NCBI RefSeq assembly: GCF_000004075.3
Contig: NC_026657.2
Span: 29,668,408-29,732,407, forward strand
DNA length: 64,000 nt
Source of the DNA: Cucumis sativus
Taxonomy: Eukaryota; Streptophyta; Magnoliopsida; Cucurbitales; Cucurbitaceae
Direction of reading: 5' to 3'
Shown here piece by piece: positions 1 through 64,000 of this stretch. Made by a program: the position numbers and the translations under genes. Numbering within the stretch: position 1 is the first letter of the stretch; each line of letters begins with the position of its first letter. Under the pieces are notes generated by a model, which was given only the letters and a program-made list of their open reading frames with translations, was not told the DNA's origin and did no database searches.

Positions 1-1037
1 GGAAACAAAATAAATTTATTTTTAAATATAAGAAAACAAGACAACTTATTTACAAATATAACAAAATCTTATTGTTTATTAATGATAATAACTGTTTAGA
101 CATTTACATTTTTTTATATAAATGTTTTTCAACAGTTTTATTGTTTAAAACAATTATTTTTCAAAGATAGATTAGTATAAACTCGTAGTTTTTTTTTTTT
201 TTTTTTTTGCGTCATTCTTGCAATAAAGTATATCTCTCGCTTTATTTCTCAATATTCGTGTTGTCATCTCTATTAAGTTTGCTAGATAATCGTTTTAAAT
301 TACATAATTACTAAAAAATATTTACAAATATAACAAAATATCACAATAAGTAGATTTTGATAGATTCTAATGTGTATTTGTAAATATTTTAGTTCATTTT
401 TCTAAATTTCTATTCTTTAATCTTTTCGGACAGACAAATACTAAGGTATATTCTAAGATACATTGATCTTTATATCTACTTCCCACCATTCATGTAAAGA
501 AAAAGGTAATTATAATTGTCGACAATTTTAGGAATTTGCACTATTTAAAAAAAATTGCAAATATAGCAAAAAAATTTATATAACTGATAAACTCTCATGG
601 TCTATACCAATATTTGCAAGATGATTTATCCGTGGTAGACTTCGATCGTGGATAGATTTTAATAAAATTTTACTATATTCTTAAATTTTTAAAAATAGTG
701 TTATACACTAATTAGTTTAAATTTAATGACTATATTTGTAATTATTGTTAAAGAAGAAAAAGAGAAATTTTAGGATGAAAATCATTTACAAAATATATCA
801 TATCCTTACACGTCAGTGCTTGCGTTTCTCCGGAAGAAAAGTCTCATAACAAACTTCTCCTAGTGATTGATACTGAGAGCGGATTCATGTGAATCTCACT
901 ACCCGCCTTCTTTGATTTCACATAAATAATCTTCAATCTCACTGTATCCCTCATATTCCCGCCTCTCTCGGAAAATCTTCTCCAAGTTTCGCATTCTGAG
1001 ACCCAAGTTTTCTACAATCATCTCTTGAACAATTTTC
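1..1037. other. AT-rich upstream region of the first GST gene
   Basis: No coding exon is visible. The sequence is AT-rich with poly-T tracts and contains fragments of a dispersed motif of the type 'tacaaatatagcaaaa' that also occurs near 8.7, 27.9 and 29.6 kb. The last 150 bases or so become C/T-rich, as expected of a promoter and 5' leader for the GST gene that starts at 1038. Confidence 0.6.
555..690. repeat. Dispersed repeat with imperfect inverted ends
   Basis: The left end reads 'gcaaatatagcaaaa' and the right end carries the approximate inverse 'ttttactatatt'. Related pieces lie at about 8695-8720, 27850-28000 and 29615-29735 in this window, which suggests a small non-autonomous DNA element family. 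The exact limits are uncertain. Confidence 0.4.
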
Positions 1038-4000
1038 ATGGCTGCTCTGTAAGTAATGCAAGTTTAGTGAATGATTTTTCAACTTTCTTTTTTTTTTTGT
1101 TTTTTGTTTTTGTTTTTTCCGCTCATGAATTTGATTCTTGTTGCAGTGTGGAAGAGATTTTACCTCCGTCGTTGGATGCTACTGCCGAACAACCTCCTCT
1201 GTTCGACGGAACTACTAGGTTTGCTTTGTTTTGCTTTGTTTATCCGTTGAAATCTCCGATTCTCGCTGATTGAGCTTCTTTTTATCGCTAAATTCACTCG
1301 CAATTTAAGACTTCTTCATCTCTTATTTGAAGGTTGTATACTGCTTACATTTGCCCCTATGCTCAACGTGTGTGGATCACCCGGAATTACAAGGTTTGCT
1401 TCTTCATTTCTGGGTTCCGAGACCTTGTTTTCTTGCCTACATTTAGTCCCGAGTTTCAGATTTGTGGCGAACTGGTCTCTAAATTTCATAATGGATTTCT
1501 AAACTTTCTAGTTTGTTTCTACTTTTATTAAGATTCACTAATTTGTCGAACGGCAAATCAAGAGTTTTAATGTTTATTGGACACCAAATTTAGCTTTGTG
1601 TATTACAGATTTGGTGTTTTTAATGATGTTGAATACATACTGAACTTAGTTATTAGATACAAAATTGAACGTTGAGGGATTAACTGAATACTTTTTTTAT
1701 AGTTTAAAGGTTTGTTAGATTCAATCATGAAAATATAGGAGCGGAACTTGTAATTTATAGTTTTATGGCTTAGTGATAGTTTAATTAGTATCAGAATAGA
1801 GGTTATCACACGTGGATTCCTGATTATCCACAGGTTAGAGGAACCTATTATTTTCTAACTAAAATAGGTTTCTGGGTCATTTGTAAATTGGTCACATGGG
1901 AAATTTGACTTTATTATTATGAATTTTGTGTCTTTATCGGAAAACAGTTAGTTTTGTGTTTTGAAATTTGTTTAAGGTATTAAACAACTTGATTTAGAAG
2001 AACGAGGTTAATTTATTATTTGTCAGTTTGTGCACTGTCTTGTTATTTGCGGTTACATCAGCTGGATCCTCTCAATTTCATCTTCATGCATATAAAATTA
2101 AATATGCCTTGTGGTATCAACTTAATTGTTTTGGATTTAGTGGTATGGTAGCTGACAATTCTCTTCAACGCTTAATTAATTTCAACACGTGCTTGTCTCT
2201 ATCCACGGATCTAATTCCACTCTGAAGTGCTTTAGTTAGTTGAATTCTTTTTGGTTCTTGGTTTTGTTTTTGTTTTTTAATTTCGTACCATGCATTCTAA
2301 AAAAACGATCATTTACTGCTTTTTCGTTGGGTGCAGGGACTACAAGATAAAATTAAGCTAGTTCCTCTCAATCTTTTTAACAGGCCTGACTGGTATAAGG
2401 AGAAAGTATACTCTCCAAACAAGGTGATGATTCATGTTAAAGAATTGTATTCTTGTTCTTTGTTCAAATTGATTGCTCCTTGGTGATTATAAATTTGACA
2501 AGGTGAAAGCATATTGAAATTATTAAATTTATTGTAATCCATATGCTTAAACGTTTGAGTTAATTGGTAATTTAATACGGTACTAGAGTAAGAAGTTATG
2601 TGTTTGTACTGTTGTACCCTTGTAATGTCATTGTGTCTCTAATTAATATTGGTTTCTATTTGTTGAATTGATTGTTAATTTATTAATTGAGTATGCAGTT
2701 GAATTTCTTCTCATCTGCAGGTGCCATCTCTAGAACACAACGGGAAAGTTATTGGAGAAAGTCTTGATCTGATGAAATATGTTGATAGCCACTTTGAAGG
2801 ACCCTCTCTTCTCCCAAATGTAAGTAGAAAATAGTGTTCCGTTCTACTTGCTGCTTGAATCGCTCTATTGCTCATTTTTGTTATCCAAAACAAAATGTAG
2901 GATCCTGCTAAAAGGGAGTATGCTGAAGAGTTGCTATCCTACAGCGATACATTTAACGGTGCCATGATCTCTTCGTTTAAAGGTGACACTGCAAAGGAAG
3001 CAGGTAAAACTCTTTAGTTTTCAACTCAATCTATCTGATCTTCATACAGCCTTTTGGTTTGGTTATGATTTATGAAAATGGGCTGATTATACTACAAAAT
3101 TCAAGGTGCTCAATTTGATTACTTGGAAAATGCTTTGCAAAAATTTGATGGCCCCTTCCTCCTTGGAGAGATCAGTCTGGTAACTTGACCTTCCACGAGC
3201 CTTCCCTGGTTTCGTTTCCTTTGTATTTTCCAATCTCAAGATTCATGTTATCATAGGAATTTTAGGAAAGCTAGCCGGTTCAATGTTGTTTTAAGTTATG
3301 CTCAAACTCATGACTGGATTTTCTGTTTGTTTTTTTTTTTAGGTGGATATAGCATACATTCCATTTGTTGAAAGGTTCAGCGTTTTCTTATTAGAGGTTT
3401 TCAAAATTGACATCACTAAAGGAAGGCCTAAACTAGCTGCATGGATTGAGGTACGTTGTATGTTCATTTTGCATTCTAATTGTATGTATCAGTAGCTCAC
3501 TGTTGGAAGTTATGATTGTTTAAATAAATGGTTTCTTTTTCCTCGGCTCCAAAAGACAGAGTTTTCCAGCATTTGTTTTCTATGACAGTTCTCTGTTTCA
3601 TATAGAGTGTTTTTCACATACCTTTCTGAGTGATTTTGGAAGAACATAAATGTTTTTGTTTTCTCTAAAATATAACCTGGTTTGATCACAAATAAAAAAT
3701 TAAGTTGATTCTTCTTTTTTTCTTTTTTTTTGTGAAACTACTAGTGACTTTTAAAGTAATTGACTGAAAACCACTTTGAATTTAGAATCACTTTTAGATA
3801 TAGTGTGACTATAAACGAACTTATTTTAAGAAAGTACAAAAAGAAAAAAGAACTATGCCTTTTAATTGAGATTTTTTTCTTTCAAAATGTGCTTTACTAT
3901 AAAAGTACGTCTAACCCAGTTTTCTCACGTATTTTATCGGCTCTATTATCATACTTTTCTCCTCAAATTTCACTCCTATGTTAATGATGAAAGCTCTAAC

Positions 4001-4412
4001 GTTTTTTTTAATATTACTACACTTAGCGCTGTTTTTGTTTCGTGTCCTCTTATATATTCATCTGTACACACTTTTATTCTCCACGTCTATCGATGTCAAC
4101 TACGAAAAGGTGGACTATATCAAAATATATTTTCAAAAAAGAAATAGTTGGATGCTAATTTCTTGCTCTTCCAAAAAAAAAAAACATATCTAATATGGTC
4201 AGTTGATCCCATATTGTGATCTTACTGTAGGAGTTCAATAAGATTGATGCGTACAAACAAACAAAAGCTGATCCCAAACTAGTTGTTGAGGTTTACACAA
4301 AGCGATTTTTGGTAAGATTAATTTGGTTTCTTCTTGCTTATAGATCCCATTTTTGTAAGATTTTATTATCCCTGCCTTTTTTTGTTAACTATCTATACAT
4401 AATCAGGGTTAA
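1038..4412 (+). CDS. Lambda-class glutathione transferase (GSTL), copy 1
   Basis: Ten exons: 1038-1048, 1147-1218, 1333-1393, 2337-2423, 2721-2819, 2901-3003, 3106-3179, 3343-3450, 4231-4311 and 4407-4412, giving 233 residues in a continuous frame. The N-terminal thioredoxin-fold half carries CPYAQR with Cys35 at the active site, as in lambda GSTs, which use Cys rather than Ser and act as glutathione-dependent thioltransferases or deglutathionylases. A VPSLEHNG cis-proline segment and an ESLD glutathione-contact motif follow. The C-terminal half is the usual all-helical domain. No transit peptide is evident, so a cytosolic location is likely. The start follows a leader at 960-1037 and is the first ATG in frame. 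A close paralogue lies at 9050-11447, with identical exon phases and lengths in exons 2-9. The last exon codes only Gly and stop. Confidence 0.93.
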
Positions 4413-6337
4413 AAACGAAGGTTGAGGAGAAGGTTGAAGAGATGATATTACAAATAAACGACTTATATGTCGATGATAGTTCTGTACTTTACATCTTATT
4501 CTATGTATTTTGATAGTGTTTGAAGCATTTGCTTTGTTTAAGTTAGTCAATATATCTTAGGAATAAAATTTGAGGTTTCTCAAAATGTTAAGCTATGAAT
4601 TATTTTCTGCTTCAGTTATTATTAATATTAGCTGAAATTATTTTGTTTCCCGTTGGTTGATATATATAAATACACATCTAATACCATGCAAGAGAATACA
4701 AGGAGAAAAAAGGTTTATAATGAAAAAACATCGATTCTTGGTTGAATTATTCAATCTGCGTGTTTAATTATAATGGAAAAAAGGTTTATAATGTCTTTAA
4801 TTATACTTAAAGAGTAACAAATATTAATCAAACCCATATTGGGTTGAATTCGATCATGGTATGAGTTCGATGACATTTATCTTCAACAACTAGCTCCATT
4901 TCATGCAGGTCGAAGCATATTATAATTAATGATTGGCACAACTCTTTTTGCAATCGAATATTTGTTGTCGTTTATGTAGTACTTCAGACGAACTTTTAAT
5001 AGAGTCCAAAGGAGGACAAGTGAATCATACAATCATGGTATATGAACTTTGATTAATTTCGAACAATATAAGATAGACAAGAGGGGTCATGAAGTACACC
5101 GAGACATCTTAACTAGACTTTGATACATATGTGACATGAACCCTAATCACATCTCAAGGCCATAAGTTATGTAGTATTGATACATAAAAGATATGCAGTA
5201 AAAAAAGTAAACTAGAGATTAGAAGTTCAATATAGAAAGAAAAGAGTAGCAAGACGTTAGTGATAGTAACAAATATTTTTGGAAGATCGATCAAAGGGAA
5301 TGTATAAGTTTAAGATGACTCAAAAATCTTGCCACTATTATAAAAAGGTACTTCGAAAATATTGGTTGTTCTTATTCAATATCCTAATTGGAACACAACA
5401 TGAGAGAATGGATTACGAGAAAATAAAATATTTATTATTTTTTAATTATCATTTTCTTAATTATAACACAAACATAAAGCTAAGAGAATGAGTTATTAAG
5501 ATATATTTTTTTACCATTATTGCAAGTGAAATATAGCAACAGATATTACTTGGTGTTTCAGATTATCCATAATCATTTATATTTCACTTATCATCGTTTG
5601 TTATGCTTAGAAGACCTATTTATAGAAAATTTAAGTTTGTCTCTTTATTAAATCCGTATGTGTGTGTATCCTGTTGTCGTTTAATGTTTGAATAAGTTTG
5701 TGTGTTCATCGTTGTTGTCATTAAGTACATGTTTAAATGACTAGTAATTGATGTCTATGTGTGTTCCATCTTGTTGTCAATTAAGCAATGTTTAAGTCAT
5801 TTTAATTATATATTCGCCATTGTTTATTGCTAAATCAGAATAATAGTGTCGAAGATCCCACAGTTGTAAGGTTAAATTTTAGTAATTTAATTTGTATTCT
5901 TTTAATTATCTCACATATTTATTTTACTAATCTTTATCTCATCTAAAAGTACTGTCTAAACATAAACAAATGATTCTTAAATAAATTTATTTGATTTTAA
6001 ACATAAATGAATTATATCTATAAATAGTTAGATATAATGTTTGTATATAAATATAATATTAATGTTTGTATTATAATATTAAATTTTAGTATGCCATTAA
6101 TATCAAAATCAAGCACATTAATTAGACCATAACCATTATTTGCATTGGCTCACCATTGTCCACGCTACTCTTAAAACTAATTTACACCATATATATTCTT
6201 TTCTTTTCTTGGCTACAACCAATTCCTTTATTTTCAATATTTCCCTCTCTTACCTCTCTTTCAACGTATATAATACCAACCCAACATCATTCTAATTACA
6301 TTTTAACATTTTCTCTATTAGTCACACGATAACGATA
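4413..6337. repeat. GST 3' flank, then a copy of the RNase-flanking block
   Basis: Bases 4413 to about 4620 are the GST 3' flank, duplicated at about 8366-8580. From about 4818 to 5510 the sequence matches 14715-15430, which lies upstream of the intact T2 RNase. From about 5552 to 6030 it matches 16855-17340, which lies downstream of that RNase. The RNase body is missing between the two halves. Bases 6060-6337 match the region just upstream of the other two F-box copies. There is no intact gene here. Confidence 0.7.
5552..5572 (+). pseudogene. Terminal remnant of a T2 RNase copy (copy A)
   Basis: This short stretch corresponds to the last few codons and stop of the RNase at 16072-16875, including a DYP-stop ending. 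It sits exactly between the blocks that flank that gene. The rest of the coding region is absent, so this copy is dead. Its identity rests on collinearity of the flanks more than on its own length. Confidence 0.55.
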
Positions 6338-7440
6338 ATGGTGGTTGTTTATGACGTTATTCACATTCTATCTAAGCTTCCACCAGAATCTCTTCTTCGA
6401 TTCAAGTCTGTTTGCAAATCTTGGTATGCTCTTATCAACGACCCTAAATTTGTAACTAAACATCTTTTAGATTCTTTTTCCCACAAACAAGTTCTCATTA
6501 AGCGTGTCATCACCAACAACTCTGGCAAAAAAGAGCACGTGTTCTCCATCCTCAAATTTTCTCTTGATCGATCTGTGTCATCTGTTCTCAACGTTCCTCT
6601 ACCATTTCCTGAGAATCTTCAAGCTTTTCAAATTAGGGGCCATTCTCACGGCTTAATTTGTCTAATTAGTGTTGATAATCCTGATATTTTTCTTTCTAAT
6701 CCCATGACGAGGCAGTTTCATAAACTTCCACCAACAATTATTGTGGACCCTGAACCTCAAGATGTTGATTTAATGCCAGAGGCTATCGGGTTTGGGTATG
6801 ATGTGAAATGTGGGAATTTCAAAGTGGTTAGAGTTGTGAGTCATTGGATTGACTTGTTTGTTATCCTTCGAGAGTGGAAATTTATGATTTGAGAAAAGAT
6901 AGATGGAGAGAAATTAAAACTCTTGTTGATGCCAATGTATTTGGGCAACCTTCGTTTGACATGTATCACGAAGGAACATTTTACTAGTTTGGGATAACTG
7001 AAAAAGAAGTTATACTAACGTTCGACATGAGCAAAGAGGTTTTTGGAAAAATTTCAGTCCCAAAGAGTTTTGACTATTCCAATTATATGAATAATTATAG
7101 AAGTTTAATGGTTTTGAATGGATCTTTATGTCTATTTTCTTATCCACCATTTAAAAACAATGAAGTAGTTTTTGAGATTTGGGAGACGGAGATGGATGGA
7201 TCTGATGTTGTTTCATGGTCAAAGCTATGGACGATTGGCCCTTTTTTTGGAATTGAATATCCATTGTTGTTTTTAAGCTCGAATGAACTTTTAATGGAGT
7301 CAAAAGGACAATTGGTTTTGTATAATTGTAAACTCAACAAATCAAAGAGCTACAAATAAGAAGTGAAGCTATATGGGTAGACGACAATACAAAGCGATTT
7401 GAAGGCACTAATTTGTTCATTAAAAGTTTGATATCTGTTG
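6338..7440 (+). pseudogene. F-box/FBA gene copy A, broken
   Basis: It is a single-exon relative of the intact F-box gene at 12862-14004 and begins with the same MVVV start and F-box (HILSKLPPESLLRF). The frame shifts near 6858-6862, where the copy is short relative to the intact gene. A TGG is replaced by TAG near 6986, and the 3' end has lost the normal frame and stop. The residual open stretches are 6338-6892 and 7027-7359. Intact relatives are SCF ubiquitin-ligase substrate adaptors: the F-box binds SKP1 and the C-terminal F-box-associated (FBA) domain binds the target. Homology stops at about 7440-7457, where GST intron sequence begins. Confidence 0.85.
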
Positions 7441-7457
7441 AAAGTGAAGCTATATCA

Positions 7458-8580
7458 GTATTTGTTTTCTATGACAGTTCTCTGTTTCATATAGTGTTTT
7501 TCACATACCTTTCTAGGTGATTTTGGAAGAGCAGAAGTGTTTTTGTTTTCTCTTAAATATGCCCAATTTGATAACAAATAAAAATTAAATTGATTCTTTT
7601 TTCGTTTTGTGAAACTACTAGTATTAACTTTAAAGTAATCGACTGAAAACCACTTTGAAAATTTAGAATGACTTTTAGATTTAGGGTAACTATAAACGAA
7701 CAAGAAAATACAAAAGGGAAAAAAGAAAAAAAAAAACTATGCCTTTTAATTGAACCAAGTTTTTTTATAAAAAAATAGAGATTTTTTTTCTTTCAAAATG
7801 TACTTTCTTTAAAAGTATGTCTAACCCTGTTTTCTCACGTATTTTATTGGCTCTAGTATCATACTTTTCTCCTCAAAATTTGATTCATATGTTAATGTTG
7901 AGAGCTCTAACTTTCTTTTTATATATATTATTACACTATACCTTAATGCTGTTTTTTTTGTTTCATGTCCTTGTTCGATCTTATATAATATTCATTTGTA
8001 CACACTCTTATCCTCGACCTCTATCGATGTCAACTACGAATAGGTAGACGATATCAAAATATGTTTTAAAAAAAGAAATAATTAGATGCTAAATTTCTTG
8101 CTCTTCCAAAAAAAACATATTTAATATGGTGAGTTGATATTCCATATTGTGATCATCGTGGTAAAAATACTTTGTTGTAGGAGTTCAATAAGATTGATGC
8201 GTACAAGCAAATAAAAGTTGATCCCAAGCTAGTTGTTGAAGTTTATACCAAGCGATCTTTCGTAAGATTAATTTGTTTTGCACTTCTTGCATATAAATCC
8301 CATTTCTGGAAGATTTTACTATCCCATGCCTTCTTTTTTTTGTTAACTATCTATACATAATCAGAGTTAAAATCGAAGGTTGAAGAGAGGGTCGAAGATA
8401 TGATATTACAAATAAACGACTTAATATGTCGACGATAATTTTATACTTTCTATCATATTCTACGTATTTTTATAGTGTTTGAAGCGTTTACTTTGTTTAA
8501 GTTAGTTGATGTTTTAGGAATAAAATTTGAGGTTTCTCAACATGTTAAGTTATGAACTATTTTCTTCTTCTGTTATTGTA
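7458..8580 (+). pseudogene. 3' relic of a third lambda GST copy
   Basis: The sequence is collinear with 3572-4620 of GST copy 1, that is, the end of intron 8, exon 9, the short last exon and the 3' flank. The exon 9 equivalent is 8181-8261 and is still open with GT-AG borders. The last-exon equivalent (Ser codon then stop) is 8365-8370. Exons 1-8 are missing, because the F-box pseudogene and its flanks lie immediately upstream. The junction inside an intron marks an unequal-recombination or insertion breakpoint. Confidence 0.85.
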
Positions 8581-9049
8581 GGGTTAATGTCGTAATGTTG
8601 GATGCTTTCCATTTTTTACTTTGAAAAAGAAAAAAAGAATTTATACTCCTAGCATATTTAAGATTATTAATAAAGTGGGTAACATATATTTTTTAAAAAT
8701 TACAAATATAGCAAAATTACGTTGAAAATAATAATAGAAACGAGAAGAAGGTCGATATGATGGGCGTGAACGTCAATAGCGACACAAACAATAGAATTAT
8801 GATAATGAATTTGTAGAACAGAAATTGTTTTATATAATTCTTGTTTAATATTAAAGTACAACGGTCAACCGTCCAACAGCCGGCCTTCAGTTCCTTTTTG
8901 TTTTCTTTTGATTCAATGGTGGCTTTGTAGTTTGTACATGTCGCTACTCGCTTTCGATTCCTCCGATTCTCCATATACATCTCTTCACTGAATCAGCCAT
9001 AGTCTCACTATAGAATCTTCCCCGACATTTTCGCATTCGAAGAGCATCC
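8581..9049. other. Promoter/leader region of GST copy 2
   Basis: No coding exon is seen. A fragment of the dispersed 'tacaaatatagcaaaa' motif lies at about 8698-8720. The last 120 bases are C/T-richer and resemble the 5' leader of GST copy 1. Confidence 0.5.
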
Positions 9050-11447
9050 ATGGCTTCCGCAGAGTGAGTGGTTTTGATTCTGGAAGTGAAAATTTCTTAC
9101 CTCGCTCGTTTTTCTCCTCTTTCGTTTTCTTAATTTGATTTTTGTTTCGTTGCAGCGTGCAAGAAATTCCACCTCCGTCCTTGGATGCCACCGCCGAACA
9201 ACCTCCCTTGTTTGATGGAACTACCAGGTTCGTATTGATTTTGCCCTTATAATCTTAGGTTTTACTTCCTGGTTCAACTTTTTTTCTTTGATTATAATTG
9301 TTCTTTTTTCCTCCTCTGTTGTTTGAAGGTTGTATACTGCTTACATTTGCCCTTATGCACACCGTGCTTGGATCATCCGAAATTACAAGGTTATTGCCTG
9401 TTCAATTTTAGGTTGCAGGGCTTTTATACTCTTGCCTAATTGCTATGCATGCCTGTTTTATTTTACTTTCTTCATTACACTTTGTAACGAGGGTCGTAGG
9501 AATAGATAGGCATGAAAGGGTAGCTGTACCATAATCAATCAGCTCAGTGCAACTGTCCAAATTAATATCAATTTCGATGTTATCATTAAATAAATTTAAA
9601 GTTTCATCTTAAATAAATTTAAAGTTTCATCTCAAAATCAATCGATATTCGATAATCATGGTCCTAGTATTCAACAACATTCGTTTATATATGTATTTTA
9701 TGTAATTCTATGCTTTCTTTATGGGGGTGCAGGGACTACAACATAAAATTAAGCTAGTTCCTCTCGATCTTCGTAATAGACCTGACTGGTATAAGGAAAA
9801 AGTATACCCTACGAACAAGGTGATTCATGTTGAAGAAAATAATATTCTTGTTCCTTGCTTCATTTGCCCATTCTTTGTTAGTTAAAAATCACTCATCACA
9901 GTTAGATTTCTTCTAATCTGTAGGTTCCATCTCTGGAACATAATGGAAAGGTTATTGGAGAAAGTCTTGATCTGCTCAAATATATCGATAGCAACTTTGA
10001 AGGACCTTCTCTTCTCCCAGATGTAATGAAACAAATTGTTGGCTCATTTTGTCGTCGAGCATCTGCTTGTTGGTCGAATTACTCTATTTCTCATTTTGGG
10101 TTATCCGAATCAAAATGTAGGATCCTGGTAAAAGAGAATTTGCTGAAGAGTTGCTTTCCTACAGCGAAACATTTAACGGCGCTATAATCCATTCGTTCAA
10201 AGGCGACACCGCAAAGGAAGCAGGTAAAACTTTTCAACTTGATCGCTCTCTTCGAACAGATCTTTTGTTTTGAATAATATTGGCTGATTGGTGTAGAAAT
10301 TCTGCTAGGTGCTCAATTTGATTACTTGGAAAACGCTTTGGGACAATTTGATGGCCCGTTCCTCGTCGGAGAAATCAGTCAGGTAACTCGACCTTTTCGT
10401 AAGCCATTTCTTAGTATTGTTTCTTTTGTACTATTTCCATTAAAAAAAAGTCATCATGCCTTATGAACTTATGAAAATTAGCCTGTTTGATGTATTTGAA
10501 GTAAGTTGTGTATAAGTTTATAACAAGATTTCCTTTTCTTTAGGTGGATATAGCATACATTCCATTTGTTGAAAGGTTCCACATTTTCTTATTAGAGGCT
10601 CTCAATATTGACATCACGGAAGGAAGGCCCAAATTAGTTGCATGGATTGAGGTGCGTTGTATGTGCATTTTGCATTCTAGCAAAAGGATATTTCTAGCCT
10701 TATCTTGGATTAAAACCATTTCTAAGTCTTTCTTCCTAGCTAGATATATTTTCGTTCATCTTCAACATAATTCTAGAAAAAAAGTTTGATATAGATGATT
10801 ATTCAAATAGCTTCTAGCTAGAATGGTTATTGTTACCTTCTACTCTTTAACAGATCTTTTATAACCTATGGCCTTGTGAGTTCTTTAATTTATTCTCTCA
10901 CATTTTACACACTTTTATAAGTGTCAACAGTGATGAAAAGAAAAATGGTGAATGAGATCCTTTCCAACTCTTTCAAAGAAATCACATCAACATTGCTTCT
11001 ACTTAATCGTTTTTCTTTCTACATTATTCTAAATGTTTCGTGGTTGTAAAAATACTTTTGGTGTAGGAGTTCAATAAGATGGATGCGTACAAGCAAACAA
11101 AAGTCGATCCCAAGCTGGTCGTTGACATTTATACAATGGTATTCTTGGTAAGATTTGCTCTACAAAGTATCTATTATTTTGCTTATAAGTTCCATTTTAA
11201 AAAAATAACTTATGGCAAGATAAATTGCAAAAACCACCCTTAAAATATGTTGGTAGTTACAATTATACCAAACTGTTAAAATTGGACTCTCAAAGTAGCA
11301 ACTAAATTTTTGTCATTTGAAGGCCTAATTTTTTACGACTATAATTGAACTCTTGTGAGATTTTTTGTGCAATTTTGCCTTTGTTGCATATGCTCTTTTG
11401 AAAAAATTTCGTATGAATTTTCTAATCAGAGTAAAAAGAAGAAATGA
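9050..11447 (+). CDS. Lambda-class glutathione transferase (GSTL), copy 2
   Basis: Ten exons: 9050-9063, 9156-9227, 9329-9389, 9733-9819, 9924-10022, 10121-10223, 10309-10382, 10544-10651, 11067-11147 and 11430-11447, giving 238 residues. It is a tandem paralogue of the gene at 1038, with the same phases and the same lengths in exons 2-9. The catalytic motif is CPYAHR (Cys36), so the Gln that follows Ala in copy 1 is His here. The VPSLEHNG and ESLD glutathione-site motifs are kept. The C-terminus differs: exon 10 adds Ser and four Lys, where copy 1 ends in Gly. The likely role is cytosolic glutathione-dependent reduction or deglutathionylation in stress or flavonoid metabolism, known from the family and not shown here. 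Confidence 0.93.
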
Positions 11448-12261
11448 CGAAGAGGTCATGTATTGCCTCGTGACAAAGAAGTAGTGCAAGATATCGATGA
11501 GAACTTCTTGGGTTTGTACTTCTCATCTCCTTTCTCTATATTTTAGGATTCTAAATATGACTAGTTTGTGGTCAAAACGAACCTAAGTCAATTGCCATGG
11601 TGTTTGTATTATTAATTTCGAAGTCATAGTTCGATTTTCCTATCTAACATATTCTAAAAAGTTAATTCAAACACATCATAAATTTATGTCTTATAAATAA
11701 AATTTGAGGAACATTAGTTATTGGTAGATTTAGTATAGATCCAAGGGTCTTTCCCCCTCCCTTCGCAACTTTATGATCTTTATATATATACATAAAAGGT
11801 TCTTGATGGTGGTTTTCTTGAATGTTGGTTTGAAAACCAACGTTGTAGATTATCGAAATTTCAATTTCCATTATCTTCAATGTCGGTTTATCAAACACCC
11901 TCTTGTTTTCAATTATTGATAAACCCTCTTGTTTTCAATTATTGTTCACCATCTTCAATGTCGGTTTTGTTTGAACGTATTACAAAATTTAAAAGGAATT
12001 GTTTGTTGTAAGACGTGGTTGTTATAATATTTATCAATTTAAATATGTTTTACAAAACAAAAACAAAAAAATAGTTAAAAGATTTCTTTTCAAATGACTT
12101 TTTGACCCCAATGTGTCAAACGTAGTCTAAGACGTTGGCTACTCAATCCATACAAAAAATATATTTAGAACAATATTGTAAAACTTTTATTTATGTATTT
12201 GGAAATTTGGAAATTTGGAAATTTTGGGTAAGGGAGGTCCAACCAACGTTTATTAAAGCCT
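11448..12261. other. GST copy 2 3' flank and intergenic DNA
   Basis: No gene is visible. A direct repeat of about 25 bases with core 'ccctcttgttttcaatta' occurs twice in tandem at about 11896-11945, and short 'ggaaattt' repeats occur near 12200. The stretch at about 11585-11650 weakly resembles a tRNA-derived SINE B box, which is not enough for a call. Confidence 0.45.
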
Positions 12262-12861
12262 CTCGAAGCTATACTAATGTTTGTAGTAATATTAAATTTT
12301 AGTATGCCATTATTATCAAAATCAAGCACATCAATTAGTACTTCTCAAAAAGAATATTAAAAAAAAAGCCATTTTTGAACAATTTTATGTTCAATATAAT
12401 GGAAGAAAGGGATTGGTGGAGAAGAAAAAAAAGATGAGAGATTTAATTTAGAAATTTGTGCCCAACCACTACTATGAACTATCTATCCCTCTTTTGAAGT
12501 TTGAATGAAAGAAAAAGAGGATTCAATTCAGCCCAATATAGCATTGTGGAAAAAGAAAAAAACCCTAATTAAAGACATTATTGTGATGATCGATCTTCTC
12601 CATCTCCACAGCAGAGATTAGAGAGAGAGAGAGACCATAACCATTAGTTGCATTGATTCACCATTCTTCACGCTACCCTACAACTAATTTACACTATATA
12701 TATTCTTTTCTTTTCTTTTCTTGGCCTTAACCAATTCCTTTCTTTTCAGTATTTCACTCTCTTACCTCTCTTTGAACATATATATATATATATATAATAC
12801 CAACACAACACCGTTCTAATTACATTTTAACCTTTTCTCTATTAATCACACGATAACAATA
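12262..12861 (+). repeat. Duplicated 5' region of F-box copy B
   Basis: The block is collinear with about 17390-18030, upstream of F-box copy C, and its last 220 bases with 6120-6337 upstream of copy A. It contains shared landmarks: 'gatcgatcttctccatctcc', a GA run, and 'tatatatattcttttctttt' with a TATA-like core at about 12695. The block probably includes the F-box promoter, so all three copies were duplicated with their regulatory DNA. Confidence 0.7.
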
Positions 12862-14004
12862 ATGGTGGTTGTTTCTGACGTTGTGATTCATATTCTATCC
12901 AAGCTTCCACCAGAATCTCTTCTCCGATTTAAGTCTGTTTGTAAAACGTGGTATGCTCTCATCAACGATCCTAAATTTGTAACTAAACATCTTTTAGATT
13001 CTTCTCCCCACAAGCATGTTCTCCTTAAGCGTATCATCATCAACAACTCTGGTAAGAAAGAACACGTGTTCTCCCTCCTCAAATTTTCCCTTGATCGATC
13101 TGTGTCGTCTATTCTCGACATTCCTTTACCATTAATTGATCATGAGGATAATCCAGCTTTAAGAATTAGCGGCCATTCTCACGGCTTAATTTGTCTAAGT
13201 GATAGTACTCCTGATATTTTTCTTTGTAATCCCATGACAAGGCAGTTTCGTAAACTTCCGCCAACAGTTATTGTGGACGACTCTGAACCTCAAGATATTG
13301 ATGAAATGCAAGAGGATGCTGATTTAATGCCAAAAGCTGTTGGATTTGGGTACGATGTGCAATGTGGGGATTTCAAAGTGGTTAGAGTTATGAGTCATTG
13401 GAGAGACATTGTTTGTTATCCTTCAAAAGTGGAAATTTATGATTTGAGAAAAGATAGATGGAGAGAAATTAAAACCACAGTTGTTGCTGATGTATTTTGG
13501 CAGCCTTCGTTTGACACATATCACGAAGGAACATTTTACTGGTTTGGGCTAAGTGGGGTAAATGAAAAACAAGTTATGCTAACGTTCGACATGAGCAAAG
13601 AGGTTTTTGGAAAAATTTCACTCCCAGAGAGTTTTCACTTTTCGAAGGGTAATTATAGAAGTTTGATGGTTTTGAATGGATCTTTATGTCTATTTTCTTA
13701 TCCACCATTTGAAAACAATGAAATAGATTTTGAGATTTGGGAGATGGAGAAGGTTGAATATGATGTTGTTTCGTGGTCAAAGTTATTGACGATTGGCCCT
13801 CTTTTTGGAATTGAATATCCGATCGTGTTTTTAAGCGCGAATGAACTTTTAATGGAGTCAAAAGAAGGACAATTGATTTTGTACGATTTTAAAACTCAAC
13901 AAATCAAAGAGCTACATGTAAGAAGTGAAGCTATGTGGAAAGAAGACGCTATAAACTGGTTTGGAGGTATTAATTTGTTCGTGAAAAGTTTGGTATCCTT
14001 GTAA
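12862..14004 (+). CDS. F-box protein with F-box-associated (FBA) domain, intact copy B
   Basis: Single exon, 380 residues. Residues about 5-45 form an F-box (HILSKLPPESLLRF, then VCKTWYALINDP). The remainder shows the FBA repeat pattern, with GLICL, LCNPMTRQFRKLP, GFGYD near the middle, YDLRKDRWREI and FYWFGLSG. This is the architecture of the plant F-box/kelch-like At3g06240 group, which also includes the pollen SLF/SFB proteins of S-RNase self-incompatibility loci. The F-box should bind SKP1 in an SCF ubiquitin ligase, and the FBA part should choose the substrate, which is not predictable here. It is the only one of three local copies with an uninterrupted frame, and it lies about 2.1 kb upstream of the T2 RNase on the same strand. 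Assignment to true SLF rather than a general FBA protein is unproven. Confidence 0.92.
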   Translation: MVVVSDVVIHILSKLPPESLLRFKSVCKTWYALINDPKFVTKHLLDSSPHKHVLLKRIIINNSGKKEHVFSLLKFSLDRSVSSILDIPLPLIDHEDNPALRISGHSHGLICLSDSTPDIFLCNPMTRQFRKLPPTVIVDDSEPQDIDEMQEDADLMPKAVGFGYDVQCGDFKVVRVMSHWRDIVCYPSKVEIYDLRKDRWREIKTTVVADVFWQPSFDTYHEGTFYWFGLSGVNEKQVMLTFDMSKEVFGKISLPESFHFSKGNYRSLMVLNGSLCLFSYPPFENNEIDFEIWEMEKVEYDVVSWSKLLTIGPLFGIEYPIVFLSANELLMESKEGQLILYDFKTQQIKELHVRSEAMWKEDAINWFGGINLFVKSLVSL

Positions 14005-15960
14005 GTGTAAGGAGAAAATAAGGAGAAAATAATATGAGTTATGAGTTTTAATATTTTTTCAAACATAGTTTTATTTAAATAAAGTCTAGATGGAGCAAAT
14101 GCATATTGGTTTTGCTTTCAGAGACCATTTAACTTTCACACAAAAAAATATATTGTATTACTTTTGAGGCCAATAATTATTCTAAACACAAATTATTTTA
14201 CGATTTCACTTTTTTTTTCTTGCTGTTTTATGCTATTTTTCTCGTAATTGTAACAATAATTTCGGCCATTTCCAACTTGTAATATTTTCTTTTTATTAAT
14301 TAGCTTACTTTATTTAATATATATATGTGTGTGTAAAAATTGTTTTATTTTTACAATTTCAAAGCTCATCAAAATTAATTATTATTTATAATTAAAAGTC
14401 CATATATAATTATGTGTGTGAGAAAGTTATGAACTTTTAATTCAAAGATTCTATATATATTCAAATAACTTCTTCACATCACATTTGTGTCAATCTTGTA
14501 TGTGAGGGATCGAAGTATGAAAGATAAACACAACTTTGAGTGGAAGACAAGTTGTCAAACAGATTTTTAGGGTAACATTAATTAACATGGTTCACTATTT
14601 TATTTTCATTTTGGTATGCACTTCAAAATAAACTATTATATTCTATAAAATAATAAAATAATCTTTTTTATCTTATTGTTATTATGATAGTTGATTTTTT
14701 ATACTTCAAACAGAACCAAATATTAATCAAACCCATATTGGGTTCAATCTGATCCTGGTAAAACTTTCTATGAGTTCCATGCAATATTATTTTATCTTCA
14801 ACAAATATTTGCAATTAAATATTTGTTGTCGTTCGTGTAGTACTAGTTCAGACGAACTTTTAATGCAATCTAAAAGAGGACAAGTGAATCATACAATCAT
14901 GATATATAAACTTTGATTAATTTTTAACAATATAAGATAGACAAGAGGGATCGAGAGGTACATCAAGTGACATCTTAACTAGAGTTTGATACATATGTGA
15001 CACGAACCCTCATCACATCTCAAGGCCACAAGTTATGTACTATTGATACATAAAAGATATACAGTACAAAAACAAGCTAGAGATTAGAAGTTCAATACAT
15101 AAAGAAAAGAGTAACAAAAAACCTTCCAATTAAAGCGATTTTAGTGATATCGTAATTATAAAGTAACAAATATTTTTTGGAAGATTGATTAAAGGGAATG
15201 CATAAGTTTAAGATGTACTTTTAAAGATGACTCGAAAGTCTTGTCACTGTTATGAAAAAATACTTTGAAAATATTGATTGTTCTTGTTCAATATCTTAAT
15301 TGGAACACACATAAGAGAATGAACCACGAGAAAAGAAAATATTTATTGTTTTTTAATTATGATTATCCTAATTATAACACAACGTCAAAGAGAATAAGTT
15401 ATTATTATGAGATTTTCTTTACCATTATTTCAAATTAAACACAACACAAAGAGGCAATAGAGAAAAGGAGTGGGTGGGGGAATAGGGAATGGGCAGTGGA
15501 CGGTGGAGTGGGCAAGAGAATATACGTAATAGAAAAAAAAGAAAGAAAAGGGTTGCGGAGGTTTTGGGAGAAAAATGGAAAAATTAGAAGGAAAAGGAAG
15601 TGGAAGACATAAGAGAATGGAGAAAATGGTACGTAGAAAAATATCAAATTTTAATTTAACCGAATAATAAAAATACTCACTAATTAATAAGACTAATATC
15701 TCTTTTCCTTTGATATATTATTGATAAAAAAAATGAAAATATAAATTTATCAAAACTATATGTTGAATACAAAATTATACATATGTTTTTTTCTTTCTTA
15801 AAATAATAAATAAAAATATTTTTCACACACTTTCACTTTTTATTTAGTATCTAAAAAAAAAGAAAATCTTATATTTTAACCTTAGAAATCGACAGATATG
15901 TAAAAAGAACTAAGAAAGAAAAAATTGTATTATAATGAAACTTGCAAAGGATCAAGATGC
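14005..15960. other. Spacer between F-box B and the T2 RNase
   Basis: No exon was recognised. Bases about 14715-15430 are the counterpart of 4818-5510, so the RNase upstream flank exists twice. A purine-rich stretch lies at about 15440-15625. The rest is AT-rich. Confidence 0.55.
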
Positions 15961-15972
15961 CTATATATAAAA
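15961..15972 (+). promoter_or_regulatory. TATA box of the T2 RNase gene
   Basis: The sequence 'ctatatataaaa' lies about 110 bases upstream of the RNase ATG. It is followed by a CT-rich leader rich in 'cttctt'. Spacing and sequence fit a canonical plant TATA box with a start site near 15995. The start site itself is inferred. Confidence 0.6.
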
Positions 15973-16071
15973 AAGGGTTCTCTTCTTTAATCTCTCATTC
16001 TCCACTTCCATACTCCTCTTCTTCTTCTTCTTCCTTTTCTTCTTCATACTCAGTTTATTGTTCATTTCTCC

Positions 16072-16875
16072 ATGGCTCAACATATTTTCATTTTATGTCT
16101 TTTAAGTTCGTTGTTGTTTGTAAATGGCATTCCATTCGACTTCTTCCAACTAGTTCAACAATGGGGTCCAAACATATGTAGTCCTGCTGGCAGCAAGTGT
16201 TATGCTCAACCTCAACCCATGTTCACTATTCATGGGCTATGGCCAAGTAACTTTTCGACTGTCCCAATTTTGTGTCCAAGGACTAAAAAACTATTTCCAC
16301 AGGGAAAGGTTCCTATCTTCTTGATTTTTTTTTCTGTGCTTTTTTTTTTTCTTTCTATCTTTAGCAATCTATTCATTGTTTCAACACAATCTTTTATTCT
16401 ATTTTAGGTTACATCACTTGAACAACATCTAAATAAGTACTGGCCAGATGTAATAAGTGGAAAGAACTCCAACTTCTGGGAACATGAATGGAGAAAGCAC
16501 GCGGATTGTATAGACCCTCCTTTTACCATATTTTGGTATTTCGATATTTCTTTGAGACACCGAATGAATAAAACGTATGATCTGTTAACAATCTTAAATG
16601 ATGCTGGACTCAGTCACCAAACGCACAAAGATCTCATATCTCAAAACGTTCTAGACCCCATTAAAAATGCAACAGGAATGGAACCAGGCATCCGTTGCAA
16701 CATAAATGGTATAACTAAGAAGTTGCAATTGAAAGAAATTGTATTGTGTTTTGGCAATGATGGTACTACCCTCATAGATTGCCCTTCGTTTGTTAGCAAC
16801 ACTTGTACAAGTCAACCTAAATTTGTGTGGCTCCTCCCACAACAGAGTTCAGTAGGTGTTCCAGATTATCCATGA
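16072..16875 (+). CDS. Secreted T2-family ribonuclease, S-RNase/RNase MC1-like
   Basis: Two exons, 16072-16308 and 16408-16875, joined in phase 0, giving 234 residues. A hydrophobic signal peptide (about residues 1-19) precedes a mature start like that of S-RNases (FDFFQLVQQW). The first active-site block FTIHGLWP (51-58) keeps His54. The second block WEHEWRKHADC (103-113) keeps Glu106, Lys109 and His110, although the usual KHGTC reads KHADC. Eight Cys in the mature part would allow four disulfides. T2 enzymes cleave RNA through 2',3'-cyclic phosphates and are secreted or vacuolar. The single intron resembles S-RNase-class genes, while S-like RNases usually have more introns. Its neighbours are F-box/FBA genes on both sides. 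Whether this is a style-expressed S-RNase, a defence or phosphate-starvation RNase, or a seed RNase cannot be told from sequence. Confidence 0.92.
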
Positions 16876-17345
16876 CTCTTATTGTTTGTTATGCATACCA
16901 GACCTATTTATAGGAAATTTAAGTTTGTCTCTTTATTAAATCAGTATGTGTATTTACTTTTAAGTTTGTCTCTTTATTAAATCAGTATGTGTGTATTTAC
17001 TGTTGTCGTTTGATGTTTGAATAAGTTTGTGCGTTCGTCATTGTTGTCATTAAGTATGTGCTTAAATGATCAGTTATCAATGTTTATGTGTATTTCGGCT
17101 TGTTGTCATTAAGCAATGTTTAAATCATTTTAAGTATATGTTAGCTATTGTCTCCAAAGTCCCACATTTGTAAGGTTAAACTTTAGTAATTTAATTTGTT
17201 TTTTTTTATAATTTTAACACATTTTATCTAACATGTTTATTTAACTAATTTATATCTCATCTAAAAATTCTGTCCAAATGTAATTATATGAAATTAACAT
17301 CAACTATTCTAAACATAAATTATATCTATAAATAGTTAGATGGAG
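16876..17345 (+). repeat. RNase downstream block (tail repeat, copy B)
   Basis: This is the 3' flank of the intact RNase. It is also found at about 5565-6030, at about 19440-19830, and in inverted form at about 19935-20225. Shared landmarks are 'agacctatttatag', 'aaatttaagtttgtctcttt' and 'ttatatctataaat'. Within this copy a segment of about 50 bases with 'tttgtctctttattaaatca' is tandemly repeated near 16922-16990. Confidence 0.75.
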
Positions 17346-17389
17346 ATTCAAAATCTCAACTTTTTATTGTTACGTAGCCCTTAATAAAT

Positions 17390-18030
17390 TTGAAAATTTT
17401 GTCTGAGAGAGTCTCTCCAAGCTACTAATGTTTTTAATAATATCAAATTTTAGTATGCCATTAATATCAAAATCAAGCACATTAATTAGTACTTCCCAAA
17501 GAAGAAGAAGAAGAAAAAAAAGCCATTTTTGAACAATTTTATGTTCAATACAGTGGAAGAAAGGGATGGGTGGAGAAGAAAAAAAAGATGAGAGATTTAA
17601 TTTACAAATTTGTGCCCAACCAACCACTACTATGAACTATCTATCCCTCTTTTGAAGTTTGAATGAAAGAAAAAGAGGACTCAATTCAGCCCAATATGGC
17701 ATTGGGAACCCCCAAACCAAATATGGAAAAAGAAAAAAACCCTAAATAAAGACATTATTGTGATGATCGATCTTCTCCATCTCCACAGCAGAGATCAGAG
17801 AGAGAGACCATAACCATTATTTGCATTGATTCACCATTCTTCACGCTACCCTACAACTAATTTACACTGTATATATTCTTTTCTTTTCTTTCCTTGGCCT
17901 TAACCAATTCCTTTCTTTTCAGTATTTCACTCTCTTACCTCTGTTTGAACGTACGTATATATATAATACCAACACAACACCGTTCTAATTACATTTTAAA
18001 CTTTTCTTTATTAATCACACGATAACAATA
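17390..18030 (+). repeat. Duplicated 5' region of F-box copy C
   Basis: Collinear with 12262-12861 upstream of the intact F-box gene, including the 'gatcgatcttctccatctcc' and GA-run landmarks and the C/T-rich leader just before the ATG. It carries no separate gene. Confidence 0.7.
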
Positions 18031-19144
18031 ATGGTGGTTGTTTCTGACGTTGTGATTCATATTCTATCCAAGCTTCCATCTCCGATTTAAGTTTGTTTGC
18101 AAAACGTGGTATGCTCTCATCAACGACCCTAAATTTGTAACTAAACATCTTTTAGATTCTTTTCCCCACAAGCATGTTCTCCTCAAGTGTGTCATCATCA
18201 ACAACTCTGGTAAAAAAGAACATGGGTTCTCCATCCTCAAATTTTCCCTTGATCGATATGTGTCGTCTATTCTCGACATTCTTTTACCATTTCATGAGGA
18301 TAAAGTTTTAAATATTAGCGGCCATTCTTACGGCTTAATTTGTCTAAGTGATAGTAGTCCTGATATTTTTCTTTGTAATCCTATGACGAGGCAGTTATTG
18401 TGGACGACTCTGAACCTCAAGGTATTGATGAAATGCAAGAGGATGTTGATTTAATGCCACAAGCTGTTGGATTTGGGTACGATGTGCAATGTGGAGATTT
18501 CAAAGTGGTTAGAGTTATGAGTCATTGGAGAGAAGGTGTTTGTTATCCTTCAAAAGTGAAAATTTATGATTTGAGAAAAGATAGATGGAGAGAAATTAAA
18601 ACCATTGTTGATGTCGATGTATTTTGGCACCCTTCGTTTGACACGTATCAGGAAGGAACATTTTACTGGTTTGGGCTAAGTGGGTTAAATGAAAAAGAAG
18701 TTATACTAACGTTCGACATGAGCAAAGAGGTTTTTGGAAAAATTTCAATCCCATAGAGTTTTCACTTTTCCAATCACAAGAATAATTATAGAAGTTTGAT
18801 GGTTTTGAATGGATCTTTATGTCTATTTTCTTATCCACTATTTGAAAACAATAATGAAATAGATTTTGAGATTTGGGAGATGGAGAAGGATGAATATGGA
18901 TGTTGTTTCGTGGTCAAAGTTATTGACAATTGACCATCTCTTTGGAATTGAATATCCAGTGTCGTTTTTAAGTACGAATGAACTTTTAATGGAATCAAAT
19001 GAAGGACAATTAGTTTTGTACAATTGTAAAACTCAACAAATCAAAGAGCTAAAAGTAAGAAGTGAAGCTACATGGATAGAAGAAACTACAAACCGGTTTG
19101 AAGGTACTAATTTATTCGTCAAAAGTTTGGGATGGAGGAAATAA
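18031..19144 (+). pseudogene. F-box/FBA gene copy C, broken
   Basis: A very close relative of the gene at 12862-14004 with the same ATG context. Compared with that copy it lacks about 11 bases inside the F-box near 18078 and about 22 bases near 18395, both shifting the frame. An in-frame TAG ends the middle segment at about 18754. The remaining open pieces are 18260-18454, 18400-18756 and 18866-19144. High similarity in coding and upstream DNA points to a recent duplication. An SCF adaptor function is therefore unlikely for this copy, though a truncated peptide could still be made. Confidence 0.88.
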
Positions 19145-19292
19145 TATGGGTTATGGGTCATAGTATTTTTCAAACTTAGTTTGATTTAAATAAAGATTAG
19201 ATGGATGGGAGCAAATGTTGGTTTTGTTTTGAGAGATCATTTAAAATATATTGTATTAGTTTGGAGGGAAATTGTTATATAATTTAAAAGCA

Positions 19293-19295
19293 CAA

Positions 19296-19331
<36 letters not shown>

Positions 19332-19332
19332 A
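19293..19332. repeat. (TA)n(TG)n microsatellite
   Basis: A run of TA followed by a run of TG dinucleotides lies just downstream of F-box copy C. It is a likely length-polymorphic site. Confidence 0.9.
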
Positions 19333-19393
19333 TTGGTTTTTTACTCCATCCCGACTACTTTTGGTTTACTGCTTTTTGGTTGGGTGGAGGGAT

Positions 19394-19435
19394 ATTAAAT
19401 TTTGTCAGCGACAGTTGTACAAGAAAACCGGATCG
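19394..19435 (+). pseudogene. 3' remnant of a T2 RNase copy (copy C)
   Basis: The stretch aligns with the part of the intact RNase that encodes the C-terminal Cys region (16785-16825). It is followed by the same tail repeat that follows the intact gene. Upstream RNase sequence is missing, so this is a fossil fragment. Confidence 0.6.
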
Positions 19436-19439
19436 TTTA

Positions 19440-19830
19440 TTATCCATTATCATCTATATTTCACTTCTTATCGTTTCTTTTGCATAGAAGACCTATTTAT
19501 AGGAAATTTAAGTTTGTCTCTTTATTAAATCAGTATGTGTGTGTTTACTCTTGTCGTTTAATGTTTGAATAAGTTTGTGTGTTCGTCATTGTTGTCATTA
19601 AGTATGTGTTTAAATGACCCGTTATTGATGTTTATGTATGTTCCGGCTTGTTATCATTAAACAATGTTTAAATCATTTTAAGTATATGTTCCTATTTTTT
19701 GTTGCTAAATAAGAAAAATAGTCCCCAAAGTCCCACGTTTGTAAGGATATATCTCATCTAAAAATTCTGAATGATTCTTTAAAAAAATTAACATCAACTA
19801 TCCTAAACCTAAATTATATCTATAAAATAT
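19440..19830 (+). repeat. RNase tail repeat, copy C, left arm of an inverted repeat
   Basis: Matches 16876-17345 in order, including 'agacctatttatag' and the end segment with 'aacatcaactatcctaaacc'. The reverse complement of most of this segment lies at 19935-20225, making this the left arm of a large inverted repeat with a spacer of about 100 bases. Confidence 0.75.
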
Positions 19831-19934
19831 CACAACTTTGATTAATTTGGAACAATATAAGATAAAAATTATAAAAAAAAATTGATTAATTTTGAACAAA
19901 ATAAGATAAAAATAAAATATTGTGATTTGAATTT

Positions 19935-20225
19935 TCATCTAACTATTTATAGATATAATTTAGGTTTAGGATAGTTGATGTTAATTTTTTTAGAATCATT
20001 GATATAGATTAGTAAAATAAATATGTGAAATAAAAAAGAAATATAAATTAAACATAAACATCAATAATCAAATCATTTAAACACATACTTAACAACAACA
20101 TCGAGCACACACAAACTTATTTAAAACAACAATAAATACACACATACCTATTTAATAGAGAGAAAAACTTAAATTTCCTATAATTAGATCTTCTAAACAT
20201 AACAAATGATAAGGTGAAATAAATG
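19935..20225 (-). repeat. RNase tail repeat, inverted copy D, right arm of an inverted repeat
   Basis: Read on the minus strand this segment reproduces the tail repeat: 'atttcac...atcatttgttatg', 'aggaaatttaagttt', 'gtatgtgtgtatttattg' and 'gtttaaatgatt'. It is more diverged from copy C than copies B and C are from each other. Together with 19440-19830 it could fold into a hairpin of roughly 300 imperfectly paired bases. Confidence 0.75.
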
Positions 20226-21148
20226 TATAGAAAACAATGTTAATGCATGAATCAGAATTAAAAATTAAAAATCCCCACGTTTTCATCCATTAAATAATAT
20301 TTAAGTACTTGAAAATTTTGTTTTAAATTGTCAAGTTGCAAATATTTAGTGAGGGAGATTGAATTATGAGTTATTAAGTAATAAAATGAATGTAAAATTT
20401 TTCAACCATTGAATTGAAGATTAAAATACTAAATTATTTAATTGTAAAGTTAGTAAATTATGGTTAAAAAACAGGATATCTTTTAAATTAATTAAGGTGG
20501 TGTATGGAATTTTATTTTTAGTAAAATAAAAATATCAAATTAATAAAGCATAAATCAAATAAAAATATAGTTTTATTCAAATCTACATTTCAAAGAAAAC
20601 AAACATACAAATATTCTTATAATGTTTTTTAGTTTATTTTAAATTTATAAGTATACTAAAATTATCAAAATGACAAATTTAAACTAATTTAAAATTCAAT
20701 TAATAATAGTAAGTATTTGGATGCATTTATGAACGTCTCAAATTCTAATATTTATTTGAGAAGTAAATGTGTTATAAAGGTAGGTGAGATGTGGAAATAA
20801 AGTTCATTAATGGGTCAAAGATTTTGTAAGCACCAAAGGTCGACACGTGGCATTCCATGAAAGTAAGGCTTTTGATTTGTGTGTTCTATGTCTCGTTTAA
20901 GGGTACGGTGGTGTAAGGTTAGCAAAACCCTCCGTTACCACAGTAACGTTCCTCTAGATGAACGCTTTAACGCCGTTCATTTATTCCATCTTCGCGCCAC
21001 GAAAATTTCCAGAAGAGAGAGAGAGAGAGAGAAAGAGAAGGAGAGACCGAAGAAAACGATCTGTTAGCGAAGATCAAGTTTTCATTTGAGGATCCTCCAT
21101 TTTCGTTGAGAAAATCCCCAAATCTCGCAGACCTTCTCCCACCCGCTA
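20226..21148. other. Intergenic DNA and TBC gene promoter/leader
   Basis: Bases 20226 to about 20800 are AT-rich with nothing recognisable. From about 20820 the sequence becomes GC-richer, with an ACGTGGC-type G-box-like motif near 20845 ('gacacgtggc') and a GA run near 21016-21045. This fits the promoter and 5' leader of the gene starting at 21149. Confidence 0.55.
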
Positions 21149-24100
21149 ATGGCGGAGAGGAGCATTATGCTCCACATTCTCGAGCCTAGAAGGTAATATT
21201 GAAATTAAAAATGAAGCGAGTGCGTTACTTCTAGAGGGTTTAATTTATTTCCATTTCATGCACTGCCTATACGTGTCCTCGATTGCTGAAGTTTCGTACA
21301 ATCCAAGTTTGACGAATTCTAGGTCTTACCGTCTTAGATTTTATTGTTTCTTCTGTGTCAATGACATTGTTGGTTAAGATGGATTAGGATTGGTGTGTGT
21401 GTGTGTTTTGGTTCGAATTTATTGGTTCTTCAGTTGGAAGTAGTTACTAGTGACGTTAGATTCAGTGAGAATGTACATTGTTGAGTAAAAGCTAGTGTTA
21501 GGGATGCACTGAGGAATGGAATAGAATGATTCTGAATCCGGCGTGATGCATCCTATAGCTATGGGTAGTGGAACTGCAAGTTTTTTTGAAGTATGTTGTT
21601 GTCCTTGTTGAGCAAGCGCTTATTGGATGTAGATTCCAGGTGGGTTAGTATATTGGGTAGGATTTTGCTTATGATCCTTCAAACTAGCATTTTATAAATA
21701 TTTTCCCAATTCAATTTCAGTGAAGATTATTTTTTCTATTTTTCTTCTTTGAAAAACATTGTCTGTATTCCTTGAGATTTGAACCGGGTGTATAATTTAC
21801 ATTTGCTCGCTTGTTGGGTGTTTGTCGTAATCAACGAAATTTTTATGGGAGCAGGGATGCCTATGGATTTGCTCTGAGACCTCAACACACGCATAGATAT
21901 AGAGAGTATGCTAACATTTACAAGGTATTATTTCAACATTTTGGTTCTTTCCTTCGATCTTTTGGTTAAGAGGCATATGTTAGAATTATTCTTATGAATA
22001 ATTAGTTTCTGACAGAATTTTTTATCGATGAAATTGAGCTTGAGGATGCAGTAATAGACAGCTAGCTAAATCTATGTTTTGTTTTGGTCTGGGAGACTCC
22101 AGCATGTGCTACAGAAAGCTATATATGTATTTATAGCTATGTATAGACACTGGTGGTGATCACATAAGCTCAGGAAGTTCTCCAATATTTTTATCTAAGC
22201 TTGCAGTTTTAACTTTTAATATTCATGATATCAGGAAGAAGAAGAGGAAAGGTGCTATAAGTGGAAGAACTTTCTTGATCAAGTAGCTACATCATTTCAA
22301 GTGTGTCCTCTTGAGGAGGCAAATACAAATATACTGCAGGCTGAAACTAGCGAGCATAAAGAAGAAATCAGATCGAGGAGGAGTAGCACAGGGGATGACT
22401 CAACTGGCTCAAACTCTGAATCTGTTGACACAACGGATAGTAGTCCTACAAAACTATTAGAGTACCCAATTGAAATACAAAAACGTGTTGTCGAGACTTG
22501 GTGTCAAATTAGGCCATCTCTAAATGCCATTGAGATTATGATGAGCTCTCGTGTTAAAAAGAAGATTATGAAAGATGAAAAGACAATTAATGGTGGAGAT
22601 CATCTTCCACCACTCGAGGAGGCAGAAACTTTGGATGGAACATCTGTGGCAAATTCTGAAGAGGATGAAGCTTGCATTAGTGGATCACTTACTCGTAGTA
22701 CATCTGCTACTGGGGCAGAAAGTAGGATGGGTGAATGCATGTCTAACAGTGTGAAGCCCTCCAAGAGGGATGGCGTTGTGGCCGAACGAGTTTCACATGA
22801 TCAGTTGTTTACATGGCAAGAAGAATTAGAATGCCTTGTTCGTGGGGGGTTGCCAAAAGATCTGAGGGGAGAGGTAAAGTTGAAAATTTGAATCATCTCA
22901 AGCTCCTTTCTTAGGATGCTTTTTGTAACTCTAATAATACCTTACAGGTGTGGCAAGCCTTTGTAGGTGTAAAGACCCGTCGAATTGAGAAATATTACCA
23001 AGATTTGTTGGATCAAGAAACTAATTGTAGTGCAGATAATGAGAACAATATTCCATCTGGTGTACCGATAAAATTGAAAAAGCAGATTGAGAAGGTCATT
23101 AGATGCGCGCCTTGGACTTTATCATTCAATCTTTTTAATTTGTAGGTGCTACTTCTTTTTCCTTGTTTTGCATTTTGTCAAAGACAGTGCTGTAATTCTT
23201 GTCTTTTTGCTTACAGGATATACCACGAACATTTCCTGGTCATCCTGCCCTGGATGAGAATGGTAGAGACTCCTTGAGGCGTTTACTTTTAGCATATGCT
23301 CTGCACAATCCTTCTGTTGGTTACTGTCAGGTAATTTCTGTGTTACAAGTTCTACTTAGCAAGCAAAGAAAAGCTTAGCATACTGATCTTCATCAATGTA
23401 CATTTAAGAAATAAAATTGAAGATATCTACAAGATATGACTAGCCTTTGTAAGTGTTACCATTAAGCTTTTGGTAACACATGGTGATCCTTGAACAAGAT
23501 AGAAAACTCGAGCAATAAACCCAAAAATGTCTGAAACAATTTGTATTTTGTTGAAGTTATATATTGTTCGAACCAATTTCAGTGTTTTAGATGTTTGTTT
23601 GCTTTATTCATTTTTAATTGCTGTATATATTGAGAAGTTTATTCTATAATCTGTATTTCTTACATGCAATTTGTGATTAATTTTTTTACCTAATATTTTC
23701 TACTTGCCAAAATGATGCAGGCAATGAATTTCTTTGCAGGCTTGTTGCTACTCCTGATGCCTGAGGAGAATGCCTTTTGGTAACTGATGCCGTAAACTTT
23801 CTTTTCGCATTACTTTTTAAATTATTTCCTCTGAATTAATTCTCTTTTATCTGTTTGAGTGTACTTGTTTAAGGTGTTTCAGATGCAGAATCTTTTCTTC
23901 TGTGTTATGACTTTTTTTATTTATTTTTGTTAGCTAGACTCCGTTCTTAATCAACTGATGGAAATTGATGCTGTTTAAATATAAATTCAATATTATATTT
24001 GTTTTTACGTAGAACTTCCAAATAATGCCCCAAGAGAAGTTTCAACCAAAGGCACATGTTCTTTGTTTGATTTTAGGAGGCTACTAGAATTGATTGTCTA

Positions 24101-27100
24101 TGGCCCTCTAAGATCATCTCTTCACTTACATGCTAATGTTAGGTGCCTAAAGATATTAGGGTGAACTGATTACAAAAAATTTCCAGGACTTTGGTTGGAA
24201 TAATAGATGACTATTTTGATGGATATTACACCGAGGAAATGATAGAATCACAGGTATTGCTTAGGAATTTATAATCTTTTCATTACTTTGTGTCTATAAG
24301 CAGCTTTGAAGTCTTTAGGCTTCAGTTAGTTGTGTATGTGTGATTATCAGCTATCCTTTTATTTTTCTCAATATTGTTTCTCTTGTCAGGTGGATCAGCT
24401 TGTTTTTGAGGAATTGATGCGTGAAAGATTTCCTAAATTGGGTCATACCTTTGATCTTTTTTCACATCTTTCATATCTCTTTGGCATGTATTTTCACTAT
24501 GAGACGTATGGATCAATTGCTCATTTGTTTATGCTTCTGGTGCAGTTAAACATTTGGATTACTTGGGAGTGCAAGTGGCATGGTTCTCAGGTCCTTGGTT
24601 CCTTTCCATATTTGTGAATATGCTTCCGTGGGAGAGTGGTGGGTTTCTCTTACTATTGTTTTCCAGATTGGTGTTTATTTTCTATTAATATTTAGATTCT
24701 AGGTTGATCCTATGATTTCATGGTTCTGCGTAACTTATGTTCGTTGTGTGGATCTTGTGACAGTACTCCGAGTTTGGGATGTGCTTCTGTTTGAAGGCAA
24801 CAGGGTCATGCTGTTTCGGACAGCACTTGCACTGATGGAATTATATGGTACTTTGGTATTGTAAAAGCGTGTTGGCTGCAATTTTTATCAGTTCATAGAT
24901 GCATGAAAAGAGGGTGTAGCATAATACTTCTATCATATTTCTCTTTCTTTAGGTCCTGCACTAGTTACTACAAAAGATGCAGGGGACGCCATCACTCTGT
25001 TACAATCCCTTGCTGGTTCCACATTTGATAGTAGCCAGCTTGTTTTAACAGCTTGCATGGGCTTTCTGACTGTAACTGAAGTAAGACTAGTAGAGTTGAG
25101 AGAAAAGCTCCGGCCATCTGTGCTAGCTGTAATTGAAGAAAGAACAAAGAAGGGTCGGGTTTGGAAGGATTCCAAAGGGCTAGCTTCCAAGCTTTATAGC
25201 TTCAAGCATGATCCTGGATCACCTGCAGAGAAGAAAAAGAAAGCTGCAGGAGCTGATGCAGGACCCTGTACCCCTAATCTTGATGACTTCCTTAGTGGAT
25301 TAGCCGGTGATTCAGAAACAGAGTCGCTCCCAGACCTTCAAGAACAAGTAACTATCTTTCTCATGGGTAATTTGGTGTCACCAAATATTTGTTCGCCAAT
25401 ATTTATTTGAAGCTTTCTTCATTCTGAAGGTCAATGACACAACAAAAAGGATGTGTCCTTCAATAAATAACTTGGTTGTGATTGTTAGTGATTGGCATGC
25501 AAGCTGCACTTGAGGAGAATCTCATCCCTTATAGTTTTAGAATGTGGATCCTGTAAAGGAACATTTGTAGGAACTACTAGAGTTTTTATTATTTATCATT
25601 GTCATGATATTTATTTCACAAGGACTTGTCAAGTTAAAATGTTACCCTTTGATCTTTGGTGCATCTCTTTTCCATGTAGGATTTATATTTATCTGGAGGT
25701 TCTGCTTCAAGTTTCTATGTTACTGTAGGTGTATTTTTCAATTTGAAAGGCCTTCTTTAATTTTTCCCCTTATAACCATAAAGCAGGAAGATCATCATCA
25801 TTTATTCTATTTAGTTCACCCGAGTGTGATTTCCAATAGCAATACTTATAAAATGGTACTTGATATTTAAGGGTTTCCCTTGTTTGAGTTTATTTTAATA
25901 TAAGCGGCTTTTGTGCAGGTAGTATGGTTGAAGGTTGAGTTGTGCAGGTTGCTGGAGGAGAAAAGATCTGCGGTTCTGAGGTTAATACTATATTTTATTG
26001 GGCTTGGCTTTTCTTCTTATCTGATCATTTATATTGGTTACTGGGTGATTGCCACAGACTCCATCAATGATGGACTGACCAATGTTGGAGTGACGATATT
26101 CACTTTAGGAAAAAATTTGTAAAGAAAAAGATTCAATGATTTTGATTTCTTGGCAGTTTGAACCACCTACTATTATTGAGTTCCAGTCATGTTTATTCGC
26201 CTCCTACTCATTATATCTTATCAACACGACTACTACATTATTGCTTCCTTGAGGGCTTTTCAAGATTTTTTTTCCTTCTTTAATGTGAATTGCATGGTGT
26301 ATGACTTATGGGCAAAAACAAGCCTGCTTCTTCAGCTGAACTAACTCTTCGTGTGATTGTTTAAAGAAGATGGTTCTTGAAACTTTTGTTTCTTTTTTAT
26401 AATTTTTTCCAGAGCTGAGGAGCTAGAAACGGCACTCATGGAAATGGTCACCCAAGATAATCGACGTCTATTAAGTGCCAGGGTACAATCTCTTGTTTGT
26501 GAGGAAAGCTTCCTAATGCTTGTTGTTGTCGTGGTTGCATTTTGAAAACTACAATTCAAGATGAGCCAACTCTAGTTACAATGAAAAAGAAAACCTGAGG
26601 CATCTCGTGTCTAAATTTTAAATATAGCCATTTTTTCTTGCTGCAAAATAAAATTGGAGTCACAAATATTAAGTAAAAATTCAAACCTAAGTTGCATCTC
26701 TTCTGAATATACTGCATTTTTAATTTGCAATGTCCTACATCCCCTGGGGCATGAAATCAGTGGTTTTTTCATTAGAACTACGCAAAAAGTGTTTTCTCCT
26801 GCACCCGTACTTATAATCTTTTAGGTACAGATAACATAAGTGGAGACTTGGTTTGTCGAAGTGTGAGTACTGGACTTGCTTCCAAAACTCTACGTTAGGT
26901 TTCTTGTCCACAGTAACGATTTTGCTTATTTTCTCCAGGTTGAACAACTGGAGATAGAGGTTGCTGAGCTAAAGAAAACTCTAGCAGAGAAGAAAGAACA
27001 AGAAGTTGCAATGCTTCAGGTGTGTTTAGCTGACATGACATCATAGTCACATTCTGATAGGGTAGCCTGATCCTAAATCAATAATTAACTGAGTCTTAAG

Positions 27101-28512
27101 TTTTGAACCACCAGTTGAATTGCTTGCTTCCATATATAATTGTTATCGATTGTTCTACATTGTAGTTGTTGATGCGTGTTGAACAAGAGCAAAGAGTAAC
27201 CGAGGAAGCTAGAATAAATGCTGAGCAAGACGTAGCAGCTCAGAAATATGCTGTTCATATGCTTCAGGTTTGGCGTTTATTCAGGTTACTTTTGGATCTC
27301 TGATATTACTTTGCTGGAGTCTGATATATGAAGCACAAACTTCAATTTTTTTGGTACCCTAGATTGCTTGAGTTAGTTTAAAGGATTTTTGTTTAAAAAA
27401 TAAACATTTAGTTGATGAATGAAATAAAGGGATAAACCTAACACCAAGAGGTATTTATACTAAAAAGTCTCCGATTAGTGCATATGTATGATAAGGATGA
27501 AGTATATGCTACTGGTTTCTGCTGATTGTTATCTAGGTACTACAAGATAGAAACAAATCCTAGCCTGCATAAATTCTGAAGCTCTTCCAACCGTCACCAT
27601 GATCATGTTGATTTTCTCCCTCTGTGATTATCTGTTCTCTATTATTCAAGTACAGGATAAATATGAGAAAGCAATGGCTTCACTTGCTGAGATGGAGAAG
27701 AGGGTGGTGATGGCCGAATCCATGTTGGAAGCTACATTACAATATGAATCTGGTCAAGTTAAAGCAACGTCATCTCCTCGGTATAAAAGATATTTAAAAG
27801 AATATTTGATTTTCTATGCATTAGATTGATTCTTGATTGGACTTTTTTCAAATATTACAAAATAAATTTAAATATTTACAAATATAGCAAAAATATCACT
27901 CTATCTGCAGTAGATTTCAAGCACCACTGTCTACAACAAATAGATTATGATATTTTATTAAACAGTTTTGTCATTTAAAACAATTTCCCTTCTTAGCTCT
28001 TAAAACAAAATTTAATGTTTTCTTGATGGTGTATGAAGAATTTATAAATGCCAGGAATGTTTCGTTTTGCGATGAATTTCATTTTCATGAGGGTTTCCTG
28101 CTCTTTAGGTCACGTAATCAAGGATCAGCACAGGAAAATCAAAGAAAGATTAGTTTGCTGCCATTTGCATTGGGCTGGCGAGATCGAAACAAGGTATTAT
28201 TTTAGTTTAACCACTTTCCAGAAACAAGAATTATCAATCGGTCGCAATTACAAACACGTTACCTCATATACTCGAAAGCATAAAGAATGAACTAACCGAC
28301 AAATGCTGTCTACTAGTAGTATTTGATTAATTGATCTGTTTTGAATTATTAATGTGCTAGTAGACATATATCTCTTTTACCCATGTCTCTTAGGAAGCAG
28401 ATTGCGCAGCAAAAAACTCTTGTGCTTTTTTGTTCATTACAACTCATTCTTCTCTAATTATGAATTACAATGTACTTGGCAGGGTAAATCGACCGAGGAA
28501 CCTTCTGAATAG
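21149..28512 (+). CDS. TBC-domain Rab GTPase-activating protein with C-terminal coiled coil
   Basis: Eighteen exons: 21149-21192, 21855-21924, 22235-22873, 22948-23094, 23217-23330, 23721-23779, 24187-24253, 24390-24441, 24546-24638, 24764-24847, 24953-25347, 25919-25980, 26413-26482, 26939-27019, 27166-27267, 27656-27780, 28109-28193 and 28483-28512, giving 772 residues. The N-terminus has the plant signature RDAYGFALRPQ and YANIYKEEEEER. The TBC domain spans about 243-458, with the arginine-finger motif IEKDIPR (Arg304) and the glutamine-finger motif GYCQ (Gln338). It should therefore stimulate GTP hydrolysis on Rab proteins by the dual-finger mechanism. Residues about 590-735 are Glu/Lys-rich heptads, a likely coiled coil. 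The tail has SLLPFALGWRDRNK. An acidic, Ser-rich linker lies between the N-terminal signature and the TBC domain. The Rab partner cannot be inferred. Confidence 0.92.
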
Positions 28513-31324
28513 AAGATGATGAACAGCAATTAAAGGTTAGTTTCCAAGCCATGAAACTCATATACAGTTGTGGTAACCGAACAACACGCATTTACATCGC
28601 TTTCAATCTTTTCCTTCTAAGAAGCTCTGTCTAAATTGCGTTGGCTAAACCTCTTGACAAAGCTATATTTATTTTAATTTTTGTATTTTGTCAAACAACT
28701 TACATCCGATGTGTATATCTCAACTAAGAGGTCATCAAAAATTCAAACCACTTGTTGTTACTGATTACTGTGACATTTTAAAAAAACTGAAGCAAACTCG
28801 GGTTTGTTGATTTTTTCTTTTCCAGCTTGAATTTCTGTTCTCAAATGGGTCGACGGACATAGCCTAGAGGATCTTTCTTTTTTATTTCTTCACATTGAGA
28901 AGAAGGGAAAGGTTTTTTTCTTTCTTTAGGTGAAGAACCAAATTTCAGAGTGAAGTTCAACAACACACAATGAGGCGTTCAGGTAGTTTAAAGTTAAAAT
29001 ATGGTGTGTTCTTTTTCTTTCTTTCTTTCTTTTTTTTTTTCATTTTTGTTTCCTTCAGGTGAGGATTATTTAATGTAATGATGTAAATTATTTTACTTTC
29101 AAATTATATGTTTTCTATTAATGGTTGATGAACAAATTATACTTACGTGAAGAAGTGTACTTTCTCTATCTATACAGGAAAACCCAGTAAAAGAATATTG
29201 GATTCAAATTCAACCTTAAAAATCCCATTAACCTCCGTCAATCCAAGTACAACTACTACTTTTACTTCTATTATCACTCACTACTCTCACTTTTCTCTTC
29301 TGACTTTTGTGAAAATTGCTTTTTTCTAACCGCTTTTGTTTTGATTTCTATGCCTTAGTCAGCTCAAGTTTTATTTATTTCGGATTTTAAAATGTTTTAT
29401 TTTATTTTATTTTATTTGCAAATTGTGAATTTTATTTCTTTGGTTTCTTGATTTCCAAATTCGTTTTTGATTCTTCGGTGATAGATGATCCTTTAAGTAC
29501 TCTTAAAGAATTAAATGGCTTATAGTTAAGATTCTTCCGTGATAGATGATCCTTTAAGTAGTACTCTTAAATAATTAAATTGCTTGTAGTTAAAGGGGAT
29601 TGTCAAAATTAATAAATATAACATGTAGCAAAATTTTAGATTTTAGTAATAATAGACATTCATAAACACTTATATATACTTCAATAAATGATATTTAATA
29701 AAATCTAAAATTTTGTTAGTAGGTAAACATTTTAGTTTATTTTATTATATTTAAATAGGTTATTTTCTCTAATTTTCTCACTTTTAAATCTATTTACAAT
29801 TTTCCCATTCTAATTAATTTAAAGTTAAAAAGGTCAAATATCTAATATAAGCCCAAGAATAAAAGTGTAAAACATGAAATCAAAACTATAGTTTTTTTTC
29901 CGTAGTTGTTTATATATTTAATTTTGCTCATATATTTAATTTAAAGATGATTATTGGTTTCTATGGGTCTTTTTCGGGCTTTGCTTTAAAATGTCTGCCT
30001 ATACTGACATTTTTTGTTCAAATTGATTTACATTTTTAGAATTGTTTTAAAAAAATCCTGTTCTTTGGCTTTTATTTCTTTTCTTTCCACGGCCTTTTTT
30101 ATTATTTAAAGTTACTGTCATAAAGTCATGTTTTAATAGGCAACAATAAATTCAATGAAAAACTAAAATATCATTGAAATGTTATACGCACTATTTTAGT
30201 TTCTAAAATTATCAAATAATGTTTTGATATATTAAACAAAAACAAACAAACATATTATTTAAGACATGACTTTGAAACGAACAAACCCTCTTTACTAGTG
30301 AAAAGTGGTAATCCGAAATTCATTTTATGGAATGAATTCTATTGTGGTTATTATTTTTTTAAAAGGGAATGAATGCTCTCTATTGTTATTGTTTTGTTGT
30401 TGTCATTATTATTATTTCTTAAAGAGAATGAGTACTGTTTCTTCTACATCAATGTGTTTATCCTAAAAATGATAACTCATAGATCTTCACGCCTTAGATA
30501 CAAACGACACCCCTGAGTTAACATATAAATCCAAAATTCCTCTTTTTTCCTCTTCTCGGAAACTAAATCCATAGCTTTTTTTTCTTTTCTTCTCTTTTTG
30601 ATAATAATTCCAAAGTATTCGTAGAAAGAAAGGCTTTGCCGAAAATAATTAGCTATGCCTACAACTTGAATTTTAGGTCTATGAAATATGACTTATTTAT
30701 ACCTTTAATTTAATGAATGATTGACTTTATTAATTAAATAAACTCTTTTGCGATTAAGTGAAGAGAGGGAACGTACCTCAGTCTTTGGTTTGATTTTCTC
30801 TATACCTTATTGCACTAAAAAACAAAACATGGAGATAGGAAGAGCATATACCACATTTCAATATAAAATAACAAACCATTGAAACCAACCCAATATGTAA
30901 AATTTTGTTTTAGTTTCACACTTCACTTTTACAGATCTCTCATACCTGAATACACAAAAGAACTCTTCAATTAAAGAGGAGAAAAAAAAAAGCACAAAAG
31001 TAACCGGTCGCGATGCCTATAACTTAGAAAACCTCAGTCCATTTTTCAAGTAATTATACCTAACTAATATCAAAGGGAATAACATATATATAACAATCAT
31101 CATACAAAAACCAAGTGTGTGTATATATATACCCTATCTCTATATTCTATAAACAAATGCAAAATGGAGCAGAGAAATGCACCTGATTTGATGATGTTCG
31201 TGTAAATATTCGAGCAGGCACCATCCAGTGCATTCAATCAAGCTTTTGAATCACCTTTGGTACTCCTCGTAGTATATCCAACTGTATGGCTGGAAAAGGT
31301 GTGATGGAGTGAAGACAAGCATCA
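28513..31324. other. Long AT-rich intergenic region between convergent genes
   Basis: The first 600 bases or so are the 3' flank of the TBC gene, and the last 400 or so are the 3' flank of the minus-strand kinase. No exon was recognised between them. It holds one palindromic element (29615-29735), T-rich tracts near 29030 and a short 'ttattttatt' run near 29395. Confidence 0.55.
29615..29735. mobile_element. MITE-like palindromic element
   Basis: The left arm contains 'agcaaaattttagatttta' at about 29635 and the right arm its near-perfect inverse 'taaaatctaaaattttgtta' at about 29699. The loop is about 45 bases. It shares the 'atagcaaaat' end motif with repeats at about 555 and 27850, suggesting one non-autonomous family. 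No coding capacity is present. Confidence 0.55.
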
Positions 31325-33957
31325 TTATAGTCGTTTAGTTGGATTCCTGTCGTATCTTCTACCTCCATTAAGTTTCCTATCAGAATCTCGGTTGGCTCTT
31401 GGAGGAGTATAGGCAGATCCAGGGGAGTCGTTGGGTAAAATAATACCAGGGTCGTATCTTTGAGAAGCAAGATAAGATAAAGCTGTGACGACATCGGCTA
31501 TCACAGGTCGCATATTTGGCTGCTCTTGAACACACATTGCTGCAATTGCAAGAGCTTGATATAAACCCCTTGAAGGGTATTGGCCTCTAAGCATTGGATC
31601 GGCCATTTGCGCAAATCTCAGACGGTCTTTAAACAATGGTCTTGCCTGCAATAAAAGAATTTGTATAATAAATATAAAATATATTTTCAGTTTTACGGTT
31701 TGCGTTACTAATCTACTAGAAGATAAGCTTCAACAACAAACTAATATTTACTACATACTGAGAAACATTTGTAATGGTGCTATAAGATTAGGGTCCTAAT
31801 CAGTATGAATGATAAGTCATAAACATATAGATATAATTCCTAATGATATAGTCTATGTAATTTGCTTTGTTATACTTCATTATATTTAGGTTCTTGTACT
31901 TTTGCAAATGTTCCTGATACTATAGTTAAATTATAAGGAAAGACTAATGTTATGTACCATAAAAACTAACATGTCATTAATTTTCTTGTCATATTGTCAT
32001 CTTCATAGAAGTACGTGACTTGAACGGACGAAAATGATAAAAGTATTAAAAGATTGTCAAACACAACCTATTTATACCTTTTACTTTCTAAGACAACTTT
32101 TTCCAGATATATGACAGATGATAAATGGTTTCTACCTATTGAGTTATATAAAAACGAAAAACGGTGAGTCTTAGAATTATCAGATCTTTTAAAGCCAAAA
32201 AGTGATGTAGAGATGAGTAAACATGAGATCTCTTACCCATGAAACCAGATTTTGCTCCCCTGCAGCTTTTGAATCATCAATTGCTTTCCTGCCTGTTATG
32301 ATTTCTAGAAGAACAACGCCAAAGCTATAAACATCTGACTTGAGAGTTAACTGACCAGTCATTGCATATTCGGGAGCACAATATCCGTAAGTACCCATAA
32401 CTCTGGTAGATACATGTGTATTATCCCCAACGGGCCCAAGTTTAGCTAATCCAAAATCAGACAGCTTGGGATGATAACCTTTGTCAAGCAGAATGTTGGA
32501 ACTTTTTAAATCTCGATAAATAACTGGCGGGCTAGCTTTGTCGTGCAAGTATTCCAATCCTCGAGCTGCCCCAGCAGCTATTCTCATTCTTGTATTCCAA
32601 TCTATAAATTTTGTACCAGGTGAAATGTCTGCAGAAAAAGAATAACAAGAGTAAGCTAAGGAATTTTTCTATGCAGTTAAAGTATAGAGAGTATGTAGAA
32701 ATTTCTATACCATGTAAATGGTCATCTAAAGATCCTAGAGGCATATATTCATATATCAGAAGCCTTTGATCTCCATCAGCACAATAACCAATCAGGTTAA
32801 CTAGATTTGGGTGATGAAGTAGGCTTAACATCAACACTTCAACGAGAAATTCTCTGTTCCCTTGCAACCCATTGCGATCGAGTTGTTTGATTGCCACAAC
32901 CTACAATGAATGAAAAAAGTGATTTTAAGACGTACGTCCAACTTCAGTTTGAAGTACCACAAACTAAAAGGATTCGATATTTGGTAACCAAAATTTGTAT
33001 GTACGCTTGATAATTATAGAACTAATCTTCTTTTTCTCCCCTAAAACAAGACCAACCTGATTGATGCTTTCCAACTTTCCTTTGTAAACTCTACCAAAAC
33101 CTCCTTCTCCTAAAAGACAGTCTGCCCTAAAATTCCTGGTAGCAGCTGCCAACTCCCGGAAGGAAAATATCTGTGCCTTGATAGGTTCAGATCCTCCACC
33201 TTTGGAGGTTTCACTGAAGGAGGAAATTGTCTTTAGTTTCCCTACAAAATGAAAAACAGATCACACAAGAAAACTCCAAAAAACAAATGAGAAACAGAAT
33301 CAAGGAAACTCAAGGACATGATGAACTCCAGATTAACAAATAGATAAGCATCTCGCTGCCTGACTCAATTAGTAAGTATGTCAGGATCCGATTGTGTATT
33401 CTGGATCAATCCGATATAGTTCTTTCTAGCTATATTCAAACCGTCAGTCTTGAAATCGCCATTGTACCGAAGAAGTTTATCATACAGCTTCAATGCAGAG
33501 CAAAATTCAAAGTAGATTTCGAAAACCAGATAGCTGATTGATGTACAGCCTAACTGGATCGTTAAAACGATTAATAAAAGGACGTCTATCAGCCAAAAAT
33601 CGCTCAATGCAAATCAGACGTCCAACGATTCGCACTAAACATGAACCTGGTTTAGTTATAACTCTAGAGGATTGCAGTTCGTTTGAACTCAAAGAACGAA
33701 CTACCTACATCGATAAACAAAAAATTCTACGGAAACTAAAGTCAAAGAAAGAAATCGAAAACTCAACCGAATCCATCGGAACGAAGTGAATTGAAAAAAC
33801 AAACAGCGAAGAAACAGATACAATGAAAGAAATAACAGAGTTAGTGATAGACGTTACCGTTGATCAGATCAACTCGAGTGTTCTGAGATTCCAACTTGTT
33901 CAATTTCTTGGACTTGAGTTTCCTGTTTGAATTTCCAGAACAAGGAATCCAAATCAT
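31325..33957 (-). CDS. PBL7: Receptor-like cytoplasmic kinase VII, PBL7/CDL1-like
   Basis: Five exons on the minus strand: 33858-33957, 33057-33241, 32711-32900, 32237-32628 and 31325-31645, giving 395 residues. The kinase has the P-loop GEGGFG (78-83), Lys100 in VVAIKQL, the catalytic YRDLKSSN (Arg197-Asp198), DFG (216-218) and [21 protein letters not shown], so it is predicted active and of the RD type. The nearest family I recognise is Arabidopsis PBL7/CDL1 (similar catalytic core and WIPCSG start). These kinases relay signals from plasma-membrane receptors in immunity and brassinosteroid signalling. The N-terminus reads MIWIPCSG, so the Gly2 needed for N-myristoylation is Ile, although Cys6 for palmitoylation remains. 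An in-frame stop upstream with no other ATG between fixes this start. The C-terminal tail is basic and variable. Confidence 0.93.
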
Positions 33958-36256
33958 GCTGAATACAATCTCCTTTTCTCGCAGTGTTTGATGAACTTCA
34001 ACAGCAGCATCAAATCAAAAAGAGGAAGTAAACAGATTGGAAAAACAAAAAAAGTATATATAAATCTTTTGAAAAAATAAATTGTGGAAATCGAAAACGA
34101 ATTTAAAAGGCAGCAGTTTCTTTAGAAAGCTCCGCAGAACTTGAAAATCACAAATGGCCTTCAGCTGTCTCCTTGAAATGTTTACTTTGTCTTTTCCCGT
34201 TTACTTTCTCTCTCTCTCTCTTTCTCTCCTCAATATATTTCTTCCAAAAATTACTCTTACTTTCCCTCGAAAATTAAAATATTAAATTTTCCATTTTTAT
34301 AAAATATATTTTTTTTGTTATCAAAATTTAAGTATAATTATAAGAGAAAATTCATTTTTAAATCCATAGTTACAAATATTATAATCAGTAATTTTGCTAT
34401 TAATTATATAATTATCCTTTTTTTTAATGTCTCTTTTTAATCGAGAAATTTTATGAAGTGCGTTTGACAATATCAAACATTATCTAAGTTATCGTAGTTG
34501 CATATCCATAATTTAAATCTCAAACGCTCTCAAGTATTATAAATATATATTTTAGTTTTGGATTTTAAAAACACGATGATATTTTTCTTATAATTTAAAT
34601 TTAATGTCATAGTTATATTTCAACTTTCCTTTCTACCCATTTTCCCAAGTAAGAAATTTAGTTATAGATTGAAATTCGAACATAAAAAATAAATTTAGTG
34701 ATGGACTCATTTTCGATTGGGCCTTTCTTATTTTGCTGGGCCCGTTTTGCACTTTGTTGGGCTGACCTGCATCAACCGACGTGTCGTACGGGTCATTTCC
34801 ATTTTGTTGGAGTAGTTGAGATCACGTTGGATTAAAATATTGTTTAGAACCTTCCTTTGATAACCTACGTGGCATCTATTTATTTGTTTCTTTAAAATAT
34901 CATACTTCCTAGCGTTGAATTAGTCTTTTACACTATGCAAAACAAAGTCTTAAATTTTTATTGTTATTCCAATTTGTTAAATAATTACAGGTAATTGTCA
35001 AAATATTTTTAACATATATCAAAATTTCATATTATATCCAGACATTATATAAGTGTAAGACTTAAACATAATTTAAATTTTTGTTACAGTTACTAAATAT
35101 TTTAATTTATTTTGTTACTTTGAGAAATAATCCTTGTTTTTATACAAATAAATTTATTGATGTATGAATATATTTTTAATTTTTCTTAGTGAAAATAATG
35201 ATTGTTATTGAATTTTTTTTAAAAAAACATAATTAGACTACATGAATTAAAATAGAATCTTTTAGAAACAGAATTATGTTTTAATATATTTTCTTTTTCT
35301 TTTTTGAAACAAACGTGACACGTACTTCAATATGAGGGGATGTCAAAAATATCTTATTGAAGAACCAAAGAAAGTTGGGGAAAAACATGTGGACGGGAAT
35401 ATTAAAGTATAAATTTGTGAAATGGAATTTGTTTTGAGTTTTCGTTAGTGACAACATTTTAAATATTCAATATTGATTATTTTTAATTTCATTATTCAAG
35501 AATACGCGTGAAGATTAGATTAGACAATTTTCTTGTTAAAAAATGTAATTTGACATGATTCAAAGGAAGATGAGTTCTTCCTTCAAATCAAGATTCCCCG
35601 GAAAGGAATTTTTGTTTTTTTCTTCTTTCTCTCTTTATTGAATCATTCAACCTATAGGAGAGAGCAGAACATGATGAACTTGTATTATTTTGTTTGATTT
35701 TAATGGACCTATGAGATGATAAATATTCAAAATTCCAATAGCTGGCCAACAAGACAAGTTTGATGTCAGCAATAACTTAGTTGACTTTTTTTTATTTTTT
35801 TTTATGAGAAAGGACATATGTAGCATATAAGTATATGTATAAAAAGCTCAGACAGAAACTTCTTTGCTTCAGAAAAGTATAGTGAGTTCTATAATTAAAA
35901 GGAGAGAAGGAAAAAAAAAACAAAGCTATTATGTTGGCTTGATGTCTATAAGATGTAACAAACTCAATGAAAATGCTTGAAACTTTACTCAAAACTTTTG
36001 TATGAGTATCACAATGGACAGAATGTATTATTGATTAGGAACAAAATATGAAAAAGTGGAAGTTGAAAGACTTGGAAGCATAAAAACTAAAAGCAGCACA
36101 ATGAAGAGCAGTCCAAAGGAACTGCCTGTTGAAGACGAAACGACATGCCGATGCTACGTTGAACCAAGGCTCTTGAATGTCTCCATTCCACACGCTGGCT
36201 TTGGTCTGCTCTCCACAAGGGAGCTGCTCTACATTCATTTGCTTCTATTTTTTGGT
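33958..36256. other. Kinase promoter/leader and intergenic DNA
   Basis: Bases 33958 to about 34260 form the leader and promoter side of the minus-strand kinase, with a CT microsatellite at about 34208-34232. A GC-richer patch with several GGGCC/GGGCT motifs lies at about 34720-34800. The rest is AT-rich, and the last few hundred bases are the 3' flank of the WRKY gene. No other gene is seen. Confidence 0.5.
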
Positions 36257-38475
36257 TTATTCCATTTCAGGAGCTACAGAAATTGAAGTTCCAAGTGAAA
36301 TACCATGATTATGTTTTCCTTCATAAGTTGTGATGAAGGAATCCGGATCCTCAGATGCTCGTTCGACATATTTGCGTGCTTTGCATTTGAGGCCAGTACA
36401 TCTATAGTAACTTCTGCAAGGTGAAAGCTTAAGTGAGATCAACCTGGAAAAAATATATAAGCAACCAAAAAAATTCAACAGCAGAACTCGTGGGTGATAT
36501 ACAAAATTCAAGCCACAAGGTTGGTGAGATGCTCATTCTGTTATTAAATTGAATGGGGTTAGTTCTTTTGACTGGCAACTTTCAATGGGGAGTTCTGTTA
36601 TTAATAAAATCTAGAATTTGTAGAGACAAGAAAAGAAAGATCAGAAGGGTCTCTTTTGCAACTAAGCATTAAACGATGCATCCAATAATATTAGGCAACT
36701 TGGTAAGGGTGATGGAAAAAAAACCAAAATGAAATCGAGTTAGAACAAATCAATGCAAATTTTTAACTCCATACCGTGGGTATAGATTACCCTTCACAAC
36801 TTTCTGCCCATATTTTCTCCAGCGAACGCCTTTTCCAGAAATCTCGATACCAGTGGAATCTTGAGCCATTGCATGGTGCTCATTAACACCTTCAATTAAT
36901 GTCTCACCTTCATTTGTTGGATTTTTTCCACCCCTAGAAATTGAACATATAAAAGATTTGTTTATTTAAGATGCAAAGCTCTTCTTAAACCATAGGAGCA
37001 GAAAGTCAGAGTCAAATTTAGTATAAAATGACCATAGTTGAAAATTGAAATAGCTTTTTCTTACCTTCTTTTACTTCGCAATTTATCATCCATGGACTGG
37101 AGTCCTTTGCTTCCTTCTTCACATTCTACACTTAGACCGCATGAATTATTATCGGAGATTCCACATCTAGCATTGACTTCTTGATTTGAAAACGGGTCAA
37201 AGGGTATTGTAACTCTGTCTTGACAAGTTTTTTCGATGTGATTCTCAATCCTACTTTCACAACCTTCTATCCGCCCATTGAGGTAATTGAACCATAGCTC
37301 CGGATTTGTATCTTGTGTAGTTCCATTTGATATTGACCCTTCCCTTTGTGTCCCGGATGAGTTTTGCTTTAGAGGTTGAGGCTTTGGGTGGTTGTGCTCA
37401 CCTTTGTAAACAATTTCAGCAACCTTCCCATCCAATGATCTCTCAACCTTCTTTTTGACAGGACAACTTGGATGTGTGCACTTGTAATAACTCCGTGGAT
37501 ACTCACTTCCTTTTACTTGCTTTTGCCCATATTTCCGCCAATTATATCCGTCATAAGAAGGCTGAGCACCACTAATTTGAGGACGAAGCAATGTTGGATC
37601 TTTTTTGCTATAACTTAAAGTCACCCTTGAGCTTCCAATAGATTGACTGTTTTCAACAGTGGATGTGATGTTTTGAGGAAGATCTGATGTCGGCGCAGAT
37701 TGAAAGTTGTCATTATCTTGATTTGGACATTGAATACAGAGATTTGAGGTCAGTGCAGATTGGAAATTGCCATCATCTTGATTCGGACATTGAATACAGA
37801 CCTCAACTGGTGGAGGTGGTAAACAGTTTTGCAAATTGGTGTTCCCCTGGTTAAAAGATAATCCAGCAAAGTCAGTAGACTTTCAAGTGCTCAAACCTTC
37901 TATTCTTTCATTAAATACCATTAGAGACAATCAAACAGATAATCTGAACCAAACTCAATATCCTAGCATCTTTGACAGAGTACGTACAACGGAATAGAAG
38001 TACATGTATAAACAGTTCTAATTATGAAGCCACTTGCCATGAGTGACAGCTGAGAGACAGTCCTTTTTGATACATGCTTCGCCAAAGGTTTGAATAAAAC
38101 AGTGGTTTTGATCTCTGATACAGCGAGAGTATCAGATGAACTATGAGAGTTCGTTCCAGGGATCGTTTCTGATATTTTTCCCTGAAAATGTTGAATGTCA
38201 CATCATGAAGTGAGATTTTTTTAAACAAAAATGAGAACTGTAGAAGTAAAATATCACAGGAATAAATCACCCGGATGATGGACCAGGATTATCCTTACCT
38301 TAAACCTCACTGTCTTTGGTCTAATGGCAGCAACCCTGGTTTCGGATGACATATTCGGTGGAGAAGTATCGAATGCACACGTAAGAATATCAGAGAACGA
38401 CTTGAAACTGGAACATGTTGGCCTTGAAGCTACTGGTCTGGCAATAACAACTCTCTCTGTTGCTTTATTGTCCAT
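36257..38475 (-). CDS. WRKY44: Group I WRKY transcription factor, WRKY44/TTG2-like
   Basis: Five exons on the minus strand: 38299-38475, 38038-38181, 37065-37846, 36775-36933 and 36257-36413, giving 472 residues. The N-terminal signature [13 protein letters not shown] and [10 protein letters not shown] and the two WRKY domains match the WRKY44/TTG2 family. Domain 1 has WRKYGQK at 210-216 with CTHPSC and HNH zinc ligands. Domain 2 has WRKYGQK at 406-412 with CTGLKC and HNH, and carries the conserved intron after PR. WRKY factors bind W-boxes. TTG2 acts downstream of the MYB-bHLH-WD40 complex in trichome, seed-coat mucilage and proanthocyanidin development, a role inferred here by family. Exon 2 ends ATG followed by GCAAGT, implying a GC-AG intron. 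Exon 3 contains a tandem repeat of 20 residues. The protein is longer than the Arabidopsis relative (about 430). Confidence 0.93.
37681..37800 (-). repeat. In-frame 60-base tandem duplication inside WRKY44 exon 3
   Basis: Two adjacent 60-base units (37681-37740 and 37741-37800) encode two similar 20-residue units, each starting CIQCPNQD and containing NFQSA. The units differ at several bases. They lie in the linker N-terminal to the first WRKY domain, so the DNA-binding domains are not affected. Confidence 0.88.
37847..38037 (-). other. Probable GC-AG intron of the WRKY44-like gene
   Basis: On the minus strand the exon ends at ATG and the intron begins GCAAGT, which is the usual context of the rare GC donor class, and it ends in CCAG. 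Joining 38038 to 37846 keeps phase 0 and links the SQLSLM and GNTNLQN segments. I found no GT donor nearby that fits the conserved protein as well. Confidence 0.65.
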
Positions 38476-39775
38476 TATGTGCAAGAACGCAGAAATGGTA
38501 CACCTATAAATATTCAAGAAACCTTTGATGACCAAATAATTGTTTCTGGGAATGTTGTATCCAATAGCATTCGGAATTACGAGCTTGAAAGATCCCAGGA
38601 AAGAATCATGGCTGGATTCTTAAGCAATGCTTTTCTACATTGTTTGTCATCAAAGAGATTGCATACCTATAATACACGAGAAATGTAATTTTAGTGTAGT
38701 GTGAAGAAGGGTTGATCGTTAAAAACAAATGAAAGTGGGTCTGCGCTATTTGTGAAGTTCGTCAAGCATTACAAAACATCCCAGCACTTTGGATTATACA
38801 AAGCATAACAAAGCCTAAAAAATATGTTTTTTTGTATAAGATGACAAATAATTGAAGAAGATGTGAAAAGTTATTGTCCCAGTGAACTAGATCACCACAC
38901 AAGAAGTATCCAATTATAATCTTCCAAACATCTATCGCTGCATCATATATTGAAACTAGAGCACAAACACCAATAGGACAATCCACATTATGATGTTGAT
39001 CATTTCTAGTCTAAGTCCATATACATTCATTATTAATTAATATCCAAATAGTCTCATAACTTCAAATTTTCCACCTCTACCCAATGTAGGATTATTGTGA
39101 CACCCCTAGCAAACATGTTGCTTGTAATGCAAAATAATTCATAAAGCAGCTAATCGATTTCAATCAAGTAAGCTTATGATGCTTATTATCTTCATCCAAC
39201 TAAAAGTAATGCAGAGAGTTTGATAATTGCTTCAGATTGGATTCTTTTCATTGAAGAAGATCACAGCCCACCAGTCAAATAATAAACACTTGCTGAAAGC
39301 GTCCTGGCCTGAAAGAATAGTTCAAAAAGCTCCCAACAAAGGACATCTCAATACTTGAAACAATTTGCCAAATATATCAATATAATGAATATCACAGTAA
39401 CAGCTGTCCCTTAAACACTCTAATGAATTACATTATCTGAAATACACAATCAATAACCATTAAAATAACAGAAAAATCCAGACACCCAAAACATAAAGCT
39501 CTATAATCATACTAAAAGAAATGCATCAAACCCCACTTCAAAATGACTCATCAAAATCTAAAAGTCCAACTCCAACTCCAACCAATTAAAATAATTAAAA
39601 CATTCAAACTTCAGAAAGGAGAAAAACAGGGGACAGACAAACCAAATTGCTTCAATCCCATCCATGGATTCTCGATTCTTCACTTCCAATGGGATTATTT
39701 CAAACTGGGTTTTCACTAACAGATTAATCGAAAACACAGAACATGAGAAGAAACCCCATTTGCTCAAAGGATCAC
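38476..39775. other. Upstream region of WRKY44, AT-rich
   Basis: No coding exon was recognised. The stretch may contain a WRKY44 leader intron or the 3' part of the transcript suggested at 39776-39850. Confidence 0.4.
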
Positions 39776-39850
39776 TCAAGTGTAAGCGAAGATCAAAAAG
39801 ACAAAGAACAGAAAGCCGAGACGAGTAAAGGACAAAAGGGTGGTGGCCAT
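39776..39850 (-). CDS. Candidate 24-residue hydrophobic small peptide
   Basis: A minus-strand ATG in good context (gtgaaaATGG) opens a 24-codon frame starting MATTLLSFTRLGFLFF and ending IFAYT, almost all hydrophobic like a single membrane span or signal peptide. Upstream on the same strand, 39851-40030 is GC-richer, CT-rich and leader-like, unlike the surrounding DNA. I do not recognise the peptide. It could be a genuine smORF gene, an upstream ORF in a spliced leader of the WRKY44-like gene 1.3 kb downstream, or chance. Confidence 0.3.
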   Translation of the reverse strand: MATTLLSFTRLGFLFFVFLIFAYT

Positions 39851-41329
39851 TTTCACCGTTAGAGAAGAAGAGATTGAAGGTATAGGAGACTATTGGGGGG
39901 TTTTAGTTAGTTGGAGGTGGGGACGAAGATGAAGAGAAGCGTCTCGCCAATCCCGCCAACTGAAATTCTACAGAGAAGAATGGTAGTTGAATTGGGAGAT
40001 GCACGTGCTGTAGCGGAAGGGATAGGGAGTCTGAAGAATGAATGATGAAATTTTTAGTTAAGTGGAGCTTCCAGGTTTACATGGCTTTGTGTAAGAATCT
40101 GCACATTATTTATTTCAATAATACCCAGATGGGAGAAAAGTACTTTTCAGTAATAAAGTTGTGGTTAAATTGGGTTAAATCTCATTTTGAAATTTTCTTT
40201 CCACTTTTGAATTGCTTCAAATTTACTTTTTATACTTTCACATCTTTAATTCTACCTCTGTTTTTTTTTTCTCTCTTTTGAAATATTTTATTTTGGTCTT
40301 CTTTGTTTAAGTTTAGTTTAATATAATGGTGTTTTCAATCCATTTTAAATTCAGTCACTTTTAATTAATTTTCGTTAAAATTATTAGTTTCTATTGAAAT
40401 TAGTTAAATTTTAATTATTATAATTTTCATTAAAAAAAATACATTATTTGAATATGTTTCGAAAAGTTAGATTTTATGGCCAGTTGATTACCAAATATTT
40501 ATGAAGTGAATAACTGAATTTAAATATTATAATTGATAGTAATGAAGAAAAATTAACATTTGAAAAATATTTGCGGTGTAAATAGTTTATTATCATTATT
40601 ATTGTTGAAAATCCTTAATTAAAAGTATGTTTTGTTCCATTCTCTAAACTTAAATATATCTGTGTGTGTGTGTGTTTTATATACTTAAACTTAATGTGTG
40701 TTTTAATCTTACAAAATGATAATTTTAGTCATTACTTACATAAGAAAATCCACTTTTTTTAATGTTTTGGTATACATACTCGAAATTATGTGATTGCTGT
40801 ATTATAATTAAATTACATATGAGGACCAAGTTAACTGGTTTTAAATTTTAAATAATATATTTTAAAACTAAAAATAAACCTTTTAAAAATTTAAAATCAA
40901 ACAAAAGCAAATTTTAGAGACTAAAATTAACCTTTTAAAAGTTAATTAAAAGAATAGAATAAACTTGAAGCTATTTTTTAAGCAATAAACTTGAATTCGG
41001 GAATATCATATAATTTATAATTTAAATATTAAAAAAGAATACTCTTCATCTCTAGACTTAAATGAAAATAAAAACTGGCACTCATATTTGATAGAATGTT
41101 TCACAAGAAGGATTTAATTGTTATAAGTTTTAAATTATGAAGACTAGAAAGCAAATCATAACATGCATTGGCTAGTGCAAGGAAATGCATCTTCCCATAG
41201 AAAGCAAGCAAAACAGAAAGCACAGATTCCATTGAATTTCCATACAAATTTACAGACCTTTCTACAATCATTCACATCGTTAGGAGAAGAAGAAGAATAT
41301 AAGAAGAAAGTTCAACACAGCAACAAAAA
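39851..41329. other. Leader-like patch and AT-rich spacer
   Basis: Bases 39851 to about 40040 are GC-richer and look like a minus-strand 5' leader or promoter. Bases 40050 to about 41150 are AT-rich with a short TG run near 40662-40675 and no exon. The last 170 bases are the 3' flank of the next minus-strand gene. Confidence 0.45.
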
Positions 41330-43433
41330 TCACTTATTAATTGGTGCAAGAATGGTGTAGACCAACAAGAATGTGATAATTACAATTGCACCTGCTAGAG
41401 TAAATCTTGGACTAGTCCACAGCATCAGGTTTGATCTCTCTGTTCTTTTTATGGGATCTACTTCTTCAGACAATGGATATTCTGACCTTCGCGGATTCCA
41501 GCTTACATATTTGTTGGGAGAGAAATCAGAGAACATCGTCTTTTTTCCTCGCTTTTTGAACTTGGACCATGCCTTGTCCCAGTCTGTTGAGAGCTTATCA
41601 CCTGATTCACATCATTGGTAATTCAAACAATAACTGTTAGCCTTAATGCTAAATATAAACCTGATCCTACATCATTTGATACTGAAAATTTTCAAGTAAT
41701 CAGCTTACAAAATAGAAGCACTTGAGTTACTCTCATTGGTGTCCTAATCCAAGGGCTTGTGATGTTCAAACATACCCTTCAAGTCTTGAATTCAATTTTC
41801 TAAGTTGATAACTTAACATAATTTAAAATTCATGCTCTCTTGAAAACTTAGAGAGAACAAAGAAGCCAAAAACTCTTTAACAATTTTTTTTTAAAAAAAG
41901 GACTCAAAGTTACAAACTAGGTATAAACCAACTTAAACTAAGGGCAACCAAACCTCTACATATATTCACAGTAATATAATGTTGTCCACTTTGAACAATG
42001 GAACTCACCCTTATTCCATCAATTTTTTTTTTTTTCTAGCCAACATCAACAAGGGATTTTATCTGCGATACTAACCACACTAAGGGGAAAGTATTCTTAT
42101 TTTATTTCAGGAGTTAAACTCCAATTAGTACATATGATTACACACTACTATAAATAACAAGTTACCCACTTAGGTAAATAGCTAACAGACTAACAATTGG
42201 TAGATGAATCCTAGACTCTCTTGAGAATCTAGTGCTTCAAAACCGAGCTGGTCATACTAAAAATAATACCTGATTTTATCTTTCTTTAGGAACCATAAAT
42301 CTTGCTTGAGATGCTAGGACTGGAACATGTAACTCTTAAGGGCCGTTTGTACCCCAACTTCAATTGGACAGAGCAGACTATTATAGGCTCATTCAGTACT
42401 TGAACCTCCCATTATAATAGTTTGTGTTTTCAACTATTATAACTCGCAATTAACTATAAAAATACTATTTGAAAATAGTTTGCACCTCAAACACAAGTTA
42501 TTATAACCCACTAGCCTCCTTCACTATATTAATCAACTCAGTGGCCCAAATGCCTCCTTAATCATTGAGTAAGCAAGTGTCCAAAATGAAGAGGACAGAA
42601 GAAATCCTGTTGTGCATCGTGCTAAGTTATATTAAGAAGAATCAGCAGCTTCTCTAAAGTTAGAGCAGGCAAATTGAAAGCAACATGGCTTTATCTGAGC
42701 GATCAAGAGCATTATCAAGCTAAAGCATATTTAACCCAATGAAAATCAATTTGATCAAAAGCATTATCATATTTTTCTTCGTTCCAGAGATGGGAACCTA
42801 TTCTTTTTTCGATGCCCGTAGTCAAGACATTAAGAAGAAAAATTTTCTTCAGTTTTTTATACGCCAAATGAGTTTTCCCTGTAATTTGGACGCATTTATC
42901 CTTTTGTCGACAAGAGATAAGTTAAAGACCTTCATCGGCAACTAACTAGTACTTAAAAACAGATGAAATGAAGTCCTAAGCCTAATTTTAGACAATACAG
43001 AAATCTAGATCTCAGCACCAAAATGTAACTCCGTTCTAAATACATCCGATCAGACTCAAAATGGCGGGAAAATAACGAAAAACATTTTTCAGTACTAATC
43101 TACTTTGAGCGTCTAAGCCATTTTGAGTAGTTACTTAGAACAAAGTACCATTTGATTCTTGCCTCTCTCCCTCACAGCTCAAACTAAAATCCAAAGAAGC
43201 TAGAGAGGTCATCAACAAAGCAGAACTTAAAATCTGCAAAAGAGAGAAAAGGATACTGATGCCATACGTGTCTGATCGTCATTATCGTCATCTTTTCGAG
43301 GATCTTTAGGCCTTCTCCCCGAACACAGAGGAATCACCGGCGAAGAAGAAGACGATGACGATAAGGACGAAGGTGATTTCTGTTTATTTCTTGAGAAAAA
43401 GCTACGAGGTGCGATTATGGTTCCGACTAGCAT
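41330..43433 (-). CDS. Small membrane protein of unknown function
   Basis: Two exons on the minus strand: 43268-43433 and 41330-41601, joined in phase 1 by a GTATGG donor, giving 145 residues from the first ATG. Visible parts are a hydrophobic N-terminus (LVGTIIAP), a Ser-rich run, an acidic patch (KDDDNDDQ), a charged segment with DWDKAWSKFKKRGKK, and a C-terminal membrane span (FTLAGAIVIITFLLVY) with a short tail. I do not recognise the family. The start is uncertain: the frame stays open 20 codons further upstream to a GTG at 43493, through sequence that would lengthen the N-terminal hydrophobic segment (WFQSGIGIFAA). A non-ATG start or a missed upstream exon is possible. The intron of about 1.7 kb contains a MITE. 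Confidence 0.75.
42340..42557. mobile_element. Tourist/PIF-Harbinger-like MITE in an intron
   Basis: A 218-base element starts GGGCCGTTTG. Its end, read inversely, starts GGAGGCATTTGGGCC, giving imperfect terminal inverted repeats. It is flanked on both sides by TTAA (42336-42339 and 42558-42561), consistent with the TTA/TAA target duplication of PIF/Harbinger elements. The interior has short inverted 'attataat' segments. It contains no transposase. Confidence 0.65.
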
Positions 43434-43829
43434 CGCGGCAAAGATCCCAATTCCAGATTGAAACCAAGAATTCGTTCCCTGGTCTGCATCCACTGATTCA
43501 CTTCACTGGCCACCCATCAGTTCATACCTTCAGATATTCGTATCTGACGAACTTTACAGGCCTCAAAATCTGCCACGTCATCCGAATCATCGTCTTTTGT
43601 GGGCCCGTTATATCCCACGTCGACTAATTTGGGCTTTTCTTTAGCGTCGTCGTGAATTGGACCGAGCCATCCAGCATTTTTAGTTTCTGGCCCAGATAGT
43701 TATAAACTGGCTGTGTACCAAAAATAAGTTATATTAGAAATTTGAGAACGAAGGTGGATTTATTTGTCCTACAGTTTTAGTGATGTATTCGTATGGATTG
43801 CTTAGATAGTTATAAACTGGCTGTGTACC
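43434..43829. other. Promoter side of the small membrane protein gene
   Basis: GC-richer up to about 43640 with GGGCCC and CCACGTCG/CCACGTCA-type ACGT motifs ('gccacgtcatcc' near 43573), as expected of a promoter for the minus-strand gene. A short direct repeat, 'agttataaactggctgtgta', occurs at about 43699 and 43808. Confidence 0.5.
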
Positions 43830-44538
43830 AAAAATGTTGAATATGTCACGTATCAGGTAGACACAGAATGATCCAAATGCGCATAACTGTGGAAAAACAA
43901 AATTATATATATTTTTTCTACAGTTGATGATTTGAAAAACATAGAGTCGTTATTTCAATACAAACATGATATATCCCTTTTGAGCATATATCCTTAGACT
44001 TGGTTTTTTATTTCACCCCATCACAGAGTTATTTTTATTTTATCTATGATCATCTTCTCTAACCACGGTGAGACTTTAGTCACGTTTATAAGATAAACTT
44101 AATAAATTGATAAACATATAATTACAATGAAAATAAATCAATCAACAAAAAAAAACTAAGGAAACATTTTATTTAAAAAGAAGAAAAACAAAGGAATAAG
44201 ACAATTGTGACCCTACCCATTGCCTTGTTTGGCAAAACACGAGCCACTCGCGCTTCACTCTCACGTCTCCGTTCGCTTTGACCATTGTATGTTAGCCATC
44301 CGCTGCTGCCGATCACCGGTGCCGCGTCCCGCACGTAAATTGTCGTTTCAGGAGAGGAAAGAAAATATACAAAAAAAAAAAAAAACAAAATTATTCACAT
44401 GTGGGAGTTATTTTGCCACGTGTCTCCCAATGCAGGGGCGTGCGAAAAAGAAAAGTTGGCCGTTGGGCCCATCCACCCCCAAAATCAAATGTGCACCACG
44501 AAAAAACAAGTTGGTAAGTACATCAATCTCAGCCGTTG
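43830..44538. repeat. Duplicated non-coding module R1, copy a
   Basis: Collinear with 48375-49128. The outer part (43830-44200) is AT-rich and diverged. The core (44200-44538) is GC-richer and highly similar, including 'cgagccactcgcg', 'agccatccgctgctgccg', 'ccggtgccgcgtcccgcacg', a G-box 'gccacgtgtctccc' (CACGTG at 44417-44422) and 'caagttggtaagtacatcaa'. Small indels that are not multiples of three argue against coding. Its role is unknown. Confidence 0.8.
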
Positions 44539-45984
44539 GATCTCGTGGTCACTATAGTGTCCAGCGTGTAAATCCATCCTTGTTCGTTTTTTGCTCCCTC
44601 ATTTTTAAAAACTTTCTAACACGAAAAAAAAAACCTTTTGCTTGTCATTTTATATGTAAAATAGGAAATTATTTTATATTTTCCTCTTACTTCTTAGATT
44701 TCATTATTGCAAGTGTTTAGTTATTTATGTGATTTTTTTTATTCATTTAAAAAGAAGAAAGAAATCTAGTCCGATTTATTCACAAATATATTAATATTTT
44801 ACTTTTTTTTCATTAAAAAAATCACCATAACTCCAATAAAACAATAGCCACTTTAATGATAAGCATCCGTATAGATTTAAAGAAAAGTATTGATTAAAAA
44901 TACCAATACCATTATTATTTTAAATTAACAGACTACAAAACATCAACTTGCCAAAAATGAACATGAATAACAATCATATATAAAAATATAAAATATTGGA
45001 AATTATAAACAGTATTGAATTTGAACTAAAAATTTAGTGAAAATCGTGACGCTAAAAGGCTTACTGTTTGAATGAGAAATTGAAAACTATAATCCAAACT
45101 CATTAGAACGTTTGAAAAGTTTTAAATATAATGTAAATCATACTTGTGAAGTGGGTTTAATTGATGTAGTTTTATTATCTAAAATGTCAACATCTCATCC
45201 CTCTCATTAATGCTCTAAAGAAACAATTGCTTAAAACTTATAGAAAAAAATGTAATGCAAAATCATGATTAAACAATTAGTTTAGTTTAATTCACTAAAT
45301 TTATTTTCAGCACAACAAAAGTTATTTGTGTAGATGTGAATATTTAGTCCATTATTTTGATGGAGTGACACTTGTATTAGTTTTAAAAATTTGAGGTAGA
45401 TCGAATGAATTTAAATATAGTTATTATTAAATAAAAAAAATTATATGAATAATTCGAAACTGATTTATAAAGATCTCACATTAGTACTTTTCACGTTATA
45501 GATCAGTGAAATTCAAAATTGATGATATGCACGTATTACAAATGTTGTGCTTGGTAAATCTTCACTTTTTTTAATTATTTTTTAAAATCAACATTTATTA
45601 AGTATACAAATTTTTGTCACGTATGTGCACATGTTATTTAAGATATCAGACAGAGAAAAATGTTGCAGTTTTTTTCATTCCGTTCATAAGTTTCAAATTG
45701 TCATATTTTTACCTCGAAGCTCTTAATTTTATTTTCACTTGATTTATAAGTTTTAGGAATTACACTTTGGTACTTATCTCTAGTTATTATTGTAAATTTA
45801 TACTACTTAATTCATTGATTTCTACTAAAATTACATTCTTTAAAAATATTTTTAATTAGAAAATTAAAATATGAAAGTAAACATTATAACAAATTTAGGA
45901 ACAAAAATGTAACAAAAAAAACAAAAGAAAAAGAAAAAGAAAACAGTTTAAGTTAAAATAAGATTAGAATTTCTGTTTTCCCAT

Positions 45985-46200
45985 AACGACAGAAGTACGA
46001 GAAGGAGAAGGACAGAGACGAGGAGGTGGAGTGATCGGGGACTCGTGGTTGAGAATGAGTCGCTGGTTGCTATCCCAAATCTGTGGGGGCCCCACTTGGT
46101 GCCCCGATTCCCGATTTATTAGGCCACCTAAAGCTCCAACATCGCCAAAACATCGCCTACTTCTGTCCCCTCCCCCCTTCCTCGTCAAGCTTCTCTATTT
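45985..46200. other. Isolated GC-richer island without a recognised gene
   Basis: About 215 bases with several G/C runs (including the palindrome 'tgggggcccca') sit inside very AT-rich DNA. Open frames cross it on both strands but none resembles a protein I know. It could be a promoter or leader of an unseen or decayed gene. Confidence 0.4.
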
Positions 46201-47089
46201 TTTTTTCAACGGTGAGATGTAGAACAAATTTTATTTTCTTTACTTATTTAAAAAACTTCCATTCATTTTCTTAATCAACGCAAAATATAGATTTTCTTAG
46301 GAAGATATCTGTTTTTATAATTTTTGTTATATATATAATAAATAAGTAATATAATAGTATGAATGTTCACGTGTTTTACTATGGTAGATATTTATTGTTT
46401 AAAAAAATCACTTCCTTCATCCATGTATTAATTAACTATATAGTGATCAATGTCACCTCTTACTTGTCAAATTGTATGCGACATTAGCATCAATATTATG
46501 AATAATTTTCCTAATGTATTTTATTTTAATATTATATTATGATTATTAAAAATTAGATTTTGTTATGTAAACTGAAGTATGTCTAAAATTTAATTTTGCA
46601 TTCTTAAAATGTATAATTGCACTATTAAATGAAAAATGAACTTTGGTTCATGTATTTACCTTTTTGTTAAAACTAACATTTATCTAATACCATACAAAGT
46701 AAATTATATATCTATCCTTGCAAAATACATACAAGCAGTCAAAGCAGGAAAGAAGTTAGAAGAATAATTAAAATAATGAAATTAGAAAAACACACATTTA
46801 TTTACTACGACTGTCTTTATCGTATATAAAAATATATACTACTGTCATAGGTTTGAGATGAGTTGTAATTGAAAAAACTACGTAGACAATAAATTTGTGA
46901 GTCAAGAGGATAGAGGGTTGAGATGATAGACCAAAGTCAATGGAACATGTATCCGACCAATTGCCACCTTTATCTTCGGGAGATCAATTTGAGTGACCAT
47001 TAGAAATCCATTGGAGGGCATGGAAAAGCTACTAAAATGACCCAAGTGATATCATAGGGATAACTTAAAGGAAACATGTAAATGACATG

Positions 47090-47300
47090 ATAGTTGCTCA
47101 AATGACCTTATCAAAGTTGGGAGGACTCATGAGAAACTTAAAGGTAGTTTAAAGGACTCATAAGAAAACCCAAAGATAGCTCACATGGTCCATAAAAACA
47201 CTGGAAGACAACTTAAAATACTCCTCGTGAAGCCTAAAGGTAGCTCAAATGGTCCAAATGGAGTATAAAGGTAGCTCAAAAAACTAATTCAAAGAAGTAA
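47090..47300. repeat. Degenerate minisatellite
   Basis: Several imperfect units share 'aaggtagctcaaa' and 'ggactcatgagaaa', with related forms 'aagatagctcaca' and 'aaggtagtttaaa'. Unit spacing is about 35-45 bases, with some longer gaps. No coding potential is apparent. Confidence 0.5.
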
Positions 47301-47657
47301 AAGAAAAGTAGCATAGAGATCGTATGGGGAGGTTGAACATAGTTATAGGACTCCCAAGAGAATTTAGCGATGGCTGGTGAGAAAGCTTCAAGTGCTCGTG
47401 AATGACCTTTGTAGGACCCATAGATGGTCTCAACAAGAAAATTAATATTTTAGTAAAATTAAGAATAATGTAAACATTCTTGCTTTGTTTTTTAATATAT
47501 TGTGGATAGAAAAAAACAAATTAGAGACATAATAAAATATTCGTTGAATATATACTGTCGGAACATTTGTTTTAATGTATTAACGGAGTTGTAATTTTCT
47601 TAAATTGAAACAAACGTAGGCACAGTGCACACAAAAGGTCGGTTTGAGATAGGATGC

Positions 47658-47905
47658 TATAACTAATCTATAATTGATTATTGACACATTTAATTATTTG
47701 GGTGTAATAAATGAAATATACTCGTAATAGTTTATCTTTTTTTTTTTTTTCTATTGAAGATTTGAGGTTATAAACAGAGCTATTAGCATCTATAAAACCT
47801 ATAATAATTAAATATAACAAACTTTATTGCATATATCACTTAAAAACTTCTAGAATTGTATTTAGATTTTTTTCATTACATTGTATCTATTAATATTTTG
47901 ACTTT
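47658..47905. repeat. Repeat R2, copy a
   Basis: Matches 49129-49395 in order. Landmarks are 'tataactaatctata', 'attgacacatttaattat', 'gggtgtaataaatgaaatat', 'aattaaatataacaaa' and 'tctattaatattttga'. AT-rich, non-coding and diverged by indels. Confidence 0.65.
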
Positions 47906-48374
47906 GTTTATTAAATTTGGATGTTTTGACTTTGATTATTAAATGTGTAATCCATCCTTTTTAATATGGATGGTTATTTGAAACTGTGGTATTCAATAAT
48001 CCACTTAAATTAAAAAATCACATGCTATTTACTTCTAATTTTTAATTTTGTATTTACTTTTTTTATATTTTAATATTTAGATAAGTTTTGAACCCTAGAG
48101 CTTGAGATTTCTAATCGGGGTACACAGCGACTATACCAAAAACAGAATGTAGCAAAAATTTGCAGTTTTAAGGTATATTGTAATTTGACACTTCAAATCT
48201 AATATTAAAATACAAAAACCGAGAATGTGAGGGAGACAGTGCCCCTTGACCTCTTAATAGATCCGGCCATGCAATGAAATAACAATCCGAGCATAATTTA
48301 ATTAAGTACGACACTTGCATTTATGGATTAAAAAATTAAATGTTCGATTTCGTGTTTTATATACATGTGTACAA

Positions 48375-49128
48375 AATGTACAAATATGTCATATATCAAG
48401 TATACACATAATGATCCAAACTAGCATAATCGCAAAAAACAAAATTAGATATTTTTTCTATAGTTGATAAACTCGACAAACATAAAGTCGAGTTGGTTAT
48501 TACAATAATAATATAATATTCTCCATTACGACCATGCACCCTTAGTTTTAGTTTTTTGTTTCATTCAAAGCGTCCCACACCAATTGAGAGAGTTATCCTC
48601 TTTTTATCCATAATCATCATCTTATTTAACGAGTATGAGATTTAGTCGTATTTATAATTATAATTAATAGTAAATACAAGGTAATTTTTTAAAATTGACT
48701 AAACTAATTTAAGAGAAGAAAAAATAAATCAATCAACAGAAAATTAAGAGAACATCTTGAAAATAAAAGAAACAAATAAATAAGACAATTGTGACCCTAC
48801 CCCCATTGCCCTGTTTGGCAAAAACACGAGCCACTCGCGTTTCACTCTCACGTTTCCGTTCGTTTTGACCATTGTACGTTAGCCATCCGCTGCTGCCGAG
48901 ATCACCGGTGCCGCGTCCCGCACGTAAATCGTAGTTTCAAAAGAGAAAAAAGAAAAATAAAAAGAAAATAAAATACAAAATTATTCACGTGTGGGAGTTA
49001 TTTTGCCACGTGTCTCCCAATGCAGGGGCGTGCCTAAAAGAAAAGTTGGCCGTTGGGCCTACCCACCCCCAAAATCAAATGTGCACCACGAAAAAACAAG
49101 TTGGTAAGTACATCAATCTTAGCCGTTG
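48375..49128. repeat. Duplicated non-coding module R1, copy b
   Basis: Second copy of 43830-44538. The core (48784-49128) retains both blocks: the 'cgagccactcgcg' to 'cccgcacg' segment, and the 'gtgggagttattttgccacg' to 'caagttggtaagta' segment. It has G-boxes at 48986-48991 and 49007-49012, and the first of these is changed to CACATG in copy a. Homology to copy a ends at the point where repeat R2b begins. Confidence 0.8.
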
Positions 49129-49395
49129 TTATAACTAATCTATAACTTGATTATTGACACATTTAATTATGTGTTTGGGTGTAATAAATGAAATATACAC
49201 TTCATAGTTAATTTTTTTTTGCCTTTTTATTGTTGAATCATGGGAGATTTGAGATATAAAACTTATATTAATTAAATATAACAAAATATATTAACAACAA
49301 GCTTTACTGCACATACCAATTAAAATCTTAGAAGTTGTATTTATTATTTAGACTTTTTTTTTATTACATTCTATCTATTAATATTTTGAGACTAT
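49129..49395. repeat. Repeat R2, copy b
   Basis: Second copy of 47658-47905, directly abutting the end of module R1b. The order R2a, R1b, R2b suggests that R1b entered, or was duplicated with, an R2 unit. Confidence 0.65.
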
Positions 49396-51037
49396 TAAAT
49401 TTATAATTCATCCTTTAACTTTGTTATTGAATTTGATATATACTTATATTTTTAATTTTGTTTTCTTTTTCAAAATGATTTTCTCGTTGTGTTCAATGAG
49501 AGGTCAAGATTATGTTTGAATGTGTTATTTGTGGCTATGTGTATTGAATTAGTGAATTTATACATTATCTGACATATTTATGTATGATTGTGTTTGGTTT
49601 TCTAGATGTAATAATCTTAATAAAATTTTAAATTACACAAAATGTAAAATAACCACAACCAGTAAATAATAAGTGTACTATTGGCATTGATGTTATAAAT
49701 GTGATTTCCCATCTCCACATATTTCAGTAAAAAAAATCAAATTATTAAAGATCATCACGTGGGAAATAAAAATGTCAAAGGAGTTAATGTTAAATGTACC
49801 ATATAAACTTGCCAACGAGATTATTGAAGTCTACTCCAATTGTTGCTCTAGTTGATGTATATTGTTTTTCAATAGGTTAAATAATAAACCATAAATGCTA
49901 TACTACTCGTTATAATGTCCACCTCTGTCATTTTAAAAGGGGTTGGGTAGGAAGAATCTTTATTTGTCTATTTTATCCTTACATTTTGTATGAATTCAAT
50001 TGTTATTTCTTTTAGTAGTTTTTAAGTGTAGAGGTCCATTATGACATTTCGAGTGCAATTGATGTTAAGGGATAGAATGAAATGTATCATTTTGGATTCA
50101 CTTGATCATGGTGGAGGACACAACATTAAATTAATAGGGTGTGTTGATTTTCAATGTATATGTGAGCAAGATATACTGGTAAAAATAAAATAAAAAAAGG
50201 TGCATTTATCGGCTTAAAAATATAATTTCACAACATCCAAAGTGTATAAAGAAAAAAGAAAGTAGAAATTAATACGGTGAAACAATGAATCTTTATATGT
50301 AACTTCATCGTAAACATATAACAACATTATAATATAAATGATTGAATTACGTGTATATATACATAACTACAACATTTCATATGCATTACACGTGTTTTGT
50401 AATTAGTAAAATAAAATAAAAAATACTACTTTGATTCTTATATTATTTTGTTTTATTTATTTTTATATTTATATTTTCAAATGTTACTTTCACAACTTTA
50501 ATTCAGGTTGATCCACATTATTCTAAAAGTGTTAATTTTTGTTTTTTTGTTTTCAAAGAAATAAAAGTAGTCAATTTTTAAAAATAAAGTCAAATCTTAG
50601 CTTAACTTAACTGATATATGCATCTTATATGAAATCATGTGTTCAAATGTACATTCAAAGTCGTACTTACCCTTATAAAAAAACAAAAAATAAAAGATTA
50701 GAAAGCTTAGTTTAGGGCTAAAATAGTATTGAAAGCAATAAAATAATAATAGAAATCAAAATTTAAATCCATAATCCAAAATATTTTATTAAAGAAATTG
50801 GGACAACTAAACTGAAGACTTAAAAAAAAAAAAAAATCAGATTTATAATGGAGTCTACCACGAGGAAGGGAACGTACGGCAGGCGATTAAATCGTTTGAA
50901 TCCAACGCTCCCTAGTGGCCAACCAAACGAAAGGCGTCAAATTTCGCTCCACAAGTTCTCATTTCACACCTTGCCCGCCATTGCTACCTTCCTCTGTCTC
51001 TGCTCCGATTCAGCCTTATCATGCTCTGATCAACCTC
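49396..51037. other. AT-rich spacer and REVEILLE promoter/leader
   Basis: AT-rich with nothing recognisable up to about 50840. From 50848 the sequence is GC-richer and leader-like. It contains upstream ATGs at 50848 (a different frame, overlapping the main start) and 50915 (in frame with the MYB protein). Confidence 0.5.
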
Positions 51038-54000
51038 ATGAACTCCAACGCTTCGAATCCAAATCCTTCCATGACGTCCTCCACTGCTGCTGATTCCTCC
51101 GGTAAGAAGGTTCGCAAGCCCTACACCATTACTAAGTCCAGAGAGAGCTGGACTGAAGAAGAACACGATAAATTCCTCGAAGCTCTTCAGCTGTGAGTTT
51201 ATCACGTTTCTTACTTGCAATTTTCTAAGAAACTTCGTTACTGATTTTGTTGTCTGACTCTACCTTCCGAAACCAACGTCCAAGTCCGATTTATTGTTTT
51301 TTGTAATCTGAATTGCTTTATAAAGTCCGGAGGAAGTTTCATCTTCGTTATGGATTGTAGTTTTCGTGTTTTTGTTTCTTTTTCTGGCTCTGGTGTTGAG
51401 GCTGTGTGGTTCGAGGATTTAAACTTCGAGCTATCTTAACTGTGATGGTTGAAGTTCTGGTTTCCCGGTCTTCGTCATTCCACGTCGTTTAATTTTGTAT
51501 CATTTGGAGCTCTTCGTATCATAATAATGGAGTTGTGATATTGATCTGTAAACGGTGTTTTGTGTAGGTTAGAAATTCATGGACGTGATATCATAGTGTT
51601 GAAAGCTCTGTAGTTGTGGTTTTTCTATCCTAGAATTGAAGTGTTAGAGTCAATTTTACGAGATTGATGTGTAAAAGTTCACTAGTCTAGTAACTTAAGA
51701 AAATTGGAGGGGAAATTTACGATTTCTGCAAATTTAGACGTATGTCAAATTTTCAGGTTTGATCGTGACTGGAAGAAAATTGAAGATTTTGTAGGTTCAA
51801 AGACAGTTATTCAGGTGAAAGACGGTCGGTTTGGTTTGTTGGAGCTTTTGCTCTTTGATTTCTTCCCACAACATATTCTTTACTCTACAGTCGATGCTGC
51901 AGATTAGGAGTCACGCCCAAAAGTACTTTTTGAAAGTCCAAAAAAATGGAACTATAGCACATGTACCTCCACCTCGCCCCAAACGCAAGGCTTCACATCC
52001 TTATCCACAAAAGGCATCAAAAAATGGTACGGAAATCTAATTCATAAGCAACAAAAATACTTCAAAGCTCTTAAATTAAGAGTTTTAAATAATGATATAG
52101 TTAACTCGTATTGAACAGTTTTGTTACCGTTGCAAGCATCAATGGGTTATCCTTCTTCAGTTAATACCCTAGCACCTGGATATTCTCCTTGGGACGACGC
52201 ATCGATAATGATTAACCCTTCTTTGAGCAAAATCATGCAACCACAAGATGAATTTACAAATTTTCACAGATCTGAAAGTACGTATTTTAAATCTCCTCAA
52301 CCGTAAAATTTGTTGGCAATGTATATTGGACTCTTAAGCCCTTACTTCATCACATGGTGTTACAATTCAGATGATATTGCATCAGAAGGGACACCAATGA
52401 TCTGTAGTAGCAGCCTCAATGGTATTGGAAGCCCTGATATGGGAAAGCAGGGGAAACAAGCTCCCATGCTTCACGGTAACAATCTAGATTGGTTATAAGT
52501 TATAATGGGGGAGTTACAAATATAAAGAAAGATGGTGCAAATATTGAGATACAAATACGTGAACAGTTAGGTCAAGGTGCTAGCTCGCTCTTTTTAAGTA
52601 TATTCAAGCCCTCTCAGCGACATGTATTGTATCTCCTTATATATCCAACCATCAATGCTACATATATTCTCTTGTTTGTTCAACAACCCAATTGAAATGT
52701 CGTGTAGCTTAAAGAACTATGCATTAAAAGGTTGAGCTCAAAGTTACACAACTTAGAACACCCTCCTTTTGGTTAAATGCTCTTAAAAGAACTCGTGTGA
52801 GAAAATAAGAGAGATGTTTTCCAGTATTTGTTGGTGTTGTGTTTTGAGAGTGAGAAAATCTCTTTATAGTAAAGTTTTAGATTCATAATATTAAATTATA
52901 ATAATTAACAGCAAAATTTCAAGCATGTTGTCACATAATAGAACTCCCTTTTCGACTCAGAATAAATTTTAATTTAAAAGAGATTATTAAATATAAAAGA
53001 ATGTAACGTAGAGTCGAGTCAGTAAAAAACCAGGCGTTCAGGTTGGGTGTTTGGAAGTGAAATGGTGATCTGACATTTTTATTTATTGGTTATTCTGCAG
53101 GTATACCAGACTTTGCTGAAGTTTATGGTTTCATTGGTAGTATTTTTGACCCAGACAGTAAAGAACATGTGAATAAACTCAAGGAGATGGATCCTATCAA
53201 CTTCGAAACAGTGAGTTTGAGAATCTGTGATTGTGCCTTTGACTTGTAGTAGTGACTGTAATTGTATGTTAATAATTAGCTGGGCTGGACTCTTGTGCAC
53301 AATTATGAATCATATTCTGCTTGTTTATATTGATTGCTTCTTAGTAACCATATTGGTCACCAATGCATATTTGGGAGTGATTTTAAAATGTAAAATCATT
53401 TTTAAACATACTTTTAATCATTCAAAATCAATTTTGATGATATAAAAATTACGTGTAAAAGTGTAAAATTAAATATTAAATTAATTTTGAGTGATTAAAG
53501 ACATGACAAAAGTGAATTAAACACTTAAATCATTCTCAAACATGCACCAAGACTCCAGACTAATGCATCCTAGACATCCTGATGGAAATAACCGAAAGCA
53601 TTTGCTCATAACTACAAATGGTGCCTTGCAGGTTTTGTTGTTGATGAGAAACCTCAGTTTTAACTTGTCCAGTCCTGACTTTGAACCACTCGTAAGTCGG
53701 ACTTACTCCTATTCTCCAAGTACATATATTTCTGCATGTTTCTGTTTCTACCATATACTTTTCAGTCTCAGCTGCCATACTTATTTCTTGCGCCCGACGT
53801 CTCATGGATGTTGTTATTGTAGGGTGAACCTGTATGACTTGAAAATCAATGATAAATTTCCATTTTATTGATAAAGTGGATTGTGTAACTAGAGTGCCAG
53901 CTGCTGCTAGTTAACATAGGGATCAAACAAAATCTATTTTCTTGAGGGTATTTACCCAAGTCTTATATAGAAAATTTCATATGCTTTTTTTAGCTACTCT

Positions 54001-54347
54001 AGAGTAATAATTAATAAACATTATTGTGCCTTTCTTGGAATGTGCACAAGGTCTTGTGCGTAATATATTTAATGGAAAAGACATTTCTAAGAAACTGACT
54101 TTCTGTAATTCCCACATTGAAGGAAAGCATTCTGAAGGCTCTGGTTGAAACTCAGTTTTGGAATTGAATAGTATCTTGTTCTCCCTCACATGGTTAAGCA
54201 TTTGAAAACGTTCTAAACGGTTTCTATGTCGTCTTAACTGATTTGTTTCAGAGAACTGTGTTGTCAACCTATGATGTCAATACAAAAACAGTAGCAGTCA
54301 CTGCAGGAATGCCTACAAAGAAGCATGCTGATGATATATCCTGTTGA
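51038..54347 (+). CDS. RVE6: REVEILLE 6/8-like MYB-related transcription factor
   Basis: Eight exons: 51038-51192, 51757-51814, 51903-52026, 52119-52277, 52371-52475, 53101-53210, 53632-53691 and 54252-54347, giving 288 residues. A single MYB repeat begins at [16 protein letters not shown] (Trp38) and ends with the diagnostic SHAQKYF (74-80), followed by the proline-rich [21 protein letters not shown]. The C-terminal block [19 protein letters not shown] and [20 protein letters not shown] is the LCL domain found in RVE4/6/8 but not in CCA1/LHY. Family members bind the evening element and activate evening clock genes with LNK coactivators. Assignment to 6 rather than 8 or 4 is uncertain. The start at 51038 gives the usual MNS-type N-terminus. 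An in-frame ATG at 50915 would add 41 low-complexity residues. Intron 6 holds a MITE. Confidence 0.9.
53364..53544. mobile_element. MITE in REVEILLE intron 6
   Basis: A 181-base AT-rich element begins TGCATATTTGGGAGTGATTT and ends with the inverse of GCATGTTTGAGAATGATTTA. CACCAA flanks it on both sides (53358-53363 and 53545-53550), a likely target-site duplication. There is no coding capacity and the superfamily is not assigned. Confidence 0.6.
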
Positions 54348-56340
54348 ATTACTTACTGCCTAAAATTAGCTCGTCTTATCTACTCTGACTATTACTTGTC
54401 AAAGTCAGAGCATTGGAATGCCGGATTAACGCCAGCTGCCAGCCAAGGCTGTTAGAGAAGATTGTATCTAAAATTGGTCTCCACTGATTCTTTTGAGGCT
54501 CTTTGGATCCTCCTCTTTGGCACCTTACCAAGGCTCATATCTCACGGGTTTGGCCTATAACCAAAATGTATATTTTTGTAAGATCTGTTTGATGAATTTT
54601 GTCATTTACTAATAAAAATACAGCCATGTTAACTATTTGCGAGGGTGCTTGATCGGGCTGTCGAACCAAAATGTGGCTCAATCTCAGAGTGGCATTGGTC
54701 AGATAGGCGATCTTCTCCTGCTTGTATCGTTCAAAGTGAGTGTAAATTGCTGTTGTTATTTAAGTTCGTCACCTCCTTTGTAAGTGGTTCTTTTTCTTCA
54801 AGAAAGAATGAAATGGATTAGTACATATAAAAGAAACGTGTTTCTAGGTAGTCTTTCTTCCCTTTTAGCGACTAATTTTCTTCGATTATGTTCTTGTTTT
54901 TATTACTTGATCAGATACATAAGACCAAAATAGAATTTGAGATAGATGATTATCACGATGGAATAAAGATAGTTAGAATCTCTTTTATCAATTCATCTTT
55001 TTTAGTTCAAATACTTTTGGCTCAATTTTCAACGTGTTTATAGAGCCTAAAGAGAGCTGATTGTTTATTTGGGTCCCGTAGACATTTACAACATCTCCTC
55101 TTGTTCATAGATTTGCTTCCATTTTTATATAGTTAGATTAGATCCGGAATTGTTGATTTTTTAAATAGAAATTAAAAGTAGGAAATCTGTCATCGACCTA
55201 GAGAAGTAGGACGATTTAGAGGGGTTGGACTATGGAATTGATCAGCAACATTTCCAAAGCTGGAATTTTTGGAGGTGTATTCGTATTCGAAGGAGTAGGT
55301 GATTATACACTTAAAGATTCTTTTTTTCTTTTTCCTAGTGATTTGCCTCGAAGATCTTACCTCCCTGAATGGATTATGTCGTGCTTAATTATTCGTTGGT
55401 TTTGTAAATTATTTTGTTGTCCCTTTTTCTATTCTAAAAAAATCAAATATTGTAGGATCAAAAGTGGTTCTAATGAATGAGAGCTCCTACGAAAATTGAT
55501 CAAATTGTCTCAACTATGGTGAAATATTTTTGAGTTCATATGGATATTTTAGTATATATTTTGTTAATAAGACGGTCAGCACAAAATTAGGAGACGGGTT
55601 GTTGGCATTGTTTCAGGTCACGGATTTTCAGAAGACTTGGTTAGAAGGCCATAGTTTTGGTTTGCATGAATTATTTCGCATGAGAGTAATATGAACCCAA
55701 AAAGTCTTTTAATACAAAGTCACAGTTTTTCAAAATGTTTATGGAGTGTAAGTGACGCAGCATACATCAATATTCTGATTAAATATAGAATAATTTTAAT
55801 TTAACCATAATTGATATGATCTATCTTTTTCCTTATCGAAAATTTGATACATGTTCTTGTAATTCTCGTACTCAAAACAATATTGTAAATTAAAAATAAA
55901 AAATAAAAAATAAAAATAGTTAACTCATCCTTGGTGATATATCTTTAATTGTGTTAGTTTTGTCACAATTTCTTAATCGTACACCAATTTATAGAAGAAG
56001 GAAGCATCTATAGTCTTAATTTAAGAAAACAAAAATATAAAAACAAAGAGCCCCATTTGGCAACTTATTTATTTTCTACTTTTGGTTTTTCATTTTTAGT
56101 TTTTTAAAAGTGTGTGTTTGATAGGTAATTCATTATTTTAAAAATAAGATTTTTTTTTTGGAAAAGTGAAAATGATTTTTTTTTATTTTATTATTAGAGG
56201 AAAAAATTAGAAATAGAATTTAAAAAAAACAAAGAAAAAGAAACAAAAAAAAGTGGTTACTAGCTACACCTAAACAATTATCAAACGATCCAAATAACAT
56301 ATCTTCCGATGGTTACCTTGGATCAGCTCACTATCGGGCC
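54348..56340. other. REVEILLE 3' flank and spacer
   Basis: Bases 54348 to about 54620 look like the 3' untranslated region. A GC-richer patch at about 54640-54740 is unexplained. The rest is AT-rich with an 'aaataaaaa' run near 55895-55915. A MITE-like element lies at about 56049-56295. No gene was recognised. Confidence 0.5.
56049..56295. mobile_element. Possible MITE upstream of RPL4
   Basis: It begins 'gccccatttggcaacttatt' and ends 'aattatcaaacgatcc', whose inverse (ggatcgtttgataatt) is a moderate match to the start. The interior is AT-rich and non-coding. No clear target-site duplication was found. Confidence 0.35.
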
Positions 56341-56366
56341 AGGGCTAACCCTCGGACCATTTATTA

Positions 56367-56462
56367 TGGGCCGGGCCCAAAAGCATTAGTCTGGATTTTA
56401 AAAACCTATCTATAAATTCATCATTTATATCACTTTCTCCTTCCTACAGAGTGAAAACCCTA
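56367..56462 (+). promoter_or_regulatory. RPL4 promoter with site II, TATA-like and telobox motifs
   Basis: Adjacent site II-type motifs TGGGCC (56367-56372) and GGGCCCA (56373-56379) are followed by TATAAATT (56411-56418). A CT-rich start region follows, and then a telobox AAACCCTA (56455-56462) 27 bases before the ATG. This combination is typical of plant ribosomal-protein genes and drives growth-linked expression (established for the class, inferred here). Confidence 0.7.
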
Positions 56463-56488
56463 GTTTCTCCACATTCACTCGCCCCAAA

Positions 56489-58348
56489 ATGGCCGCCGCC
56501 GCTCGCCCTTTGGTCGCCGTTCAAGTTCTCGAAGGCGACATGGCCACCGATTCTTCTCCGACGGTGCCACTTCCCGATGTCATGAAAGCTTCTATCCGTC
56601 CTGACATCGTCAGCTTCGTCCACTCCAACATTTCAAAGAACAGTCGCCAACCCTATGCCGTAAGCAAGCGCGCAGGTCATCAAACTTCCGCCGAGTCATG
56701 GGGTACTGGACGAGCTGTTTCTCGTATCCCTCGTGTTCCTGGTGGCGGTACTCACCGTGCTGGTCAAGGAGCTTTCGGAAACATGTGTCGTGGAGGTCGT
56801 ATGTTTGCTCCGACGAAGATCTGGCGCCGATGGCACCGAAAGATCAACGTGAATCAGAAGAGGTACGCTGTTGTTTCTGCCATTGCTGCTTCTGCCATTC
56901 CTTCTTTGGTTTTGGCTCGTGGCCACCGGATCGAGTCTGTTCCGGAATTGCCGCTTGTGATTAGCGACTCCGCCGAGGGAATCGAGAAAACTTCTTCCGC
57001 GATTAAGGTGTTGAAGCAGGTTGGTGCTTTGCCTGATGCTGAGAAAGCGAAGGACAGTCATGCCATTCGTACTGGAAAGGGTAAGATGAGGAACCGTCGT
57101 TACATTTCACGAAAGGGTCCGTTGATTGTTTATGGTACTGAAGGTGCCAAGCTTGTCAAGGCCTTCCGTAACATTCCGGGTATCGATATTGTGAATGTTG
57201 AGAGGTTGAATCTTTTGAAGTTGGCTCCTGGAGGTCATCTTGGAAGATTTGTTATCTGGACCAAAACTGCTTTTGAGAAGCTTGATTCAATTTATGGGTC
57301 GTTTGAGAAGTCTTCTGAGAAGAAGAAGGGTTACGTTCTTCCAAGGTCGAAAATGGTCAATGCTGATTTGGCTAGGATCATCAATTCCGACGAGGTTCAA
57401 TCTGTTGTTAAACCCATCAAGAAGGGTGTGAAGAGACCTTCATTGAAGAAGAACCCCCTCAAGAACCTTAACGCTATGTTGAAGCTTAACCCATATGCTA
57501 AGACTGCAAGGAGAATGTCTTTATTGGCTGAGGCACAGCGCGTTAAAGCTAAGAAGGAAAAGCTCGACAAGAAGAGGGGCATTATCCCGAAGGTATCTCT
57601 CAAATTTGCCTTTGATAATTCTCACTTTTTTTATTACTATGTGGTTGGTTTCATATGGTAGGAGATTTTCAAATTGTTAATTGTTACTAAAACCAGTTTT
57701 GAATTGCGTTTCAATATTCTGATGTAGTTAGATGTGATGATTGCATTGAAGTCTTGGATGCTTATACATTATTACATTTGTGGCACCGTTTTGTAACTGT
57801 TTTGGAACCGTATTATTTTGTTTGTTAGATTCTATAGTATGGCATAGAAGAGAGATAGATCCTGCCAAGGTTTTAGTTTCCGTTCCGATTTTTCTTAGGA
57901 AACCCAACTCCTTTAATTGATACGTATCATCTGTTTCTCATAGACATTGTTGAACCATTTTTTAATAGGTGGTTCGTTCTTTACTTTGGTTTAAACTAAT
58001 TGCAATAAGCTAGAATTAAAATGTTGATGTCATTGAAGATATCCAGGTCCTAAATTTATGGAAATGTTGATTCACACCTTCCATGGACGTCAAACCCATG
58101 TAATCATGGAAATATTGGCGTGTCACCGGAACGTTAATACTATAGCTTTAAGTAGCTTGGGTAGTTACCATCTTCTATTGTTTGTTATGTGATATTGCGA
58201 CCCCTATTGACCTATGAGGGCATTTTGTTTTCAGGAGGACGCTGCAGCAGTAAAGGCAGCAGGCAAAGCATGGTACCAGACAATGATTTCAGATAGCGAT
58301 TACACCGAGTTTGATAACTTCTCCAAGTGGCTTGGTGTCTCACAGTGA
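56489..58348 (+). CDS. RPL4: Cytosolic large-subunit ribosomal protein uL4 (RPL4)
   Basis: Two exons, 56489-57592 and 58235-58348, joined in phase 0, giving 405 residues, the usual length for plant RPL4. The N-terminus is [12 protein letters not shown]. The universally conserved loop that lines the peptide exit tunnel is present ([16 protein letters not shown], then [15 protein letters not shown]). The core RNA-binding fold and the eukaryote-specific Lys-rich C-terminal extension ([12 protein letters not shown], ending WLGVSQ) follow. The last 37 residues lie in exon 2, and the 642-base intron separates them at PK/EDAAA. The coding region is clearly GC-richer than its surroundings. It assembles into the 60S subunit in the nucleolus. 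The upstream telobox and site II motifs fit a highly expressed ribosomal gene. Confidence 0.97.
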
Positions 58349-61340
58349 TTTCCTTTCTCTTTGATATTTTCATAGACCTTAGTTTGTTAATTAAATTTTG
58401 TATGCTGTTGTTGCTCCTTTTCTTGTTTTGTGTCATGGAGGAAATTAGGTTGAGGAATAGTCAATATTATACTGATTGGGATCATGAGCTTGAGCTTGAG
58501 CGTTTCCTCGTTTCTTGCCTCCTTTCTTGTCTTGGTGGTGGAAGAGTATTTACTTTTGGAAATGAAATTGAACATCTCAAGAGCTTTAGGAAAATCAGTT
58601 TAGTTTTTTTATATCAGTAATTTGCACTGAGGTTTACACTTTCAATATTATATTTGAATTTTGAACCCATTGTTTTTTGTTATTTTATAACTTTGTACTG
58701 CATTGAATTCATTTTTCATGCTATTTGTGAGGGTTGCTGAGTTTATAGTATATCTATACCATCTGGGGGCATAGACTAAGTCAGGTTGGTTTGTTTAAAG
58801 ATTAAAAATCTGTTCATGTTACAATAAGAAAACATGAACTCACTGGTTAGAATTAATTTTGATTGTTGAACACTTTAATAAGTGATTTTATTGAAAATTT
58901 ACAAGTAAAGCTTGTTTTGCCGTAATTTCTATTAATTCTTGATTTAGAATAAGTAATTATAATGGGTATCAATTTTAGAAAAAATAAGTAAATATATAAA
59001 ATATTTTAAAAAATTATAAAGGACTTGGAGTAGTTTATCAGACTAAGACTTGCATGATTGATAGACTAAATTGCTATATTGGTAACTATATCTTTCTAAT
59101 ATGGGTGGGCCTTGTTTTAATATTAGAACATGCCCTGTGGGCCATGTATCAGCCCAGTCCAAGATATTATTTTGTTCCAAGCCCAAATGGCTGGGCACTT
59201 GGAAGTAACTTTATTAAATTAGTTTTTAAGCAAAATACACAAAATGTTAAAAAGAAACCAGATACAAGAAAAAATTGAGCATCAAAATCGATGGATTTTA
59301 TTTGTTGTAGATGATGAGATCATCTTCTCTATTTCAGAACGTACCAACAATGGGGACTGAGTATTTTTTTTTTTAAGTTAAAGAAAACATTTCAAAATCT
59401 TATATAAGGATAAAAAGTATAATCAATTAACACGTCTGTTTCCTTTTTAGGAAATTTAGGAAGATTTTGCCAAAATTTAGGTGGAATGGTGCAATTATTT
59501 ACGACTATTGTGGGAGGAACTATTGCAAGTTTACATAATTTGATATTGCAAGTGGGAAGTTGGGGTTCCAACTTCAACTGGGACAGGTTTAGACTATAGC
59601 CAAGGTGACTGCTAATGGTGCTTTCTCCTTTGCAGTGGCTACCAACTTTCTTTTATATTTTAAATTACAAGTATATGAATTTTAAATGTAGTGTTGTTTT
59701 GAAAATAGGTACCAATTTGTAAGTTTTTATTGTTACGAAAAATTGACCATTTGTTCGAAAACGGAAAAAAATCTTGTATGGAGGTGCTAAAGTTAGTAAA
59801 TGTTCGTAAAGAATAGCAAGTGTTATGTATTGTGTTTTTCACTTATATAGATATGTTTCATGAGCACATTACACTCACTTTTAGGTCCAACTATATTGAT
59901 TGGCGTTTGAGTCAATTGGACTAAAACCCAAATTGGATCCACTTATTTTATTTGATCCAACGGTTATAATTATAATATAATTGGTAAAAAAATTCAACTT
60001 CTAATTAGTCTCAAATACAATCATTTCTAAAAATTATCACTCATTTCTAAATGAGTGGCAATTCAAAATTTCTCAAACTAATAGCAATTAATTTTAAAGC
60101 TTATAAATATACTATCAAATGTTGTTTTAGAATGATTATTTAAATCCAAATTAGTTTCTGAATTTTGGTACCAAAAGGCAAAAACATGTGAAAATTATGA
60201 AATGTAAGTTTATTTTGTTTGAATACATTGGCATCCAAAATTATGATAATTTAATTCGTGAAACATTGGATTTAAACTTAAAGTACTTTGACGTCCATCT
60301 TATCAACGAAAATCTTTTAATTTTTCTTTGTACCACAAAAAGCTATTTAACATTAAATTCCAATTGACCGTACCGGACATGATTCTGCATTCCTCTCCAT
60401 AAAAACCACGTTTTCCCTTCTTCTTAATTTTTATCATTATCACAATAAAATTTATATCTACTTTATTGTCTTCATTTACTTTCAAACGTTATATTTTTTT
60501 CATAAATTACTTTGATTTACATAGATTTATCACTAGTCTTTGATGCATCGTTATATTAATTGACAAACTTAGTATAGGTTCAGAAATGTATCATTAGATT
60601 TATTGGCAGAATTATTATGATTTCAGAGACTACTTTATGTTTGCAATATGCAAACAAAAAAATGTGCTATGGAATATTTTTTTCTAATTTTTTTTTTCAT
60701 CTTATGTAGTTTTCCTTTTATTATATATAATGTATATTCGTGTTTGCGTGTGTATACATATATTTTGGTGTAATAAAACAAAATGGTATTTTTAATTATT
60801 AGTTAGACATTTTGAGTTGAGAAAAGAAGAAGGAAATTATTCATTAAAATATCTAGAAATAGTTAGTGCCCTTTGGGGAGTATGAATGCAAAAGAAATGA
60901 AGCTCCATGTTGAAGTGGACCTTCCTTTTTCTAGGGATTTGCATTGTATAAAATACAAAGGAGAAATCAACCTTGGTTTGTTACATTTTAAGTACATTTT
61001 TTTTGGTAGTCGGTCTAAATATTGCTCAACTGTTTATTGAAGAAAAAATAGAATGTTTTGAGAATATTAGTGTCTATATATTAAATATACACTAAAATAC
61101 CTTTTCTCTTTTTCTATTTACAATTTATGCATACGTCTTAAGGATTGTTAGTATGATATGTTTACTACTATATTGTATGATATATGAGTATTTTCAAAAC
61201 TGGTATTTGTATCATCATGTACTAAAGTTTATTTTGTTTGTTCCTTAGATATTCTATTTCCAACAAATATGCCATTAATTGCTTAAAAAAGGTTGTACTA
61301 TATTAAAGTATATAATGTATTTTAAATTCAACTTTAAGAA
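58349..61340. other. Intergenic DNA between RPL4 and the AP2 gene
   Basis: The first 300 bases or so are the RPL4 3' flank. No exon was recognised in the rest. A patch at about 59100-59210 is GC-richer with GGGCC motifs and may be a relic. The remainder is AT-rich, merging near 61340 into the AP2 promoter. Confidence 0.5.
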
Positions 61341-61548
61341 GGGAAAAAAAGAAGAAGAAGAGTAGTCTAGAGAGAGAGAGTGTGGTCTCAGTCACAAATT
61401 GGTGTCCATTGGTCTGATTGATTTAACCTCCACACAGTTTTCCTTGTTTTCTTTCAAACAACTCACTGAGGAAGAAGAAGAAGTGTAGTTTATTAGTCAC
61501 CCCCACTTCTTTCTCTTCTTCTTCTTCTTCTTCTTTATCCCATCCGCC

Positions 61549-61578
61549 ATGGAAATGGAGCTTTTTCACATCCAATAG
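61549..61578 (+). other. Upstream ORF 1 in the AP2 leader
   Basis: An ATG in a strong context (gccATGG) opens a 9-codon frame (MEMELFHIQ) ending in TAG. If it lies in the mature leader it could reduce translation of the AP2-like protein. A leader intron could remove it. Confidence 0.45.
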
Positions 61579-61653
61579 AAGAACAGCCTTTCCCACTTTC
61601 TCTCTTTACCTTGTTTCATCTTCTCTTCTCATCAAAACCCAATTGAAACAGTT

Positions 61654-61692
61654 ATGAGTTTGTTTACTGGTGACCCATTTCCATTTTTTTGA
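61654..61692 (+). other. Upstream ORF 2 in the AP2 leader
   Basis: A 12-codon frame (MSLFTGDPFPFF) ending in TGA lies about 180 bases before the main start. Two further minimal ATG-stop frames follow (at about 61787 and 61824). Together they may throttle initiation, subject to the same leader-intron caveat. Confidence 0.4.
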
Positions 61693-61871
61693 GAATCTCA
61701 ACTGTTGGGTCATCTTCTTTCTTCATATTCTCTCAGTTTCTTTCACAACGCTTCTCTGATTCTGTAACTACTGTTGCAGTGTTGTGATGGGTTGATTGAT
61801 TCTTTACATTTACAATCCCAATTATGCTTTGATTTCCCATTGTTTTTGTAGAAGGTGGAGCTTCAAACCCA

Positions 61872-64000
61872 ATGCTGGATCTTAACCTCGAAGTTGTTTC
61901 CTCTGAGTCGGCTTCCGATTCGGTTGAGATGGTTACTGACAGGTTTCTGCAGTTTCCGGCGAATAGAATGGAAAGCGCCGGTAGCTTCAACTCGTCTTCT
62001 ATCGTTAACGGCGATCTTTCTGCTAGTACCACCGGCGACGAGGACTCTTCTTCTAACGCTGACGAGGCGTTTCCGTTTGCCTTTGGAAAAGACTACGCGG
62101 ATCAAGAAAGCTTAACGGCGAAATCACTCTGTGTTTTTGATGACCACCGCGATCAGACGATGGTGCTCTTCCCGTTAACCGGTGGGTTATCTTCTGGTTC
62201 GAGTCCGCTGAAGAGGTGGCCGGAGGTTTCTCCGTCGGAATTTGGTTATTGTGGTGGCGCGCCGGACCGGCGAATAACCGCACCGCCGACGCAGCAACAG
62301 AGGAAGAACCGACGAGGTCCAAGGTCTCGAAGTTCGCAGTATCGTGGGGTTACTTTTTATCGACGAACAGGAAGATGGGAATCGCATATTTGGTAAGAGG
62401 ATTTATTCTCTTTGAAAATTCCTTCTCATTATTAGGTTGCTTGAATTTGAATCCGCCATTTATACCATTCTTGAGCACATTTTCTGTTCGTTACAGGGAC
62501 TGCGGTAAACAGGTTTATTTGGGTATGATTTCTTAATTTTCCTTTTCCCAAACTCTGTTTTGTTCATTCTTCCTTATGGATACTCTTGTTCATAATCATG
62601 GCTATGGCTGTTTCTCTTTTCCTTCAGGTGGCTTCGATACTGCACATGCTGCTGCTAGGTAACAAAAAAACCACATCTCTTCTTATTTGTTTGTGTATTT
62701 TTTTCGTTGGATTTCTTATAAGATTCGTATTTTCTATCTCAGAGCATATGATCGAGCGGCGATCAAATTTCGCGGGATCGATGCAGATATCAATTTCAAT
62801 GTCTGTGATTATGATGAAGATATTAAGCAGGTGGGGTTGTTTAAGATAATACTTATTACTAACCGACAGTCAAATTCTCTTTTAACGCCATTGATGAAGA
62901 GCTTTACGCTGGCTGCTATTAATAACCCAGATGAGTAATTTCACCAAGGAAGAGTTTGTTCACATTCTTCGTCGCCATAGTACTGGATTTTCAAGGGGAA
63001 GCTCGAAGTACAGAGGCGTTACTCTGCATAAATGTGGGCGGTGGGAAGCACGTATGGGCCAGTTTTTGGGCAAGAAGTGAGTCTAAATCATTATATGGCC
63101 TTAACTTTTTTTACAGAACATCATGGGACTTCGTTTTCTGTGTTTGTTGACTTATGTTTCTGGAATTTTGTCTTCAATTGAGCTGTTTTTGTTGGCTTTT
63201 TCTTACTTGTAGGTACATATATCTTGGACTCTTTGATAGTGAGATTGAGGCTGCAAGGTCTTCTTAAATCATTCATGTTTAGCCTTTCTAATTTGCATTT
63301 TATTTTTTAACTTCATATTTTGCTGCTTAATCAGGGCATATGACAAGGCTGCCTTAAGATGTAATGGTAAGGAGGCTGTTACAAACTTTGAACCAAGTTC
63401 TTATGTGGCAGAGATGGCTTCTGAGAATGACATAGGAGGTCTATTCCTTCTCTGTTTATACAATTTGCTATTTGATCATTGTCATTTTCTCGTTCTAGTT
63501 CTTAACGACCTCGTTTGGTCGACCGGGTTAAATGTAATGATCGGTATAGAAAACTCTCTTTATTTCCTTAATGCAGAGAACAACCAAATTATTGATCTGA
63601 ACTTAGGAATTGCTCCTCCAAATCTTTCTGATGCCAGAAATGAGAGCATTGGCATGTTTGGTAATGGTATTCATCACAGCTCACAGGAGGTGCTTGTTGA
63701 CAGAAGAGCTATGGTAATTCCCGAGACTCCCTTCTGGAATTATTTCTATGACTTTTAAAGTTTTGGTATATAACATAATTTGAAGTAACTCATCATTAAT
63801 TCTGTTTGGATCTAATTTTTTATTGTTTAAATAAGTTGAGTGCAAAAACACTTTGGAAAATCAATCCAAACACATCCTTAAACATTTGGACATTTGGTTT
63901 CACTTGTGTTTTTACATTGACTATGTCAAACTGCATTTAATTTTCTTTTCGTGTTTGGCTAACATCTTGCTCCATTGGCAGCCTGAGAACTCGGTTTCAA
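61872..64000 (+). CDS. euAP2-type transcription factor (RAP2.7/TOE- or AP2-like), 3' end beyond window
   Basis: Exons 61872-62392, 62497-62522, 62628-62658, 62743-62830, 62931-63076, 63213-63257, 63335-63438, 63577-63713 and 63982 onward run off the window, with at least 372 residues visible. An N-terminal EAR-like MLDLNL is followed by a basic [14 protein letters not shown]2 domain 1 begins [16 protein letters not shown] (157) and domain 2 [16 protein letters not shown] (249), separated by the [11 protein letters not shown] and [10 protein letters not shown] linkers. A second DLNL motif follows. The 26- and 31-base exons inside domain 1 are characteristic of this family. Members repress flowering or specify floral organs and are targets of miR172, whose site normally lies in a later exon that this window does not contain. 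The orthologue (AP2, TOE1/RAP2.7 or TOE3) cannot be settled without the 3' end. Confidence 0.93.
63800..63882. mobile_element. Small MITE-like insert in AP2 intron 8
   Basis: A short AT-rich segment has the left end 'tctgtttggatctaattttt', and its right end, read inversely, is 'ggatgtgtttggattgattt', an imperfect inverted repeat. No target duplication was identified. Confidence 0.35.

What the first reader, a model, noticed from the sequence alone, without database searches (positions are those of the whole stretch)
6338..19445. S-locus-like pairing of a T2 RNase with F-box/FBA genes
An apparently whole, secreted, single-intron T2 RNase (16072-16875) with an S-RNase-like mature start and active site lies between F-box/FBA genes at 12862-14004 (intact) and 18031-19144 (broken), with another broken F-box at 6338. 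S-RNase self-incompatibility loci in several eudicot families are defined by exactly this pair: a pistil T2 RNase with few introns, and linked FBA-type F-box genes duplicated in tandem. If the host is a self-compatible cucurbit, this could be a relic or repurposed S-locus-like module. Chance linkage of two large families is the main alternative.
Basis: partly seen in the sequence, partly recalled or inferred. Interest (0 to 1): 0.8.

Follow-up and report, generated by a model that had tools for sequence, protein, structure and literature searches.

The report
Decayed S-locus-like RNase and F-box array
A plant chromosome carries an RNA-cutting enzyme gene beside F-box genes, duplicated together and mostly decayed; it may be a leftover of the machinery plants use to reject their own pollen, but the F-box half of that reading could not be tested here.

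Summary
A single-intron T2 RNase (16072-16875) lies between an intact F-box/FBA gene (12862-14004) and a broken one (18031-19144); another broken copy is at 6338-7443. The RNase has class III (S-lineage) marks: one phase-0 intron, no 'pattern 4', basic pI, fewer cysteines than class I enzymes. Against this, whole-length scores rank bitter-gourd MC1 and class I enzymes above pear S-RNase, and a six-sequence tree is weak. The F-box has F-box and F_box_assoc_1 domains, but no S-locus F-box sequence was held, so the SLF/SFB clade test was not done. Two of three F-boxes are dead, the copies are young (dS 0.11-0.19), and a lambda glutathione transferase shares the duplications. Best reading: a decayed S-like (paralogous or relict) RNase-F-box locus, a new member of a kind reported in other eurosids; chance neighbours duplicated together is nearly as likely. 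An active S-locus is improbable. The host was not identified.

The parts
1148..4311 (+). GSTL1: lambda-class glutathione transferase gene, exons 2-9 recognisable, no stop in aligned codons; exons 1 and 10 not found by this alignment
   Evidence: exon-by-exon match to GSTL2, 234 codons, dS 0.414, dN 0.082, omega 0.20
4947..5531 (+). copy of the DNA upstream of the RNase (matches 14808-15439)
   Evidence: blastn 80%, 2e-167; K 0.120
5537..5572 (+). relic of the RNase C-terminus (last 11 codons plus stop); rest of that RNase copy deleted
   Evidence: QQILLGVSDYP* against QQSSVGVPDYP*; contiguous with the 3' flank; as bare nucleotides it does not beat shuffles, 150 of 500 reached its score
5562..6033 (+). 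copy of RNase 3' flank leading into F-box copy 1
   Evidence: matches 16891-17341 and 19439-19752
6338..7443 (+). F-box/FBA copy 1, pseudogene
   Evidence: 1-bp indels and in-register TAG against copy 2; Pfam F-box and FBA_1 in fragments
7456..8577 (+). extra copy of the GSTL1 3' end and downstream DNA (matches 3567-4620)
   Evidence: blastn 81% over 1141 columns; K 0.095
9050..11447 (+). GSTL2: intact ten-exon lambda glutathione transferase (242 aa); exon ends chosen by hand from splice sites and frame
   Evidence: conceptual translation; PDB 4pqi lambda3, 347 bits; Pfam GST domains
12862..14004 (+). F-box/FBA copy 2, intact, 380 aa, intronless
   Evidence: F-box 5-40, FBA_1 222-319; TIGR01640 105-345, 94.4 bits
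14808..15439 (+). DNA upstream of the RNase that is shared with unit 1
   Evidence: matches 4947-5531
16072..16308 (+). RNase exon 1 (hydrophobic start, FTIHGLWPSN)
   Evidence: PF00445 37.1 bits
16309..16407 (+). RNase intron, 99 nt, GT-AG, phase 0
16408..16875 (+). RNase exon 2 (WPDVISG, HEWRKHADC) to stop
   Evidence: PF00445 82.4 bits
16877..17341 (+). RNase 3' flank, also present beside F-box copy 1 and after F-box copy 3
   Evidence: blastn 75-93%
18031..19144 (+). F-box/FBA copy 3, pseudogene
   Evidence: 11-bp and 22-bp deletions, 1-bp insertion, in-register TAG
19398..19430 (+). relic of RNase coding DNA near the 3' end (NFVSDSCTRKP against SFVSNTCTSQP)
   Evidence: nucleotide score 38 against a maximum of 32 in 500 single-base shuffles; translation; tblastn alone gives E 7.1
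19439..19826 (+). third direct copy of the RNase 3' flank
20001..20221 (-). inverted copy of the RNase 3' flank
   Evidence: matches 5580-5760 and 5886-5938 reversed, 79-89%; K 0.144

Best explanation
This is a decayed S-like locus: a class III (S-lineage) T2 RNase and an FBA-type F-box gene that descend from, or are paralogous to, an S-RNase/SLF pair and no longer run self-incompatibility. Shown: the intact RNase, one intact and two dead F-box copies, two RNase relics, and duplication of RNase, F-box and a neighbouring lambda-GST in shared segments. Inferred: the RNase is secreted and active as an S-like enzyme (defence, nectar or phosphate recycling); F-box copy 2 is an SCF substrate receptor whose ancestors marked such RNases for degradation; after loss of selection for pollen recognition the tandem copies decayed, one RNase copy by a 1.4-kb deletion.
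For: Class III marks of the RNase: one phase-0 intron, the pattern that PMC5598434 gives for most class III genes and, within class I, only for grasses; six-position pattern 4 absent, 7 cysteines in the aligned part and pI 8.20, on the side of pear S3-RNase and MC1, while LE and NW (class I) and their 60%-identical relative NGR3 have pattern 4, 9 cysteines and pI 4.4-4.8; FTIHGLWPSN is a motif-1 string listed for several Fabaceae S-lineage genes. Co-duplication: collinear upstream DNA, RNase 3' end, 3' flank and F-box in unit 1 and around the intact RNase, with similar divergence K 0.11-0.15. F-box plus F_box_assoc_1. Precedent: class III RNases with linked, partly broken F-boxes in Citrus, Theobroma, two Gossypium and Phaseolus, and an Antirrhinum S-like locus with two S-like SLFs, one a pseudogene.
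Against: No SLF/SFB sequence was available, so the decisive F-box test is missing. Whole-length similarity ranks MC1 (120 bits), NW (112) and LE (109) above pear S3-RNase (89) and SF11 (60). The six-sequence tree splits window plus S3 from MC1 plus LE/NW/NGR3 with only 78% support. The F-box copies are young (dS 0.105-0.188) and share duplications with GSTL, so tandem growth alone could explain the array. No RNase trace was found left of F-box copy 2 or right of F-box copy 1. Chance RNase/F-box adjacency is 6.5-40% per genome in a rough model. PMC5598434 reports F-boxes near class I and II RNases too.
Confidence: 0.48

Rival explanations
1. Chance neighbours: a class III S-like RNase happened to lie between a lambda-GST and an unrelated fast-evolving FBA-type F-box gene, and local tandem duplication then copied all three. 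No functional or historical tie to an S-locus.
For: GSTL copies are part of the duplicated segments; rough chance of at least one T2 RNase with an immediate F-box neighbour is 6.5-40% (using 13-28 RNases, 207 F-box genes of cucumber, a recalled gene number of 23,000-27,000 and an assumed 70 FBA-type genes as the lower case); F-boxes also flank class I and II RNases; F-box branches 2 and 3 do not differ significantly from neutral codon change (p 0.29 and 0.20).
Against: The RNase carries class III marks, and PMC5598434 reports that all F-boxes flanking class III RNases in its Fig. [quoted passage not shown] an RNase or RNase relic adjoins each of the three F-box copies on at least one side.
Confidence: 0.42
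2. Active S-locus: the RNase is a pistil S-RNase and F-box copy 2 the pollen determinant.
For: Class III marks, mature pI 8.14-8.27 just inside the printed S-RNase range of 8.10-9.73, full-length 8.06 just outside, linked F-box.
Against: HEW motif upstream of C3, which S-like enzymes generally have though 7 of 36 Coffea/Psilanthus S-alleles also do; two of three F-boxes dead; young tandem copies; array of about 15 kb with ordinary genes to its right. Haplotype structure could not be examined.
Confidence: 0.03
3. Ordinary class I S-like RNase (LE/RNS1 kind) that only looks S-RNase-like, beside F-box genes.
For: Higher whole-length scores to NW and LE than to S-RNases; HEW motif.
Against: Lacks the intron pattern, pattern 4, two cysteines and acidic pI of class I.
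Confidence: 0.05

Closest known systems
Type-1 S-like locus of Antirrhinum chromosome 7 (PMC8774079, section 7 read)
   [quoted passage not shown] not the SI locus
   Different: there the F-boxes are placed in the SLF subfamily by phylogeny and expression was measured; here neither; here a GST gene is part of the duplicated segment
Putative relict S-loci of Citrus, Theobroma, Gossypium, Phaseolus (PMC5598434, section 17 read)
   Same: class III RNase with tandem F-boxes, some with in-frame stops, more than one RNase copy
   Different: 6-15 F-boxes searched within 2 Mb there, three within 13 kb here; F-box clade membership shown there only
Fabaceae S-lineage RNases with nearby F-boxes (PMC4451870, sections 6 and 8 and part 1 of section 5 read)
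   Same: one or two introns, motif 1 FTIHGLWPSN in several, no pattern 4, F-boxes nearby; the authors found no evidence that they run SI
   Different: there expression and diversity data exist
RNase MC1 of Momordica charantia (PDB 1bk7, 1j1f)
   Same: best whole-length match, lacks pattern 4 and has 7 aligned cysteines
   Different: 37% identity; FTIHGLWPQQ, more basic; the small tree puts it on the LE/NW side; its gene surroundings were not looked at
Pear S3-RNase (PDB 1iqq)
   Same: FT[IV]HGLWPSN, 7 aligned cysteines, no pattern 4; best match of a 52-aa N-terminal piece
   Different: 34% identity; KEWMKHGSC instead of HEWRKHADC; named an S-RNase in the PDB entry

Membership tests
Class III (S-lineage) T2 RNase | Ribonuclease T2 domain with both catalytic motifs | tested here: met
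   PF00445 in both exons; IHGLWP and HEWRKH
Class III (S-lineage) T2 RNase | single intron at position 5, phase 0 (pattern III-C) | tested here: met
   one 99-nt intron, phase 0, between motif C2 and WPDV; that this is 'position 5' is inferred from the text of PMC5598434, its figure was not seen
Class III (S-lineage) T2 RNase | amino acid pattern 4 absent | tested here: met
   six-position pattern absent; the four-position form does match CPRT at 68-71, at a different alignment position from the CPSxxG of LE, NW and NGR3
Class III (S-lineage) T2 RNase | basic isoelectric point (above 7.5) | tested here: met
   8.06 full, 8.14-8.27 mature; criterion
Class III (S-lineage) T2 RNase | falls in class III in a full T2 tree | tested here: inconclusive
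   only six sequences; window with pear S3, UFBoot 78
Class I T2 RNase | introns at 2 and 5 (and 9), pattern 4, acidic pI as the rule | tested here: not met
Functional S-RNase | pistil-specific expression, high allelic diversity, cosegregation with SI | not testable with these tools
   no expression or population data
Functional S-RNase | absence of the S-like HEW motif | tested here: inconclusive
   HEW present; also in 7 of 36 Coffea/Psilanthus S-alleles
SLF/SFB S-locus F-box | F-box followed by FBA domain | tested here: met
SLF/SFB S-locus F-box | membership of the SLF clade | not testable with these tools
   no FBA-type protein among the 2 PDB hits at E up to 1; none confirmed in one viral contig scan; PMC4451870 states that no typical amino acid pattern is known
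SLF/SFB S-locus F-box | pollen expression | not testable with these tools
   no expression data
Type-1 S-like locus | class III RNase closely linked to F-box genes | tested here: met
   2.1 kb from F-box copy 2 and 1.2 kb from F-box copy 3 (coordinates)
Type-1 S-like locus | linked F-box belongs to the SLF subfamily | not testable with these tools
   as for SLF/SFB above

The most novel reading that the evidence does not exclude
An RNase and its F-box partner have been kept as a cognate pair outside pollen rejection. If F-box copy 2 is paired with the RNase to its right, one intact pair survives while the partners in the other units have both gone, as if the F-box were still needed to hold its neighbouring RNase in check. 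With three units and a pairing that can be drawn in more than one way, the pattern is suggestive only.
Probability: 0.06. Interest if true: 0.8.

Novelty: new member of a known kind. Interest (0 to 1): 0.42.

Why it matters
If the F-box proves to be an SLF-subfamily gene and the host a cucurbit, this would add a relict type-1 S-locus to a family for which my paper searches listed none, and support loss of an ancestral system there. The co-duplication of RNase and F-box gives a clear local history that comparison among related species could date. If the F-box is outside the clade, it is a useful warning on how readily such pairs arise.

Tried and rejected
Whole-genome search for other T2 RNases: no genome held. 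Relatives of the F-box in viral contigs (8 stretches matched a pattern, none confirmed) and of RNase exon 2 in bacterial and archaeal genome contigs (93 matched, none confirmed), as expected for a plant. AlphaFold model of the F-box without relatives: mean pLDDT 34, unusable, so no fold search was made. Class I identity of the RNase was considered because of the score ranking and set aside on intron, pattern 4, cysteine and pI evidence. An active S-locus was set aside as above. The idea that the RNase 3' flank is a dispersed repeat was considered: at E 1e-8 it occurs within the window only in this array, and two of its copies adjoin RNase coding relics; the rest of the genome could not be checked. 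Paper searches on cucurbit T2 RNases showed no such locus in the rows seen: 23 of 23 listed; 0 found; 15 of 144 listed; 7 of 7; 15 of 152; 4 of 4; 0 found; beyond the papers named in the report I saw titles and starts of abstracts. Passages of PMC7098457, PMC10223774, PMC7829749, PMC12445865, PMC12396629, PMC12403065, PMC5479900 and PMC8325692 were looked at for cucurbit mentions or pattern definitions and added nothing on such a locus.
Full report
What is there. The RNase gene at 16072-16875 is whole: two exons joined by a 99-nt GT-AG intron in phase 0, 234 aa, three N-glycosylation sequons, PF00445 in both exons. A TATA-like stretch lies about 110 nt upstream of the start codon (seen, not scored). 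F-box copy 2 (12862-14004) is open and intronless, 380 aa, with F-box, FBA_1 and F_box_assoc_1 domains. Copies 1 (6338-7443) and 3 (18031-19144) are collinear with it but broken by several lesions each; 8 of the 11 alignment gaps of copy 1 and 4 of the 7 of copy 3 are multiples of three, so both may have stayed functional for a time after duplication.

Self-comparison shows that the stretch 4947-6033 plus F-box copy 1 is the same segment as 14808-17341 plus F-box copy 3, except that 15440-16839, the DNA just upstream of the RNase and almost its whole coding region, is missing. What remains at 5537-5572 reads QQILLGVSDYP and a stop against QQSSVGVPDYP and a stop in the intact gene; in all six frames of the window only these two places match at 8 or more of 12. 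A second relic after F-box copy 3 (19398-19430) keeps NFVSDSCTRKP and is followed by the RNase 3' flank; its nucleotide score of 38 was reached by 0 of 500 single-base shuffles (maximum 32), whereas tblastn alone gives it E 7.1. The unit 1 relic, scored as nucleotides in the same way, did not beat shuffles (150 of 500 reached it) and rests on its protein frame and its contiguity with the 3' flank. A further, inverted copy of the 3' flank lies at 20001-20221. So the order is: RNase relic, F-box 1 (dead), GSTL pieces and GSTL2, F-box 2, RNase, F-box 3 (dead), RNase relic. No RNase trace was found left of F-box 2 or right of F-box 1.

Ages (unless stated). Flanks shared by unit 1 and the other units differ by K 0.111-0.147: DNA upstream of the RNase 0.120, RNase 3' flank 0.147 in both comparisons, F-box promoter 0.111 and 0.122. 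The GSTL 3' piece differs by 0.095. Between the younger copies: F-box 2 and 3 upstream DNA 0.049, their 3' flank 0.154 on 129 sites only, and RNase 3' flank of the intact gene against the copy at 19507-19690 0.080. The two lambda-GST genes differ by dS 0.414 with omega 0.20. F-box pairs have dS 0.185 (1-2), 0.105 (3-2), 0.188 (1-3) and omega 0.55-0.68. Polarised counts give omega near 0.51 for copy 1 with the shared branch of 2 and 3 (p 0.009 against neutrality), 0.65 for copy 2 (p 0.29) and 0.60 for copy 3 (p 0.20). So the intact F-box shows no significant purifying selection since its last duplication, on few changes (35). The similar ages of flank, RNase 3' end and F-box in unit 1 fit one co-duplication.

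Which kind of RNase. By whole-length phmmer the nearest solved structures are RNase MC1 (119.8 bits), NW (112), LE (108.7), pear S3-RNase (88.9), NGR3 (87.1) and SF11 S-RNase (60.2). S-RNases are known to evolve fast (recalled), so ranking by score may favour slower class I enzymes; I therefore used class marks from print. PMC5598434 (sections 14, 15, 17 read, passages of others) gives class I mostly introns 2, 5 and 9 or 2 and 5, single-intron class I genes only in grasses, and median pI 5.04; class III mostly a single intron at position 5 and basic pI. PMC4438004 and PMC4451870 (passages, and for the latter sections too) give pattern 4 as absent from S-lineage proteins. The window RNase has one phase-0 intron, no six-position pattern 4 (the shorter four-position form matches elsewhere in the protein) and pI 8.06-8.27. 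In an alignment of six sequences, LE and NW (class I) and NGR3 (60% identical to them) carry pattern 4, nine cysteines and pI 4.4-4.8; the window RNase, MC1 and S3 have no pattern 4, seven cysteines and pI 8.2-9.6. The tree of these six joins the window RNase with S3 against MC1 plus LE/NW/NGR3 at UFBoot 78, which is weak. I hold it to be class III at about 0.85. Against S-RNase function: HEW upstream of C3, which PMC3120821 (passages seen) says S-like enzymes generally have, though 7 of 36 Coffea/Psilanthus alleles have it too; the usual KHG is KHA here; pI is at the lower edge of the 8.10-9.73 S-RNase range.

The F-box. No FBA-type protein was among the two PDB hits at E up to 1 and no plant protein set was held, so clade membership in SLF/SFB is untested. 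PMC4451870 states that no typical amino acid pattern is known for S-locus F-box proteins, so motif reading cannot replace a tree. PMC5598434 reports that all F-boxes flanking class III RNases in its Fig. [quoted passage not shown] this raises the prior, it is not a test.

Chance. With 13-28 T2 genes per cucurbit (PMC9250077), 207 F-box genes in cucumber (PMC3030570) and a recalled 23,000-27,000 genes, at least one RNase with an immediate F-box neighbour is expected in 18-40% of genomes; with an assumed 70 FBA-type genes, 6.5-16%. Adjacency alone is thus not compelling.

Comparison with known systems. Zhao et al. (PMC8774079; sections 7, 8 and 11 read) describe S-like loci as class III S-like RNases linked to S-like SLFs, with an Antirrhinum example of two S-like SLFs, one dead. 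PMC5598434 lists relict-looking loci in five eurosids. PMC4451870 found S-lineage RNases with nearby F-boxes in legumes and no evidence that they run SI. Neither 'Cucumis' nor 'Cucurbit' occurs in the main text of PMC8774079 or PMC5598434; their figures and supplements were not seen and may hold such species. Searches for cucurbit S-loci listed no paper on one by title or start of abstract. PMC9250077 (sections 5 and 8 read) puts cucurbit class III genes in subclass III-C with Rosaceae, which holds the Rosaceae S-RNases; its S-locus annotation covers five other families.

Verdict. A real, co-duplicated class III RNase and F-box array, mostly decayed. S-like locus by descent 0.48, chance neighbours duplicated together 0.42, active S-locus 0.03, class I RNase 0.05.

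Noticed in passing
43822-44538 and 48366-49128; 47655-47918 and 49127-49402: Two repeat pairs of 74-78% identity, not identified.
   Followed up: no
19770-20000: Large imperfect palindrome (70% self-inverted match) beside the inverted copy of the RNase 3' flank; perhaps left by an inverted duplication.
   Followed up: no
1148-4311, 7456-8577, 9050-11447: Tandem lambda-class glutathione transferases, two gene copies and a 3' fragment; the pair has omega 0.20, in contrast to 0.55-0.68 for the F-boxes.
   Followed up: partly
37680-37800: Tandem 61-bp repeat (85%) inside an open frame with a WRKY domain.
   Followed up: no
32192-32668, 37064-37882, 56402-57658, 50900-51193: Ordinary genes to the right of the array: protein kinase, WRKY, ribosomal protein L4, a weak Myb match; 3 of the 7 window pieces scanned there had no Pfam match. 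Transposon content was not measured.
   Followed up: partly
16072-16875: CAS II reads HEWRKHADC; MC1, pear S3, LE, NW and NGR3 have KHG there (5 of 5). Effect on activity unknown.
   Followed up: no
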